Origin: a bacterium
Lineage (GTDB): Bacteria > SZUA-79 > Acidulodesulfobacterales > Acidulodesulfobacteraceae
Length of the DNA stretch: 55,214 nt
Assembly (NCBI GenBank): GCA_021800805.1
Contig: JAJYYR010000002.1
Coordinates: forward strand, 1 to 55,214
Reading direction: 5' to 3'
The notes below the pieces were generated by a model. The model had not been told where the DNA came from. It made no database searches and was given only the letters and a program-made list of their open reading frames with translations. The position numbers and the translations under genes are program-made. Positions 1 to 55,214 of this stretch are shown here, piece after piece; positions within the stretch are counted from its first letter, which is position 1; each line of letters opens with the position of its first letter.

Positions 1-679
1 GTTTAATATTTACAAAATTTGCGCTCCCTGCGCTGTTCGCATAATTGGCCGTAGCTACTGGCGGCGCGCTCGGTATGGGGGCGGAGTAAGCAAGGTAATC
101 CAGCCCCGCCGACTGGCTTCCTATACCTGAACCTGGAAGCTCATGCGCCAGGTAATTTGCGTAGGTTGTCGGGACGGAATATATGCCGATAAAATACCCG
201 TTGCTCATTCCTGGATTATCCGCACATCCGGGCCAACCGGCCGACACGTCCGCTGGAGTGGCATCGGTAATACAAGCGGTTAAGGCCTGTGAGCCGATAT
301 ATCCGACATTCCACGTCGATGCGAATTCGGATCCGTGCGATGTGGTAGATTCCGATAAACTGCTTAAAAAGTTAGACGATATATATCCGTTTGCCGCAAG
401 CGTATCCATACTTGCGAAAGTCGAGTTTTTTGCCAGATATGCATTTTCTGCATTTTCTACAACTTCTGTTATACCGGCGGCATAATGTGCCTGGTGATAT
501 TCGTTTTTGGCCGTTTTCGTAGGTAAATACATCGCGGTCATAATGCCGATTGCAAGCACGACCAGTAATAATCCTACAATGCCAATAAAACCGTCATTGT
601 TTTTGAGCGGGCCGCTGAGTAGTGAATTATTATTACATTTGGGTTTTTCGCACACTTCTTTACAGGTTTCTTCTTCCAT
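1..679 (-). CDS. Type IV pilin-like protein, 3' end cut by window edge
   Basis: Frame open from an ATG at 679 to the window edge (226 codons), so the C-terminus is missing. A strong Shine-Dalgarno (GGTAGGAGG) sits just upstream, 9 bases after the stop of the preceding pilin gene. A cysteine-rich cytoplasmic N-terminus of about 30 residues (four Cys) precedes a prepilin-like junction NNDG/FIGIVG and one hydrophobic segment, followed by a Gly/Ser/Thr-rich extracellular domain. The usual Glu at mature position 5 is absent (Val), as in minor or PilV-like tip pilins. It is the last visible gene of the pilus set. Calling it a minor pilin or adhesin is inference from position and N-terminus. Confidence 0.7.
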   Translation of the reverse strand, partial: MEEETCKEVCEKPKCNNNSLLSGPLKNNDGFIGIVGLLLVVLAIGIMTAMYLPTKTAKNEYHQAHYAAGITEVVENAENAYLAKNSTFASMDTLAANGYISSNFLSSLSESTTSHGSEFASTWNVGYIGSQALTACITDATPADVSAGWPGCADNPGMSNGYFIGIYSVPTTYANYLAHELPGSGIGSQSAGLDYLAYSAPIPSAPPVATANYANSAGSANFVNIK

Positions 680-688
680 ATTTGCCTC

Positions 689-1249
689 CTACCAGTTATA
701 TTTTAGGTTTGCATGTTCTTCCGGGTTTGTTTCAAGAGCGATATTATAGTATCCTATTTCCGCCATACTACCGGATTGAGCTATTTCGAAAGCGCCGGGA
801 ACGGTTTTTACTGCGCCGACGTATTGGACCGGAATATATGTTGTTACCTCGATGCCGGCTTGTCTGATGCAGTAATTATTTAAGTTTTGCGTAATAGGGG
901 AATATTCCGGACTCAAAACATACGCCTGGCCGAAATAATTTACGTCCGAATCTGTGTTCTCGAGTACCCCGGAATTTATTAAATCGCTAAAATTAGACGT
1001 ATATATGTGATATAATTCCGTCTCCGGATAATTCGTCCCGCTTACCGTAACCGTGCAGCTCAAGGGAGTTGTATTGTCTTCGTAGAACATTTGTTCCGCA
1101 GACGCTATTTCCTTTAGTTCCTGTACCGTCTTTAATGCTTCATGCGTGTTAATGTAATTAATAGCCGGGGGTATAATAAGCGCCGCAAAAATAGCGCTTA
1201 CCGCAATGGCTATGATAACTTCGACTAAAGTAAATCCATTAGATTTCAT
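689..1249 (-). CDS. Type IV prepilin (minor pilin or pseudopilin)
   Basis: 186 aa. A very short basic leader ends in Gly, followed by mature FTLVEVIIAI with Glu at position 5: the classical class III signal cleaved and methylated by a PilD-type peptidase. The hydrophobic stem (about 20 residues) continues into an alpha-helical spine and a globular domain containing two Cys that could form the pilin disulphide. It would assemble into, or prime, the type IV pilus made by the PilB/PilC/secretin genes of the same train. No prepilin peptidase gene is visible in the window, so processing must rely on the host or on genes outside. Confidence 0.85.
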   Translation of the reverse strand: MKSNGFTLVEVIIAIAVSAIFAALIIPPAINYINTHEALKTVQELKEIASAEQMFYEDNTTPLSCTVTVSGTNYPETELYHIYTSNFSDLINSGVLENTDSDVNYFGQAYVLSPEYSPITQNLNNYCIRQAGIEVTTYIPVQYVGAVKTVPGAFEIAQSGSMAEIGYYNIALETNPEEHANLKYNW

Positions 1250-1264
1250 ATTTTATATCCCTAT

Positions 1265-1825
1265 TTATTCAAACCCGAGAAAAAATTGTCCGGAAGGAAT
1301 CGGGGTATTGTTTCTCGGGATAACCAGGCTGCAGGAATTAGATGCCGTTACCGTATAAGCCGTATTGTTATATACAAAACCTGCGAGCTGGTTGGTAAAG
1401 TTATCGCATAGATTTAACGCCATCTGGTTTGTGATGGCGTTATTTTGGGAATCTATGCCTATAACGAAAACCCCCTGCACTCCGAAAACACCCGAACCTA
1501 TCCAATAGCCTACGAGCGAATCGGCCGGAGGATGAATATCGTTTACGTCTCCGCCGCCGGAAAACGTCCATAATGAAGGCAATAGTCCTTCAGATTGCAG
1601 TTGCTGGGCGCTTATTCCCGAATACGAAAACCCGTTCATTTTAGCATACTGCTCGCACATACCTTTTAAGCTTGAGATATTCTTAGTTAAAGCTCCTGTT
1701 TCCGCGGTTGGGATAACATTCTTATAAATCAGTAAACCACCCGCGGCGAGGATGCCTGTTATGAGTATAGCTAAAAGAATATCGAGTAAAGTAATACCCT
1801 TATTGCTTTTAATTAATTTATCCAT
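1265..1825 (-). CDS. Type IV prepilin-like protein with Asp at position 5
   Basis: The start is placed at the ATG at 1825 (leader MDKLIKSNKG) rather than 1843, because it gives a normal short leader and the upstream start has no Shine-Dalgarno. The mature N-terminus is ITLLDILLAI, with Asp replacing the usual Glu5 and Ile replacing Phe1. A hydrophobic stem of about 20 residues follows, then a globular region with three Cys, one near residue 60 and two in the C-terminal half. Length of about 186 aa and stem layout resemble the type IVb/PilS-like major pilins of conjugative thin pili. It overlaps the upstream 117-aa gene by 13 bases. Which pilin is the major subunit cannot be told from sequence. 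Confidence 0.75.
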   Translation of the reverse strand: MDKLIKSNKGITLLDILLAILITGILAAGGLLIYKNVIPTAETGALTKNISSLKGMCEQYAKMNGFSYSGISAQQLQSEGLLPSLWTFSGGGDVNDIHPPADSLVGYWIGSGVFGVQGVFVIGIDSQNNAITNQMALNLCDNFTNQLAGFVYNNTAYTVTASNSCSLVIPRNNTPIPSGQFFLGFE

Positions 1826-2166
1826 TCGCCTATACCGCTCCATGCGGAAGAAAGAAGAGAATAAGCTATGCTTCTCCTGACATCGCTTCCGGAATTAACG
1901 ATTTTATAGAACTCTTCCTGCATGCTTGCCAGGTCGTTCGGATGTATCTGTTTGCCGTATTCGATAACCGCTTTCAAGGCGGCGGCGCATTCTTCCTTAT
2001 ATTTAGATTTTATTTCGGCATATGCGCCGTTTTCGTCAAAATCGAAATTTTTCAATTCGTAGGCTTCCCTGTATAATACCTGATATTCTTCCTCTATTTT
2101 TACGAATACGTTTATTGCTTCTTCTAACTTTTTTCTCGAAACGGTGCTTCCATCGTAACTAAACAT
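1813..2166 (-). CDS. Uncharacterised soluble helical protein, paralogue of 27558-28037
   Basis: 117 aa from the ATG at 2166, which has GGAGG five bases upstream; the ATG at 2178 has none. I do not recognise the family. The protein is predicted soluble and mostly helical, with charged heptad-like segments. The block YDGxxVSRxKLExAINVFV near the N-terminus and the block DVRRSIAYSLL...GIGEW at the C-terminus are shared almost residue for residue with the membrane-anchored protein at 27558-28037. The core without the membrane anchor sits here between pilin genes and the HD-GYP gene; the anchored copy sits in the regulatory island. Function unknown. Confidence 0.7.
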   Translation of the reverse strand: MFSYDGSTVSRKKLEEAINVFVKIEEEYQVLYREAYELKNFDFDENGAYAEIKSKYKEECAAALKAVIEYGKQIHPNDLASMQEEFYKIVNSGSDVRRSIAYSLLSSAWSGIGEWIN

Positions 2167-2203
2167 TGCAACCTCCATAGTGGTTATAAAATTTTATTTA
2201 TGC

Positions 2204-2230
2204 CGACCGGTCGAAATTTTCGACCGGTCG
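2204..2230. repeat. 27-bp perfect palindrome between HD-GYP gene and 117-aa gene
   Basis: Two copies of the self-complementary 10-mer CGACCGGTCG (2204-2213 and 2221-2230) are separated by AAATTTT, giving a 13+1+13 perfect palindrome. It lies in the only clear gap (about 67 bases) among these pilus genes. In RNA it forms a very strong hairpin, but no U-run follows in the direction of transcription, so an mRNA-processing or stability hairpin, or a protein-binding site, is as likely as a terminator. Confidence 0.6.
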
Positions 2231-2233
2231 TGT

Positions 2234-2806
2234 TTATAGCTTTAAACCCGCCAGCACGTCGACGACTTCCTGGTTTAATCCCTTATTCTTATCATCATCC
2301 TCGTTTTTAAGGATTTTTATAGCTTTTTTACTGTTCATCCCGGTATGGCCGTTATAAAGGCGTTTCTCTTTAATTGCGCAAAAAGAATCCGCGACCGTAA
2401 GCACGTCCAGCAGGACCGCATCCACCGGGGTATAGACTATATCCGGATAGCCGTTTCCGTTTCTGTAATGATGGTATAGGATGAAACAGTTAATGTTCTC
2501 CAGGGATTTTATGTTTTTTAGCAGTTCGTAACCTTTTAAAGGATGGTCTTTAATGAGTTCAAACTCTTTTTCGGAAAGCTTCCTTGGAGCGAACAGTATG
2601 CTTTTGGGCATATATAGCTTTCCGATGTCATGCAGCAGCGCCCCGTATTTGATTGTTTCTTTATCCTTGCCGTTTATCCCTATGCGGTCCATTATGGCAA
2701 GGGATACTTTTGCAACGCTCCTGGAGTGTTCGCCGAGCAGGTGGTGGGTGTCGTCCATGTATTTTAATATAAAGTCCGTATATTCATCCAACGTTATCCC
2801 GTGCAT
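2234..2806 (-). CDS. HD-GYP domain c-di-GMP phosphodiesterase
   Basis: 190 aa, essentially one HD-GYP domain. Visible signatures are His27, the HDIGK motif (H59, D60, K63), His88 in DHPLKG, the double His 112-113 and GNGYP (117-121) as the GYP signature, followed by the DVLTVADSF helix. These are the metal and substrate ligands of enzymes that hydrolyse c-di-GMP to pGpG/GMP. There is no receiver or sensor domain. The start ATG overlaps the upstream stop (TAATG) and has AAGGAGG. It sits 300 bp from a GGDEF gene and one operon with a MshEN-type PilB, so it most likely lowers c-di-GMP near the pilus machine. Confidence 0.85.
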   Translation of the reverse strand: MHGITLDEYTDFILKYMDDTHHLLGEHSRSVAKVSLAIMDRIGINGKDKETIKYGALLHDIGKLYMPKSILFAPRKLSEKEFELIKDHPLKGYELLKNIKSLENINCFILYHHYRNGNGYPDIVYTPVDAVLLDVLTVADSFCAIKEKRLYNGHTGMNSKKAIKILKNEDDDKNKGLNQEVVDVLAGLKL

Positions 2807-3117
2807 TAAACCTCCTTTTCGTCGTTTATTTTTATCATTTTAAAATATTCGTCCGGAGGCGTAAGTCCGTTTTCCTCTATAAGTTCCATAAGCTCGCCGA
2901 CGGCCTTTTTCTTATTTTTAATAGTTCTTCCGGAAACTATATAAACCCCGGCGGATTCCACTAAGTAAATTCCTTTAGCGGGACCGGTTCCTATTATATT
3001 CGTAGATACTTTTTTTATCTTTTTCTTGGGCTTAAACTTGTCGATTATAGAACTTGCGACGATAAGGAAAAATGCGCCGCAGAGTAAAATAAAGACGAAC
3101 CATAAATTATTTTTCAT
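2806..3117 (-). CDS. Small single-pass inner-membrane protein, unknown
   Basis: 103 aa from the ATG at 3117, which overlaps the upstream GGDEF stop as ATGA. One membrane segment (about residues 5-25) is followed by a very basic patch (KPKKKIKK) and a short soluble alpha/beta domain of about 70 residues. No family recognised. Encoded exactly between diguanylate cyclase and HD-GYP phosphodiesterase and translationally coupled to both, it could anchor or sense for the pair, but this is inference from gene order only. Confidence 0.65.
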   Translation of the reverse strand: MKNNLWFVFILLCGAFFLIVASSIIDKFKPKKKIKKVSTNIIGTGPAKGIYLVESAGVYIVSGRTIKNKKKAVGELMELIEENGLTPPDEYFKMIKINDEKEV

Positions 3118-4295
3118 GCTTTTATACCCCTTGCTTCGATTTCGTCCTCTTTTACGCATCCTTCAAGCTTGTCCAATTTCTTTTTTAATTCGCTTAATCC
3201 TATTTCCCTGCCGTTTAATTGAATTCTACCGTTTTCCGAGTAAATGACGTTTCCGGCCGTTTTAACCGCATATCCTTTGCCGGCGAGAAAGATAATATAA
3301 TCATAAAGACAGTAACCTTTAGCCTTAAAAGCCGAGAACAACGGAAACACGACGTTTTCTTTTTTAATTTCCGGGTCCTCTAAGAATTTAACGATACAAT
3401 CCGATTTCCCCGTCCTTTCGCAGATCCGCTTGACCTCATCTTTGAGATGAAATTTCGAGGTAACAAGGTATGTAAAATCGTCGTAGTTGAGATTGCCGGC
3501 TGATGTCCATATTCCCGATATGCCGATTCCCGGTTTAATTCTTTTTACTGCCCCGTCCCTGGTTTTAGCCGTAAACCCGTTCTTATCCGGAGGCGGAAGA
3601 AGTTCCCTAATCTTATCGTCGAACTCTAAAGCAATCCGTTTGCCTATTTCTTTAATATCCTCGATGTCATCTCCGGAGACAAAGAAGAATTCATCGCCGC
3701 CGGCGTGAAACGAACTATTCACCTCATCCTCGGCAGCCTTAAATATTTCGGCCGCGAGAAGTATCGCTTCATCCCCTTTTGCCTGGCCGTAGCGGTCATT
3801 GAACTGCTTGAAATAGTTTAAATCGCCAAATAAAATACCGAACGGACGGCCTGAAAACCCGGCTATCTTTTCTTTGAGCAGCTTTACGCCCGGCATTTTA
3901 GTCAAAGGAGAAGAATTTAAAAGTATTCCCTCCTGCAACTTAAGGTATTCGGAATATTCGCCGGAGAGTTCCTCTAAATATTTCAAGCAACTCGCACCTA
4001 ATACCGTATTCCCGTCGTCTGCGGATACCCAGAACGGGACGTTTTTAAGGCCCGCCTCGCCGACTTCCAAAATTGCAACATAAAGCGGCGTATTCTCGGA
4101 GATGGTTAAGGATACCGGAAAATATAATCTTTCCCTGGTTATGCAAAACCTTTCATTAGAAAGTAATACAGGGATATATTTAGCTTCCGGAAACTCTTCG
4201 AAGGCTTTGTCCACGAACGTTTTATCTATCTTACGTCCGGGTGCGTTAAAAAGCCTTGACCTGTCAAACCTGAGACCTACTGTAAAATCCTTCAT
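3114..4295 (-). CDS. GGDEF-domain diguanylate cyclase
   Basis: 393 aa. An N-terminal region of about 140 residues of unrecognised type (possibly a sensory or PilZ-like beta domain) precedes a GGDEF domain: FGDLNYFKQFND around residues 156-167 supplies the metal-binding Asp and helix, and AGGDEFFF around 198-205 is the intact active site. The inhibitory RxxD motif is absent upstream of GGDEF, so product inhibition is not expected. A C-terminal extension of about 90 residues is unassigned. No membrane segment is seen. Predicted to make c-di-GMP from two GTP. The neighbours are an HD-GYP phosphodiesterase and the PilB/PilC genes. Confidence 0.87.
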   Translation of the reverse strand: MKDFTVGLRFDRSRLFNAPGRKIDKTFVDKAFEEFPEAKYIPVLLSNERFCITRERLYFPVSLTISENTPLYVAILEVGEAGLKNVPFWVSADDGNTVLGASCLKYLEELSGEYSEYLKLQEGILLNSSPLTKMPGVKLLKEKIAGFSGRPFGILFGDLNYFKQFNDRYGQAKGDEAILLAAEIFKAAEDEVNSSFHAGGDEFFFVSGDDIEDIKEIGKRIALEFDDKIRELLPPPDKNGFTAKTRDGAVKRIKPGIGISGIWTSAGNLNYDDFTYLVTSKFHLKDEVKRICERTGKSDCIVKFLEDPEIKKENVVFPLFSAFKAKGYCLYDYIIFLAGKGYAVKTAGNVIYSENGRIQLNGREIGLSELKKKLDKLEGCVKEDEIEARGIKA

Positions 4296-4741
4296 TACCT
4301 TCCCCTTCCTCTTCTTGGCGTTGCGGTTATGATTTTATCCGGCTCTTCTACCTGAACTAATTCCGCGCTTTTTTCTGGATTAACTTCTTCGCTTTCAAGG
4401 GACATACTGCCCTGCTTCTGGGATATATCTATATTTAACGTTCTTGTCTTTTCGAGGGACAATATTCTCTCAAGCTCGTCCCATCCGATTTCATTGACGG
4501 GGCCTAAAAGACCTCTCACGGATTCATCCTGGGTTTTACTTGCGCAGATTTCTTCTACCCCGACGTTATGGAGTTTTTTTTGTCTTAGGACCTTCACGAG
4601 ACCCTTTGCGGCTATTTTGCCGATTCCCACCAGAGGCTTTGCCGTATGCCCTCCGACTATAAAAAAAACGATTTTGCCGCCGGTTAATGCGGCCTCTAAT
4701 AGTTCCGGTTTTAAATCTTCCTTGTGTCCCGACTCTTCCAT
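4295..4741 (-). CDS. Uncharacterised protein of the pilus operon
   Basis: 148 aa from the ATG at 4741 (GAGGTG four bases upstream; a GTG at 4756 is the alternative). The N-terminal half contains a short hydrophobic stretch (KIVFFIVGGH) followed by a Gly/Lys-rich helix resembling a small alpha/beta domain. The C-terminal third is acidic and disordered, ending in a basic RRGRGR tail. No known family. It sits between pilC and the diguanylate cyclase gene with 1-base overlap to the latter, so it is probably part of pilus control or assembly. Confidence 0.6.
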   Translation of the reverse strand: MEESGHKEDLKPELLEAALTGGKIVFFIVGGHTAKPLVGIGKIAAKGLVKVLRQKKLHNVGVEEICASKTQDESVRGLLGPVNEIGWDELERILSLEKTRTLNIDISQKQGSMSLESEEVNPEKSAELVQVEEPDKIITATPRRGRGR

Positions 4742-4758
4742 TTTCACCTCTTTCACTT

Positions 4759-6057
4759 TTAATAATGCTGGTTAGGCAAGTTCGTTATTCCTGAATACAT
4801 CGGGAATAAAACTGATATAACCATTAAGAAAATAAATGCTACCACCATTCCCATAGCGACCATGTAAATCGTTTTTGTAATAATCTTAACTTCCATATCC
4901 GTTATATCTTTATAACGTTCAGAGAGTCTCATCGTAGTATCGTCCAAAGTTCCGGCTATCTCGGACGTATGTATCGAATCCAGATCCTCCGGACGCAGGA
5001 CTTCGGATGCGGCAAAAGCGTCGGCCAGGCTTCCGCCGGCTATAAGATTGGCGTAAATTATATCGAACTTATTCTGAAAATACTCGTTACTAGTGGTTTT
5101 ACGAAGATAATCCATTATCGATAGAGGCGTTTGCCCAGCCGATAATAGAACCGAAAATTGGTAAAAATACCATCTCAGGTAATTGAATTTAAAAAAGAAC
5201 CCTATGACGGGTAATGTGGCGAGCTTATTGAAAACACGGTGCCTTATATTTTTCCAATTAGTAATCCAGATATATAAAAGGCTTATAGAAGCTATAAGCA
5301 GTAACCCGGTATATACCATAAAAAACCGCCGTAGGGATGCAAATAAGTTAATAACGAAAAGCGTCCTGGCCGGGATATGCGGAAAACTCTTAAAGAACGT
5401 TCCGAAAGCCGGAATGACGTAGAAAAGAAAAACCAGGAACACCACTGATAAAAGTGCGAATAAGCCTGCGGGATAACTCATGGCTGATAAAAAAGATTTC
5501 TTATATCCCCTTTTGGTTTCGTAATAGCCGGCTATTTTCCTGAATATTCCGGGCAGGTCGCCGGCTTTTTCCGCCACGTCCGTCAAAGATACCGCGAACT
5601 CGTCAAATTCAAAAGCCTTAAGCGTAGTAGATAGCGTAAGTCCGGCATCTATGTCTTCCCGCGCCGCCGTTAAAAATTTATTTTTATTTTTATACTTATC
5701 TTTATAATATAAATTTACGGCGTCGTTGATAAAATTTTTAACTATGCTTTTATACCTGAATTTAGACGCTTTTCTGTCGGTCCTTTGATGCATGTGAAAT
5801 AAGGCTTTAATAATTGAACCAGTAGAATCGGTAAGCCCCGCGAGTTCCCTAAACATGTCTCCGCACACGGTATCGCTGAGTCCGGCGTTTCTGGTCTTAT
5901 TTATAAATTCAAAAAAATCGGGGATAACCAGCACCGGCAGAAATCCGTCATTTAAAAGCGCGGCGTTTACGCTATCGGCAGTTTCTCCTTTCTTGCGGCC
6001 CCATATTTTTTGTCCGGACGGAGACCAATATTGCACTAAAAACGTTTTAATGGCCAT
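4759..6057 (-). CDS. pilC: Type IV pilus inner-membrane platform protein PilC/GspF
   Basis: 432 aa, the normal size for the family. Two T2SSF repeats are visible: a cytoplasmic helical bundle (about 50-190), a first membrane pair around residues 195-225 and 245-270, a second bundle with SAGQTPLSIMDYL near 310, and a C-terminal membrane helix around 405-425. The repeat motif containing ADAFAASEVLRPED...HTSEIAGTLDDT is typical. PilC links the cytoplasmic ATPase to pilin extraction at the inner membrane. It lies 4 bases downstream of pilB, as in most pilus clusters. Confidence 0.92.
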   Translation of the reverse strand: MAIKTFLVQYWSPSGQKIWGRKKGETADSVNAALLNDGFLPVLVIPDFFEFINKTRNAGLSDTVCGDMFRELAGLTDSTGSIIKALFHMHQRTDRKASKFRYKSIVKNFINDAVNLYYKDKYKNKNKFLTAAREDIDAGLTLSTTLKAFEFDEFAVSLTDVAEKAGDLPGIFRKIAGYYETKRGYKKSFLSAMSYPAGLFALLSVVFLVFLFYVIPAFGTFFKSFPHIPARTLFVINLFASLRRFFMVYTGLLLIASISLLYIWITNWKNIRHRVFNKLATLPVIGFFFKFNYLRWYFYQFSVLLSAGQTPLSIMDYLRKTTSNEYFQNKFDIIYANLIAGGSLADAFAASEVLRPEDLDSIHTSEIAGTLDDTTMRLSERYKDITDMEVKIITKTIYMVAMGMVVAFIFLMVISVLFPMYSGITNLPNQHY

Positions 6058-6061
6058 TGTC

Positions 6062-7702
6062 TTATCCCGCTATTTGAAAATATTGCGACGGATCTATTTC
6101 CCCTGATTTAAGCTTTTCTTCCGCTAAAACTTTAAGGGATTTAAAACCGCCATGTTTTATAAAAATATCTTCCATATCCTGTATGTTAAAACTTCCCCTG
6201 GACCGTATTTCTTTTTTTACGGCATCCGTAAAGACCGCTATTTCCATTATTGCGCGGCGTTTTGCGTATCCGGTTCCGCCGCAGTATTTACAGGATTCTC
6301 CGCCGCGGATATATATTTCTTTTGTAGAAATTTTTTCTATATTTTTTTCAAGCGCCTTCCTGAAATAAATAGGTATATCGTTATATACGGCTATTTTTTT
6401 GCATTCGGGACACAGCGGCGAATAGAGCCTCTGCCCGGTTACGAGCCGGACGGATTCTAAGAACGCATCGATGTCTGCATCGAGAGTTTTTAGGCGGCTG
6501 AAGATACCGAGGGCCGAGTTGGTGTGCAACGTCGTCAACACCAGATGTCCGGTCTGGGCGGCCTCTAATGTATGCTTCGCGGTTTGTTCGTCTCGGATTT
6601 CGCCGACCATAATAATGTGCGGTTCGCTTCTGAGCATAGCCTTTAATGCTTCGGCATAGCCGAAGTTTTCAGATACGTTCATCTGGGTTATATTAGGCTC
6701 TTTAAGTTCTATCTCGACCGGGTCCTCTATCGTGAATATAGATTTCTTTTTTCCGGATAAAAGCTTTACGCTGCCGTAAAACATAGTCGTTTTACCTGAA
6801 CCGCAGGGACCGGTAGCGATAACCATGCCATGCGGATACGTGTATATACCCTGGAGTATCGTAACATGTTCCGCATCTAACCCGAGGCTTTCGAGGCTCA
6901 TTACTTTATTCAACCCGTGCAGCCTTAATACCGCTTCATGGAGCTTGTCTTTGTCGATTTTAGCGGTAACGGGCAGAAATTCAAGCCTTATATTTACTTT
7001 TAGGCCTTTATAAAGCTTGGACTTGTATATCATTTTAGCGTCTTTGCTCTCGCCTAAATTCAAGTTAACGTCGCATTTTCCCGCTATGATATTTATCAGC
7101 TTTATTCCTGAAGCAAGAGTTAAAATTCTCACGGTTTCGATGCCGGAAATCGTGTCTATCTGCAATAGATAGGTATTTTCGGATTTTTTAATCCTTAAAT
7201 TCGGCGAATTTTTAGCTATCGCGAGTTCCAGCACCTCGTCTAGCATTTGCTGCTCAGACATGTCGGAAGCGCCGCTGGCGGCGCTTATAAAGAACGAATT
7301 AAGAACGGTGTAGATGGCGTGTTTCGTGGACAGGACTACTTCGGCGCCAGCGATTGCGGATTCCAACGATATTTTATCCGCAATATCCTTCGTCAGTGAA
7401 ACGCACGCAAGGTATTTTCTGCCGTTTTTGGTAATCGCTACGCAGTTCTGGTTATACAAAAACTCCGAGCCTATAGTTCGGTTGATGAGGTCGTCGCCGG
7501 GGGCGGGTTGCAGATTAAGGCATAAATCCAGCCCTGCTTGAACGGATAAGGCGCGCGATATATCTTCGTCGGTCGCATACCCTTTCTCTATAAGTATTTC
7601 TCCGAGCCTTTGCTCGGAAATCTGCTGGGAAAGGAGCGCATCGTCGAGCTGCTCTTTTTTTATTTTTCCGCCGCTTACTAGTATTTCGCCGAGTCTTTTC
7701 AT
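6062..7702 (-). CDS. pilB: Type IV pilus extension ATPase PilB with MshEN c-di-GMP-binding domain
   Basis: 546 aa. Residues 3-26 and 32-55 are two 24-residue MshEN motifs (RLG.., G, I/L, L, Q at the conserved spacing) separated by exactly five residues, the arrangement known to bind c-di-GMP in MshE. The GspE ATPase follows: Walker A GPCGSGKT (298-305), Asp box/Walker B HIIMVGEIRD (362-371), His box TLHTN (391-395) and a tetra-cysteine zinc element (CPEC near 431, CKYC near 480). It powers pilin polymerisation. With GGDEF and HD-GYP genes downstream in the same operon, it is the likely local effector for c-di-GMP. Confidence 0.95.
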   Translation of the reverse strand: MKRLGEILVSGGKIKKEQLDDALLSQQISEQRLGEILIEKGYATDEDISRALSVQAGLDLCLNLQPAPGDDLINRTIGSEFLYNQNCVAITKNGRKYLACVSLTKDIADKISLESAIAGAEVVLSTKHAIYTVLNSFFISAASGASDMSEQQMLDEVLELAIAKNSPNLRIKKSENTYLLQIDTISGIETVRILTLASGIKLINIIAGKCDVNLNLGESKDAKMIYKSKLYKGLKVNIRLEFLPVTAKIDKDKLHEAVLRLHGLNKVMSLESLGLDAEHVTILQGIYTYPHGMVIATGPCGSGKTTMFYGSVKLLSGKKKSIFTIEDPVEIELKEPNITQMNVSENFGYAEALKAMLRSEPHIIMVGEIRDEQTAKHTLEAAQTGHLVLTTLHTNSALGIFSRLKTLDADIDAFLESVRLVTGQRLYSPLCPECKKIAVYNDIPIYFRKALEKNIEKISTKEIYIRGGESCKYCGGTGYAKRRAIMEIAVFTDAVKKEIRSRGSFNIQDMEDIFIKHGGFKSLKVLAEEKLKSGEIDPSQYFQIAG

Positions 7703-7703
7703 A

Positions 7704-8276
7704 TTATATGCTGAAATAAACGGTTAATGTTCCGGCGGCCGTCGAGCTCGCCGTCATATTCGGGGTAAACGGTATCACCGTACCGGAAGAACTTGTGAAT
7801 ATCGTTCCTGTCCCGTATCCGGAGTCTGAATTGTCGTCGGAATTCCAGAACTGGGACGCTATCTGATACGCATTGTTTTCCGGCACCCCCTCCATGCTTA
7901 CCGTGAACACGTCCGCGGATATTCCTGCGATTACATACGGATAACCCCAGGGGTTGCAATGGGCTATGTTTAGTGACGTCGACGTCGGGGTGCATGAAGC
8001 GTTATACTGCCAGTTTGAGCCTAAGTCGTCATCGTTGATAAGGGCAGTTATACTGGCGGTTCCAACATTGCCGCCGTCATGGGATGAGTAGGTTACAACA
8101 GCCTGTTCAAGGCTGCCGATAGAACCGGCGGCGGCAGAGACCTTGGCGGACCCGGTTACCGGTTTTAATAGTATAAGATAACCGGCGGTAAGGATGCCTA
8201 TTAAGAGTATGGCTAAAAGAACTTCGATTAAAGTAAAACCGTCGGTATTTCTTGATATTTTTGTTGAGTAATGCAT
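7704..8276 (-). CDS. Type IV prepilin
   Basis: 190 aa. A leader of 13 residues ends in Gly, followed by FTLIEVLLAILLIGIL with Glu5: a canonical type IV prepilin cleavage site and stem. The C-terminal domain is Ser/Thr/Gly-rich, with two Cys (near residues 94 and 105) that could form a disulphide. Located directly upstream of pilB and downstream of the secretin gene, it is a strong candidate for the major subunit, although four pilin-like genes exist here. Confidence 0.88.
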   Translation of the reverse strand: MHYSTKISRNTDGFTLIEVLLAILLIGILTAGYLILLKPVTGSAKVSAAAGSIGSLEQAVVTYSSHDGGNVGTASITALINDDDLGSNWQYNASCTPTSTSLNIAHCNPWGYPYVIAGISADVFTVSMEGVPENNAYQIASQFWNSDDNSDSGYGTGTIFTSSSGTVIPFTPNMTASSTAAGTLTVYFSI

Positions 8277-8277
8277 T

Positions 8278-9834
8278 TTATTTATCCTCCTTTTTTGTTA
8301 TTATTCTAGGCGTGAGCATTATAACGAGATCGTCTTTTGTATAAGTGTTATTAACGCCGGCGAACAGGGCGCCTATTATAGGTATGCTCGATAAAATCGG
8401 TATGCCGTAGTTTTGTTTGTTTTTGTTTTTTGTAAGTATGCCGCCGATTATCGCCGTTCGGCCGGATTTGACAGTTACCGTGTCTGTCATAGCCTTGGCC
8501 TGGATTATCGGATTAGTGAACGTGTTGTCGGAATAGCTGAACGTCTGATAACCGGTGATATTATTATCTATTAACGAAACCGTAACCGAGACGTCGTTGT
8601 TTTTGCTTATGTGCGCCGTGTAGGCTATAGAAAAACCGGTTTGCACCTGAGACATCTGTGGATATGTTTGAAGCTGCCCCGACACTCCGTAGCTTAACAC
8701 CTGCACATTTGATACATACGGGGTGGTAGTACTGGAAGAAATAAGCCTTGTTTGTCCGTCCGTAAGCATAAGCCTGGGTTGCGACACGACGGATACCGTT
8801 CCCTGCGATTTAAGGGCATTGATTACCGCTTGATTTGCTCCTGCGGACCCGGAAAAAGTAATATTGGGAGAGCCGACATTGACCCCGGCAAGGCTTGCCA
8901 TATTGGCGCCGACAGATACGGCGGAAGTTCCAAGGGGATTAGATTTAAAAGCATCGTTAAAAAGGAGATTCCAGTTTATTCCGTACTGAAAATTATTATT
9001 AAGGGTAATATCTAAAACTTCTACCTGTAAAAATACAAGCCTGGATAAATCTTTTTTGACCGCTTTCAGATAATCTACTGCTTCTACCACGCTTTTAGAC
9101 CGTCCTTTCATCCAGATGATTCCGTTTTTCTGATTAATAAAGAACTGCCCTGATTTTCCTAACATAATTTTTAAGTTTTTACTTAACAAAGAGGATAAGC
9201 TCTCTCCGGAAGACGCAAGAGACAGCGACAGGATACCGCCCGGATTGGAATTATTAGTCCCGTTTGCAAGGCCGTTCATCTGGGGCGTAGTAGCAGCCGG
9301 GTTTATAGTGCCTGTCGTGCCTGTCGTTCCAGCCGTTGTCTGTGGAACGGCGGAAGGCGTATTGTTCTGTCCGGCGGAAGATCCGGAGTTCATTCCGCTC
9401 ATGCCGATTACGGACTCATACGACGAAGATAAATCGCTTACGGGCAGATGCACTGTTTTTACGAGTTCGCCGTAGACGTCTAATTCGCCGCCCTGGTATT
9501 TATAAATAAACCCTTCCGGCGCCAGAATAATATTTAACGCCTGGTATAGCGGTATATCCTTAAAATAATAAATGTTATCCGCGGTTTTAAGTCCCGCATA
9601 AGGAACGAACGGGAAGTCTACCTGACGGGCCAAAAGGAATAGTGCCTGTTTGACACTCATATTGCCGGATAGAGATACCCTCTGCATAAGGGCCGCGGGG
9701 ATTACCTTTTTCCTTTCTTTGTGTTTCAAAAATGTTTTAAGCGGCGGTAATATGATAGCTCCGCCAGTCTGGGCGTAAGCGGCGCCCTGAAGTCCCACGA
9801 TAAGTATTATTATAGCTATTAGCGTTTTTTTCAC
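8278..9834 (-). CDS. Type IV pilus secretin (PilQ/PilN/MshL-like)
   Basis: 518 aa. A cleavable Sec signal peptide (about 21 residues, ending AYA) is followed by an N0/STN-like domain (about 45-125), a low-complexity Gly/Thr/Asn linker (about 145-195), an N1 domain and the secretin barrel with VSVVSQPRLMLTDGQ near 350 and the C-terminal signature IPILSSIPIIGALF...DLVIMLTPRI. There is no lipobox, unlike IncI1 PilN. It forms the outer-membrane gate for the pilus. The PilP-like gene overlaps it by 4 bases. Confidence 0.93.
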   Translation of the reverse strand: MKKTLIAIIILIVGLQGAAYAQTGGAIILPPLKTFLKHKERKKVIPAALMQRVSLSGNMSVKQALFLLARQVDFPFVPYAGLKTADNIYYFKDIPLYQALNIILAPEGFIYKYQGGELDVYGELVKTVHLPVSDLSSSYESVIGMSGMNSGSSAGQNNTPSAVPQTTAGTTGTTGTINPAATTPQMNGLANGTNNSNPGGILSLSLASSGESLSSLLSKNLKIMLGKSGQFFINQKNGIIWMKGRSKSVVEAVDYLKAVKKDLSRLVFLQVEVLDITLNNNFQYGINWNLLFNDAFKSNPLGTSAVSVGANMASLAGVNVGSPNITFSGSAGANQAVINALKSQGTVSVVSQPRLMLTDGQTRLISSSTTTPYVSNVQVLSYGVSGQLQTYPQMSQVQTGFSIAYTAHISKNNDVSVTVSLIDNNITGYQTFSYSDNTFTNPIIQAKAMTDTVTVKSGRTAIIGGILTKNKNKQNYGIPILSSIPIIGALFAGVNNTYTKDDLVIMLTPRIITKKEDK

Positions 9835-10571
9835 TGGCTCACCCCCAAAAATTTAATTCGTCCGTTATGCGATACTTTAATGCCGTCCGGTCGGACCGCA
9901 AGTATTTCGTAATTTGCGATATTTTCCCCTGCCTGGGCGTAATATGTAGCTTTGCCAACCCGGACTATCGCGTATCTTCCTGAAACGCCGAGAACCGTTA
10001 ATCCTGCTTCTGAAAAGCTTAAAGGTCCGGTAGTTTTAAATCCCTTGCCCATTTTTGTCAGGAGGTCGTTTATATTTCCGTTTGGGGCAGGAAACGAAGC
10101 CTGATTTATGCCGTTACTTACCGGCGGGGAAGCCTTAACCGGTTTAGGAAGCTTGAACAGGTCGGATATAGGCCTCTTCTTCGACAGGGCGGGTGTAGAT
10201 GCAGCGTTGTATTCCAGCGCCGGTTTATTAACCGCAGGCGCAGCTTTTACAATAAGCTCCTGTTGCTTTGGCACGGCTGGAGCAACCAGCTTGGACATAT
10301 CGTACCTCTCAGGTCTGTTTGAAACGATATGAGGACCGGCAGGAACTCCGTTTAAAAACGATGCGGGCTTCTTTGCCGATGCCGGAAAAAAAAGCTTATA
10401 GGCGAGTATAGCCGCTATTAATACGATTATCAGCGCCGCCGCCATTATTTTCTTGCCTATTTTCCTTTTAGGCTTTAACTCAACGTCGGACATTCCGAAA
10501 TCGTCATTTTCCGGCGGCGGGACATCCCCGTCCGATTCCAGAAATTTAGATACGTTTTCTTCATCCATCAC
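9831..10571 (-). CDS. PilP-like pilus assembly protein (GspC-type periplasmic domain)
   Basis: 246 aa. An acidic cytoplasmic tail of about 40 residues, one membrane helix (about 44-62), a long Pro/Ala-rich periplasmic linker and a C-terminal beta domain (about 185-246) with the pattern LTVLGVSGRYAIVRVG...YAQAGENI...ILAVRPDGI, which matches the PilP/GspC homology region that docks onto the secretin. It probably links the inner-membrane PilM/N/O-like complex to the secretin encoded next. The family level (PilP versus GspC-like) is uncertain. Confidence 0.7.
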   Translation of the reverse strand: MMDEENVSKFLESDGDVPPPENDDFGMSDVELKPKRKIGKKIMAAALIIVLIAAILAYKLFFPASAKKPASFLNGVPAGPHIVSNRPERYDMSKLVAPAVPKQQELIVKAAPAVNKPALEYNAASTPALSKKRPISDLFKLPKPVKASPPVSNGINQASFPAPNGNINDLLTKMGKGFKTTGPLSFSEAGLTVLGVSGRYAIVRVGKATYYAQAGENIANYEILAVRPDGIKVSHNGRIKFLGVSQ

Positions 10572-11176
10572 TGCCTCCCTATAATTACTAAACTTATTTT
10601 TGAATAAAAATTATTTGAATTCTTTATCGCTATGCTTTTAACTATTACCGGCATAGTTTGTAAAACGCGGAAAATAAAAATATAATCCTCCAGGTTGGGG
10701 ATTTCGGAAATTTTAAGAGTTACGCCTACCTTTTTTATTCCCGGCATATTTCTATAAGCAGAAAAATAAAGGCCTCCAGCGGCCGGCTTAACGGCGGATT
10801 TAAGCGGCACGGTTTCGAGTTTAGGCGCCGGCGTTACCGGAACGTGCGGGACCGCAAGAGAAACCGGAGCGGCGGCGGCCGATTTTTTAAGGCTAAGTTG
10901 TGCCTTAAATCCGTTCTGGTTTAAATAGTCCACGAATGTTAAGAACGTAAATAAGTAAGTAGAAAGTCTGTGGTTTCCAGCTTTTACTTGTTTTATGCGG
11001 GTCTCGTTAATAGCTTTTAACAGATATTCTTTGTTCCTTACGGACATGGCTTCGCCCGACAAAATTTTTTCGGTCGACTTGAATTGTTTATGTGTCGGGA
11101 TGATTTTATAGAAAATCACGTATAAACTCATAAAAAATATAAGTCCTGCGATAACCTGTATTATTTTATTTTTCAT
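10568..11176 (-). CDS. PilO-like inner-membrane alignment protein
   Basis: 202 aa. One N-terminal membrane helix (about 6-23), a coiled periplasmic region, an Ala/Pro-rich linker (about 100-140) and a C-terminal alpha/beta domain (about 145-202) that looks like the ferredoxin fold of PilO/GspM. It overlaps both neighbours by four bases, between PilM/N-like and PilP-like genes, exactly the position of pilO in pilMNOPQ clusters. The assignment rests mainly on order and topology. Confidence 0.65.
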   Translation of the reverse strand: MKNKIIQVIAGLIFFMSLYVIFYKIIPTHKQFKSTEKILSGEAMSVRNKEYLLKAINETRIKQVKAGNHRLSTYLFTFLTFVDYLNQNGFKAQLSLKKSAAAAPVSLAVPHVPVTPAPKLETVPLKSAVKPAAGGLYFSAYRNMPGIKKVGVTLKISEIPNLEDYIFIFRVLQTMPVIVKSIAIKNSNNFYSKISLVIIGRQ

Positions 11177-12312
11177 TTACTCTCTCCTATAATCCCCTCG
11201 AATGTAAAATAAGGTTTTCCGGATTTAGTAAAATTATAACTAACCTTAAAGCCGTTTACGGTAAGCACGGAGTATAGCTTATCGTATGTTTCCACAAAGC
11301 CGTTTATTCCGCCGCCGGCAGTTCCGCGTCCGGATACTGAATAAGAAAAAGCGGGCGCCTTCTCTATGTTTATCCTTTTTAACAATACCCCCTTAGGAAA
11401 CAAAGCTAAAAAGGATTTAATTTTGGACGGCAAGTCCGGGTATTTTAATATTCTATTTGTTATAAGTGCGCTCCTGCGTGCCATAAATTCTTTATTAAGC
11501 CGGACGATTTTATATTTCATGGCCTTCAATGCGTTTTCCTCCGACATTAATTTTTTATTCATAAAGAACGAGGTCCCTATTGTAGCAGTAAAAAAAGCAA
11601 GGGATAACGCAACGGCCGCAAGCCCCTTCCTCTTATCTTTCCTTTCTTTTTCCGCGAATTTAGCCTCTAAATTTTCAAAATACGGAATATTTAATTTTGT
11701 AAACGAGGCGTGGTATTCGTATAGTTCGGCGGTGTTATACTCTACTACGTCCATCCCGAAGATGTCTTTTATCCTGATATCGGCTTTATTGGAAAGTATA
11801 GCCGACACCTCTATTTTTTTTGATGAAAACTCCGAAAAAAGGGTAGATAAAATATGCTTAAAAGTATCGTTAGTGGTGTGTGTTACCTGCCCCATCGAAA
11901 AACCCTTGTATATGGCGCAAATTCTTATAAACGTTTCCTGAAATTCTATAAAAACTACCGTGCCGGATAATTTTTTATACTGCGTAAATCTCGTAATTAA
12001 ATACTCATATGGAACTACGGTATCGACGAAGCCCAAAGAGTAATATTTTTTAGTGTTGGCTGGGGCTGTGGAATATACCCCGAAACCCTCTTTTAAAGGG
12101 AAATAAAAATAGCTTTTATCTTTATATGCTTTTTTCAGGAACTTCCTGAAGGCCGACTCGTCTTTATAATCCTGATGCGCCTTAAACTTGATGCTTTTGG
12201 ATATGACGGCGAGCTCCACCAGTTCCTTCGGAATTTCCGGAGAAACGATGTCGGCACCGTCGTAATATTGGAAAGCACCGTATTCATCGTTGTATATAAC
12301 TGAATTAATCAT
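11173..12312 (-). CDS. PilM/PilN-like pilus assembly protein
   Basis: 379 aa. A cytoplasmic N-terminal region of about 225 residues with an actin-like look (FIEFQETFIRICAIYKG), a single membrane helix around 231-250, then a coiled segment and a C-terminal periplasmic alpha/beta domain (LPSKIKSFLALFPKGVLLKRINI) typical of PilN. This fits a fused PilM-PilN, as in MshI/BfpC-type proteins: the cytoplasmic part would contact PilB, the periplasmic part PilO. The long ORF on the opposite strand here is a shadow. Confidence 0.65.
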   Translation of the reverse strand: MINSVIYNDEYGAFQYYDGADIVSPEIPKELVELAVISKSIKFKAHQDYKDESAFRKFLKKAYKDKSYFYFPLKEGFGVYSTAPANTKKYYSLGFVDTVVPYEYLITRFTQYKKLSGTVVFIEFQETFIRICAIYKGFSMGQVTHTTNDTFKHILSTLFSEFSSKKIEVSAILSNKADIRIKDIFGMDVVEYNTAELYEYHASFTKLNIPYFENLEAKFAEKERKDKRKGLAAVALSLAFFTATIGTSFFMNKKLMSEENALKAMKYKIVRLNKEFMARRSALITNRILKYPDLPSKIKSFLALFPKGVLLKRINIEKAPAFSYSVSGRGTAGGGINGFVETYDKLYSVLTVNGFKVSYNFTKSGKPYFTFEGIIGESK

Positions 12313-12330
12313 TATTTTAACCTCGTAATT

Positions 12331-13146
12331 TTATAATCCATGCTTAACACACCATTCGAACCCAAATAAAATAGAAATCGGCAGTGGAGGACATGTTCCT
12401 GAAGAGCTTGGCGAAATCCGCCGGAAATTGACCGTTAAAAGGCTTCTTGTATATGTCCGTCCAAACCTGCTATAAGTTATCTGCGTTATCGGATAATTCC
12501 GGAAAGCGCGCTCGCACTCCCATGCGCCCCAACCCTGTGCAATTTGCGAGTTATAGTTAAACCAGGCGGGCTGCTGCGTTTCATAATAGTTCAGAGCGTT
12601 ATTTATCCACCATTCGTAATAATCCTTATTATTGAAAATCGGGATTACGGGTCCGAACTCCAGGGCGCCGGGTATCATGTAAAGGGCGTCCTGCGTGGAT
12701 AACTCCGCAATGCTTGGGTCTTCCGTATAAGCCCAGCCGTTATTCTGCCAGACATAGTAAAAATTAGCCGTATAACCGCCGTTTGTTAAGGCCTGTTCGT
12801 ATGTATAATTACCAAGGGTGTTTGAATAAGCGATGTTTGCGCCGCCCATGCTCATACTGGCATCATGGCCGCTGAAATACCGGTTGTATATGTCCGATGT
12901 TACCTTAGCCGTATAATAAGGGTCATATCCCTGCCCTGTCCTTTTATTGTAATAGCGGTAGCCGAGTGGCCGCTGAAACGTGCAGACGCCGTCCGAATAG
13001 GAAGCCGCTGCGGCCCTTTTTATGAAATGCCACGCCAGAAGAAATAAAACAGCGAAGAGCAGCAGCCAGAATACCGACCCAACTAATAACGTAAGCGCTC
13101 TTAAACAGGGGGATTTTTTCTTCTCTTCTTTTTTTTGTTTTTTCAT
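12331..13146 (-). CDS. Uncharacterised membrane-anchored exported protein
   Basis: 271 aa. A Lys-rich cytoplasmic start (MKKQKKEEKKK), one strong membrane helix (about 18-42) and a Tyr/Trp/Asn-rich extracytoplasmic domain with four Cys. No family recognised. It starts inside the last codons of the lytic transglycosylase gene (4-base overlap) and precedes the PilM/N-like gene, so it lies at the seam between the secretion and pilus parts of the operon. A role connecting or positioning the two machines is possible but unsupported by any motif. Confidence 0.6.
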   Translation of the reverse strand: MKKQKKEEKKKSPCLRALTLLVGSVFWLLLFAVLFLLAWHFIKRAAAASYSDGVCTFQRPLGYRYYNKRTGQGYDPYYTAKVTSDIYNRYFSGHDASMSMGGANIAYSNTLGNYTYEQALTNGGYTANFYYVWQNNGWAYTEDPSIAELSTQDALYMIPGALEFGPVIPIFNNKDYYEWWINNALNYYETQQPAWFNYNSQIAQGWGAWECERAFRNYPITQITYSRFGRTYTRSLLTVNFRRISPSSSGTCPPLPISILFGFEWCVKHGL

Positions 13147-13574
13147 CTCGATATCTCCTTGTAAAATCCCGCAATATTTTGAATATAGTTATAAGTTTCC
13201 CTGGGAACCCCGCCGTTAGGCCCCGCATTATAACAGGCGAGCGCAAGCGCGATATTGCCGTTCTTTAAATTTAGGCAGTATCTTAAGTAATAAACCCCGC
13301 CTATAATATTCTGTACCGGGTCGTATGGATTAATGCCTATGGATGTCGCCGTAGCCGGCATAAGCTGCATAAGTCCGACTGCGCCGGCGGGGCTGACGGC
13401 GTTAATATTAAAATCGCTTTCCTCGCGCATAACGGATAAGACGAGCCCCACGGGAATATTAAACTGTTTAGATGATAAAAGTATCGCCTTTATTATTCTT
13501 TTTTGCGAGAATCCGTAAGCGTTCACCGTGAGCATTGCAACACATATAACCGCAATAGTTAGAATCTTAAGCAT
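13143..13574 (-). CDS. Lytic transglycosylase (SLT family, VirB1/PilT-like)
   Basis: 143 aa, a minimal secreted SLT domain. A signal peptide (about 20 residues ending AYG) precedes the catalytic Glu in REESDFN, the GAVGLMQLMPATA block, NIIGGVYYLRYCL and ALACYNAGPNGG: the full goose-lysozyme-type signature. It cleaves peptidoglycan to make room for the transenvelope machine. Being between the T4SS and pilus genes, it could serve both, as VirB1 does in T4SS and PilT in IncI1 thin pilus operons. Confidence 0.92.
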   Translation of the reverse strand: MLKILTIAVICVAMLTVNAYGFSQKRIIKAILLSSKQFNIPVGLVLSVMREESDFNINAVSPAGAVGLMQLMPATATSIGINPYDPVQNIIGGVYYLRYCLNLKNGNIALALACYNAGPNGGVPRETYNYIQNIAGFYKEISR

Positions 13575-14224
13575 AAGGACACCCCCCTCTTATATCTACT
13601 TGCAACAGTTAGGTTCTGTATGGTCTCAAATTGTTTAAGCATGAAAGTATTGCCGGCGTTGGAATATTTAAAATTCTCCTGTGCGGTAATCGTTGGGCCG
13701 GAATTTACCAGCGACAGCGTAACTACTTCGTAACCCTTGTCGTATCTTATATTTTTAACCGTAACCGCCACTCCGCCTATCTTGAAGGCCTTGTTTACGG
13801 CTGTCGGTTTTTTAGTGAATACCGTTAAGAATAATGCGTTTTTCTTGACTATAACGGTAAATGGGGCAAGTTGCCGTTTCGTCATCGGTGTAGTTTTTAT
13901 AGTTTTTTTATCTCCGCCGTTGATAACCGTAAATCCGGCCTTGGCCGGATTAGTGCCTGTATTGCCTTGGCCGGATTTAACTATTTGTACGACAGCGGAA
14001 GGCTGGTAAAAATTATTACCTGCCTTCCGTGCCGCGGGGGGTGCGATAAAGTTAATTTCCTTTGGGATATTCAGATAAGCGAACATTATACCGTTTAATT
14101 TTACTATCTCGGCTGAGGTTAACGGCCGGCCGGGGTTGGATGTCGCGTAAAATGTGTTATATGCGCATCCGGAAACCGTAACCGTAAATATTGCGGACAA
14201 TACCGCTAAATATATATATTTCAT
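13559..14224 (-). CDS. Lipoprotein of the T4SS core region, unknown
   Basis: 221 aa. A signal peptide with lipobox VSGC (Cys20) indicates an outer-membrane lipoprotein, followed by a beta-rich domain. It overlaps the VirB9-like start by four bases and the transglycosylase by 16. By position it would be the lipoprotein partner of the outer-membrane core (VirB7/DotC-D role), but it is much longer than VirB7 and I recognise no domain. Confidence 0.65.
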   Translation of the reverse strand: MKYIYLAVLSAIFTVTVSGCAYNTFYATSNPGRPLTSAEIVKLNGIMFAYLNIPKEINFIAPPAARKAGNNFYQPSAVVQIVKSGQGNTGTNPAKAGFTVINGGDKKTIKTTPMTKRQLAPFTVIVKKNALFLTVFTKKPTAVNKAFKIGGVAVTVKNIRYDKGYEVVTLSLVNSGPTITAQENFKYSNAGNTFMLKQFETIQNLTVASRYKRGVSLCLRF

Positions 14225-15123
14225 AAGTGGACCCTTATAATGATGAGTTTGCCGTTGCGGAAGAAATGGGCGGATACGTCGTTGGCATTTTTGTCCTGAT
14301 AAACGATATACCCCTTATATACTTCCCGCGGCATTATCTTTAAGTTTGCGAGAGGGTTCAGCACGTCGGCTTCGCTCTTGGAAGACTGGCCTATCCATGA
14401 GGATTTAACCCCGTAAAGATATACGCTGTGTAAAACTACGTAGTCATTGGTAGCGTTAGATATCTCGTAAGCTATATATAATTTATTTCCTATCCTGGAT
14501 TTATAAAGGACAGTGAAAGACAAGTCGCCCTTGGACGCGGAAATATTGAGCGGCTCTTTATTAATCGAAAGTATTAATTTTTCCACGTAGGTTTTGTCTT
14601 TGGCGACTTTTTTCTTTTCGGCGGCAAGGCGCGCGTATTTAGCGCCGTATTGCCGCGACAGTTCGGCTTTGGATTTAGCGAGTTTAGCCTTGATATAGTC
14701 GTTTTCGGCGCCCCCTATTTCGGAAGTGGTAAGGTCAAGGTCGTAAGTTACATCTTTTTTCGAGCTCGTTACGAGCTCTACGTTTATTAATCCCTGTTTC
14801 ATTAATATTTCCATGTTGGTCGAAACCTTTTTACTGTATGACTGCGGTAAGACTAAAATCTGGTTGCCCAAAGTCTGACAATTAAAATCCGCCTTGTCTC
14901 CGACCGTAACGTCTTTCGGAATGCCGGGAAGGGTAATTATCGATTCATACCCGTAATGCGTATTTAACTTATAAATTACGTCGTGATTTACTGTTAATTT
15001 GTGCACGCGCATGCGGTTGTAATAAGTGTAGTGTTTTAAATTAGAAATACCCATTGCGTGAACTGCTGCCGTCCATGACAGCGCCGCCAAAGCTATCGCG
15101 CTAAAAATAATCGTCTTCTTCAT
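14221..15123 (-). CDS. VirB9/TrbG-like outer-membrane core protein of T4SS
   Basis: 300 aa. A signal peptide of about 23 residues (ending VHA) is followed by an N-terminal domain with the VirB9 pattern: VIYKLNTHYGYESIITLP...VTVGDKADFNCQTLGNQILVLPQ...STNMEILMKQGLINVELV. A Lys/Ala-rich helical insert (about 160-185) precedes a C-terminal beta domain. VirB9-type proteins form the core complex with VirB10 and a lipoprotein. The domain match is by eye and moderate; DotH/TraN is the alternative. Confidence 0.7.
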   Translation of the reverse strand: MKKTIIFSAIALAALSWTAAVHAMGISNLKHYTYYNRMRVHKLTVNHDVIYKLNTHYGYESIITLPGIPKDVTVGDKADFNCQTLGNQILVLPQSYSKKVSTNMEILMKQGLINVELVTSSKKDVTYDLDLTTSEIGGAENDYIKAKLAKSKAELSRQYGAKYARLAAEKKKVAKDKTYVEKLILSINKEPLNISASKGDLSFTVLYKSRIGNKLYIAYEISNATNDYVVLHSVYLYGVKSSWIGQSSKSEADVLNPLANLKIMPREVYKGYIVYQDKNANDVSAHFFRNGKLIIIRVHL

Positions 15124-15974
15124 AGCTCTCCCCTATACATTTTATTAAAGGCTTTTTCGACCGACTGGACGTCCGAACTGCACGTCCACAAGCTCGATTT
15201 AATACTGTCTATATCTTTTTCTATCCTTACGGTGTCGTCGCCTCGCAAAAACGCAGAGGCTTTAAGAACCGATTTTAAATTCCAGAACCGCCTGTCGCTC
15301 ACTTTAACCTGATACGCCCTAATAGCGTCCCTTATTGCGTATAGTCGGTCGATAATCTCGGCTGGGATTTTTATCTTTTCGATTTCCCCGTAACAGGCGG
15401 ACAAGTCGTCCATGGTAAGGTAAGTTTCCGGTTTAAACGGTTTATCTATGCTCATAAGCCTTATAAATTCATCGCGGGTACGCAGCGGCATTACCTCTTC
15501 GCGCAACAAAAACCTATCGTAAAGGGCAAGCATGGATTTACCCTCTACGCTGTCCGGCTTCTCGTTAGATGTGGCGAAAATGGTTAAAAGGGGTATCTCC
15601 TTGCGTTTCGGAATATATACGACTTTTTCCTGCATAATGCTTAAAAGACTGTTAAGCGTCGATGGATTTCCTTTAAAAAACTCGTCCAACAGGGCTATAT
15701 GGCAGTTGTCTATGCCGATGCCGTCATTGGAGTTGACCGATAAAAGGTCCTGCATTCTGGTTTCAAAACCTATCTGGTATTCGAAGAAAACGAAATCCTT
15801 AACACTGTTCGAAAACGCTTTTAGTATGTCGGTTTTGCCGAGACCGGGTTCGCCTATAAGAAATGCGTTTTTTCCTGACAATATCGCAAGCATCATCATA
15901 TCGACAGTGCTTTCCCTGCTGACGTAGTGGCTGTTTAGCGCTTTTTTAATTTCATTGATTTTATTAAGACCCAT
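15120..15974 (-). CDS. MoxR-type AAA+ ATPase inside the T4SS operon
   Basis: 284 aa. Walker A GEPGLGKT (about 39-46), Walker B IALLDEFFKG (about 92-101), sensor 1 TIFATSNE (about 131-138), an arginine-finger region in LALYDRFLLRE and a C-terminal lid. This is the RavA/MoxR branch of AAA+, chaperone-like ATPases often acting on membrane or metal-containing complexes. It is encoded between VirB10 and VirB9-like genes with 1-4 base spacing or overlap, a place where VirB11 would be expected; no VirB11 is found. Its role in transfer is unknown. Confidence 0.85.
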   Translation of the reverse strand: MGLNKINEIKKALNSHYVSRESTVDMMMLAILSGKNAFLIGEPGLGKTDILKAFSNSVKDFVFFEYQIGFETRMQDLLSVNSNDGIGIDNCHIALLDEFFKGNPSTLNSLLSIMQEKVVYIPKRKEIPLLTIFATSNEKPDSVEGKSMLALYDRFLLREEVMPLRTRDEFIRLMSIDKPFKPETYLTMDDLSACYGEIEKIKIPAEIIDRLYAIRDAIRAYQVKVSDRRFWNLKSVLKASAFLRGDDTVRIEKDIDSIKSSLWTCSSDVQSVEKAFNKMYRGEL

Positions 15975-15975
15975 T

Positions 15976-17100
15976 TTATTTCCCTTTTAACGGACTCATA
16001 AACATTATTTTTATAGGCGTCCGTGCCGGCAGCGTTATAACCACCTGATTTTCGTTTTGAGCGGCGTTATTAAGGTTGTTCTGCGCGTAATTAACCTCGT
16101 TCTGGGCCACGTTCTGCCTTATAGTGTTCTGATAGGTATATGCGCCGCTGGAATTCATCGCCGAGCCGCCGCCGGCAAACATAGATAATGCTCCCAGCAC
16201 GCCCGAGCCTATGCCTGATAACACATTTTGGACCGTGTGATAATGGGCGTCTCCCACTATGCCGGCCGAACCGTTATCCATAACTGCTATCGCATGTATA
16301 GCTAAACTCTTGCCGTTTGCGGGGTTGATTATCTGGTTAAATGTGATATTCAGCCTCGACTTGGTGTGTCCGGAAACAGAGCCCATGAATTCGTATCCGG
16401 CGGGTATAATAAGCTTTCCCATAAACGAATAAGGGTTTGAAACGACGGCGATAACCGGAACCTTCGTATTGTAAGAATATAATTCGTATTTAGTATAAGC
16501 GGATATAACCGCGCTCTCCGGTATAATCACCTGTCCGCCGGTGGCGGAAGCCGGTCCTACGGCCTTCTTATATGAAACAGGGGAGTATTGTGCGGATTGA
16601 GCCGTGCCGCCCTGGGTACCCAGTCCCTCGGCTTCTTTAATTTGTTTTAGATACGCAGGATCGACGAATATAATGCCGCCGGTCGGGGCTTTCGCTTTTA
16701 CGGTGGATTTGACGGCGCCGTCGGCAGTAGTATATAGTTTTCCCTTTAGTTTCGCAATTTCGGATTGGTATTTAGAATATTCATCTTTTTTAGGCTCCCC
16801 ATTTTGTTTTTTAGGAACGTAGAAATCGTAATGTTTCGGTTTTACGGCGGAGGTCGTGCCCATCATACTCGACTTTTGAGTCGGCTTCGGTTTCGCCTTT
16901 AGGAACGATGCTAATATACTCCCGAAGAAAATTATGCCGAGCAGGACGGCCGCAAGTATAATCCATCCCCAAGGAATAGACGATTTGCCGGACTTCAAGG
17001 TGTCTATTTTCTCTTGGATTTTGTTTTTCTCATCCTCGGTCAAATCGGCGTCTTCCAGCTGTTCTTCGAGTTCCTTGATTTTTTTATCTTTAAGGCTCAT
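15976..17100 (-). CDS. VirB10/TrbI-type T4SS inner-to-outer membrane scaffold
   Basis: 374 aa. A charged coiled N-terminus (about 1-40), one membrane helix (about 45-67), a Lys/Pro-rich periplasmic linker, and a TrbI/VirB10 C-terminal domain: PVIAVVSNPYSFMGKLIIPAGYEFMGSVSG followed by R-NITFNQIINPANGKSLAI, DNGSAGIVGDAHYH and a hydrophobic antenna-like segment around 300-320. It spans the envelope and senses energy from the ATPases. An Asn/Gln-rich stretch lies near residues 330-355. Confidence 0.85.
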   Translation of the reverse strand: MSLKDKKIKELEEQLEDADLTEDEKNKIQEKIDTLKSGKSSIPWGWIILAAVLLGIIFFGSILASFLKAKPKPTQKSSMMGTTSAVKPKHYDFYVPKKQNGEPKKDEYSKYQSEIAKLKGKLYTTADGAVKSTVKAKAPTGGIIFVDPAYLKQIKEAEGLGTQGGTAQSAQYSPVSYKKAVGPASATGGQVIIPESAVISAYTKYELYSYNTKVPVIAVVSNPYSFMGKLIIPAGYEFMGSVSGHTKSRLNITFNQIINPANGKSLAIHAIAVMDNGSAGIVGDAHYHTVQNVLSGIGSGVLGALSMFAGGGSAMNSSGAYTYQNTIRQNVAQNEVNYAQNNLNNAAQNENQVVITLPARTPIKIMFMSPLKGK

Positions 17101-17747
17101 AACTTGGTCTCCGTGAAGTTTACCACTTCGAGGCCGAAAGGATAGTCTTTTGACCGCGGTATCCTTTGCAGGATAACCCCGTCCATATATCTGTCAGTCC
17201 TTTCTATCTTACCCGTCGCGTTTGAGACGACGTCTATTTCCAGAATTACCCTGAGAACTATGTGGACCGCCGTCTGGTTTATTATTTCTACCTTCTTAAA
17301 GACGACGCGGAAATCCTCGTCATCGCTTGCGGCCGTCTTTACGATTTTATTTTTTAAGATATAGTGATACCAAAGGGGCGAGTAGTCGGGCGACATCTTA
17401 TTTAACGCCCGGGGTATCTCCGTCCGGACGGTAAAACTATTAAAACCCTGAAATTCCCTTATAAACGATTTAACGAAATAATCTACCTCGCCGGAACCTG
17501 CAGGATATTGAAAGGCTATTCTATGGATTACTTGGGCGGAGCCGCCCTTATCCCTTATCACGAGCGGAATCCTGTTAAGTGTGTAAGTGTAATATGAAAC
17601 CGCCAGGGCTACGAGCGCAACGATAAAAAGGGCCGCCGCTGCGGCAATCATACCTGTAACAGCCAGATTCATCTCGCCCCATTTTTCATAGAAAAGGCGC
17701 CGCGGTTTTTTAATTTTTTTCTGTAGGTTTTTAATTTCGTTTCCCAT
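17097..17747 (-). CDS. VirB8/TrbF-type inner-membrane T4SS protein
   Basis: 216 aa. A basic cytoplasmic tail with LFYEKWGEMN, one membrane helix (about 30-55), and a periplasmic NTF2-like domain containing FVKSFIREFQGFN and the C-terminal strands DVVSNATGKIERTDRYM. This is the TrbF-like version of VirB8, an assembly factor that nucleates the inner-membrane complex. It overlaps virB10 by four bases. Confidence 0.82.
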   Translation of the reverse strand: MGNEIKNLQKKIKKPRRLFYEKWGEMNLAVTGMIAAAAALFIVALVALAVSYYTYTLNRIPLVIRDKGGSAQVIHRIAFQYPAGSGEVDYFVKSFIREFQGFNSFTVRTEIPRALNKMSPDYSPLWYHYILKNKIVKTAASDDEDFRVVFKKVEIINQTAVHIVLRVILEIDVVSNATGKIERTDRYMDGVILQRIPRSKDYPFGLEVVNFTETKL

Positions 17748-17752
17748 GCTTT

Positions 17753-19045
17753 TTATTCCTTCTTTGCGGGTTTATTGTTAGTATTAGGCTGCTGAAATAC
17801 GCCGGGGGCAACGGCTCCGCCTGCCCTCTCGCCGGGCTTAACCTCACTGCCGCCGCCCGCACCCGCATTTTGAGCGTTTTCGGCGGTTGAACCAGCCGCT
17901 TTTTTGGCGGCCTCCGCCGCCGCATCAGCGGGGATGGAAGCGCCGCCGGTTAAAATGGCTTTAGCGACCTTGGCGGCCTTGGCAATCTGCCCGCGGGTTT
18001 CCGCCGAGGGTCTGGCTTTACCCCTGACTTCGTGTCCGGACGTTAATCCGAATATTTTATGGACTAAAAACGGGCCAACGATAAGCATTATTACCATCAC
18101 GACTATAAGGCCTATTGCGACGACGAGACTAAAACCCATTCCTGGCGCTATAAGGCCAGCGGATGCGAGATAATTGCCGACGATAAGATTAAAAAAAACA
18201 TTTTCGAGCAGGATTACCACGCCCCATGTCGAAACTTCAAAAAACCACTTGAACCAGTTAAAGAGCGGACTTAGTTTTGCGGAATATTCTCCTAAGTTAA
18301 TCCCGACGAAAATGGGAAAAACGCCGTATAAAAGCCCTAAAATAAGTAATTGAAATAAAAAGATAATAAAATATATAACTGTATATAAAACGTATATAAA
18401 AAACAGTACTATTGATAAAAAGAACTCTTCTATGGCAGTAATGGTGAGCTGTCCTAACTTGGCCCAAGAGAATGGGTTATACCATTCAAACCCGCCGCCT
18501 TTAAAATTAACTTGAGATATCATCTCTTTTATAGTCGTAAGAATGCCGTTAGTTATCGACCCGATAGTTAAATTATTAACTATATAAATCTGCACGGAAT
18601 CCACGACGCTTAAGTATTGTGTGAAAAGCAACCCGTATTCCCATGCTCCAAGCAACGCCAAAGCCCAGACGAATTGCGCAAATAATTGAGAAAAACTCTT
18701 ATTCTGCGCTTCTTGTCCGGTAACAGTCCTATAGAGATTAAGGAATAAGTTATAGACAAATCCGAATGAGATAAGAGACAAGGATATTTCTTCCAAAAAA
18801 AACACGAGCGCCTGATCGTCGAGGATATAAGACGGCACTTTTTCTATGTTAAAATCAGAACCGGCTCTTCCGGTCTTTGGAATATAAAACATCTTAGGAA
18901 AGGTCGGTTTTGCGGCCGCCGCTACCTTGGGTCCAACGTAATTAGGCCCGTTGGGGTTCGTGGACTGGGGCGAGCCCATTGCATAGACGGACGCGCTTCC
19001 GACCAGAACCGAAAAGATAACAAGGATAGAAATTATTTTTTTCAT
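17753..19045 (-). CDS. VirB6/TrbL-type polytopic membrane protein
   Basis: 430 aa. A signal-like N-terminus (about 22 residues ending VYA), then a short periplasmic region and at least six hydrophobic segments between residues about 75 and 335, including a cluster around 210-260 and a Gly/Val-rich pair around 295-330. The tail is hydrophilic and Ala/Lys-rich (about 345-430). The topology and length suit TrbL/VirB6, which forms the inner-membrane channel. The gene starts downstream of a parS-like palindrome (19093-19111). Confidence 0.8.
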   Translation of the reverse strand: MKKIISILVIFSVLVGSASVYAMGSPQSTNPNGPNYVGPKVAAAAKPTFPKMFYIPKTGRAGSDFNIEKVPSYILDDQALVFFLEEISLSLISFGFVYNLFLNLYRTVTGQEAQNKSFSQLFAQFVWALALLGAWEYGLLFTQYLSVVDSVQIYIVNNLTIGSITNGILTTIKEMISQVNFKGGGFEWYNPFSWAKLGQLTITAIEEFFLSIVLFFIYVLYTVIYFIIFLFQLLILGLLYGVFPIFVGINLGEYSAKLSPLFNWFKWFFEVSTWGVVILLENVFFNLIVGNYLASAGLIAPGMGFSLVVAIGLIVVMVIMLIVGPFLVHKIFGLTSGHEVRGKARPSAETRGQIAKAAKVAKAILTGGASIPADAAAEAAKKAAGSTAENAQNAGAGGGSEVKPGERAGGAVAPGVFQQPNTNNKPAKKE

Positions 19046-19092
19046 ATTTTCTTATTTCCAGCAATATTATATATTTACTACTTTTACGCCTA

Positions 19093-19111
19093 CTGTCCGA
19101 AATTCGGACAG
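19093..19111. promoter_or_regulatory. parS-like 19-bp palindrome in the transfer operon
   Basis: CTGTCCGAAATTCGGACAG, a perfect 9+1+9 palindrome identical to the sites at 33151 and 35001 next to parAB. It lies in a 78-bp gap between the VirB5-like and VirB6 genes, the largest gap in this part of the transfer operon. A ParB-family protein could bind here as a partition site or, like KorB of IncP plasmids, as a transcriptional control point. Confidence 0.65.
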
Positions 19112-19123
19112 TTTAATTTATCG

Positions 19124-20221
19124 TTAATAATACCAGCCGTTAGCCTGCATCTCCTTAATAGGGTCGTTCGGTTTTCCTATTACGGGAGTTTCCGTTTTGT
19201 TTATAGTTTTTGCCGCTTTGACCTGATTGGCTATGCCTATCTGCGTGGTAAGAGCGCCGGTCGCCTTAAGCTGCTGCGCATTTTCCTCGGCTATCATCTT
19301 TAAAAGGTCCAAACGCTGCTGGTCATACGTGCCGGTCATACCGGATACGTTCTTGGAGAATGCAGAACCCGTCATTACCTCGGCATTACCCTGAGCTATC
19401 CCTTCTGTGGAACCGACGAGAAGGTTTTTGTTAAGCTCGCCGTTCATGGCTTCCTGATAGCTCTCTGTGCATTTAGATGCGTCCGTTACCACGCCCGCGG
19501 CCAGCTCGTCCTGGCAGAGGTTGCTTTGCGGATTTACGGCCACCGGACCCGCCATGCCGTTTTCGCTTATATACTGAAAATTGCTTGCGCCGCTTAAAAG
19601 CGCGGACTGGCTGGTAGAGCTTCCTGACAGGGCGGAGGATATGCCGTTACCGGATATACCGGCCTGTCCGCCCAGGTCGGTATAAGTCCCCTGCAGGTCG
19701 GATATATTCGAGTTAATGGTGCTTTCCGTGCATTGCTCGGAGGCTACGGAACCGAGTATTCCTTGTCCGGCCTGGCAGTTAGTCATGATTATACCGTTAG
19801 ACAGAAGGGAGTTACGTGCTCCGGTTATGTCGGCTTCCGCGCCGTAAACGTCGGATACGGCATTTGTAGCGGCGTTGACGGAGGATTGGACTTTAGCTAA
19901 AGACACCTGGAGTTTTGCCATAGAAACCATTATTTTGCCAGTATCGCCAAACTTATTTGCAATCGTCGTGCCTAAAATATTAACTTGTGATGAAAGACCA
20001 AATGGACCAGGGATTGAAGATAAGCTAATACCTGTTGCGGCTCCAGCTGCCTGTAATGCTTGTCCTGCATCGGCCATAGCTCCAGCGGCCTCAATAACGC
20101 CTCCAATTGAAGGAATTATCATAGCAAATGCGTTTTTAGTGTTCATAACCGACAGAGTGTAAAACGATGTGAATGCGATAATGACAATAAAAGCAGTTAC
20201 TTTTTTAAATTTTTTAAACAT
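19124..20221 (-). CDS. VirB5/TrbJ-like secreted T4SS protein
   Basis: 365 aa. A Sec signal (about 33 residues, ending in AFA) precedes a Gly/Ala/Ser-rich helical protein with four Cys in the middle region. The C-terminal helix DLLKMIAEENAQQLKATGALTTQIGIANQ is typical of VirB5/TrbJ, the minor pilus-tip protein. Its position between VirB4 plus lipoprotein and VirB6 matches trbE-trbJ-trbK-trbL type order. The Gly-rich centre is unusual. Confidence 0.65.
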   Translation of the reverse strand: MFKKFKKVTAFIVIIAFTSFYTLSVMNTKNAFAMIIPSIGGVIEAAGAMADAGQALQAAGAATGISLSSIPGPFGLSSQVNILGTTIANKFGDTGKIMVSMAKLQVSLAKVQSSVNAATNAVSDVYGAEADITGARNSLLSNGIIMTNCQAGQGILGSVASEQCTESTINSNISDLQGTYTDLGGQAGISGNGISSALSGSSTSQSALLSGASNFQYISENGMAGPVAVNPQSNLCQDELAAGVVTDASKCTESYQEAMNGELNKNLLVGSTEGIAQGNAEVMTGSAFSKNVSGMTGTYDQQRLDLLKMIAEENAQQLKATGALTTQIGIANQVKAAKTINKTETPVIGKPNDPIKEMQANGWYY

Positions 20222-20230
20222 AATATCACC

Positions 20231-20515
20231 TTAATTAGATTTATAACTTGGAAGGTTCCCGGAATCCTTTAAGGCATAATACGCTATATTGCATCTGTCG
20301 GAATGCGCATTATAATACGCTATGTTCATTTCGCATAACTTATATACCTTTTTAGCCGCGGGAATATGCGTTTTAAAATAAGCCTTCTCGTTCGCAAAAT
20401 GCTTACCTCCGAACATTGATCCTTCTGTGTTAAATACCGATTCCGAAGAACTTGCGCATCCCGAGAACATCAAGACCGGAATTAATAAAAGTCCAAGTAA
20501 TAATAATTTTTTCAT
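20231..20515 (-). CDS. Small lipoprotein next to VirB5 (TrbK/entry-exclusion position), duplicated at 28343
   Basis: 94 aa. A signal peptide with lipobox FSGC at Cys19-20 and a short mature domain with two Cys (CEMN, RCNIAYY). A nearly identical gene lies at 28343-28627: the mature proteins read the same and the DNA identity runs from about 20235 to 20527, ending just past the ribosome-binding site. In IncP plasmids a small lipoprotein (TrbK) beside trbJ mediates entry exclusion; this one has the right place and type, but no sequence match is claimed. Confidence 0.8.
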   Translation of the reverse strand: MKKLLLLGLLLIPVLMFSGCASSSESVFNTEGSMFGGKHFANEKAYFKTHIPAAKKVYKLCEMNIAYYNAHSDRCNIAYYALKDSGNLPSYKSN

Positions 20516-23022
20516 GATAAACCCTCCCCATAAGGTCCGTGCGGATAACGGTCGGCTAAAATCTCCAGCCGCTCCCTTAAAGACGCTTTAGGATATTCAA
20601 GATTAATTTTATTTTCTATCTCAAAGTCTTCTTTTGATTTACAGTAGAGCCAGTATTCGAACGGCGCCGGTTCGTTCCTGATTATCATCGAATCGTCGCC
20701 GAACTTCATAAAATATTCGGAATAATAGCCCGGCACGGTCATTAAAGTATGGATAGCCTGCGTCTCTTTTTCGTTTAAACCACAGGCGTATAAATCGGCC
20801 GGGTCGGAATTGACGTCTAAGTGTAAAAATATCTTAATTGACGACTGCTCGATTATAGACCGGCCTACATCAGTTTTTAATAGGTCTTTGGGTTCCTGGG
20901 TTATCGAATAAGCGGCGCAACCCCATTTCGCGGAAGATTTATATAAATGTAATATCATGGCTGCCGCCACTGGGTCTTTTAGGAATTCCCAGCATTCGTC
21001 GTAGTAGAATATAACCCTTTTTTGCCGATCGTACATCTTTTTAAACGTCAGGTTCTTGATAATAGCGAAAACCAACTTTTGCAGTTCGGGATAATCTTTA
21101 ATTTTCTGCAAATCAAATACGTTTATCCTGTTCGATAAATCAAGCGTCCCTTTCCGGTTGATGAGCTCGAGGTAGGGGCTTGAGGAATCCGTCCACCGGA
21201 AGAGGTTTTTTGCGAGGGCGGCAGCTCTTTGAGTGTCGCTTATATCCCTTCCCTCTTTGTAATTAAATAAAACCTCGTTTACGTCCGAAAAGGTAGGATT
21301 TTCATCGGCGGGAACGCCGTTATAAGCCGAGGATATTGCGCGGGCGATGATAGTGTAATCGTTCGGTTCGGGAAGCGTATTAGGCAGAACCATCATGGCA
21401 ATCACGTTCGACAAGAAATTGAGTATTTCAGGGTTATAATCACCAGCGGCGGTTATAATGTCTTTTTTGTAGGGGAACGGATTCAAGTTATACCTTCCGT
21501 CGAGTTCGATATCGACGTAATTGCCGTTAAAAAGCTTCGTAAATTTCTCATACGTGCCGCCTATGTCCACGCCGACTATATCTATGTCGTCTGCTGATAA
21601 AAAATAGTTCGACAGGAATTCGTTCATAGTAAAGCCCTTGCCGGAACGCGATTTACCGAATATATTCCCGTGCTTTACCGAAAGAGCATTTTTAATTAAA
21701 TCGAGGGAAACGGATTCAAATCTGGCGTTAAACAGGGCTATAGGCGTATTATTGGTTCCCTTGAATCCCTGCTGCAGCGGAAAGAAGTTGGCGGCTTCTT
21801 TAGATGTAACGGTTTTCTTCCTAAAATTCAACTGCTGCGTTCCTGGAAGAAACGATAAGAATAGATTACGATACTCCAGCGTATCATCTATCGCTTCCAT
21901 AGTATTAAAATGCTTGCATGCATCTATTATCGTCGCCGTATTCCTTTTAAGGTCATCCTCAACCATAAAAGCCAGGCTTACGTCTATAAGCTTCTTTCCG
22001 CCTTTCGCTACGGATTGTAGCAACGCTTTTATAGTGTCGGCTTCGGTTTCGCCTTTATAGTCGATATAATCTCCGCCGGTAACTTCCGCCATAGATTGCT
22101 TGATATTTCCGTCGGTCTGTATGTCTTTATACCTTTTTTCCTGTTCCGGAACATAAAAGCTGACCGCTACGGTATATTTAAAAAAATAATATTTTGCGGA
22201 AAGGTTCAAAAGTTCCGTTATTCCCATAGTATCTATTTTTTTAGGGAGCTTATGCATATTAATAAACTTATATTTCTTGCTCCCGACAGATATATAATTT
22301 TTATTGACCGATAAAGGGGAGTAAACCAATGCCGACCGCAAGGTCTCGTTCTCGCTTATGTCCTGCAAGAGCGGCGGGTTTACCTCGCGGTCGGGGTTTA
22401 AATAATTAAACAGATAATCGAATATCTCCTGATCGTTAAGCCTTTTAACTTTAATACCGGCGGTCGAAGTAAGATAAGCAAGATTGCGCGTAAGGTTTCC
22501 GAGTTTCTCTAAAGCGGTTGTATAACTTGCTATAACGTCCTGCCGGTTTAGCGAGAACATACTGCTGACAAAATGAAATATTTTGGGTAAAATCCCGGTT
22601 TTTAAAGCCGCTTCCAGTTCGAACGACTTAATCGTGGCATAGAGATATATGTCTATTTTTTTTACCGTTCTGGTTTCTAAGTTTTTGATCTTGTTTTCTT
22701 TTATAAAATCAAACTCAGCCGGCGGGTTCGCCGAACGGCGGTAATTTTCTATAAATTCAGGGTCTTTATCGCCTATCTTATAGATAAAAGTTAATATTAC
22801 GTCCGACGGCAGGAGGGACAAGAATAGGTCGTATATATCGGCCATGTAATTCAGGGCAGCATCGGTTTTAAGGTAGTAATCCGTCCCTGTAATCCTGTAA
22901 ACAGCCGAGTAACTGCCGTCTATCGAGATTATAGTGTTGTTCTCGATGGACAGCAAATTTAAGAGTTTTAAAAACTCGGTAGTTTCCTGTTTGTAATCAA
23001 AGTTTGAAGCGGATATTAACAC
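20512..23022 (-). CDS. virB4: VirB4/TrbE-type conjugation ATPase
   Basis: 836 aa from a GTG at 23022 that has GGAG seven bases upstream; the longer ORF from 23094 would overlap VirB3 extensively. The CagE/TrbE N-terminal domain is followed by the motor: Walker A GKSRSGKG (near residue 455), VGVDIGGTYEKF, Walker B VIFYYDECWEFLKD (near 667) and the Gln-containing motif YSITQEPKDLL. VirB4 powers pilus assembly and substrate passage at the inner membrane. It overlaps the lipoprotein start by four bases. Confidence 0.93.
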   Translation of the reverse strand: MLISASNFDYKQETTEFLKLLNLLSIENNTIISIDGSYSAVYRITGTDYYLKTDAALNYMADIYDLFLSLLPSDVILTFIYKIGDKDPEFIENYRRSANPPAEFDFIKENKIKNLETRTVKKIDIYLYATIKSFELEAALKTGILPKIFHFVSSMFSLNRQDVIASYTTALEKLGNLTRNLAYLTSTAGIKVKRLNDQEIFDYLFNYLNPDREVNPPLLQDISENETLRSALVYSPLSVNKNYISVGSKKYKFINMHKLPKKIDTMGITELLNLSAKYYFFKYTVAVSFYVPEQEKRYKDIQTDGNIKQSMAEVTGGDYIDYKGETEADTIKALLQSVAKGGKKLIDVSLAFMVEDDLKRNTATIIDACKHFNTMEAIDDTLEYRNLFLSFLPGTQQLNFRKKTVTSKEAANFFPLQQGFKGTNNTPIALFNARFESVSLDLIKNALSVKHGNIFGKSRSGKGFTMNEFLSNYFLSADDIDIVGVDIGGTYEKFTKLFNGNYVDIELDGRYNLNPFPYKKDIITAAGDYNPEILNFLSNVIAMMVLPNTLPEPNDYTIIARAISSAYNGVPADENPTFSDVNEVLFNYKEGRDISDTQRAAALAKNLFRWTDSSSPYLELINRKGTLDLSNRINVFDLQKIKDYPELQKLVFAIIKNLTFKKMYDRQKRVIFYYDECWEFLKDPVAAAMILHLYKSSAKWGCAAYSITQEPKDLLKTDVGRSIIEQSSIKIFLHLDVNSDPADLYACGLNEKETQAIHTLMTVPGYYSEYFMKFGDDSMIIRNEPAPFEYWLYCKSKEDFEIENKINLEYPKASLRERLEILADRYPHGPYGEGLS

Positions 23023-23299
23023 TCTTGTTCTCCTGCCTGTAATGCACGTGATATATATTAGAAGACATATAGAATCTGATAAGGCTGCCGACAAATCCGT
23101 CGGGTTTGCCTAATTTGTAAAATTTCAATACTGCAACCAGGGCGGCGGTAAAGGCCATATCGTAAAAAAACTCAAGTCCGCGGTGGAATATCGTTACAGA
23201 TATTAGTCCTATAAAAATAACCGCCCCCCACTCGTAAAACGATAGTCCTAATTTCAGAACTTTGTTGCTTATGTCGTAAACAGTGTACTCTACCCGCAT
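22997..23299 (-). CDS. VirB3/TraL-like membrane protein
   Basis: About 100 aa from an ATG one base after the VirB2 stop (an ATG at 23323 is possible). Two hydrophobic segments lie around residues 24-60, followed by KPDGFVGSLIRFYMSS, the characteristic loop of VirB3/TraL proteins, and a basic tail. It precedes virB4, as in most T4SS operons. Family call rests on size, topology, loop and order. Confidence 0.75.
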   Translation of the reverse strand: MRVEYTVYDISNKVLKLGLSFYEWGAVIFIGLISVTIFHRGLEFFYDMAFTAALVAVLKFYKLGKPDGFVGSLIRFYMSSNIYHVHYRQENKSVNIRFKL

Positions 23300-23300
23300 A

Positions 23301-23699
23301 TTATGGACCCGGATGTAAAGCATGATATATGTTCATCCCTGCATGGACTATACTTGGGGCTGCCATTACGCCCAAGCCGCCTCCTGCCACCTCTAAAGCG
23401 TGTTGAGCACCCTTAGGGTCATGCCGTTTTACTTTCCAAAAAGCTCCGACAAGTCCCGCTGTTATCGCCGCCGGCGCAAGCCTATAACAAACCCATGTCG
23501 TAGCGGTATCGACCATGCCTGATACCCCAAGTTGCGGTAAAGCGGAACTCCCCGCAGTATTAAACTGCTCGTAAGTTATCGCCGAGGCGTTCTGCGTAAA
23601 AAATAACAGATTTAATCCGGCGAAGCCGACCAGGGCCGCGATGGAAAACAATTTGCCGTGGTTTAATGCAAACAAAAATAATTTATCCCTTAAACGCAT
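23301..23699 (-). CDS. VirB2/TrbC-like conjugative pilin
   Basis: 132 aa from the ATG at 23699 with AAGGAGG upstream; the longer frame to 23915 is a shadow of the zinc-ribbon gene. A long signal peptide (about 40 residues, ending NASA) is followed by a short mature chain with two hydrophobic stretches (APAAITAGLVGAFW, GGGLGVMAAPSIV) around a basic loop, the hairpin layout of VirB2 pilins. It would be the subunit of the transfer pilus. Confidence 0.75.
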   Translation of the reverse strand: MRLRDKLFLFALNHGKLFSIAALVGFAGLNLLFFTQNASAITYEQFNTAGSSALPQLGVSGMVDTATTWVCYRLAPAAITAGLVGAFWKVKRHDPKGAQHALEVAGGGLGVMAAPSIVHAGMNIYHALHPGP

Positions 23700-23745
23700 T
23701 GTCCTTACCTCCTTAATTCTGATTTTAATTTCTTGTTTTAATTTT

Positions 23746-23904
23746 TTAGTCTTCGTTTTGATATTTCTTTGTAAAGCATGTCTTGCAGACATGTATCTTT
23801 TTAGTTTTCCCCGTAGACGAGGCAGGATATACTTCAACGATATCCTCTTTCTTAAAGTAAACTTTACACTCTTCGCACTGGTACATCTTGTCGACCGTGG
23901 CCAT
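23746..23904 (-). CDS. Small zinc-ribbon protein (52 aa)
   Basis: A real gene hidden in another frame of a longer spurious ORF. ATG at 23904 with an outstanding Shine-Dalgarno (GGGAGGTGAT). The protein has CEEC near residue 10 and CKTC near residue 40, a four-cysteine zinc ribbon of the kind used for nucleic-acid or protein contacts. It stands immediately before virB2 and 7 bases after the stop of the upstream gene. Function unknown; a small regulator of pilin expression is one possibility. Confidence 0.75.
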   Translation of the reverse strand: MATVDKMYQCEECKVYFKKEDIVEVYPASSTGKTKKIHVCKTCFTKKYQNED

Positions 23905-23911
23905 CTATTCA

Positions 23912-24289
23912 TCACCTCCCGTAAACGATTTTTAATTCGTTAATTATTTTCCCGTCGAATTTAACGTTTTTATAAGCATACGAGCCAAGCCTACGCGAAG
24001 ATAAAAGGCTTCTGTCTATGGGATATAAAAGGAGCAACTCCTTTGAGACGGAAGCCCAATTTCTTATCTTTTTATCCATATAGTACTTAGTTAATTTAAC
24101 GCGGTAGCCCGCGACAGTGTTTTCGGGGCTTTTTTTAAGCATCCTAAGGCTCGCGCCGTATTCGTAGACGACAAATAATCCAGGTTCGCGCAAAAAATTA
24201 AAGTAGTTCGCCGTCGTAATGCTCGCGGCGAACAGCAGTCCGATAAAGACTGCGATAAAATATAATTTATATTTACAAAGACGGTTCAT
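23912..24289 (-). CDS. Uncharacterised single-pass membrane protein
   Basis: 125 aa. A basic start, one hydrophobic segment (about 9-28) that could be a membrane anchor or signal peptide, and a basic alpha/beta extracytoplasmic domain of about 95 residues. Overlaps the upstream gene by four bases. No family recognised; conserved-looking position at the head of the T4SS genes. Confidence 0.6.
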   Translation of the reverse strand: MNRLCKYKLYFIAVFIGLLFAASITTANYFNFLREPGLFVVYEYGASLRMLKKSPENTVAGYRVKLTKYYMDKKIRNWASVSKELLLLYPIDRSLLSSRRLGSYAYKNVKFDGKIINELKIVYGR

Positions 24290-24828
24290 ATAAATTTATT
24301 TAATGCGTTATAAATAATAACCACTCCGGAAAGGGCTACGACCGATAAAGCGACCAGCATTATAGTCCATGAATTGTAATTGCCCATTTTGTAGCTGTAT
24401 GAAACATACAGGTCTTTATCGAATTTTTTAACCGGGATGCCGGCCGTGGTCGGAGCGTCCTCGGCGATATGCATAAAGACCGCAAAAAAGAAACAAATAT
24501 CGGTAAAAATAATAAATAAAGACAACTGGCTAAAATTCAGGAAAATAGCATAAGCTATTAATCCAGATGTTAAAGGCAAAGAAACTAATAGATAGAGCTT
24601 ATAATAATGCATTAAGCCCCTGTGTCCGCGAATCCTAATGAAGCCGTCAGGGGAGGACCCGGGGCCGAAAATAAAAATATCGAAGTCTGGAAAATGGGAT
24701 CCGATGACCGTAGCCGCGAGGCCGTAGATAAAATATTCTACAGTTAAATAATTCAACCTTGTGGCGGCCGAACTAAAAACTGCGGAATAAATGGCGACGG
24801 TTGTTAATTTATGCTCCCATGCCTTCAT
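24286..24828 (-). CDS. YdjM/DUF457-type membrane-bound metal-dependent hydrolase
   Basis: 180 aa with four to five hydrophobic segments. The family signature is visible: HFPDFDI around residue 45-50, RGHRGLMHY around 67-75 and a later His in MHIAEDAPTTAGIP near 119-132, giving the His/Asp metal ligands. Proteins of this family are inner-membrane enzymes of unclear substrate, some controlled by LexA. Here it is the second gene of the transfer train, overlapping the repressor stop by four bases. Confidence 0.7.
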   Translation of the reverse strand: MKAWEHKLTTVAIYSAVFSSAATRLNYLTVEYFIYGLAATVIGSHFPDFDIFIFGPGSSPDGFIRIRGHRGLMHYYKLYLLVSLPLTSGLIAYAIFLNFSQLSLFIIFTDICFFFAVFMHIAEDAPTTAGIPVKKFDKDLYVSYSYKMGNYNSWTIMLVALSVVALSGVVIIYNALNKFI

Positions 24829-25022
24829 GATTTTTCCTTAGGATATAGTAATTCTAAAATTGGTATTCCTGTTATATTTGCTATTTTTTTTGCCGTTTCC
24901 GGCTTAGGAATTATTGTATGATTAATAATATAGTGGATTGTCGTGATAGATACCCCTATTTTACTTGCGAATTCTGTTTGGGTCATTCTTTTCTCTTTTA
25001 GATATTTTTTTAGTGGATGCAT
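24825..25022 (-). CDS. XRE-family HTH regulator heading the transfer operon
   Basis: 65 aa, a single lambda-repressor-like HTH: TQTEFASKIGVSITTIHYIINH with recognition helix around residues 27-36. It is the first gene of the minus-strand train and is transcribed from the promoter at 25062-25089, whose start region carries the palindrome TTAAGTA-A-TACTTAA. This suggests autoregulation and control of the second copy of the same promoter at 29238-29265. No ligand-binding or protease domain, so release of repression must come from elsewhere. Confidence 0.85.
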   Translation of the reverse strand: MHPLKKYLKEKRMTQTEFASKIGVSITTIHYIINHTIIPKPETAKKIANITGIPILELLYPKEKS

Positions 25023-25045
25023 TTTTTATTTTTAAATTTATTTTA

Positions 25046-25113
25046 TTAAGTATTACTTAAAATTATAATAAATAAAAATATTATGTCAAGTATTTTTTTA
25101 AGGTATAGTTAAT
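25046..25113 (-). promoter_or_regulatory. 68-bp promoter/operator, left copy (drives transfer operon)
   Basis: Perfect inverted copy of 29214-29281. Read on the minus strand it contains TTGACA (25084-25089), a 16-base spacer and TATAAT (25062-25067): both hexamers are consensus. The palindrome TTAAGTA-A-TACTTAA (25046-25060) covers the expected start site and is the likely operator. It points at the HTH gene and the whole secretion/pilus train. Confidence 0.85.
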
Positions 25114-25181
25114 AGTATTTAAAAATATATAAGGCAATAATAAATATAAAACTTATAGTTTAATTGGTGGGTTTATCTTAA

Positions 25182-25624
25182 ATGCCAAGAAATAAAGATT
25201 TAGATCTATTTAAGTATATTGGTTTAAAAATCAGGAATAAAAGGAAAGAGCTTAAAATAACTCAGGAAAGGTTTGTTGATGATGATTAGTGTGAATTATC
25301 ACTTGATTCAGAGATATAAAAAAGGGATTAATCAAATTCCTTTTGATAAGGTAACAAAAATTTCTAAATCTTTAAATACTCAACTTGAATATTTTTATGA
25401 TGATTTCGAAGAAAAAACCAAGTTATTAAACAAATCTCCATAAGAAAAGAATCGTTGCAATTAAAGAAATATATAGGTATGAAGATGAAGATTTAATTTT
25501 AGGGGTTAATAATTGTGTAGATTCTATGTCAGCTATATTAAAAAAACGCAGGAGCAGCGAAGAGATATTGAAACTGTTAAAAAAACTCGTGTGGGGTGGG
25601 CTAATAAAAAATGAGGAATATTAA
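25182..25624 (+). pseudogene. Decayed XRE/CI-like repressor (two frameshifts)
   Basis: From ATG 25182 the frame reads IGLKIRNKRKELKITQERF, the first half of an HTH, then stops at 25287. The next frame from 25282 continues with NYHLIQRYKKGINQIPF...SKSLNTQLEYFYDDF, the rest of a phage-type HTH repressor, and stops at 25441. A third frame carries a plausible C-terminal part to the TAA at 25622-25624. Together they give a protein of about 147 residues, the size of small phage-like repressors. Two single-base shifts have broken it. It lies on the plus strand just behind the left promoter copy. Confidence 0.75.
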
Positions 25625-25630
25625 AGAGCT

Positions 25631-26143
25631 TTAATTAAATGGAATTATACACTTCCTTATTTCCTTTTTCACAAGATATTTAGATTTTAGAATTGAAGAT
25701 GGCAGTATAATTTGTCTTGCACGCATAAAGTTTATAGTCTTAATTCTCGATTCTACCAAATCAACCCCGGCAAATAAATAGGATCTCCATATTAACTCCG
25801 TGCAATAAACCGCGTCGTCATTTATAAGAGTAAAAGAACCATCAAACGGTCTGCCAATGTAACTTACCGCCTTTAAGGATGCCTTTTTCATTATTGTATA
25901 ATCAACTAATGGTTTGTATAATCCGTATATATCTATGCCATCCATGAAAGTTTTTATATCTTCATATTTAACGGCGCCTTGAGCTTTTTTATCCGTGTGG
26001 GAATGTATGACGCCTTTATTGTAAATAATCCCTACATGGGTATAAGGACAATTTTTATCTTCCCTGCCGACAATATCCGCCAGATGGTTACATTCTTTCA
26101 CAAAAAGCAATAAACCATCTTTTAATAGGTTTTGGATAGCCAT
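25631..26143 (-). CDS. YiiX-like permuted NlpC/P60 (papain-like) amidase or peptidase
   Basis: 170 aa from the ATG at 26143. Motifs of the permuted papain fold are present: YTHVGIIY with catalytic-type His, IHSH, GAVKYEDIKTFM, and late YCTELIWRSY with the catalytic Cys after the His, the reversed order typical of YiiX/YaeF proteins. Such enzymes cut peptidoglycan peptides or lipid-linked amides. No signal peptide is seen from this start. It is the last gene of the minus-strand island operon, after a DUF4878-like lipoprotein. Confidence 0.7.
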   Translation of the reverse strand: MAIQNLLKDGLLLFVKECNHLADIVGREDKNCPYTHVGIIYNKGVIHSHTDKKAQGAVKYEDIKTFMDGIDIYGLYKPLVDYTIMKKASLKAVSYIGRPFDGSFTLINDDAVYCTELIWRSYLFAGVDLVESRIKTINFMRARQIILPSSILKSKYLVKKEIRKCIIPFN

Positions 26144-26150
26144 AAAATTA

Positions 26151-26564
26151 TTAATTCGCGGAAAGATACCACTTCCCGTCAATTTTTATAAAATCCATAT
26201 TATTGTCATAGTCTATATGGCCATCGCTATATTTCACAGTATAGCTTACACTTGCACTTGCACTTGTATTATTAATTATTTTTTTAGATACCTTTATGCT
26301 TACTATTTTACCGTGTTTTGCCATATCGGCCGATGCGTTTGCGAGCATTGTTTGTATTTTGACATTGTTGCTCATAGCATCTCTATAGCTTGGTGCATAC
26401 AGATTAGTAAGGGCTTTCATATTTCCAGCATCCATATCTTCCATGGCACGTTTACCGATAGAAACAGGGTTGTTATTATTAAATGAACAACCTGCCGCCC
26501 CAAAACCAAGACCTATAATAGCGCCGCCTATTATAATATCCTTATATATTTTCCTTTTTTTCAT
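26151..26564 (-). CDS. DUF4878-like lipoprotein (NTF2-like fold)
   Basis: 137 aa. A signal peptide with lipobox GAAGC (Cys26) precedes an Asn-rich linker and an alpha+beta domain: a helix with RAMEDMDAGNMKALTNLY, then strands ending in MDFIKIDGKWYL, the usual last strand of DUF4878/NTF2-like lipoproteins. Its role is unknown. It overlaps the upstream membrane-protein gene by four bases. Confidence 0.7.
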   Translation of the reverse strand: MKKRKIYKDIIIGGAIIGLGFGAAGCSFNNNNPVSIGKRAMEDMDAGNMKALTNLYAPSYRDAMSNNVKIQTMLANASADMAKHGKIVSIKVSKKIINNTSASASVSYTVKYSDGHIDYDNNMDFIKIDGKWYLSAN

Positions 26565-26923
26565 ATTACTTCCTCTGATTTTATTGTTTTTGAGGTTTGC
26601 AGTAATTTAACAATGTCTTCCGTATTTTTTTCCATATCAAGGAATACCAGGATTATTTCGGCAAGAGCCCATTGTAAAATAAATCCTATGATTGAACCAA
26701 TTACGCCAATTAAAAAGCTGGCAAAACCGGAACCTCCGCTACCATTAGAAGTAATTTCAATTGCCATAATTAGCGATATTAAAAATCCAAATATTAAGGT
26801 AATGAGGGCAAATATCTTAAGTAAAGATGAGATGATTGTAAGTGCGGGAAATTTTTTGTTTTTAACTTCTGGTTTAAATTTAAACATCGACAGATAATTT
26901 ACGGCACTTTCTTCTGATTCCAT
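26561..26923 (-). CDS. DUF4282-like small membrane protein
   Basis: 120 aa with two hydrophobic segments (about 28-55 and 67-95) separated by a Gly/Ser-rich loop, and a C-terminal helix LDMEKNTEDIVKLL resembling the tail of DUF4282 proteins. Function unknown. Part of the island operon running leftward from 29179. Confidence 0.6.
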   Translation of the reverse strand: MESEESAVNYLSMFKFKPEVKNKKFPALTIISSLLKIFALITLIFGFLISLIMAIEITSNGSGGSGFASFLIGVIGSIIGFILQWALAEIILVFLDMEKNTEDIVKLLQTSKTIKSEEVI

Positions 26924-26956
26924 AAGCCACCTCCATTTAAATTAATTTAATTAACC

Positions 26957-27511
26957 TTATTTTTCTTTCTTTCCCTTCTTGACCGTGTGTTTAAATTCTA
27001 TAAAACCCAGGCTCATTTTAAATGACGTCTCGCTGCCGGTGGTTTCCATCGCATCGCTCCCGTTCATAATAATATCGCCTATAACCCTGGCGGCTTTCTC
27101 GCCTATCCTCTTTTTCTCGGCTTCATTTGCGGTCGGAAGCTTCGATATGCTTCTGGAAAGGTCTTTTATCCTGGCGTATGTTTCTATGATGTCCAGGGTG
27201 GTTTTAACGGCCTTAGGGCTTTTTATTATGGTAGCAAGCATATAAAGGCCTTTTTCGGTAAAGGCGGTCGGAAGCTTTACTTTACCGCCTTTTATTGAAG
27301 TCGAAAATTTCGACTTCAATCCATTCCATTCGTTTTTATTGAGCTCAAAGATATATCCTTCCGGGAACTTTTCCGGATTATTACTAACCGCTTCGTTTAC
27401 CCTTTTCGTTTCGACTCCGTATAACACGGCCACGTCGCTGTCTATGATAACCTTTTCTCCCCGGACGTCGATTATTTTGTCCTGAACGGTTTCGAGTTTT
27501 ACGATATTCAT
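26957..27511 (-). CDS. ORF6N-domain DNA-binding protein
   Basis: 184 aa. The ORF6N core is clear: VRGEKVIIDSDVAVLYGVETKRVNEAV, NPEKFPEGYIFELNKNEW, and LPTAFTEKGLYMLATIIKSPKAV, spanning residues about 15-110, followed by a helical tail and a Lys-rich end. The domain is typical of phage and mobile-element proteins and is thought to bind DNA. Its role on this element is unknown. Confidence 0.88.
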   Translation of the reverse strand: MNIVKLETVQDKIIDVRGEKVIIDSDVAVLYGVETKRVNEAVSNNPEKFPEGYIFELNKNEWNGLKSKFSTSIKGGKVKLPTAFTEKGLYMLATIIKSPKAVKTTLDIIETYARIKDLSRSISKLPTANEAEKKRIGEKAARVIGDIIMNGSDAMETTGSETSFKMSLGFIEFKHTVKKGKKEK

Positions 27512-27557
27512 ATTTATTTTTATATAATTATTTTAAAAAATAATCAAACTTAAATTT

Positions 27558-28037
27558 TTAGCGCCGCCAATTACCTATACCATCCCATTTTGAATTAAGC
27601 ACCGTATACGCTATGCTTCTTCTAATATCATCTCCATTATTTACAATATCATAAAAAATTTTCTGCATATTTTTTAGACTATTCGGTTTAATTTGTTTAC
27701 CGAATTGTTTTATAGCTTTTTCGGCCGCTTCAGTTTCTTCTGAATATTTAACTGCTATCTCTTCATGATTGGGTTCGGTTTGTCCCGTTTTTATTGCAAT
27801 TTTTAGTTTTTTTTGATATTCATCTTCAATTCTCACAAAAACATTTATAGCCTTCTCTAATTTTATCCTCGAAACAACTCCGCCATCATATTTAAATTCA
27901 ATATCATCTACAGAAGACTGATTAGTAGAACTTATAATATTATCAACATAGGTACTTTTTTTTAAAGGTTTTTTTAATAATAATACGACCCCAATAATTA
28001 CAGCCAGAATAATAATTATTGGCGAAAATCCAAACAT
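27558..28037 (-). CDS. Membrane-anchored paralogue of the 117-aa protein at 1813
   Basis: 159 aa. An N-terminal membrane helix (about 4-22) and a linker of about 25 residues are followed by a domain matching the protein at 1813-2166: YDGGVVSRIKLEKAINVFVRIEDEYQ, a variable acidic middle, KQIKPNSLKNMQ, and DDIRRSIAYTVL...GIGNW at the end. No known family. The two copies differ by the anchor, so one may act at the membrane and one in the cytoplasm. Confidence 0.75.
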   Translation of the reverse strand: MFGFSPIIIILAVIIGVVLLLKKPLKKSTYVDNIISSTNQSSVDDIEFKYDGGVVSRIKLEKAINVFVRIEDEYQKKLKIAIKTGQTEPNHEEIAVKYSEETEAAEKAIKQFGKQIKPNSLKNMQKIFYDIVNNGDDIRRSIAYTVLNSKWDGIGNWRR

Positions 28038-28047
28038 ATATTTAACC

Positions 28048-28320
28048 TCACTTTTGAGATTGCATTAATTTTTCTATCGGCGCCGGCGGTTGTTTAGATG
28101 CTGTAGTATTATTTTTTGCCTGATTTTCCTCGCAGTTTTTAAAAGCATAAGAACCGGCAGGATAAGACTGCCTACAATCAGGATAATAAGGCATCCCATA
28201 TGGGCGATCCGTTTTAGGATTTATTCCCTCCATACTTAATGCGCTATTTTGGAATCCGCTGCATCCGGAAAATACAAGAACGGGAATTAATAAAAGTCCT
28301 AATAAAAGTAGTTTTTTCAT
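28048..28320 (-). CDS. Small lipoprotein with shared signal peptide
   Basis: 90 aa from the ATG at 28320. The first 20 residues (MKKLLLLG...FSGC) are identical to those of the neighbouring lipoprotein at 28343-28627, but the mature part is different: Pro/Asn-rich with a CRQ...CEEN cysteine pair. The shared signal suggests exchange of mature domains behind a common leader. Function unknown; a surface or periplasmic lipoprotein. Confidence 0.7.
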   Translation of the reverse strand: MKKLLLLGLLLIPVLVFSGCSGFQNSALSMEGINPKTDRPYGMPYYPDCRQSYPAGSYAFKNCEENQAKNNTTASKQPPAPIEKLMQSQK

Positions 28321-28342
28321 AAAGTACATTTTTATTCCATCC

Positions 28343-28627
28343 TCAGTTAGATTTATAACTTGGAAGGTTCCCGGAATCCTTTAAGGCATAATACGCTATA
28401 TTGCATCTGTCGGAATGCGCATTGTAATACGCTATGTTCATCTCGCATAACTTATATACCTTTTTAGCCGCGGGAATATGCGTTTTAAAATAAGCCTTCT
28501 CGTTCGCAAAATGCTTGCCTCCGAACATTGATCCTTCTGTGTTAAATACCGATTCCGAAGAACTTGCGCATCCGGAAAATACAAGAACTGGAATTAATAA
28601 AAGTCCAAGTAATAATAATTTTTTCAT
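28343..28627 (-). CDS. Small lipoprotein, near-identical duplicate of 20231-20515
   Basis: 94 aa starting at the ATG at 28627 (the longer ORF start at 28681 adds a non-signal extension). Lipobox FSGC. Differs from the copy at 20231-20515 by one signal-peptide residue and a few silent bases. The duplication includes the ribosome-binding region, so the second copy is expressed from the island operon independently of transfer genes, as would suit an immunity or entry-exclusion protein. That role is inference. Confidence 0.8.
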   Translation of the reverse strand: MKKLLLLGLLLIPVLVFSGCASSSESVFNTEGSMFGGKHFANEKAYFKTHIPAAKKVYKLCEMNIAYYNAHSDRCNIAYYALKDSGNLPSYKSN

Positions 28628-28687
28628 AATAAACCCTCCCTTAACCCCTTCTTTATTTATATTTTTTAGTATTATCCACAACCAAGA

Positions 28688-29179
28688 CTAACTTTCTAAA
28701 ATTTTTTTCTTTTGATTTATAGTTTTTTTATATTCATCAATGTCTTTCTTGATATTTTTTAAACAAAATTCTAACTCTATTTTAATTTTGTCATCATTAA
28801 TAATATAAACATCTTCAATTATTGAATAATAATTCTTCACGTCCGGATGATTTAAGAGCGAGATAGTAGAAGTGTGATTAAATTCATTTCCTTTAATATC
28901 CTTAAGATTATTTATATTAAAGAGGTAGGCAATATCATTAGGGGTAAGGGACAAATAATGAATTAAATGATATAAACGAGAATAAGACATCGCATGCTTG
29001 CCGTTAATATATTGCGATACCATTGTTCCGCTTAATTTTAAATGTTCAGCTATTTTTTCTTTTGTAAATTTCTTTTTATCATCTCTATTTTTAGCCTTTT
29101 TCTTTAAATTTATAAGTAATTTATTAAGTCTATCCCCAAATTCCTTATCTATTTTAATATTAGGCTTAGTTCTTTTCAT
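28688..29179 (-). CDS. HTH repressor of the regulatory island
   Basis: 163 aa. A basic N-terminal region is followed by an XRE-like HTH, TKEKIAEHLKLSGTMVSQYINGKHAMS (about residues 40-66), with a predicted recognition helix at SGTMVSQYING, then a helical C-terminal part rich in Lys/Asp/Ile. It diverges from the plus-strand promoter at 29238-29265 and heads the leftward island operon, so it is a candidate second regulator of the replication-side operon. Confidence 0.8.
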   Translation of the reverse strand: MKRTKPNIKIDKEFGDRLNKLLINLKKKAKNRDDKKKFTKEKIAEHLKLSGTMVSQYINGKHAMSYSRLYHLIHYLSLTPNDIAYLFNINNLKDIKGNEFNHTSTISLLNHPDVKNYYSIIEDVYIINDDKIKIELEFCLKNIKKDIDEYKKTINQKKKILES

Positions 29180-29213
29180 TTTTTAAATATACTTTATCTT
29201 TTCAAAAAATAAA

Positions 29214-29281
29214 ATTAACTATACCTTAAAAAAATACTTGACATAATATTTTTATTTATTATAATTTTAAGTAATACTTAA
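29214..29281 (+). promoter_or_regulatory. 68-bp promoter/operator, right copy (drives replication side)
   Basis: Perfect inverted repeat partner of 25046-25113. TTGACA at 29238-29243, 16-base spacer, TATAAT at 29260-29265, and the 15-bp palindrome TTAAGTA-A-TACTTAA at 29267-29281 over the start site. An extra TACTT half-site overlaps the -35 box (29235-29239). It drives the HTH gene at 29310 and probably the initiator gene. Confidence 0.85.
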
Positions 29282-29309
29282 AAATTAATTAAAATTAAGA
29301 AAATAAATT

Positions 29310-29600
29310 ATGGAAACTGAAATTCAGACACGGCTCTTAAACGCCCGCGAGGGCGCAAAATATTTAAACCTTTCTTATACTTATTTTTGCCAACTCCTGC
29401 GTGAAAAGAAAATAAAACATTATAAGCCCGGTAAGAAAAAAATACTCGTCGAAATCAGCGATATTGAGAAATATCTCGAAAGCATCACTATAAATCCCGA
29501 ACCAAAAATTAATATAAACGCTAATCTAAAAAATAAATATCATCGACCTAATAAATATAACATCGCCGATGTTAAGGCTCATTTAGGAATAAAAAAATAA
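29310..29600 (+). CDS. HTH_17/excisionase-like DNA-binding protein
   Basis: 96 aa. A MerR-like/excisionase-type winged HTH: LNAREGAKYLNLSYTYFCQLLREKKIKHYKPGKKKILVEISDIEKYL (about residues 9-56), then a basic tail. There is no clear Shine-Dalgarno, and the transcript from 29272 leaves a short AT-rich leader. Being the first gene before the iterons and initiator, it may control replication or copy number; an excisionase role is possible if the element integrates. Confidence 0.75.
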   Translation: METEIQTRLLNAREGAKYLNLSYTYFCQLLREKKIKHYKPGKKKILVEISDIEKYLESITINPEPKININANLKNKYHRPNKYNIADVKAHLGIKK

Positions 29601-29639
29601 AAATGAATAAATTTTCTTTTAAATTTTTAAAATATTTTT

Positions 29640-29700
29640 CACACACGTTGTTTTCGGCGGTGTGTGCTTTTAAGTGCTTTAAAGTGCTTTTAAGTGCTTT
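29640..29700 (+). repeat. Hairpin and four tandem decamers upstream of iterons
   Basis: CACACAC (29640-29646) and GTGTGTG (29660-29666) can pair around a 13-base loop. From 29661 four consecutive 10-mers of the form TAAGTGCTTT follow with one or two changes, so the motif recurs once per helical turn. Such phased repeats next to iterons suit a replication origin. The stretch holds no credible gene. Confidence 0.55.
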
Positions 29701-29743
29701 CACGCCCGGAAACTTACGTTGGTCTTGTGTTTCCCGGCGTCAA

Positions 29744-29881
29744 GGTCGCAACCTCACTACGCTTTGGTCGCAACCTCACTACGCTTTGGTCGCAACCTCA
29801 CTACGCTTTGGTCGCAACCTCACTACGCTTTGGTCGCAACCTCACTACGCTTTGGTCGCAACCTCACTACGCTTTGGTCGG
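29744..29881 (+). repeat. Six 22-bp tandem repeats (iteron-like) plus partial copy
   Basis: Six identical 22-bp units, each starting GGTCGCAACC and ending TACGCTTT, run from 29744 to 29875, followed by GGTCGG. The last partial unit merges into the GGAGG Shine-Dalgarno of the initiator gene at 29891. Unit length, head-to-tail order and placement right before a replication-initiator gene match plasmid iterons, which bind the initiator and limit copy number. ORFs read through this array are artefacts. No spacers, so not CRISPR. Confidence 0.7.
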
Positions 29882-29890
29882 AGGTAATAA

Positions 29891-31054
29891 ATGGGTGAAT
29901 TAGAGAAAGACCTCGTATCGATTTTTACATGGCTAAATACCACTTGTTGTTTTAGCCATCACAAGGAACGCCAAAAGCTCGTCGTGGACAAGTTTACACT
30001 TATTAATACAGACAGCATCCAAAATATCGAGTTATATATGAAAGCATTAAGATTAATCATTGAAGACGAGATTATACTTGCGGTCCTCATCGAGAAGGCA
30101 AAAAAAGAGGGACAGATTATATCGACGAGTTTTTATAACCTATCACAATTAGTATTTAATAGCCGGAATAGAGAGACTTATAAGATTATTCGGGAATCAT
30201 TAAACGCGTTGCAAACGTCTGTAATTAAATTACAAAAAGGTCCTGAAGTTGTATCTTTTAGTTTTATCGATACATTAGGTTGGGGGGACGAGCGTAACGA
30301 AAAAGGAAGTATCGTAATTCGCCTATCCAGCGAAATTTATGATTTTTATATTAAAAGAAATCCCTACACAATCTCAATAGACCTTAATAATTATCGGTCG
30401 CTGACCGGCGGCAGGATTCAGAAGCTGCTTTTTTTATATCTAAAATCCTCTACATTTACTTTCCCAACCCCATTAATAAAAATCCAGGAAATACTCCAAC
30501 TTAAAAATCTTAAATTATCTAATTTTAAAAGGTCGTTCACGGACGGCCTTACCGCCGCCCTTAAAAAAGAGGGCGTTAATATTGAAATAAAAGGCGACAA
30601 TATTATCTACAAGCGTTCGCGTGCAAAGGTTGTGCAGCCGGCCGCTTTAGAATTATCGCAGAAAATACAAGAACCGGATTTAAGCCTAAGCCCCGATGAA
30701 ATTACAACCCTCGCGAAAATCGGTATAAATCAAACCCTTATATTGAGCCACTCAAAGTTATATTCGTCTGACGCCGCCGTTAAGGCCGCCAAAAAGCTTT
30801 TGATAATCAAAAAAAACATAGAAATAAGAAACCCTGCCGGATTTTATCAGAAGATGCTGGAGAAGGGAACTTATCTGGATATAGACGAGTTGAGCAAAAA
30901 AGAGCAGTCTTTAGATAATAAAGCTATGTTGGGTTTAATAAAAAGGCCGGTAAATCTTACCCCGGATGAGGAAGCTAATAGAAAAAAACAGTTTCAGGAA
31001 TATATATCTCAATATGTTAAGGAAATAGAGGGAGGGATAGATGCAGATATATAA
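29891..31054 (+). CDS. Candidate plasmid replication initiator
   Basis: 387 aa. Two winged-helix-like regions are suggested: STSFYNLSQLVFNSRNRETYKIIRESLNALQTSVIKL (about 75-115) and RIQKLLFLYLKSS...TPLIKIQEILQLKNLKLSNFKRSFTDGL (about 175-225), the layout of TrfA/Rep-type initiators. Both halves are basic. Directly preceded by iteron-like repeats and followed by partition genes, which supports the call. The C-terminal region (about 260-387) is helical and unassigned. Other initiator families or a DNA-binding regulator remain possible. Confidence 0.65.
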   Translation: MGELEKDLVSIFTWLNTTCCFSHHKERQKLVVDKFTLINTDSIQNIELYMKALRLIIEDEIILAVLIEKAKKEGQIISTSFYNLSQLVFNSRNRETYKIIRESLNALQTSVIKLQKGPEVVSFSFIDTLGWGDERNEKGSIVIRLSSEIYDFYIKRNPYTISIDLNNYRSLTGGRIQKLLFLYLKSSTFTFPTPLIKIQEILQLKNLKLSNFKRSFTDGLTAALKKEGVNIEIKGDNIIYKRSRAKVVQPAALELSQKIQEPDLSLSPDEITTLAKIGINQTLILSHSKLYSSDAAVKAAKKLLIIKKNIEIRNPAGFYQKMLEKGTYLDIDELSKKEQSLDNKAMLGLIKRPVNLTPDEEANRKKQFQEYISQYVKEIEGGIDADI

Positions 31055-31346
31055 GATTAGGCCGGTAGGCGAGATAGAAGTAAAACAAGCTAAACATTTT
31101 ATCGCGAGGGAAGAGGAGAAGTCGCTTATGGATGAAGTAATAGGCACTATAGCGGCTATGCCGACAGAGCAGAAAAATGTTTTAAAAAATAATTTCAAGA
31201 CAAAATGGGAAGGATTTAAAGACCAGGGATTTATAGAGGCGATGGCGGAATTACAACTAAAAGCATTTTTATACGAAAGATTATTATTAGGAAATAAAGA
31301 TAAATACCCGTATTTATATAACGAATATGTGGACGGGTTGCGATAA
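31041..31346 (+). CDS. Uncharacterised small protein after the initiator
   Basis: 101 aa, starting inside the last codons of the initiator gene (14-base overlap), so translationally coupled. Predicted all-helical, with many Lys/Glu and EQKNVLKNNFKTKWEGFKDQGF in the middle. No family recognised. Its coupling to the initiator suggests a role in replication control. Confidence 0.6.
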   Translation: MQIYKIRPVGEIEVKQAKHFIAREEEKSLMDEVIGTIAAMPTEQKNVLKNNFKTKWEGFKDQGFIEAMAELQLKAFLYERLLLGNKDKYPYLYNEYVDGLR

Positions 31347-31366
31347 GAAAAACGATGGAGGGCATT

Positions 31367-31726
31367 ATGTGCTGGATTATTTATACGAATTCAAGTTTTA
31401 AAGACTTTGCCGTGAAGCACGACGGCGCCGATTACTTCGCGGCTAAATCCAACAATGACGCAATTTACGATCTCCCTATAGGGGAAGGCGAATATCCGGA
31501 AGACAATGACCCTAAGGTCGTCTTAAATTTAATGTCGGACGGGTTCAAAAAATTCGGCATTGCCGAAATCGAAAGACTGGCGATAAAAAAGCAGATAAAA
31601 GAGCTTATCGAGGCGTATAAGGTTACCCTTTTATTGTCTAAGGTGTTTCCGGAAAGTAAAGATTTTAAGATCGCCTTATTGCAGGAAAAAAACGTAATAA
31701 AAACTTTAAGGCTGAAATTAATTTAA
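31367..31726 (+). CDS. Uncharacterised protein
   Basis: 119 aa from the ATG at 31367, which has GGAGG five bases upstream (the ATG at 31355 has none). N-terminal half is alpha/beta with WIIYTNSSFKDFAVKHDGADYFAAKS; C-terminal half is helical and basic. No family recognised. Confidence 0.6.
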   Translation: MCWIIYTNSSFKDFAVKHDGADYFAAKSNNDAIYDLPIGEGEYPEDNDPKVVLNLMSDGFKKFGIAEIERLAIKKQIKELIEAYKVTLLLSKVFPESKDFKIALLQEKNVIKTLRLKLI

Positions 31727-31750
31727 TTTATTCGTATTTAGGGGGTTTTT

Positions 31751-32437
31751 ATGAACAATCAGGAATTTCAAGCAGTTTTACAATCCCTTCCCGTCGGTTT
31801 CGACATTGTAGTCAACGGGTCTTCGCATTTCGACGTGAGAGGACATTTTGAAATAAAAGAAGGCTACGCAAAGGGGGTAATACATATTACCGATATATCC
31901 CCGTCCAAGTTTTTAAAAAATAAAGAGGAGATGATAAGAGATATAAACGCGGGTATCTCTTTTAGTGAAATTAACAAAAAATACGGCATCAGCAGAAATA
32001 CATATGGACGGTTTAAGAAACAAAAGGCGGCTCCGCCCGACGTAAAAATAGACGATGAAATACAGGAAAAAATCAAGGCTGATGTCAAACTGGGGTTATT
32101 TACCCCGCAGATATTAAAGAAATACCATATCAACGTTCCAACGCTTGCCACTATAAAAAAATCCATTAAAACAGAAAATAGCGCTCCGTCAGATACAGAG
32201 TCCGAGGACGACCTTAAAGCCGTTAAAAAACGGCTGGATTACGGCAGAATCATAAATAACGGTTCCAATAAGGTTCTGGCCGCAGGGATGCTTAAGGGGA
32301 TAAATCCTCCCGCCCCCTCCTCAGTAGATATTAATAAGTTTCAAGAAATAATGAGCCAAGGAGATTCAAAAATTCATTTATCGTCAAATCCTTCGGTCAG
32401 GGATTGGCAAATAAAATCTATGGCAAGAGGATTGTAA
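31751..32437 (+). CDS. Uncharacterised protein with two HTH-like segments
   Basis: 228 aa. Two similar segments resemble short resolvase/HTH_23-type helix-turn-helix units: MIRDINAGISFSEINKKYGIS (about 57-77) and KADVKLGLFTPQILKKYHIN (about 109-128). The C-terminus is Ser/Pro/Asp-rich and probably unstructured. A DNA-binding role is inferred; the target is unknown. GGGGG Shine-Dalgarno upstream. Confidence 0.6.
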   Translation: MNNQEFQAVLQSLPVGFDIVVNGSSHFDVRGHFEIKEGYAKGVIHITDISPSKFLKNKEEMIRDINAGISFSEINKKYGISRNTYGRFKKQKAAPPDVKIDDEIQEKIKADVKLGLFTPQILKKYHINVPTLATIKKSIKTENSAPSDTESEDDLKAVKKRLDYGRIINNGSNKVLAAGMLKGINPPAPSSVDINKFQEIMSQGDSKIHLSSNPSVRDWQIKSMARGL

Positions 32438-32516
32438 ATTAAGATAAAGGCAAGAAATTATAAAAACTAATACGCGATTCAATTCAAAAAGCGGTTAACA
32501 GGGGGAGATAAATTAA

Positions 32517-32900
32517 ATGAAAAAAGTTGTTTTTATAAGCGTTCCTTATTCCTGCGACCCGGACAGGGGCGTGGAACTTTCGAAATTAGGCGGCGAGTAC
32601 GTCAGGATATCCGGCAAAATTCCGTTTAGTCCGGTTTTAAACTTCAGGCATTTTTACGATAACGGAAACGAATACGAGACGGTTTTGGCTGACTGCATTG
32701 AGATGATTAAAAGGTGCGACGAAGCTTTATTTATCGAAACAGAAGATGGGCTCTCTAAGGGTCAGAATATCGAATACGCTGCGGCGGTGGGCGATAAACC
32801 GTGCGAAAAAGTTAATTATGAAATTTTAGCGGCACTGGTCAATTTAAAAACTAAACAACCGTGCCGGTGTTTAAATTTTAATGAAGGCAGTTTAGCGTAA
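32517..32900 (+). CDS. DUF4406/nucleoside 2-deoxyribosyltransferase-like protein
   Basis: 127 aa. The start KKVVFISVPYSCDPDRGVE and the later CDEALFIETEDGLSKGQNIEYAAAVG match the Rossmann-like DUF4406/deoxyribosyltransferase group, where a Glu in the second motif is catalytic in true transferases (here GQNIEYA). Such genes are common on phages and plasmids and may act on nucleotides. The C-terminus has three Cys of unknown meaning. Confidence 0.65.
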   Translation: MKKVVFISVPYSCDPDRGVELSKLGGEYVRISGKIPFSPVLNFRHFYDNGNEYETVLADCIEMIKRCDEALFIETEDGLSKGQNIEYAAAVGDKPCEKVNYEILAALVNLKTKQPCRCLNFNEGSLA

Positions 32901-32915
32901 AGGGGGGTGATAGTT

Positions 32916-33146
32916 ATGAATTGTGCGGTTTCAGGCGGATACATGGTGGCGGCCGTGACCAGAGCGGAGAATATCGCGATACAGATGGAGACTAAAGGAA
33001 TATACGAGGAAGGAGATTATTCGATATTTCCGGCGAGTATAGGCGAGTATAGGCTCTTTACTGTTAAATATAAGGCTTCGTCGATAGGACGGAATTACGA
33101 CGACATGAAAAAAGCAATAGAAGAGTTTTTAAAAATGACAGAATAA
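32916..33146 (+). CDS. Uncharacterised small protein
   Basis: 76 aa from the ATG at 32916, preceded by AGGGGGGTGAT. A compact alpha/beta protein with no recognised motif. Lies 16 bases after the previous gene and just before a parS-like site and parA. Confidence 0.55.
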   Translation: MNCAVSGGYMVAAVTRAENIAIQMETKGIYEEGDYSIFPASIGEYRLFTVKYKASSIGRNYDDMKKAIEEFLKMTE

Positions 33147-33173
33147 GTTACTGTCCGAAATTCGGACAGTAAC
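33147..33173. promoter_or_regulatory. parS-like site upstream of parA (extended 27-bp palindrome)
   Basis: The 19-bp core CTGTCCGAAATTCGGACAG (33151-33169) is extended by GTTA/TAAC to a perfect 13+1+13 palindrome. The copy at 35001 shares the core and the following 11 bases (TAACGGTAAAG). Position in front of parA suits a centromere and/or autoregulatory operator of the partition operon. Confidence 0.75.
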
Positions 33174-33245
33174 GGTAAAGCAAGGAAATAAAAGGGGTTT
33201 AAAGGTAGTCAAATATTTTGACCACAAATTATTATGGGGGTGAAA

Positions 33246-34019
33246 ATGGTAACGTTATCGGTAATAAATAGAAAAGGAGGGGTGGGGAAGACCACCACAG
33301 CCGTCAACCTTGCGGTTGGCCTCCATAAGTTTCACGATAAAAATGTGTTGCTTATCGACGCGGACTCGCAGGCTAATGCAAGCATACACTTAGGAATAAG
33401 AGCTAAAGACGCCGGAGAATCGCTCGTCGCTGTTTTTAAAGGCACCGCGGGAATAAAGGGTATTATAAAGACTGCCGAAGGAATCGACGTCGCCCCGGCG
33501 CATCTCGATTTCGACGGAATAGAAAAAGAACATTCAGGCAAAGATGATGAACAGTCTTTAAGTATATTAAAGACGGCGCTCATAGACATTGAGGCTGATT
33601 ACGACATCGTTATAATCGATTGTCCTCCCGCTATGGGGTTCCTGTCGAAAAACGCTCTCGTGGCTTCCGATGCCGTAATTATACCTATTACAGGAGAGAA
33701 GTTGGCCGCAGAGGGACTCGGCGCCATGATTAAAAATATCGTGGTGGATATCAAGCCTTACAACCCAAATCTCGCCATACTCGGAATACTTATGACGCAG
33801 ATGCAGAAGACTGTTATGTGTGCCACTATGGTCGACTACATCAAGCGGAAACTTGGAGGGCGGTTTAGAGTTTTTGACACACATATAAGGAGAAATACGC
33901 TTCTTGCGGAAGCGTCTGCCGTAGGCAAAAGCATTTACGGGCACAAACACTGCAAAGGGTATCAGGATTATATGGATTTTACCTTTGAAATTAAAAAAAT
34001 ACTGGAGGCAAAACAATGA
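33246..34019 (+). CDS. parA: ParA/Soj-family partition ATPase
   Basis: 257 aa from the ATG at 33246 (GGGGGTG upstream); the ATG at 33234 would add four residues. Deviant Walker A KGGVGKTT near the N-terminus, Walker A' VLLIDADSQANAS, and Walker B IVIIDCPPAMGFLS are all intact. No N-terminal HTH, so this is the small ParA type (type Ib/chromosome-like). It moves plasmid cargo over the nucleoid with ParB. The stop overlaps the parB start by four bases. Confidence 0.96.
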   Translation: MVTLSVINRKGGVGKTTTAVNLAVGLHKFHDKNVLLIDADSQANASIHLGIRAKDAGESLVAVFKGTAGIKGIIKTAEGIDVAPAHLDFDGIEKEHSGKDDEQSLSILKTALIDIEADYDIVIIDCPPAMGFLSKNALVASDAVIIPITGEKLAAEGLGAMIKNIVVDIKPYNPNLAILGILMTQMQKTVMCATMVDYIKRKLGGRFRVFDTHIRRNTLLAEASAVGKSIYGHKHCKGYQDYMDFTFEIKKILEAKQ

Positions 34020-34981
34020 GCAGAAAATTATCAATAGGGGACGATCCCCTGGAGTTTCTTGGTGGCAATGAAGCGATAACACTCCCCATAGACGATATCG
34101 TCGTAGAGGAGCAGGTAAGAAGAGAATTCGGAGAGGAAGAAATTGAGGCGCTTGCGGAAAGCATAAAGCAGGTAGGCCTTATTAACCCGCCCGTCGTCCG
34201 CAGGAAAGGCATGGCTTATGTTATTATCGACGGCGAGCGCCGTTTAAAGGCATGTAAACTTTTGGGCGTGGACAGCGTCCTCTGTTCCATCAAGGATATT
34301 AAGGATGAAGATATCCACGGGGCGCAGATAATAGCGAACGTCCATCGTAAGGACCTGACCCTTATCGAACTTTATTACGGCTTAAAGCTTTATCAAGACA
34401 AGGGAATGTCTATGCGCGATATCGTGGTAAAAACCGGGATTAAAAAAAACCTTGTTGAAGAAATATTAAAAGGTCGGAAGTTCGAAGACAAACTTAAAGA
34501 TCTTCCGTCAGGGGAAGAGGGCAATAAAGAATTCAGGAAATTGGCCGCAGCGGAAGGGATAATTGACCCGGTTAAAAAAAACGAGGTCCAGTCTAATCCA
34601 GGAAATTTCACTCGGTCGGGCATAGATAAAATTAAAAAAAATTCCAAACCCCAGAAAGTCAATAAAAATAAAGATAAAAAGGGACTGTCCGAATTTCGGA
34701 CAGCTGAAGGCGGCGGGGATAATACGGCTGGAAAATCCGAGACTCAGCCCCCAGCTTCCGGTAAAAATCAAGAGCCCCCGGCGGATCTTAAGCCAAAAAA
34801 TCCGAGGGATATAGCAGCAATAGAAGCAATTAATAAATCGATGAAAATATTTAATGATGCCCATGTAAGCATTAAGCTAAAAATGGCTGAGGATGCCGAC
34901 GGTTATCATCTTAATGTCCGCGTAGCGACCCCGGCTACCGCGGAGCAGATAGTGGACGCGATAGGTAAAATATTCAACTAA
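34016..34981 (+). CDS. parB: ParB/KorB-type partition protein
   Basis: 321 aa. The ParB/Spo0J N-terminal CTPase domain is clear: VRREFGEEEIEALAESIKQVGLINPPVVRR, GERRLKACKLLG and NVHRKDLTLIELYYGL. The central HTH includes MSMRDIVVKTGIKKNLVEEIL (about 125-150). A basic disordered linker (about 190-265) leads to a C-terminal dimerisation region. A parS-like palindrome lies within its own coding sequence (34685-34703). It should bind the four 19-bp palindromes of this window. Confidence 0.95.
   Translation: MSRKLSIGDDPLEFLGGNEAITLPIDDIVVEEQVRREFGEEEIEALAESIKQVGLINPPVVRRKGMAYVIIDGERRLKACKLLGVDSVLCSIKDIKDEDIHGAQIIANVHRKDLTLIELYYGLKLYQDKGMSMRDIVVKTGIKKNLVEEILKGRKFEDKLKDLPSGEEGNKEFRKLAAAEGIIDPVKKNEVQSNPGNFTRSGIDKIKKNSKPQKVNKNKDKKGLSEFRTAEGGGDNTAGKSETQPPASGKNQEPPADLKPKNPRDIAAIEAINKSMKIFNDAHVSIKLKMAEDADGYHLNVRVATPATAEQIVDAIGKIFN
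34685..34703. promoter_or_regulatory. parS-like palindrome inside parB
   Basis: CTGTCCGAATTTCGGACAG, the same 19-bp palindrome read from the other strand (central base T). It is embedded in the codons of the disordered ParB linker, so its conservation at DNA level is notable. parS sites inside parB genes are known from chromosomal systems. Confidence 0.7.
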
Positions 34982-35000
34982 AAATAAAACTTTTAGTCAA

Positions 35001-35019
35001 CTGTCCGAAATTCGGACAG
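35001..35019. promoter_or_regulatory. parS-like palindrome downstream of parB
   Basis: CTGTCCGAAATTCGGACAG, followed by the same TAACGGTAAAG as at 33151. Situated 20 bases after the parB stop, it brackets the partition operon together with the site at 33147-33173. Confidence 0.75.
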
Positions 35020-35064
35020 TAACGGTAAAGTAAAAATAAACATAACTTAAAAACAGGAGGGCTT

Positions 35065-35295
35065 ATGGAAAAGTGTAATTTAAAAAACGATTTATCCCAT
35101 CCAGATTTAAGGTTTATAGATTTAAACAAATTTTCGTCCAGATTAACACGCAAAGCGGGTTACGATCCGGAAGTATTAAAGAGGGCGGTAAAAGACAGCT
35201 TTCTTGATTTTATAGACACTCATACTAATTCGCACGGCGTATTCATCTGTGGTTCAAAGAAGCTCGTCGAGTTCGTAGAGGATAATTTAATTTAA
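35065..35295 (+). CDS. Uncharacterised small protein before the relaxase
   Basis: 76 aa with CAGGAGG upstream. A mixed alpha/beta protein with FIDTHTNSHGVFICGSKKLVEFVEDNLI at the end. Not recognised. Sits 24 bases before the relaxase gene and may be part of the mobilisation unit. Confidence 0.55.
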   Translation: MEKCNLKNDLSHPDLRFIDLNKFSSRLTRKAGYDPEVLKRAVKDSFLDFIDTHTNSHGVFICGSKKLVEFVEDNLI

Positions 35296-35319
35296 AGTAA
35301 GTAATAGGGAGAATAAGCA

Positions 35320-36423
35320 ATGTTAAGCGTGGTGGCGCGCTCCAAGGGCTGGGCGCAAGATTATTTTCAGACGCAGAAGGACGAATATTATCTCGGCCAG
35401 GCTACCGAAACCTTTTATGGCGGCAAGGCATGTAAATTTGCCGGCGACCCCGTATTGGAATCCTCCGGCCAGTTTGTAAAGTTAAAATCCGGAAAAACCT
35501 TCATGGATTTTATTCCAGACGGTAAAGGCGAAAGAGCTTGCTTTGACATGGTCTTTACCGTGGATAAATCGCTCTCCGTATTAATAGAACTGACCGATGA
35601 CCCAAAACTAAGGGAAGAGTTAATAGAAATACACAATAACGCCGTTTGTGAGGCCATGCAGGAATTTGAAAAAATGGCTTATACGAGACTGTCCCATAGG
35701 GTAGCCGGCAAAAAGATAATCGACCCGGTTTATCCAGGTAAAGTCGAATGGGCCGCGTTCACGCATCACACGAGCCAGGATAACGACCCCGATGTACACA
35801 CCCACGTCGTCGTGCCTAACCGCATCAAAGTATTCGGTAAGGACTACGCTATGGAACCGGCCGACTTGTTAAAACCTAACAGTTCCACGAAAATAGCCCT
35901 TGGCAAGTTCTATCGCGCGAGCGTAGTCAATCAGGTGCGCAAAAAAAAGGAAATATTAGTCAATATAAGCGATTATAAGAATTTCTTTTATGAAGTGGCA
36001 GGGGTATCTGAAGAGACGGCAAAACAATTCTCTAAAAGGTCTAACACGATTAAGGCTGAATATGAAATAGTGAAAGATGATTACGCGGAATCCGAAAAAG
36101 CCAAAGTGAAACAAAAAATAGCAACGGAAACACGGGGAAAAAAAGATAAAGGCAAAACCATAGAGGAGCTCCGCGAAATATGGCGGGCCGAAAGTCCGCA
36201 GAAGAATATATCCGTCGTGAAGCAATCAGTCAACCTGGCTACGGCTGAGGATATAGACAATGCTTTCGCCAGTGCATGGAACAAGCTTTCGGAAAACCGC
36301 AGTTCCTTTACCGAACTTAATCTAATGGTCGCGGTACGCCAGAATCTCATTTATGAGAATTTAAGATTTAACGAAAAAGATTTACATGCAGCGTTAAAAA
36401 AAAAACCGAAAAAAAGGAGCTGA
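35320..36423 (+). CDS. TrwC/TraI-type (MOBF) conjugative relaxase domain
   Basis: 367 aa. The N-terminal MLSV with catalytic-type Tyr15 and a downstream Tyr23-Tyr24 pair matches TrwC-family relaxases. FDMVFTVDKSLSVL (75-88) is the FDxTFSxPKS-type motif, and the metal-binding HHTSQDNDPDVHTH (149-162) is the three-His motif. It nicks oriT and stays bound to the 5' end. The frame stops at 36421 right after a run of ten A (36396-36405); the -1 frame runs on into the helicase gene, so this is probably the N-terminal half of a 1000-residue relaxase-helicase. Confidence 0.92.
   Translation: MLSVVARSKGWAQDYFQTQKDEYYLGQATETFYGGKACKFAGDPVLESSGQFVKLKSGKTFMDFIPDGKGERACFDMVFTVDKSLSVLIELTDDPKLREELIEIHNNAVCEAMQEFEKMAYTRLSHRVAGKKIIDPVYPGKVEWAAFTHHTSQDNDPDVHTHVVVPNRIKVFGKDYAMEPADLLKPNSSTKIALGKFYRASVVNQVRKKKEILVNISDYKNFFYEVAGVSEETAKQFSKRSNTIKAEYEIVKDDYAESEKAKVKQKIATETRGKKDKGKTIEELREIWRAESPQKNISVVKQSVNLATAEDIDNAFASAWNKLSENRSSFTELNLMVAVRQNLIYENLRFNEKDLHAALKKKPKKRS
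36396..36405 (+). other. A10 slippery tract joining relaxase and helicase frames
   Basis: Ten consecutive A in frame as TT(A AAA AAA AAA) CCG, containing an A_AAA_AAA slippery heptamer in the relaxase frame. A -1 shift or one extra A puts translation into the frame of the helicase gene, open without interruption to 38312. A second A7 run (36409-36415) follows. Could be programmed slippage, a mutation or a homopolymer sequencing error. Confidence 0.7.
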
Positions 36424-36473
36424 TTCAAATAACTAAATTAGGGAATAGGATATTTACGACTAAGGAGCTCAGG

Positions 36474-38312
36474 ATGAAGGAATTATGGATAGAGAGGCAC
36501 GCCAAGGAAACGCACGGGAAATACGAGCAAATTATGACAAAAGCCGATGCCATTGCCGCCATAGAGTCATGGGAGGCGGAGATGAAAAGAAAGTTTAAGG
36601 TGGAACAGGGAAGGGAATTTAATTTGACAAAGGACCAGAAAAAAGTCTTATTGGCGATATTAACCTCAAAAGACGGGGTCATAATAATCCAGGGCGATGC
36701 CGGTACGGGCAAGACGACCCTGCTGCAGGCACTTAAGGAAATAACGTTGGACAAAGGGATAAAACTCAGAGGGCTTTCCACGATGGGCAAAGCCGTCATA
36801 GAGATAATCGAACAGGGCAAGATAGACGAATCGATGACGATAGACAGTCATATCTTAAGAGGCAAGGGGATAAAAGATTTTACGGACTCGAACGGTAAAG
36901 TAATAGATATCGTGGACGAGTCGTCTATGAATGCGACGGGCAAGCTTTACGACGTTATGGATTTGGGTGCAAAAGAAAACGCCAGATCAATTTTAATAGG
37001 CGACATTAAACAGCATCCATCCATCCAGTCCGGCGGCATGTTCGAAAGGGCACAGAAGTCAAAGCACGTTACATTCGTGGAGATGAAGGAGTCTATTAGA
37101 CAGGTAGATCCTTTCTTTAAGGAAGTGGTTAAGACGATATCTGAGGGACATATATCCGACGGTTTGAATATGCTCGATAATGCAAAAATGATACACGAGA
37201 TTACCGCGAAAAATACAGAAAAGGAAATGGAAGCGCCGGACGCCCAAACCCTTAAAGAAAAACTTTACCAGGAAATAACTAATGCGTATATAGAGAGTGG
37301 AAATCTTAATAATCTTATTCTTGCCGCCCAAAATAAAGACCGCGGCGAACTTAATAAAATTACGCGAAATAAATTAAAAGACATGGGTATAGTCGGGGCG
37401 GAAGATTTTATGATGGATATCCGCGAAGGAAAAAATATTAGCGACGAGGACAAAAAGCACATATGGAATTATGAAGCCGGAAATATTATTGTAAGAGGCA
37501 AACATATCTATACGGTTAAGTCGGTCGATTTTGAAAATAAAATGCTTCAAGTCGTGGACAATTATTCCGGAAAAGAAATCACGATGTCGGGAAATAAATT
37601 AAAAGATAATCAGGTTTACATTGAAACGGAAAGAAAATTTTCAAAAGGGGATAAAGTCATTTTTTTAAAAAACGATTATCACATTGGAATAACCGGAATA
37701 AAAAACGACAAAGACGAATACGGAGTTCAAAATGGGGTGAGTGGTTTTATCCAAAATATAGAAAATTTAGGAAACGGCAATTATAAAATAGATGCAAATA
37801 TTGGTGAAAGAAAAACGATAAGCTTCGAAACTAAAGATTATAATTATTTTACCCACGGATACGCAATAACGAGTTTTAAATCGCAAGGGCAAACCGTACT
37901 TAAGGCTTTTATTTATGCCGCTGAAACTACCAAGAACGAAATATACGTTAACCTGTCGAGGGCTAAAATCGTTGCGGAGATATGGACGCTTTCAAAAGAG
38001 CTATTATTTAAGACTGCAAAAAATGATAGCAAGCAAATAAGCTCGCTTGATGTTGAGAAAAGAAACTGGCGCCCATATACGGTTCTTAACCTGGCGGAAG
38101 GATATGAGAATATAGTCTCGACTATTTCGGATATCGGGGAAAAATTTAAAGAGATTAGAGAGAGATTTAAAAGAATGAATGAGCGGGAAAGCCAAAAAGA
38201 GAAAAACGCTATTAAGGAAAAACAGGATAAGCCCAAAGAGAAAATTCCGTCTGAAAAAATTAATAAAGAACCGGATAAAAAATCCGAAAAAAAGATTGCA
38301 AAAAAACATTGA
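36474..38312 (+). CDS. TraI/TrwC helicase domain (SF1, RecD-like), frame-shifted second half of the relaxase
   Basis: 612 aa from an ATG with GGAG upstream, but the same frame is open back to the A10 tract, and the residues before this ATG (RIFTTKELR) form the TT-E motif that starts the helicase half of TrwC proteins. Walker A GDAGTGKTT (about 73-81), Walker B IVDESSMN (about 144-151), IGDIKQHPSI motif III, and the late YAITSFKSQGQTV and YVNLSRAK motifs of SF1B helicases are intact. It unwinds the transferred strand 5' to 3'. The C-terminus is very Lys-rich. Confidence 0.9.
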   Translation: MKELWIERHAKETHGKYEQIMTKADAIAAIESWEAEMKRKFKVEQGREFNLTKDQKKVLLAILTSKDGVIIIQGDAGTGKTTLLQALKEITLDKGIKLRGLSTMGKAVIEIIEQGKIDESMTIDSHILRGKGIKDFTDSNGKVIDIVDESSMNATGKLYDVMDLGAKENARSILIGDIKQHPSIQSGGMFERAQKSKHVTFVEMKESIRQVDPFFKEVVKTISEGHISDGLNMLDNAKMIHEITAKNTEKEMEAPDAQTLKEKLYQEITNAYIESGNLNNLILAAQNKDRGELNKITRNKLKDMGIVGAEDFMMDIREGKNISDEDKKHIWNYEAGNIIVRGKHIYTVKSVDFENKMLQVVDNYSGKEITMSGNKLKDNQVYIETERKFSKGDKVIFLKNDYHIGITGIKNDKDEYGVQNGVSGFIQNIENLGNGNYKIDANIGERKTISFETKDYNYFTHGYAITSFKSQGQTVLKAFIYAAETTKNEIYVNLSRAKIVAEIWTLSKELLFKTAKNDSKQISSLDVEKRNWRPYTVLNLAEGYENIVSTISDIGEKFKEIRERFKRMNERESQKEKNAIKEKQDKPKEKIPSEKINKEPDKKSEKKIAKKH

Positions 38313-38717
38313 TGTCGGGAAATTATATCGGTATAAGCAACGACCACTCGGCAAAAAACCGCCGAGTGGTAATAAAGTGATGCTTCGCATAATTTGTTTA
38401 TAGTAAATACTAAAAACTTATATAGAAAAATACATATTTAATTATAGTAAAAACTAAAGGATTATATAGTGAAAAAATTATTAATTATAGTAAAAACTAA
38501 AAGTAAATATAGTGTGCTTCGCACGTTTAAATATAAACGGCAGCTACACGGTTACACCTACGCACCGGCGGCGGCGGAAACACGGATACGGCGTGGGGCG
38601 TTTGTATGGCGTCGTATGGCGGGCGTATCACAAACACGCATAAAATATAAAAATTAACAGTATGGCGAAAGCGGTATAAAAATACCATACGCGTAAGGCG
38701 TAAAAAAAGGAGGTTTT
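38313..38717. other. Non-coding repeat-rich region, candidate oriT
   Basis: A 405-bp gap between helicase and mobilisation genes. It holds an inverted repeat ACCACTCGGC/GCCGAGTGGT (38343-38352/38361-38370), two copies of a 21-bp direct repeat starting TTAATTATAG and ending ACTAAA (38438-38458, 38481-38501) with a third degenerate one at 38401, repeated TGCTTCGCA (38381, 38515), a GC-rich patch, three GTATGGCG (38604, 38614, 38660), and the hairpin GGTAT-AAAA-ATACC (38673-38686) before the next gene. This combination beside relaxase genes is what an oriT looks like. The nic site cannot be placed. Confidence 0.5.
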
Positions 38718-39110
38718 ATGGCTAAGGTGAAAAAGACTTTTTCGATGGACCAAAAGTATGAAAGGAAGTTTCGGCCGGGGGATAATTTTTCGGATATTGT
38801 GAATGCCGCCCTGGGTAAATATTTTTACGAAGAACAGCAAAGACAGAGTGCTTATTTACAACTTATAAAAGACAATCAGCGGGTTATGGATGCCATTTTA
38901 ACTGAAATCGGCAACGCAAAGTCCGAAGTGAATGTGTTGCGCGAAAGCATGAGAAAACGGACGGACTTTATTTTAAATATGGGGTTTTTTTCCGCTGCCG
39001 GCGTCGACTTATTAAAAGAGGAGAATAAGTATAAAAAACTATTAATGGAAGAGATAGAAACAGTGAAAGGAGAATACAAAAAACTTAAAGAACTGGAGGA
39101 AGCGAAATGA
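38718..39110 (+). CDS. Mobilisation accessory protein (MobC-like candidate)
   Basis: 130 aa with AAAGGAGG. A basic N-terminus with FRPGDNFSDIVNAALGKYF, resembling a ribbon-helix-helix-like DNA-binding start, then long helices with heptads and a coiled-coil C-terminus (about 85-130). Placed between candidate oriT and the coupling protein, it is probably the relaxosome accessory protein. The ribbon-helix-helix assignment is tentative. Confidence 0.6.
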   Translation: MAKVKKTFSMDQKYERKFRPGDNFSDIVNAALGKYFYEEQQRQSAYLQLIKDNQRVMDAILTEIGNAKSEVNVLRESMRKRTDFILNMGFFSAAGVDLLKEENKYKKLLMEEIETVKGEYKKLKELEEAK

Positions 39111-39337
39111 AAAAAACAAAAAATTTAAAGGCTATTATGCAAGAGGAAAAAGATGTCAAACAAAGGCTAGTAGAAGCACACGCAGCGATGAGAAAAGACT
39201 TAGGAGAATTAACGTTAAAGGCATACGAAAAGGACGGCTTTAATGATGATTTCGAAAAGGACGTGGAGGCAATTTTAGAAGAATATGGTTATCCTATAAA
39301 GAAAATCAAAGCGTCAGAAGGAGGGGATAATGTTTAA
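39107..39337 (+). CDS. Small helical protein of the mobilisation unit
   Basis: 76 aa overlapping both neighbours (4 and 8 bases). Entirely charged and helical, acidic in the C-terminal half. No family recognised. Likely part of the relaxosome or coupling step because of tight coupling to the MobC-like and T4CP genes. Confidence 0.6.
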   Translation: MKKTKNLKAIMQEEKDVKQRLVEAHAAMRKDLGELTLKAYEKDGFNDDFEKDVEAILEEYGYPIKKIKASEGGDNV

Positions 39338-41138
39338 CTACCAAAGTTTCAGAATACATTGGGCAAAAGTGGAACATTCCATAGGATTTATTTTAGGCAT
39401 AGCCATTATTTTACATGTCATCCTTGCGTTGCCTGTGAGTTTAGTATTGTGTAATTGGACTATTTCACTAAGTATATTCACCCATATGTTTGGCGGTTAT
39501 AAGATTCTCTGGGTCCATGTTTTTAAGGCGCTACAATATAAAGAAGCTGTTATCTATTCATTCTTGATTTATCCGATTTTTATTCCTATCGGAATATTTA
39601 TTACTCTTAAAATTAATTCCAACAGCGCCGCGGTTAAGTCGGTTGGCGAGAATAATAAAAACGATAAATATATCAGCGGGGCAAGGTTTGGAAATTTAGA
39701 CAAATATAATAAAACGATTAAACCGGAAGAGATTATATGCTCTGTCGGACCAGCGGCTATGACTATAAAATCGATGTTCCGTAACCTCTTGATATGGGCT
39801 ACGACCGGCGCCGGCAAATCGCAGATAGCTCTTAAATTCTTATCTTATATTTACAATAAGTTCCCTTCTATTAATATGGTTATTTATGATCCCGCGCCGG
39901 AATATACTAATATTCTTTATAATCCAAAAAACGGGGATATTATTTTTAACCCCGCCGACGCGAGGTCATGCGTATGGAATATTCTCAATGAGATAAATAA
40001 TAAGTCGGATATAGAACTCGTCGCAAAAGTAATAATCCCTGAAGAGAGTGTAGGCGATAAGAACAGCTATTTTACGGATAATGCAAGATTAATTCTTGAG
40101 GCTATCTTAAATTATCTTTTAGTGCACAGAGAAGAAGGGATCGCCACTAACGAAAATCTCATAAAATATTGCGCTATGACCCCGGCTGAGTTATTAAAAA
40201 TATTTGACGAGGATAATTTAATTAGAAATGAAAGCGTTCTGGCCATGTCGGCGCTTAAAACGGTCGATGAAACAGTCGGCGCCATAATGTCGGAATTAAC
40301 GAGGCGTATTAAACCATTCTCGGCCTTACCGTCCAAGCCCGATATAAAAGGGGTGAAAAGTTTTAATATAACGACGGATTTTTTAGAGAAGAAGGGCGTA
40401 AGGATTTTTATAAATTCACATAAAGAGGTGCAGGATTACGTTCGCCCAATTTTAACGCTCTTTATAGAACTCTTGTTTAAAAAGTTCTTATCGGCTCCGG
40501 ATTTCCAAAATCCGCATACCATATTTCACCTCGAAGAGTTTGCAAGTCTGAACAGGATGTCTAGTATTACCGATCTTGTCAACGAAGGCCGCAAAAAAAA
40601 TGCTTTAGTGGTGATAACGATACAGGACAGGAGTAAAGTCGACAGCAAATACGGAAAAGAATTAACGGAAAGTATTATTAGCGGTTGCAATAATCAAATA
40701 TACGGCCGTGTCGGAAGTAGCGTTGAGGCGACGTATGTCAGTAACCAGATAGGTATGCAGGAGGTCGAAAGGACTACGTCTACAGATTCCGTGGATAAAG
40801 ACGGTAAATATACGCATTCCGAGAGCACGCAGATTATAGAAAAATATTTATTGTTGCCTTCAACCATAAAGTCGCTTAAGGATTTGGAGTTTATAATTCA
40901 GATTGTAAACGTGCCGACCTTTTTTCATTTTAATATTTCTTGGGTCAAATATAAGGAAGTTGCGGAAGGCTTTATTGAATCGCATCGTTTAAAGATAAGG
41001 GTAGGTCAGAAAATAAAAGAGGATGCAACGCTCCCTAAAAAGCCACAGGATATTACAAAACCGGAGGATAAGGAAATTAAAAAGGGAGCCGAGGAAAATA
41101 CCGATAACAACAATAAGCGTAATATAAAAGGAATTTAA
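39330..41138 (+). CDS. traD: Type IV coupling protein (TraD/TrwB/VirD4 family)
   Basis: 602 aa. Two N-terminal membrane segments (about 18-42 and 72-94), then the hexameric motor: Walker A ATTGAGKS (157-164), IYDPAPEYTNILY, FNPADARSCVWN, Walker B TIFHLEEFASL and VITIQDRSKVDSKYG. The hydrophilic Lys-rich tail fits a substrate-docking C-terminus. It brings the relaxase-DNA complex to the T4SS. TraD_N/TrwB type, in keeping with a MOBF relaxase. Confidence 0.93.
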   Translation: MFNYQSFRIHWAKVEHSIGFILGIAIILHVILALPVSLVLCNWTISLSIFTHMFGGYKILWVHVFKALQYKEAVIYSFLIYPIFIPIGIFITLKINSNSAAVKSVGENNKNDKYISGARFGNLDKYNKTIKPEEIICSVGPAAMTIKSMFRNLLIWATTGAGKSQIALKFLSYIYNKFPSINMVIYDPAPEYTNILYNPKNGDIIFNPADARSCVWNILNEINNKSDIELVAKVIIPEESVGDKNSYFTDNARLILEAILNYLLVHREEGIATNENLIKYCAMTPAELLKIFDEDNLIRNESVLAMSALKTVDETVGAIMSELTRRIKPFSALPSKPDIKGVKSFNITTDFLEKKGVRIFINSHKEVQDYVRPILTLFIELLFKKFLSAPDFQNPHTIFHLEEFASLNRMSSITDLVNEGRKKNALVVITIQDRSKVDSKYGKELTESIISGCNNQIYGRVGSSVEATYVSNQIGMQEVERTTSTDSVDKDGKYTHSESTQIIEKYLLLPSTIKSLKDLEFIIQIVNVPTFFHFNISWVKYKEVAEGFIESHRLKIRVGQKIKEDATLPKKPQDITKPEDKEIKKGAEENTDNNNKRNIKGI

Positions 41139-41164
41139 AAATTAAAACCTTAAGGAGGGTATTA

Positions 41165-42037
41165 ATGTTCAGTTACATCGGAGGCAAACACGGCATGATT
41201 AAAGAAATTCTGGCGGCTTTCCCTGCCGGATACGAAAAGATGTCTTACGTCGAAGTCTTCGGCGGCGCCGGCTGGATTATCACAAACAAGAAACCGTCGG
41301 TCAGCGATGTTTATAACGACGTAAACAAGGACTTATCGAACCTTTTTTATGTCCTGTCTATCCCGCACCTGCGCTACCGCCTGATGCGGGCATTAAGATA
41401 CTGTCCTAATTCCAGGGTTAACTTTAAGGCCTACAGGGATGCCTTAAAGAGTTTTTCTTTTAAAATCCCGAATCTTGGCCGGGCCGTAGCATTTATTTAC
41501 GTTCGCGCGTGCAGCTTTGCCGGCCGGGGTTCGAGCTTCGGGACCTGCCGGGATGGGAGGGTAGGCGGAACGAGGGTATTCCTGACGAAGGTAATTAAGA
41601 AGAAGAGGGAATTAAGCAACTTAAACATAGAGAATCTTGACTATAAAAGCCTTATAGCTAAATACGACTCGCCTAACGCTTTTTTCTATCTCGACCCGCC
41701 GTATTACGGCAGCGAGGACGTTTATAACGGCGGCAAGTTTTTTACCAGGGCGGACCATGAGGTACTTGCGGAAATCTTAAAGACCGTAAAAGGGAAGTTC
41801 CTTGTCTCTTATTACGACGACACGGCGATAAGGGAATTATACAAGGGGTTTCACTTCCAGGAGTTTAAGAAGTTCAAGGCCTCGTATTTTAAATCGACCG
41901 GATTCACAAAAAGACCGGCGACCACTGAACTCTTGATATCGAATTATATTCCCCCCACTTTTGCGGGGGGGGGGGGGTATATAACTCCCTTATTAATAAA
42001 AATAACCGCGCCGTCATGGTTTTCCCATGCGGCGTAG
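41165..42037 (+). CDS. D12-class (Dam-like) DNA adenine methyltransferase with G13 tract
   Basis: 290 aa. FSYIGGKHG at the start, VFGGAG (31-36, motif I), and YLDPPYYGS around residue 175 (motif IV) mark a Dam/D12 N6-adenine methyltransferase. The conserved core ends at TTELLISNY. Right after it a run of 13 G (41965-41977), preceded by six C (41951-41956), lies in the reading frame. Losing one G would stop the protein two codons later; gaining one gives a different tail. Orphan: no restriction gene nearby. Confidence 0.9.
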   Translation: MFSYIGGKHGMIKEILAAFPAGYEKMSYVEVFGGAGWIITNKKPSVSDVYNDVNKDLSNLFYVLSIPHLRYRLMRALRYCPNSRVNFKAYRDALKSFSFKIPNLGRAVAFIYVRACSFAGRGSSFGTCRDGRVGGTRVFLTKVIKKKRELSNLNIENLDYKSLIAKYDSPNAFFYLDPPYYGSEDVYNGGKFFTRADHEVLAEILKTVKGKFLVSYYDDTAIRELYKGFHFQEFKKFKASYFKSTGFTKRPATTELLISNYIPPTFAGGGGYITPLLIKITAPSWFSHAA

Positions 42038-42067
42038 AAAAACGCGCGGCGTAATGGAGACAAAACA

Positions 42068-42373
42068 ATGATAAAAAAAGAACTAATTAAGTCGATTTCT
42101 GAAAAAGCCAGTATTTCTCGCGCCGATGCTGAAAAGGCCTTAAATGCTTTCACCGACACGGTCATTGAGGTTTTTAGGGAAGGCAGTAAGACTACCAGCT
42201 ACGGGCATTGGGTAACGATTAACGGGTTTGGGTCTTTCTGGTTTAAACGCCGGGCTCCTAAGGTGTTTAAAAATCCAAAGACGGGCAAGAAAACGCTAAT
42301 TAAGATGCATAACGCGCCTGTATTTAAACCCGGGAAACGGTTAAAGGAGGCAGTTGCCGTATATGAAAATTAA
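42068..42373 (+). CDS. HU/IHF-family DNA-bending protein
   Basis: 101 aa. KELIKSISEKASISRADAEKALNAF, the GFGSFWFKRR arm start, NPKTGKKTLIKMHNAPVFKPGKRLKEAV: full HU signature, with the beta-arm Pro replaced by Asn-Ala-Pro. Slightly longer than HU (90 aa) because of an insert near GSKTTSYGHWV. It may organise element DNA or help oriT/replication. Confidence 0.92.
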   Translation: MIKKELIKSISEKASISRADAEKALNAFTDTVIEVFREGSKTTSYGHWVTINGFGSFWFKRRAPKVFKNPKTGKKTLIKMHNAPVFKPGKRLKEAVAVYEN

Positions 42374-43385
42374 CTTCATCGACCTATTTTCCGGCATCGG
42401 CGGTTTCCGTCTCGGTTTCGAGCAAGCTGCCGCTTCCTTAAGCGTAAAAGCCAAGTGCGTGTTCTCGTCCGAAATTGACAAGTTTGCCCGGCAGACCTAT
42501 AAGGCGAACTTCGGAGAGGAACCGGCAGGGGATTTTTCACTTATTGATTATTCTACTATCCCAAAGCATTCCGTCTGCCTTGCGTCCACGTCCTGCCAGC
42601 CGTTCTCGCAAGCGGGAAAAGGTCTTAAAGGGAACGATACCCGCAATACGATTCCTTATCTGCTTAATTATATAGCCGTATGTATGCCGCCGGTCCTTAT
42701 TCACGAAAATGTCGTAGAGTTAAGGAATAGCCAGGAATATAGACAAATGCTTTATGCTTTAGACAAACTCGGATATACCGTATTCGACAGGGTTTATAAC
42801 TCTATATCGGTTACGCCGCAGAATAGGAGTCGTTTATTTACCGTGGCATTTAAGAACTTTAACTTCGCTTTCGCTTTTGAATGGCCGGAACTTCCGGAAC
42901 TCAATCTTAAGATGAGGGATATTCTCGAGGAAGACGTTCCTGATAAATATACTTTAAAAGACAAAACATGGCTTTGTTCGCAGCGTAAAGTAGGAGAGTA
43001 TTACCGCAAGTGGAAGCCTGAGTTACTCGATGCGGTTAGGGAATCCTGCGGGCTGACGGCTGAAACGGGGGGGGGTATGCTTATTCCGCCTAATATAAGA
43101 AAGTCGTTTCTAAAGAATGGGTTCGGCTACCGGATAGCCGGTCAGGATGATACTGGAGGAACTTTATTGGCCCGGTATAAAAAAGACGGCGCCGAGATTC
43201 TTATTGAGCAGCAGGGTAAAAACCCGCGCATAATGACCCCACAGGAGTGTGCGCGGTATATGGGGTTTCCGGACAGCTTTAAAATTTCAGTATCGGATTA
43301 CCAGTCCTATAAGCAGTTCGGCAATGCAGTCGTGCCGAGCGTGGTAAAAGAGATAGCAAAAGCGGTAATAAGGGCAGTAAATTAA
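42363..43385 (+). CDS. C5-cytosine DNA methyltransferase with SCQ motif and G9 tract
   Basis: About 340 aa from the ATG at 42363 (TTG at 42354 is an alternative with closer GGAGG). Motif I DLFSGIGGFRLGFE, motif IV STSCQPFSQAGKG with catalytic Cys near residue 77 (the usual Pro before it is Ser), motif VI HENVVEL, motif VIII TPQNRSRLF, a short target-recognition domain, and motifs IX-X RYMGFPDSF...QFGNAVVPSVV. A run of nine G (43067-43075) sits in the recognition domain. It overlaps the HU gene. Confidence 0.92.
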   Translation: MKINFIDLFSGIGGFRLGFEQAAASLSVKAKCVFSSEIDKFARQTYKANFGEEPAGDFSLIDYSTIPKHSVCLASTSCQPFSQAGKGLKGNDTRNTIPYLLNYIAVCMPPVLIHENVVELRNSQEYRQMLYALDKLGYTVFDRVYNSISVTPQNRSRLFTVAFKNFNFAFAFEWPELPELNLKMRDILEEDVPDKYTLKDKTWLCSQRKVGEYYRKWKPELLDAVRESCGLTAETGGGMLIPPNIRKSFLKNGFGYRIAGQDDTGGTLLARYKKDGAEILIEQQGKNPRIMTPQECARYMGFPDSFKISVSDYQSYKQFGNAVVPSVVKEIAKAVIRAVN

Positions 43386-43411
43386 TTAATACTAATTTTC
43401 AAGGAGGCAGT

Positions 43412-43684
43412 ATGAAAGTTCGTGAAGCTGTTGAGTTATTGCAAAAATTCAACCCGGAGTTAGAATTATTTGTTTCGACGGAGGATGAAACCTGCGATAA
43501 AGTGAAAATGTTCAGCGAAACGCATTTAGATTCCGACGACGAACAGCAGGACCCTTGCGAAATCTGCGACCAAAAAATTTGGGAGAGTTGCCAGTCATAT
43601 GGACCGGAATGCCAATTAAAGGAATGTTATGAAGAATATCAAGAATCAATAAATGGCATATTAATCGAACCGGAATGTTGTTAA
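43412..43684 (+). CDS. Small cysteine-rich acidic protein
   Basis: 90 aa with AAGGAGG. The N-terminus MKVREAVELLQKFNPELELFV is of a type often seen in small phage/plasmid proteins. The rest is acidic, with nine Cys, including CEICDQK, CQLKEC and a final CC, suggesting metal binding. No function recognised. Confidence 0.6.
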   Translation: MKVREAVELLQKFNPELELFVSTEDETCDKVKMFSETHLDSDDEQQDPCEICDQKIWESCQSYGPECQLKECYEEYQESINGILIEPECC

Positions 43685-43733
43685 GGATAAAACATGAATT
43701 ATTAAGAGATTAATAAAAATTTAAGGAGACTTT

Positions 43734-44054
43734 ATGAAACCTGAATTTAATATTGAAAAAGGCAAAGTTTATAAGTTTACGTTAATTGATAAATCTAAAC
43801 CTTCCGGCAGACAAAAAAAGAATTTATATTTTTTTGCTCCGCGCTGGATTCCCGTTCCGCTTGATTTTCTTAAAACTTCCGGCGTTCTCGAAGACCCTTC
43901 GCAGGACATATCGGAATTTTTAAAATCGTCAGGGTTAATACAAATAACGATTGACGACCTTATAACCGAAACCGTTGAGGTTACTAAAAGAACGGATATA
44001 GATACGCTTATTAAAAGAGGCATACTTGAATTAAATAACCAGTTATGGAAATAA
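43734..44054 (+). CDS. Uncharacterised protein of the accessory region
   Basis: 106 aa with AAGGAGA upstream. A beta-rich start (KVYKFTLIDKSK) and a helical C-terminal half. Not recognised. It overlaps the longer version of the next ORF. Confidence 0.55.
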   Translation: MKPEFNIEKGKVYKFTLIDKSKPSGRQKKNLYFFAPRWIPVPLDFLKTSGVLEDPSQDISEFLKSSGLIQITIDDLITETVEVTKRTDIDTLIKRGILELNNQLWK

Positions 44055-44074
44055 TCGAACTTACGGAGGAACTC

Positions 44075-44635
44075 ATGAAACCTGAAACGAATTATCAGAT
44101 AATAACCGCACCTGCTCTTGTAAACGACTGGAAAGGCAAGGTCGTGAGAACAAAATGTTATATGTCGAACGGTTTTATGGTTATTCCGGTCGGAACGCTA
44201 ATGACTATATCCACTACGGGACCGGTCGTTCATCTCGACGGCGACGAATGTCCGCATTGCGGCGCCAGACCATCAATATCGATAAAAGGAGACAAGGACT
44301 CCAAATTAAGGCATTTTAATTTTATTACAAAAGATTCCATAGAATCGGTTTCAGATATGACAACAACCGCAAAGCCGGAAGTTAAAGAATATAAAACTAT
44401 GGAACCGCCAAAACTAATGGGCGATTGGGATAATAAAACCGTAAAACTTAAAAAGGATATTAAATACCATTTTATATTTATACCCGCCGGAACTTTAATG
44501 AATATCCGCATTTTCGGCCGCACGGCGTATCTTGAATCCGAGCCTTGCCCTACATGCGGGATACGTAAAAAAGCGCAAATAAAAGGCACAAGAGAAGAAA
44601 AACTGGAATATTTTGAGTTTATTAAAAAAGATTAA
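44075..44635 (+). CDS. Two-repeat protein with CxxC knuckles
   Basis: 186 aa from the ATG at 44075 (GGAGG five bases upstream). It consists of two clearly related repeats of about 75 residues: each has a DWxxKxVxLK start, IPxGTLMxI in the middle, CPHCG or CPTCG and a closing FNFITKD/FEFIKKD. Each CxxC could hold half of a zinc site, paired between repeats. The family is not known to me. Confidence 0.65.
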   Translation: MKPETNYQIITAPALVNDWKGKVVRTKCYMSNGFMVIPVGTLMTISTTGPVVHLDGDECPHCGARPSISIKGDKDSKLRHFNFITKDSIESVSDMTTTAKPEVKEYKTMEPPKLMGDWDNKTVKLKKDIKYHFIFIPAGTLMNIRIFGRTAYLESEPCPTCGIRKKAQIKGTREEKLEYFEFIKKD

Positions 44636-44645
44636 AGGAGACCTT

Positions 44646-45098
44646 ATGAGTGAAGTATTATTCGTTTACGGAACTTTAAAGAGCGAATTTCAATATGACC
44701 CTGAAAACAAAGTGGCGCGATATCTTAATGAAAACTCTCTCTATCTCGGAAAAGCGACATTTCAAGGAAGTTTATACTTAATCGACAATCTATATCCCGG
44801 CGCTGTCCCTTCCGAATATATTAATTATAGAGTCTACGGAAAGGTATTTGAATTATTTAACGCCGATAAAGTTTTAGCAACCTTAGACGAATACGAAGAA
44901 TGCTCAGATAATTTTCCTGAACCTAAACTTTTTAAGCGTATCAAAACACGCATTGATTGTTTGCGCAACAGACGTTTCTGTGGCTACGACGCATGGATAT
45001 ATATTTACAACCGTCCGGTAGACGGCCTGCGCGAAATTAAACCCGGGATTTTTCGCAAACCTAAAATTAATAAAAAATCAAAAAGGAAAAATTTATGA
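44646..45098 (+). CDS. Gamma-glutamylcyclotransferase-like (AIG2/GGCT fold) protein
   Basis: 150 aa from the ATG at 44646 (AAAGGAGACCTT). VLFVYGTLKSEF at the start is the GGCT substrate loop; YLIDNLYPGAVP, VYGKVFEL and LDEYEECSDNF follow in the family order, with the catalytic-type Glu in the DEYE segment. The tail is basic. Such proteins act on gamma-glutamyl amines; the substrate here is unknown. Confidence 0.8.
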   Translation: MSEVLFVYGTLKSEFQYDPENKVARYLNENSLYLGKATFQGSLYLIDNLYPGAVPSEYINYRVYGKVFELFNADKVLATLDEYEECSDNFPEPKLFKRIKTRIDCLRNRRFCGYDAWIYIYNRPVDGLREIKPGIFRKPKINKKSKRKNL

Positions 45099-45272
45099 AT
45101 CTCTTGTTTGTCTCCAGACGATATTGAAGAAGATAAATATAAAAAAATCAAGACTATTTATAATAACCTAAACGAATGTCAGAAAGCAAAAAAAATAATG
45201 ATTATTGATAATAGTCCTAATTATGAATGCGAAAAAGTAAAAATAAAAACCATTTACAATAATCTTGATTAG
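45095..45272 (+). pseudogene. Possible frame-shifted small gene
   Basis: An ATG at 45095 with AAAAGGAAAAA upstream reads only ten codons, but a +1 shift continues as SPDDIEEDKYKKIKTIYNNL and on to a stop at 45270, about 55 residues with KIKTIYNNL occurring twice. Could be a broken small gene or chance. Between 45273 and 45358 I see only an 11-codon ORF (45307-45342) with a Shine-Dalgarno. Confidence 0.3.
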
Positions 45273-45358
45273 ATTTTAAAAAAAACAAAACAAAATGGAG
45301 ATTTCCATGACTAAACCTGAAAAAATAAAAAAATGGAAATAACTGCAAAGGGGACATT

Positions 45359-45514
45359 ATGCAAACAAAAGAAAGGATATTACAGGAAATCGAAGAAATA
45401 GAAAATGAAATAAAACAGCTTGATAGCGTTCAACAAAATCAAGACATTAGAGACTTGATACAAATAAGAAAAGAGGAACTTGAAGAATTAAAAGACGAAT
45501 TAAAAAATATATGA
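45359..45514 (+). CDS. Small coiled-coil protein coupled to methyltransferase
   Basis: 51 aa, ATG at 45359 with AAGGGGA upstream; too short for usual gene calls. Strong heptad pattern of Leu/Ile with Glu/Lys (ILQEIEEIENEIKQL, LEELKDELKNI): a two-stranded coiled coil. Its stop overlaps the methyltransferase start as ATGA, so the two are translated together. Role unknown. Confidence 0.6.
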   Translation: MQTKERILQEIEEIENEIKQLDSVQQNQDIRDLIQIRKEELEELKDELKNI

Positions 45515-46269
45515 TAACCGACTACCTTAACCGCATAATCTGTGGAGACGCGCTCGAAACTATGAAACGGCTCCCGAAAGGTTCTATCGACCTTATCGTT
45601 ACCTCTCCGCCTTATAATATTCGACGCATCGGCGCGGTGATGAAACGGTTCAGGAATAAAAAAGAACGGTCGGGAATATATCCTTTTAATTCTATGGACT
45701 ATAAAAAAGCGTTTATCTTTAACGGCTACGATATTCACGACGATAATATGCCCTACCCGGCTTATGCCCGCTGGCAGAGGTCGTGTATCCGGCAAATGTT
45801 AAAATTAATCAAGCCATCCGGCGCAATATTTTATAACCATAAATTCCGAATCCAAAACGGCCTTTTAAACGACCGCTCGGATATATTAAAAGGTTTTCCT
45901 GTTCGTCAGATGATTATTTGGGATAAAGGCGGGTCTGTGAATTTTAACGATACCTATTTTTTGCCGTCTTATGAAGTTATTTATTTAATTGCAGGTCCGG
46001 ATTTTAAACTTGCGCCTAAAGCAAATTCAAACAGGGATGTTTGGTATATATATCCGCAAAAAGGCAGCGAACATCCGGCGCCGTTCCCGGAAGCCTTATC
46101 CGATAAAATAATATCGTCCACGACCGCGGATATCATTCTCGACCCGTTTATGGGTTCCGGCACTACTGCCGTATCAGCCCTAAAATGCGGCAGGAATTAT
46201 ATAGGGATAGACAACTCCCAAAAATACTGCGAAATGGCGGAGGAAAGGATAAAAGAATATTTAAGATAA
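45511..46269 (+). CDS. Beta-class DNA methyltransferase (SPPY motif)
   Basis: 252 aa. GDALETMKRLPKGSIDLIVTSPPYN (motif IV, TSPPY at 31-35) is followed near the C-terminus by DPFMGSGTTAVSALKCGRNYIGID (motif I), the order of beta-class enzymes. SPPY favours N4-cytosine but is also found in N6-adenine enzymes. No restriction gene is adjacent, so probably an orphan protective or regulatory methylase. Confidence 0.9.
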   Translation: MITDYLNRIICGDALETMKRLPKGSIDLIVTSPPYNIRRIGAVMKRFRNKKERSGIYPFNSMDYKKAFIFNGYDIHDDNMPYPAYARWQRSCIRQMLKLIKPSGAIFYNHKFRIQNGLLNDRSDILKGFPVRQMIIWDKGGSVNFNDTYFLPSYEVIYLIAGPDFKLAPKANSNRDVWYIYPQKGSEHPAPFPEALSDKIISSTTADIILDPFMGSGTTAVSALKCGRNYIGIDNSQKYCEMAEERIKEYLR

Positions 46270-46305
46270 GGAAAATTGTTCTAACGAAAATTAAAGGGTG
46301 AAATT

Positions 46306-46572
46306 ATGGAAAAAGACCAAGAATGCGTATTGTGTAAAGATTACGAGCAAGATTCGTGTCCGGGAACTGAGAAGGATAAATATGAAGGCGGTTATAACTG
46401 CGAGGAGTTTAGTGAACTTAAAAACGTAAACGCAAAGATAAGCAGGATAAGTGAAGTTATTAAAAATATAAATTTAAGGGTTAAGGGAATACGCAGGGAT
46501 ATTAAGACGATTTATTTTATAGTCTCTGCGGGTATTGTCCTGGCAGTAATTATAATCCTGTTGTTAAGGTGA
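46306..46572 (+). CDS. Small tail-anchored membrane protein with Cys cluster
   Basis: 88 aa. The N-terminus has four Cys (CVLCKDY...SCPGT...NCEEF), probably metal-binding; a helix of about 25 residues follows and the protein ends in one membrane segment (about 68-87). Not recognised. Confidence 0.6.
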   Translation: MEKDQECVLCKDYEQDSCPGTEKDKYEGGYNCEEFSELKNVNAKISRISEVIKNINLRVKGIRRDIKTIYFIVSAGIVLAVIIILLLR

Positions 46573-46655
46573 AAAAATGAACTATAAATTATACCTGTTT
46601 CCTTAAAAATATACTCAAAACTGAGTATAAATATAATCAAAAACGATATAAAAAA

Positions 46656-47600
46656 ATGAAAATAGCCCTCATAAACATCGATTCCAAAATTCCAAACCTT
46701 GCCTTAATGAAAATCTCGGCTTTTCACAAAGCCCAGGGCGATAGCGTTTCGTGGTTTAACGCTTTCGAGCAATACGACAAAGTCTATTCGTCGAAAGTTT
46801 TCAGCTACTCAAAAGACTACGATTATTATCCCGATGATGTAATAAAAGGCGGTTCGGGCTATATCAGCAACGATACCGTCCTGCCGGACGAAATCGAGCA
46901 TACCTGCCCGGATTATTCGCTATATCCCGATATGGATTATAGCATGGGTTTTATCACGAGAGGCTGTATCAGGACTTGCAATTTCTGCATAGTGCCGAAG
47001 AAAGAGGGATATATACGCCCTAACGCCGATATAGACGAGTTTGTTCGGCATAAAAATCTTGTCTTACTCGATAACAATGTTTTGGCGAGCGATTTCGGGT
47101 TAAAGCAGATAGAAAAGATTATCGACTGCAAAATTAAGGCCGATTTTAATCAAGGTTTGGACGCCCGCATTATAGCGGACAACCTCGCTATCGCAGAATT
47201 GTTATCTAAAGTCAAATGGCTAAAGCCTATCCGTATGGCTATGGATAATATGGGAGAATCGGAAGCTGTTATTAAGTCCACAGAGCTTTTAAGGAAATAT
47301 AGCGCCACGCCAAGAGAATATTCCGTATATGTAATCGTCCGCACCGGCGAAATAAACGATGCCATAAAACGGGTTGAAATATGCCGGAAACTTAATCTTA
47401 ACCCGTTCGCCCAGCCGTATCTAGATCCCCGTTCCGAAAAATATTCGGTATCAAGGGACCAGCGGGATTTTGTATCATGGGTAAACCAGAAAGCATTTTT
47501 TAAAAAAATGCCCTGGGAGTTATTTAAAATTGCGAGGCATAACAGAAATGCTAATGTCGTGCCGGAAGAAAAACAAGAAAAGACACTTAACTTTGCTTAG
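46656..47600 (+). CDS. Radical SAM protein
   Basis: 314 aa. GFITRGCIRTCNFC with Cys104, Cys108 and Cys111 is the CxxxCxxC motif for the 4Fe-4S cluster, and KADFNQGLDARI and the strand MDNMGESEAV fit the SAM barrel. The N-terminal 90 residues resemble a Rossmann-like B12-binding fold without an evident B12 His. Substrate unknown. A second radical SAM gene follows and the two may act together. Confidence 0.82.
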   Translation: MKIALINIDSKIPNLALMKISAFHKAQGDSVSWFNAFEQYDKVYSSKVFSYSKDYDYYPDDVIKGGSGYISNDTVLPDEIEHTCPDYSLYPDMDYSMGFITRGCIRTCNFCIVPKKEGYIRPNADIDEFVRHKNLVLLDNNVLASDFGLKQIEKIIDCKIKADFNQGLDARIIADNLAIAELLSKVKWLKPIRMAMDNMGESEAVIKSTELLRKYSATPREYSVYVIVRTGEINDAIKRVEICRKLNLNPFAQPYLDPRSEKYSVSRDQRDFVSWVNQKAFFKKMPWELFKIARHNRNANVVPEEKQEKTLNFA

Positions 47601-47696
47601 GGGAAGAGGTTAATTTTATGGAAAAAATCACAAGAAAAACGCTTTTATATAAAACAAACGTAGAATACGGCGATTATTGCGTGAACTACTCCCGCC

Positions 47697-48932
47697 TTAA
47701 GAGGCGTGAGCTTCCTGTTTCATCGTATGACGGCTATATCCGGTATTATGGATACCCGCCGGAGCATACTCCGCAGGCGTTAATTCGGGCAATTCCTGCC
47801 CTATTTTTAATCCTTCAAGAAATAGATTAATGCTGGCATTTATATCCCTATCGTGTTTAGTATCGCAATCGGGACAAGTCCATTCACGGTCGGATAGTTT
47901 TAAGTCTTTATGAATATATCCGCATTTAGAACAAGTTTTGCTTGACGGATAGAATCTGTTGACTTTTAGTATATCCCGTCCGTACCAGTCGGCTTTATAG
48001 GCTAATTGATTAGTGAACATACCCCATGATACATCTTGAATAGATTTACTTAAATGCCTGTTCTTAACCATTCCTTTGATATTTAAATCTTCAAGAACAA
48101 TAACTTGACTATCGTTTACCATGCTTGAAGATAACTTGTGTGAAAAATCCTTACGCTGATTGCCTATATGATCGTGTAATTTAGATACTTTCTTGGCAAA
48201 CTTTATATAATTATTTGACGTTTTAGTTTTGTCGGTTTTATTTTTCTTATGCTGTTTCTTATCTAATTGCCGGCTAAGATTAGTGAGTTTCTTTTCGGAT
48301 TTGACAAGATATTTATGGTTAATGATTTTACGGCTCTCTTTATTGGCTATATTTGCGCCGGTAGTAATAATAGCAAAATCCTTAATACCTAAGTCTATGC
48401 CTGATATTTTATTAGTTTTTGGCAATAGTGTGAATTCCTTTTCGACCAACATGTTAACATAATACTTGCCGGGCAGAGTTTTGGTTACAGTAATAGACTT
48501 AACCGTTTCGAATACTTTTCTATGAAGTTTAATTTTAAGCGGCGTTTTAAGTTTGGGAATATATAGCATATTATTGTTTATATCAAAATGTTGCGGTATT
48601 ACGATAGAATTGGTATTTATCTTTTTCTTGAAGTTAGGAAACTTGGCTCTATGCTGAAAGAAGTTACGAAAAGCGGAGTCAAGACATTTAAGCGTTGCCT
48701 GCAAGGATTGAGAGTTAGCTTCTTTTAGAAAAGGGAAACCTTTTTTGAGCAAAGGAATTATTGCCGCATTAGTATAATAATTAGTTTTTACATTATAATT
48801 TTTATGTAGGTTTATTGACCTTTCAAGAAAGAAATTATAGACAAACCTACTATATCCAATCTGTTCGTCAAGAAAGGCTATCTGGTCTTTGTTTGGATAT
48901 ATTCTGAATTTGTAGTTATATTGTTTAATCAT
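47697..48932 (-). CDS. tnpB: TnpB RNA-guided nuclease (IS605 OrfB)
   Basis: 411 aa from the ATG at 48932, overlapping tnpA by eight bases. Start YKFRIYPN is typical. RuvC residues: Asp in SGIDLGIKDFAI (near 181), Glu in VLEDLNIKGM (near 279), Asp in DRDINASINL (near 360). Zinc finger CSKCGY...CPDC intact. All catalytic residues are present, so it should be active. The guide RNA scaffold would come from the 3' end of this gene and the right end, with the guide read from the interrupted gene. Confidence 0.95.
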   Translation of the reverse strand: MIKQYNYKFRIYPNKDQIAFLDEQIGYSRFVYNFFLERSINLHKNYNVKTNYYTNAAIIPLLKKGFPFLKEANSQSLQATLKCLDSAFRNFFQHRAKFPNFKKKINTNSIVIPQHFDINNNMLYIPKLKTPLKIKLHRKVFETVKSITVTKTLPGKYYVNMLVEKEFTLLPKTNKISGIDLGIKDFAIITTGANIANKESRKIINHKYLVKSEKKLTNLSRQLDKKQHKKNKTDKTKTSNNYIKFAKKVSKLHDHIGNQRKDFSHKLSSSMVNDSQVIVLEDLNIKGMVKNRHLSKSIQDVSWGMFTNQLAYKADWYGRDILKVNRFYPSSKTCSKCGYIHKDLKLSDREWTCPDCDTKHDRDINASINLFLEGLKIGQELPELTPAEYAPAGIHNTGYSRHTMKQEAHAS

Positions 48933-49332
48933 TTTTACCTTGTGATTCCACATATTTTTTTAATATGTCTAATGTAACTCCGCCTGTAGTCATCAAAAAA
49001 TACGACCTGCTCCAAAAATATTCTTTCCATAATACTTTCTTTATTTCAGGAAATTCTTTCTTAATTAATCTACTTGAAGCCGACTTATAAGAGTTAATGA
49101 ATTTAACTAATGCCGTTGACGGATTAGAGTTAAACAATATATGAATATGGTCTTTATTATGATTAAATTCAATAATCTTTATTCTATACATATCACCTAT
49201 ATATGCGAATATTTCTTTTAATCTTTCTGCAATATTATCATCTATCACTTGTCTGCGATACTTTACGACAAATATTAGATGATATTGCAACAAAAATACT
49301 GAATGGAAATTATTATCATATCTTATAGTCAT
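48925..49332 (-). CDS. tnpA: Y1 HUH transposase TnpA
   Basis: 135 aa, standard length. HUH motif HIH (His62, His64) in DHIHILFN, catalytic Tyr127 in LKKYVESQ, VVKYRRQV near the N-terminus. Cleaves and joins single-stranded IS ends. An AT-rich upstream stretch includes TATAATT about 15 bases before the start, a plausible -10 box. Confidence 0.95.
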   Translation of the reverse strand: MTIRYDNNFHSVFLLQYHLIFVVKYRRQVIDDNIAERLKEIFAYIGDMYRIKIIEFNHNKDHIHILFNSNPSTALVKFINSYKSASSRLIKKEFPEIKKVLWKEYFWSRSYFLMTTGGVTLDILKKYVESQGKND

Positions 49333-50174
49333 ACCTTAATTATATCACATTGCAACCTAATGCAAAATATTTTTTTAATAATATTTTTTTAGCAATTCAT
49401 CTCCCGCTTAAGAAGCTGGAGTTTTCTTGCCTGTTTATTGATAAATCACGCTCTTGGCTGCTCGCACGGATGCCTTTATCCCTGTTATGCCTATTTATTA
49501 AAAAAGAGGACCGGCTCCGTTAAGGATTATTCCGACTGGACGAACCCTAAGATTGTCGGTAACGCGATAGAGTTACTTGAAAAAGAGGTTGCTAAGCATA
49601 AGGATAAGATTAAGACGGTGCATTTATGTTTTTCGACGGATCCTTTTATGTTCGGCCAGGACGAGATACATGATTTAAGCATCGAGATTATCGACTACTT
49701 AAATAAAAGCGGTATTCCCTGCGCTGTCCTCACGAAAGGGGTATATCCGGTCGGCAGGATAAACGACCCAGATAAAATAAATTCATATGGGATAACGCTG
49801 GTATCTATTGACAAGGGCTTTAGAAAAAAATACGAACCCGGCGCCGCTGGCATTGAGGAAAAGATATCTTCTTTAAAGCAGCTGCACGATTTAGGTTATA
49901 AAACGTGGGTAAGCATGGAACCATATCCTACCCCGAACATAATCGAACAGGATTTATTGCCGATACTTGAGAGAGTCGGTTTTGTGGACAGGATAATTTT
50001 CGGGAAGATGAATTATAATCCGGTTGCGACGGCATTTGCGGGGAACGCAGAGTTTTATAAAGACCATGTGGACAAAGTTATCGGCTTTTGCAAAATAAAC
50101 GGAATAGATTGGTATATTAAGGATGGAACGGTTTAGGTTAGACTTAAGTAAATAGATATGTTATAATAAAAATT

Positions 50175-50492
50175 ATGGAAAAGATAAATTATAAAAATAA
50201 AGACGAGATTCTTCAAATATTAAAACAACATAAAGAAGAACTTTACGAGAAATACGGCATAGAAGAAATAGGTCTGTTCGGTTCTTTTGTAAGAGGCGAA
50301 GAAGCGGCTAAGAGCGATATTGATATTCTAGTTGAGTATAAAGAGAACGTAAAGAGAACTTTATTTGATGAAGCCAAGCTTATAGGCGAACTTGAAGATA
50401 TACTGAAAAAAGAAAATATAGACCTTGCTGTTAAAAAAAATTTAAATAAATATTATAAAGATAATATTTTAAAAGAGGTCCTATATGCCTGA
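50175..50492 (+). CDS. mntA: MntA-type nucleotidyltransferase antitoxin
   Basis: 105 aa. GLFGSFVRGEEAAKSDIDILVEY (residues 33-55) contains the GSxxRG and Asp48/Asp50 catalytic motif of minimal nucleotidyltransferases; a third Asp lies in IDLAV. In MntA/HepT modules this enzyme AMPylates a Tyr in the HEPN toxin and silences it. Overlaps the HepT gene by eight bases. Confidence 0.9.
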   Translation: MEKINYKNKDEILQILKQHKEELYEKYGIEEIGLFGSFVRGEEAAKSDIDILVEYKENVKRTLFDEAKLIGELEDILKKENIDLAVKKNLNKYYKDNILKEVLYA

Positions 50493-50937
50493 AAAGACGG
50501 TAATGAAATATTTAGAAGACATCAGAGATTATTCCCAAAAGGCTATTGATTATTTAAATAATATAACCTATGAGGAGTTTCTTAAGGACAATAAGACAAT
50601 AGATGCAGCCATTAGGACTATTGAAGTCGTTGGAGAAGCTGCCACTAAAATTAAAAATATGCCGAATTCATCTGATATTTTTGAAAAATATAATTATGTT
50701 GATTGGAAAGAAGCTGTAAGAATGAGAAATAGGATTATACACGGATACGAGGATATCGATTTGGAAATTGTATGGAATACAGTGAAAACTGATTTTCCGA
50801 AACTAAAAAATAATATTGAGAAAGTGATAAAAGAAGTAAAAGAACAAATTAACCCGACTCCTGTCGAAAAAGAACCAGTCCAAAATAAACCCGAGATTAA
50901 ACCTACCCAAGAAATAAAAAGAAAATTTAGAAGATAA
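50485..50937 (+). CDS. hepT: HepT-type HEPN ribonuclease toxin
   Basis: 150 aa. The HEPN active motif RX4HXY is intact: Arg81, His86, Tyr88 in RMRNRIIHGYED. Helical bundle before it with AIRTIEVVGEAATKI. Tyr88 is the expected AMPylation site. A Pro/Glu/Lys-rich tail of about 40 residues extends past the usual HepT end. An addiction module stabilises mobile elements or acts in defence. Confidence 0.9.
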   Translation: MPEKTVMKYLEDIRDYSQKAIDYLNNITYEEFLKDNKTIDAAIRTIEVVGEAATKIKNMPNSSDIFEKYNYVDWKEAVRMRNRIIHGYEDIDLEIVWNTVKTDFPKLKNNIEKVIKEVKEQINPTPVEKEPVQNKPEIKPTQEIKRKFRR

Positions 50938-50987
50938 TAATTTCTTTTGCTACCTATTTGCTACTTTTTAAATTGCCCTTCTGTAAC

Positions 50988-51064
50988 TGGTCGGGACGAC
51001 AGGATTTGAACCTGCGACCCCCTGCACCCCATGCAGGTGCGCTACCGAGCTGCGCCACGTCCCG
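50988..51064 (-). tRNA. tRNA-Pro (GGG anticodon), CCA encoded
   Basis: On the minus strand, the acceptor CGGGACG/CGTCCCG, D arm with AGCTCGGTAGCG, anticodon stem CCTGC/GCAGG around loop ATGGGGT (anticodon GGG), T arm GCAGG-TTCAAAT-CCTGT, discriminator A and encoded CCA. All stems pair. The 3' end points left, toward the mobile element, and the following sequence has GTAGCAAA twice. A usual tRNA-type integration site. Confidence 0.95.
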
Positions 51065-51173
51065 ATTGATAATTATCTTTAATTATACTCTTTCCTTTAA
51101 AAAAGTCAATAAACCCAAATTTCTGTGTCAAATCAATTTAGAAATGTCCCCTTCTTAGCAAAGTAGAAATGTC

Positions 51174-51228
51174 TTGACCGTAAAATTTTTAAGTATACAA
51201 TTATACATATGAATTATGATTCATATGT
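51174..51228 (+). promoter_or_regulatory. Promoter and palindromic operator upstream of arsB
   Basis: TTGACC (51174-51179), 16-base spacer, TACAAT (51196-51201), then the perfect inverted repeat ACATATGAAT-TATG-ATTCATATGT (51205-51228) over the start site. The position and AT-rich 10-4-10 palindrome suit an ArsR/SmtB-type repressor site. No arsR gene is in the window. The rest of 51065-51355 shows no gene. Confidence 0.6.
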
Positions 51229-51355
51229 AATTTTTGAACTAAATAAAGAATAAAAGATTAATATATAAAGCACAAATTAAAACTTGTTGAATTTTTTAAA
51301 TTATAATAAACTTATAATAGTTATATTGAGTTATACGGGAGGGTTGTTTGATTAT

Positions 51356-52648
51356 ATGCACTTTTATAATTATTTAATTATCACTTCTATTTTAATATTT
51401 TTACTAACGCTTTTCCTTATAATTAAAAAACCTTACAATATAGGAATAGGCTATAGCGCTATTATAGGCGCACTGCTTGCCCTGATTTTTAACGTGATAG
51501 TCCTGAAAGACATTATAAAAGTTTTCGATATAGTATGGGATGCAACCTTTACATTCGTTGCTATTATTATAATTTCCATAATACTTGACGAGATAGGGTT
51601 TTTTGAATGGGCGGCCTTGCACGTGGCAAAATTTGCCGGGGGTAGCGGACGAAAAATGTTTGTTTACGTGATTATTTTGGGCGCTTTGGTTTCCGCACTT
51701 TTTGCCAACGACGGCGCGGCGCTTATCATAACACCGATAATCTACGAAAAGATGAAAGCGCTCAAATTCGAGAGAAAAAATATGCTGCCGTTTATTATGG
51801 CGGGCGGATTTATTGCCGATGCGGCAAGCCTTCCGTTTAAGATATCAAATTTAGTAAACATTGTTTCGGCAGACTATTTTAATATAGGTTTTTTTACTTA
51901 TTTCATTAATATGTATCTGCCCTACTTATTTTCTATAATCATGTCGTTAATTGTTTTATTTCTTTATTTCAGAAAAGATATTCCGAAAAGTTACGACGTA
52001 AAATTATTAAAAAGCCCGAAAGAAGCAATTAAAGACCCCGTAATTTTTAAATTTTCTTTTTTGATTTTAACATTACTCTTATGCGGCTATTTTTTAAGCG
52101 AGTTTCTAAATCTTCCCGTATCGGTTTTTGCCGTAGCTTTTGCATTGATATTTGTTTTCCTGGGATTTAAAAGTCCCGCAGTTAATTTAAAAACCGTTTT
52201 TAAAAACGCCCCGTGGAATATAGTCGTATTTTCATTGGGAATGTATCTAGTCGTTTTCGGACTTAAAAATGCAGGCTTGACATATCTGCTCGGAAAATCT
52301 ATTTCTTATTTTGCCGGTTTCGGCAGCTTCATTCTTACTATTTACACCGGTTATCTCGCTGCTTTCGTATCCTCCGTTATGAACAATATGCCTACCGTGA
52401 TGATAAACTCTCTCGCTATCCATTCGGCAAATCTCAATGATATTATGCTAAAACCTGCCGTTTACGCCAATGTAATAGGCTGTGATTTAGGCCCTAAATT
52501 GACTCCTATAGGCTCTTTGGCAACGCTGTTGTGGCTTAACGTCCTCGAAAGAAAAGGAATTAAAATAACATGGGGTTATTATATGAAGGTAGGATTTATA
52601 ATTACCGTGCCGGTCCTTTTTGCAACTTTGCTGGGATTATATTTATGA
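51356..52648 (+). CDS. arsB: Arsenite efflux transporter ArsB
   Basis: 430 aa from the ATG at 51356, the same length as classical ArsB; a longer frame to 51284 lacks support. Twelve membrane segments. Long stretches read like the plasmid ArsB proteins: GALVSALFANDGAALIITP, FIADAASLPFKISNLVNIVSA, SSVMNNMPTVMI, ANVIGCDLGPKLTPIGSLAT. Exports arsenite/antimonite using the proton gradient. Directly overlaps recD2 by four bases. Confidence 0.95.
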   Translation: MHFYNYLIITSILIFLLTLFLIIKKPYNIGIGYSAIIGALLALIFNVIVLKDIIKVFDIVWDATFTFVAIIIISIILDEIGFFEWAALHVAKFAGGSGRKMFVYVIILGALVSALFANDGAALIITPIIYEKMKALKFERKNMLPFIMAGGFIADAASLPFKISNLVNIVSADYFNIGFFTYFINMYLPYLFSIIMSLIVLFLYFRKDIPKSYDVKLLKSPKEAIKDPVIFKFSFLILTLLLCGYFLSEFLNLPVSVFAVAFALIFVFLGFKSPAVNLKTVFKNAPWNIVVFSLGMYLVVFGLKNAGLTYLLGKSISYFAGFGSFILTIYTGYLAAFVSSVMNNMPTVMINSLAIHSANLNDIMLKPAVYANVIGCDLGPKLTPIGSLATLLWLNVLERKGIKITWGYYMKVGFIITVPVLFATLLGLYL

Positions 52649-55113
52649 CCGATATCTCGAAAGAAAATAAAGAAATAACGACTATTAACGGAATAATAAA
52701 AAAAGCCGTGTTTCAAAATATTGAAAACGGTTTTACTATTCTTAATATATATTACGGCGGTAGATTTATTACCGCTTCGGGCACATTCTTCGATAAACCG
52801 ATTCCCGATTCAAAAATTAAACTCAAAGGTCAGTTTATCCATCATAAAAAATACGGCTACCAGTTTAATTTTACACAGTATGAAGTATCTCTCGCAAATA
52901 CGAAAACCGCTATAATAGACTATCTCTCATCTAGTATTTTTAAAGGTATAGGCAGGGTCATTGCCGGACAGATTTATGAAAAATTTAAAGAAAAAACTCT
53001 GGATATAATCGACAACGAACCGGAAAAATTAAAGGAAGTCGGCGGAATAGGCAGAGTAAAACTTGCTACCGTGCTTGAAGGGCTTAAAGAAAGCTACGGA
53101 TTAAGAAAGGCGATAATGTTTTTTAAGCCTTACCAGTTTAGCGATTACCAGATTAAATCGGTTTATAACCAATTTAAGGACAAATCTATCGCAGTTGCGC
53201 AAGAAAATCCTTATCTTTTTACCGAGATAAAAGGAATCGGATTCAAAAAAGCAGATATTATGGCTGAAAAGTTAGGAATTAAGAAGGATGACCCTAACAG
53301 AATCAAGGAAGCTATAAAATATATCATTGCAAATTATTGCGAAAATTCGGGAAACTGTTATGTCTTCTATAAAGACATTAAAAACGGGATTAAAGATATT
53401 ATAGAAGATACAAGTTTAATAAGCGAAGCCGATTTAAAAAAATATATAAGCGATTTAATAAGAGAAAAAAAATTGATTGTCGATTTTGACGGGGATGTCG
53501 ATGAAAAAAATATAGACTTAACTTTTACCTCCGACGTAAATGCTTTGAGCCGCATTAAAATATATCCTCCCGTTTACTATTTCAGCGAAATAGGCGTATC
53601 CAAAGAATTAAAAAGGATTGCCGGATATGCCCTACGGGAAGCGGGGACGGAAGCAGAATTAAAAGAAAAGATAACGAATAATAAAAACGCGGTATCTCTT
53701 ACGGAGGAACAAAAACTTGCCGTTTTTAACGCTTTAAGCCGCAAGATTTCAATTATTTCCGGCGGTCCCGGAACCGGAAAGTCAACTGTAATTAAAACTA
53801 TCGTCGATTTATACGACAGTAAAAAAATTGCTCTGACTTCTTTATCGGGAAAAGCGGCTCAAAGGCTTTCGGATATTATAAACAAGGGAAATTTTGGAGA
53901 AAACGCTTTTAGCAATAATAAAAATATAGATATTTCCACTATTCACAGGCTTTTAAAGGCGCAATTCGACAGACAGACAAACGAATCCTTTTTTACTTTT
54001 AATGAAAATAACAAACTCCCTCACGACTTAATCGTCGTCGATGAAATGAGCATGGTCGATATAATTATTTTTTATAAACTACTGAAAGCGGTAAAAGACG
54101 GCGCCTATCTGGTTCTGGTAGGCGACGTTAACCAGATACCTTCCGTAAGTCCGGGCGATGTTTTGAGAGATTTAATATATTCATATTCCGACATATCCGA
54201 TACTTATAAAACGAGTGCATTTTTCCCGTCAGTTTTTTTAACAAAAGTATTCAGGCAGAATGAAGGCGGATTGATTAATTTAAATGCGCACAATCTTTTA
54301 AATAATAAAAAATTTATTACAGAAAAAAAAGAAACGGGAGGAAAAGAATTTATAATAAAATACAAAAAAAGTTATGATGCGGTCGATTCAGGCAAAGAAG
54401 AACTTCTAAAAGACTTTATAGGATTTATCGGAAAGATTGCGGATAACAGAATGAAGAAAAAAATTGTAAATACTTCTGCTTTTGACGATATTCAAGTTTT
54501 GACCCCTATGCGGAAAGGAGATTTAGGCTATAATAATCTAAATAAAATATTACAAGGTATATTTAACCCCCTGCCAAATTATGCGGAAGGCGCAACAGGT
54601 ATTCCGACAACTTACGCTGCGGAAAATATATTTATATGCAACGGCGTTCAATTCAGGTTATACGACAAAGTTATACAAAAGAAAAATAATTACGATCTCG
54701 ACGTTTTTAACGGCGATACGGGCTATATAGTAAATATAGACCATAATGAAAAAACCTTATCCGTCGATTTCTCCGGTTCGTTTATAGAGAAAAACACCGT
54801 AGATAATAATAATGCCGGCAAGAACAAGACTGTGGCTTACGATTTCTTGGATGTATATGAAAATATAATGCACGCCTATGCTCTTTCGATTCATAAAGCG
54901 CAGGGCAGCGAATTTAATAACGTCGTTATTTTATTCCATCAGTCGCATTATATGATGCTGAAGAAAAATTTATTATATACCGCCATCACTAGAGGAAAGA
55001 AAAATGTCGTTATTTTCGGAACGTTCAAGGCTTTCGGCATAGCAATGAATTCAAAAGAAGAAAAAAGAAATTCAGGGCTAAAAAACCGCCTTGCGGAAGT
55101 ATTTAAAGAATAA
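52645..55113 (+). CDS. recD2: RecD2-type 5'-3' DNA helicase
   Basis: 822 aa starting at the ATG overlapping the arsB stop (ATGA). N-terminal OB-like region and helix-hairpin-helix repeats (FKGIGRVIAGQIYEKF, VGGIGRVKLATVLEGL, IKGIGFKKADIMAEKLG), Walker A GGPGTGKST (near 372), Walker B DEMSMVD (near 466), GDVNQIPSVSPG, and the late AYALSIHKAQGSEF motif. RecD2 works in DNA repair without RecBC. Chromosomal-type gene. Confidence 0.93.
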   Translation: MTDISKENKEITTINGIIKKAVFQNIENGFTILNIYYGGRFITASGTFFDKPIPDSKIKLKGQFIHHKKYGYQFNFTQYEVSLANTKTAIIDYLSSSIFKGIGRVIAGQIYEKFKEKTLDIIDNEPEKLKEVGGIGRVKLATVLEGLKESYGLRKAIMFFKPYQFSDYQIKSVYNQFKDKSIAVAQENPYLFTEIKGIGFKKADIMAEKLGIKKDDPNRIKEAIKYIIANYCENSGNCYVFYKDIKNGIKDIIEDTSLISEADLKKYISDLIREKKLIVDFDGDVDEKNIDLTFTSDVNALSRIKIYPPVYYFSEIGVSKELKRIAGYALREAGTEAELKEKITNNKNAVSLTEEQKLAVFNALSRKISIISGGPGTGKSTVIKTIVDLYDSKKIALTSLSGKAAQRLSDIINKGNFGENAFSNNKNIDISTIHRLLKAQFDRQTNESFFTFNENNKLPHDLIVVDEMSMVDIIIFYKLLKAVKDGAYLVLVGDVNQIPSVSPGDVLRDLIYSYSDISDTYKTSAFFPSVFLTKVFRQNEGGLINLNAHNLLNNKKFITEKKETGGKEFIIKYKKSYDAVDSGKEELLKDFIGFIGKIADNRMKKKIVNTSAFDDIQVLTPMRKGDLGYNNLNKILQGIFNPLPNYAEGATGIPTTYAAENIFICNGVQFRLYDKVIQKKNNYDLDVFNGDTGYIVNIDHNEKTLSVDFSGSFIEKNTVDNNNAGKNKTVAYDFLDVYENIMHAYALSIHKAQGSEFNNVVILFHQSHYMMLKKNLLYTAITRGKKNVVIFGTFKAFGIAMNSKEEKRNSGLKNRLAEVFKE

Positions 55114-55214
55114 ATGCGCTGCGCGCTTCGAGGGTTCGAATCCAATGAATATTTAGAATGTTCCTGCTTTATCGGAAATTGCGTTTTAACTGGCGGAGAG
55201 AGAGGGATGAGCGT
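55114..55214. other. Right-end non-coding sequence with tRNA-like scraps
   Basis: No gene. CGAGGGTTCGAATCC (55129-55143) resembles a tRNA T arm on the plus strand, and TGGCGGAGAGAGAGGGAT (55191-55208) read on the minus strand resembles a tRNA-Ser 3' end with CCA. They are in opposite orientation and no complete tRNA is formed within the window. Confidence 0.3.

Follow-up and report, generated by a model that had tools for sequence, protein, structure and literature searches.

A conjugative plasmid-type element appears to carry its own c-di-GMP module, with a presumed writer, eraser and reader, within the type IV pilus cassette at the end of its transfer gene run. We propose, at a probability of roughly 0.6, that this element-borne module controls the element's mating pilus. 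What is new is that divergent elements repeatedly have a GGDEF/HD-GYP gene pair in their pilus cassettes, whereas 12 control type IV pilus (T4P) loci have none. The arrangement suggests that the element may time its own spread.

Gene content typical of a conjugative plasmid

The window, by which we mean the whole 55,214-nucleotide stretch analysed, contains iterons, a Rep-type initiator, ParAB, a TrwC relaxase, TraD and VirB4/9/10. The iterons are 22-bp direct repeats that lie with the initiator gene (29891–31054) at 29722..31054 on the plus strand; they indicate plasmid replication, although the initiator's RPA, Rep_3 and TrfA matches are weak and below cut-off. The plus strand also encodes the TrwC-type (MOBF) relaxase domain (35320..36423; PF08751, 146 bits) and the TraD-like coupling protein (39330..41138; PF10412, 186.1 bits). 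On the minus strand are a VirB4/TraC ATPase (20512..23094; PF19044, 89.9 bits; TIGR02746 TraC, 206.9 bits, below cut-off), VirB10/TrbI (15976..17100; PF03743, 58.7 bits), a VirB9-like protein (14221..15123; TIGR02781, 27.3 bits, and PF03524, 18.4 bits, both weak and below cut-off) and a VirB1-like SLT transglycosylase (13143..13574; PF01464, 80.2 bits).

A single replicon in the window carries relaxase, coupling protein, VirB4 and the core of a type IV secretion system (T4SS), its VirB9 match being weak. The preliminary description had called the DNA a mobile element, and this gene content bears it out: judged by sequence, the window is best explained as a conjugative plasmid-type element from the SZUA-79 / Ca. 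Acidulodesulfobacterales lineage, which also includes its relatives. The element comes from uncultured acid-mine bacteria. A Myxococcus plasmid with a VirB4 relative has no annotated T4P, and the VirB4 pattern had no match in viral contigs.

The pilus cassette continues the transfer run

Pilus genes extend the T4SS run on the minus strand, where the gaps between u365 and pilinA measure -46 to +78 nt, and the same T4SS–pilus join occurs in L059/L060 and L084/L093. Prepilins, the secretin and VirB9/VirB10 share the run; VirB4 lies upstream. Three genes at 9831..12312 are named by position as PilP (9831–10571), PilO (10568–11176) and PilM/N (11173–12312); they have no Pfam match, and their homologues are similarly placed in element and control T4P loci. 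Then come an MshL/PilQ-like secretin (8278..9834; PF00263, 114.2 bits; best NCBIfam match TIGR02519 MshL, 165 bits, below cut-off), a prepilin-like protein (7704..8276; PF07963, 28.6 bits), the extension ATPase PilB (6062..7702; PF00437 T2SSE, 213.5 bits), the platform protein PilC (T2SSF; 4759..6057; PF00482, 117.7 bits), a 153-aa protein without a family match (4295..4756), the GGDEF protein (3114..4295), a small protein with one predicted transmembrane (TM) helix at residues 15–42 (2806..3159) and the HD-GYP protein (2234..2806). Homologues of the small protein in L060, L063, L065, L083, L084 and L089 adjoin the GGDEF gene or PilC. Two prepilin-like genes follow at 689..1843 (689–1249 and 1265–1843); both are homologous to element-locus pilins, and PF07963 matches the first only. 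Downstream of this pair, a third prepilin-like gene (<680) is cut by the window edge.

HD-GYP, GGDEF, PilC and PilB lie at 2234–7702 on the minus strand exactly where the preliminary description had placed them, and its joint layout of both enzymes and PilB in one tight one-strand run with PilC, prepilins and T4SS genes holds. Because PilQ to HD-GYP is a single-strand run with intergenic gaps of -46 to +4 nt, the genes are probably co-transcribed. Promoter and terminator scans performed no better than chance. The subset of window open reading frames scanned revealed neither a prepilin peptidase nor a PilT.

A divergent presumed writer and a conserved presumed eraser

The presumed diguanylate cyclase is a soluble, divergent protein of 393 aa. 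PF00990 matches it at 39.2 bits over 74 of 161 model positions and TIGR00254 at 40.4 bits (cut-off 37.4), while hhalign aligns residues 146–262 with canonical GGDEF domains at 98.9%. The GG[DE]EF motif and the substrate and metal residues of the N-terminal half are present in an alignment of four family members, with GGDEF, D158, N166 and D175 invariant in all four. The GGDEF motif is intact, as had been claimed, and no RxxD inhibitory site precedes it in the family alignment, also as claimed; the protein itself is divergent and its catalysis presumed. Its AlphaFold model is poor (pLDDT 50), and Foldseek's best match to that model is the DosC GGDEF domain (E 6.6e-4). Given the poor model, a Pfam match to less than half the domain and an hhalign match ending at residue 262, the C-terminal catalytic residues were placed by eye only, and we are unsure of diguanylate cyclase activity in this divergent protein. 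No relative of the window protein was confirmed in viral or genome contigs. Relatives carry TM-anchored canonical GGEEF proteins in the slot that the soluble divergent protein occupies in the window, and three of those in pilus loci are canonical GGDEF domains scoring 133–148 bits in PF00990.

The presumed phosphodiesterase has 190 aa and matches HD_5 at 66.1 bits. H27, H59, D60, H88, H112, H113 and D140 are invariant in all eight element HD-GYP sequences aligned, two of which (L084 and L087) are near-identical. The metal ligands H, HD, H, HH and D are all present, as described earlier. The canonical motif is HHExxDGxGYP. The window protein departs from it with HHYRNGNGYP, and in all eight sequences the GYP motif falls one residue short of the canonical length (HH[YH]R[NHQ]G.GYP). 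Support is good for both the HD-GYP fold and the ligand positions.

The pilus motor carries a tandem MshEN motif

PilB, the presumed c-di-GMP reader, has an N-terminal MshEN tandem. The NCBIfam c-di-GMP_motif model NF053729 matches residues 3–55 at 59.4 bits (cut-off 38); Pfam yielded no MshEN-type family at E 0.01. With phmmer, residues 3–63 match PilF c-di-GMP domains (8pfa, 8pdk) and residues 2–60 match MshE (5htl). The preliminary description had reported two exact 24-residue motifs spaced by five residues. Two 24-residue motifs (residues 3–26 and 32–55) with a spacer of five are indeed present; exactness does not stand. Against the strict consensus in PMC5013675, motif I agrees at 10 of 11 specified positions and motif II at 8 of 11; the departures are K11 in motif I and Y11, A12 and I17 in motif II, and position 11 of motif I lies outside that paper's relaxed pattern as well.

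All 12 c-di-GMP contact positions are kept. Both motifs contain the contact residues RLG...L...L..Q, apart from one I in place of L in motif II, and the six positions per motif fit the classes R/K, L/I/V/M, G, L/I/V/M, L/I/V/M and Q. Among 17 T4a-type PilBs compared, only the window's keeps all 12; the other T4a-type element PilBs keep five of six motif II contacts (6/6 PilBs), and that of L063 keeps four of six in motif I.

MshEN motifs occur in the ATPases of two pilus types. Nine of nine element pilus ATPases tested pass the NF053729 cut-off, six of them T4a-type (the window at 59.4 bits, L060 49.9, L063 43.4, L064 49.6, L065 45.9 and L084 48.5 bits) and three T4b-like (L062 39.5, L088 44.9 and L086 43.8 bits). 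Pfam and a pattern search at the N-terminus had suggested that MshEN is missing from the T4b-like ATPases; NF053729 finds an internal tandem (residues about 199–263) with a longer spacer, and that view is rejected. The model matches neither IncI1 PilQ nor Nitratiruptor GspE. Control PilBs without enzymes nearby also pass the cut-off, five of five tested (3/3 at ~50% identity, 2/2 at 32–34%), so MshEN is not specific to elements and the element-specific part is the enzyme pair.

The enzyme pair recurs in divergent elements

The preliminary description had proposed a survey of other conjugative elements, and the writer/eraser pair does recur in the pilus cassettes of divergent relatives. All four PilBs of the 38–42% identity tier were fetched with their surroundings. 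A GGDEF gene lies within 5 kb after PilC in three of these four relatives (L060, L063, L064) and an HD-GYP gene is present in three (L060, L064, L065), that of L065 being a different, canonical type upstream of the pilus genes. For a 5-kb same-strand GGDEF slot, the chance of three or more in four is ~2.5e-5, given a background of ~1 GGDEF per 134 kb (406 matches in 54.5 Mb of 30 genomes).

As control T4P loci we used 10 of the 14 places in the tier of PilBs at ~50% identity (49–57%) and two of six in the 32–34% tier; none of the 12 had GGDEF or HD-GYP (0/10 and 0/2). The HMMs used were built partly from element sequences, so their matches to element loci are expected by construction; they are useful for absence in controls. 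Together with the GGDEF density estimate, the empty controls led us to reject chance insertion for the slot. A wider chance estimate (5 of 6 loci) was set aside, as some loci were HD-GYP-selected and a 2-kb slot did not suit L064.

An HD-GYP search returned 23 matches, nine forming a close group (42–61% identity, aligned from query residue 4; one cut by a contig end); the other 14 were generic or partial and left uncounted. Eight of the nine lie in pilus clusters, seven of these with GGDEF too; L083, L084 and L089 appear to be a single element present in three genomes. On T4a-type divergent elements the enzyme genes recur between PilC and the pilins, and the pair persists where the pilus is T4b-like. 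GGDEF is absent from L065 and L085/L086, and HD-GYP from L063 and L097, the left end of the L063 contig. Relaxase, T4SS, pilus, GGDEF and HD-GYP lie on one contig in G002:C14 and in G025:C2, and a GGDEF (P0003, 52%) and an HD-GYP (P0056, 61%) share a single 16,075-bp contig. The window has the pair though its PilB groups in the tree with the ~50% tier (98/97), apart from other elements' PilBs.

HD-GYP genes on MPF_F plasmids of Pelobacter and Enterobacter were discarded as candidates; they lie in metal-resistance and fimbrial regions. Elsewhere, an F-type tra cluster has a GGDEF gene between an S26 peptidase and TraH, and a kinase-GGDEF or GGDEF-EAL gene lies immediately upstream of the T4SS that is conserved in the phylum and probably chromosomal.

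A model for control of the mating pilus

In our model, the GGDEF protein would make c-di-GMP, the HD-GYP protein would degrade it, and c-di-GMP bound by the MshEN domain of PilB would promote pilus extension. The element would thereby extend a mating or adhesion pilus, stabilise donor–recipient contact and then allow release. In known systems, extension of the MSHA pilus is promoted by c-di-GMP together with MshE (PMC7096442), and plasmid TP114 has a T4P that plays an important part in its transfer in broth (PMC9045228).

The enzymes could instead be host-directed cargo that alters host biofilm or motility and favours transfer indirectly, with the pilus a bystander or one output. Hosts have 7–23 GGDEFs per genome and MshEN PilBs of their own that element enzymes could also reach. 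Overexpressed DgcK/DgcL of SXT/R391 ICEs affects biofilm and motility (PMC10672970), and the cargo that varies among these ICEs includes c-di-GMP synthesis (PMC4542580). For cargo, however, one would expect variable hotspots; here the genes recur between PilC and pilins on divergent T4a-type elements, and the receptor motif is borne by the element's own ATPases. We consider this account unlikely. A plasmid-carried T4P might also serve attachment or twitching rather than mating, the module regulating adhesion or biofilm with conjugation incidental. The nearest relatives of the window's PilB and secretin belong to T4P in a probably chromosomal tier (the secretin tree lacks resolution), and L063 has pilus genes and GGDEF with no T4SS on the fetched stretch. 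Yet the pilus genes continue the T4SS run, as they do at the joins in relatives, and T4P of plasmids or islands are already known to be used in transfer (PMC9045228 and PMC5297154), which makes a purely adhesive role quite improbable.

Loss of catalysis, with one or both enzymes sensing a ligand or serving as a pilus scaffold instead, would fit the weak, partial Pfam match of a divergent GGDEF protein without an I-site and the shortened GYP motif. Invariant substrate, metal and ligand positions, and the canonical domains of the three pilus-locus relatives, leave it only a slim chance. We retain control of the mating pilus by the element's own module as the leading reading.

More tentatively, c-di-GMP may switch both mating and type IV secretion generally across SZUA-79. 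Elements of at least three kinds (T4SS with T4a pilus, the same T4SS with T4b-like pilus, and the F-type tra cluster) would bring their own enzymes, and would so plug into or escape host c-di-GMP control with writer, eraser and reader; the T4b-like pilus ATPase would have gained its internal MshEN tandem. The known controls of conjugation mostly act by way of transcription, quorum signalling or entry exclusion. If the proposed control is real, an element-set second messenger read by the pilus motor would act as a rapid switch at the post-translational level and tie transfer to contact with surfaces or to the state of the biofilm. With c-di-GMP genes repeatedly in one phylum's transfer loci and the receptor motif in two pilus motors, the idea lends itself to comparative tests and to simple biochemical assays of small proteins.

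Relation to known systems

Our search of the open literature, with subscription journals and bioRxiv outside its scope, found, among the papers listed, no report of element-encoded c-di-GMP control of a mating pilus. The main text of PMC6776010, which named the host order, contains none of the terms c-di-GMP, pili, conjugat-, type IV or plasmid.

Like the MshE/PilB receptors of V. cholerae MSHA and Thermus PilF, the window PilB is a T4P extension ATPase whose N-terminus bears tandem 24-residue motifs with a five-residue spacer, and it keeps the 12 contacts. Unlike them, it lies on a conjugative element with diguanylate cyclase (DGC) and phosphodiesterase (PDE) genes in the same run, and its strict consensus is incomplete; the T4b-like relatives L062 and L088 differ further in an internal tandem with a 10-residue spacer. 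IncI plasmids (R64, TP114 and the IncI1 plasmid in L081) likewise combine T4P and T4SS on a conjugative plasmid, but the L081 PilQ ATPase is unmatched by NF053729 and its 19-kb stretch has no GGDEF or HD-GYP. SXT/R391 elements, with DgcK/DgcL, and other mobile elements also encode diguanylate cyclases; those of SXT/R391 sit in a cargo region, and the cited parts of PMC4542580 and PMC10672970 mention no PDE or MshEN ATPase partner.

A further parallel is the Thioalkalivibrio plasmid pTK9001, typed as conjugative (MOBH, MPF_T), whose two T4P ATPases pass the NF053729 cut-off (57.6 and 57.2 bits), one with a GGDEF gene ~3 kb away. It differs in having no HD-GYP in a 25-kb stretch, a GGDEF gene on the strand opposite the nearer ATPase, and motif II without the final Gln in both ATPases. 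Since pTK9001 already has motif-bearing T4P ATPases and a nearby GGDEF, the earlier phrase "a new control layer for conjugation" survives in part: the novelty lies in the completeness of the module, not in every part.

Gene content of the window

The minus-strand feature at 2234–7702 encodes PilB (546 aa), PilC (432 aa), a 153-aa protein, a GGDEF protein (393 aa), an uncharacterised 117-aa small transmembrane (TM) protein (2806–3159) and a 190-aa HD-GYP protein (2234–2806), with prepilin genes downstream of the HD-GYP gene. Upstream of PilB on the same strand lie a prepilin, a secretin, genes in the PilP/O/M-N position and an SLT transglycosylase, and farther upstream VirB9, a MoxR ATPase, VirB10 and VirB4. 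From u365 through pilinA, genes of this transfer and pilus run, intergenic gaps range from −46 to +78 nt; VirB4 comes first, 290 nt from u365. The other arm carries 22-bp iterons, a Rep-type initiator, ParA/ParB, a TrwC relaxase, a RecD-like helicase and TraD, and the cumulative GC skew reaches its minimum close to the iterons. On its sequence, the window is a conjugative plasmid-type replicon.

Several further features mark this replicon. Three copies of the palindrome ACTGTCCGAAATTCGGACAGT, at 19092–19112, 33150–33170 and 35000–35020, precede the u430-to-pilin gene run, parA and the relaxase, respectively, and look like a candidate shared operator. A different palindrome, CGACCGGTCGAAATTTTCGACCGGTCG, occupies the gap past the HD-GYP gene (2204–2230). 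Two 300-bp direct repeats of 95% identity (20229–20528 and 28341–28640) overlap a small lipoprotein-like gene whose homologue comes after VirB4 in a related locus, L059. The element also carries a tRNA-Pro gene (50988–51064) and, as cargo, an ArsB arsenite pump gene (51284–52648) and an IS605 TnpB-like gene (47697–48953); at its right end (55120–55214) are two short stretches that look like tRNA-Ser 3' ends. The cluster of the window's HD-GYP protein (2234–2806) is listed on 24 contigs, the longest of 306,675 bp; the element may accordingly extend beyond the window, or be integrated at times.

The MshEN reader

The window PilB scores 59.4 bits against the NCBIfam MshE-related c-di-GMP motif NF053729 (cut-off 38), and its residues 3–63 match solved c-di-GMP domains of PilF. 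Its two MshEN motifs had been described as exact; they do not fully match the consensus in PMC5013675. All twelve contact positions are nonetheless retained, and among the 17 T4a-type PilBs compared (the window, 6 from elements, 8 of the ~50% identity tier and 2 others) only the window's has 12/12. The second Gln is gone in all eight PilBs of the ~50% tier.

The NF053729 cut-off is exceeded by every element ATPase tested (9/9), by 5/5 PilBs from control type IV pilus (T4P) loci, by both ATPases of the Thioalkalivibrio conjugative plasmid pTK9001 and by the one ATPase tested from a Ca. Manganitrophus plasmid; no match is listed for IncI1 PilQ or a Nitratiruptor GspE. In three T4b-like element ATPases the tandem is internal, at about residues 199–263, away from the N-terminus: L062 (2266–3966) and L088 (7526–9196), each with a 10-residue spacer, and L086 (348–2024). 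L062 keeps 12/12 contact positions, and L088 and L086 keep 11/12, motif II of L086 having been located by trying offsets. A second pilus type has thus retained or acquired the receptor motif, at a different position in the protein.

Recurrence of the GGDEF/HD-GYP pair

Among eight T4a-type element loci, the window counted, seven encode GGDEF, seven HD-GYP (including L065, whose HD-GYP is of another type and lies upstream) and six both. Three of these, L083, L084 and L089, seem to be a single element and were picked up by their HD-GYP, so the PilB-selected set provides the fair test. GGDEF occurs in 3 of 4 PilB-selected loci versus 0 of 12 controls (Fisher p 0.007), and its occurrence in the 5-kb slot after PilC has a chance P of about 2.5e-5, both values assuming independence among loci that are not fully independent. 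The controls, ten of the ~50% tier and two of the 32–34% tier, are probably chromosomal, given their long contigs (up to 589 kb) and common gene order, with some on short contigs.

T4b-like loci, so labelled from PAP_PilO in L062, carry both genes in L062 and L088 and HD-GYP only in L085/L086. A PilT-like ATPase is present in two of them. In six element loci, homologues of the small TM protein (2806–3159), with the conserved stretch Y[IV]V[SA]G..[IV]K...KA, are found alongside PilC or the GGDEF of the pilus genes; L083 and L084 have two copies each.

In the PilB tree, which carries a long-branch warning, the window groups with the ~50% tier (98/97), apart from the other elements, suggesting a possible exchange of pilus cores in which the c-di-GMP genes were retained. 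A secretin tree left the window's grouping with that tier versus the elements without resolution.

The writer and other GGDEF genes

The window GGDEF domain is canonical in its N-terminal half and divergent in the remainder. Its structure model is poor; the best Foldseek match of the prediction is nonetheless a GGDEF domain. Only three close relatives (99, 81 and 52%) came out of a word-based search across 5.8 billion proteins. In relatives, the slot is occupied by short GGEEF proteins, whose N-terminus is hydrophobic in 6/6 from pilus loci, and inspection by eye found an RxxD site ahead of GGEEF in two of the seven short proteins read.

An alignment-based search placed VirB4 relatives at 27 loci in genome contigs, among them contigs from SZUA-79, Candidatus Acididesulfobacter diazotrophicus and a 'Deltaproteobacteria bacterium', taxa from which we infer the window's host. 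At E 1e-120 the family is present in 27 of 30 genomes of the phylum, a set identical to that of the order. Identity to the window divides it into two classes, ~48% and ~66%, the latter being the element class. In the window, VirB10 and VirB9 flank a MoxR-type AAA+ ATPase (15120–15974); both classes have a homologue of it after VirB10.

A GGDEF gene lies upstream of VirB4 in 14 of the 15 48%-class loci, from 20 scanned, with at least 7.9 kb of upstream flank; it is large in L007 (4912–7872) and 13 further loci. Two such genes encode PAS-HisKA-receiver-receiver-GGDEF and PAS-GGDEF-EAL. Pilus genes were absent on nine annotated stretches of this class. Elsewhere in the phylum, an F-type tra cluster (L090, with TraC, TrbI, TraK and TraG) reads TraC, S26 peptidase, GGDEF, TraH, TraG, its small GGDEF gene lying between the S26-peptidase-like gene and TraH. 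L091 and L092 hold similar small GGDEF genes, with neighbours matching L090 by size only.

Proposed working and comparison with known systems

c-di-GMP promotes MSHA pilus extension via MshE (PMC7096442) and a T4P supports TP114 mating-pair stabilisation (PMC9045228). By analogy with MshE, c-di-GMP made by the element's GGDEF protein would activate PilB, which the HD-GYP protein would then reset; the element's T4P could aid mating-pair stabilisation, as for TP114. Host PilBs carry MshEN too, making crosstalk possible in both directions.

Element-borne diguanylate cyclases (DGCs) are already known from SXT/R391 (PMC4542580, PMC10672970), and the same holds for plasmid T4P and, separately, for MshEN ATPases. 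Among the open-access papers listed, none was seen that describes their combination with a phosphodiesterase (PDE) within a transfer gene run, recurring across elements. The nearest public case is pTK9001, whose T4P ATPases likewise pass the NF053729 cut-off. What appears new here, judged from gene content, is the combination of PDE, DGC and plasmid T4P/MshEN ATPase inside a transfer gene run, across elements.
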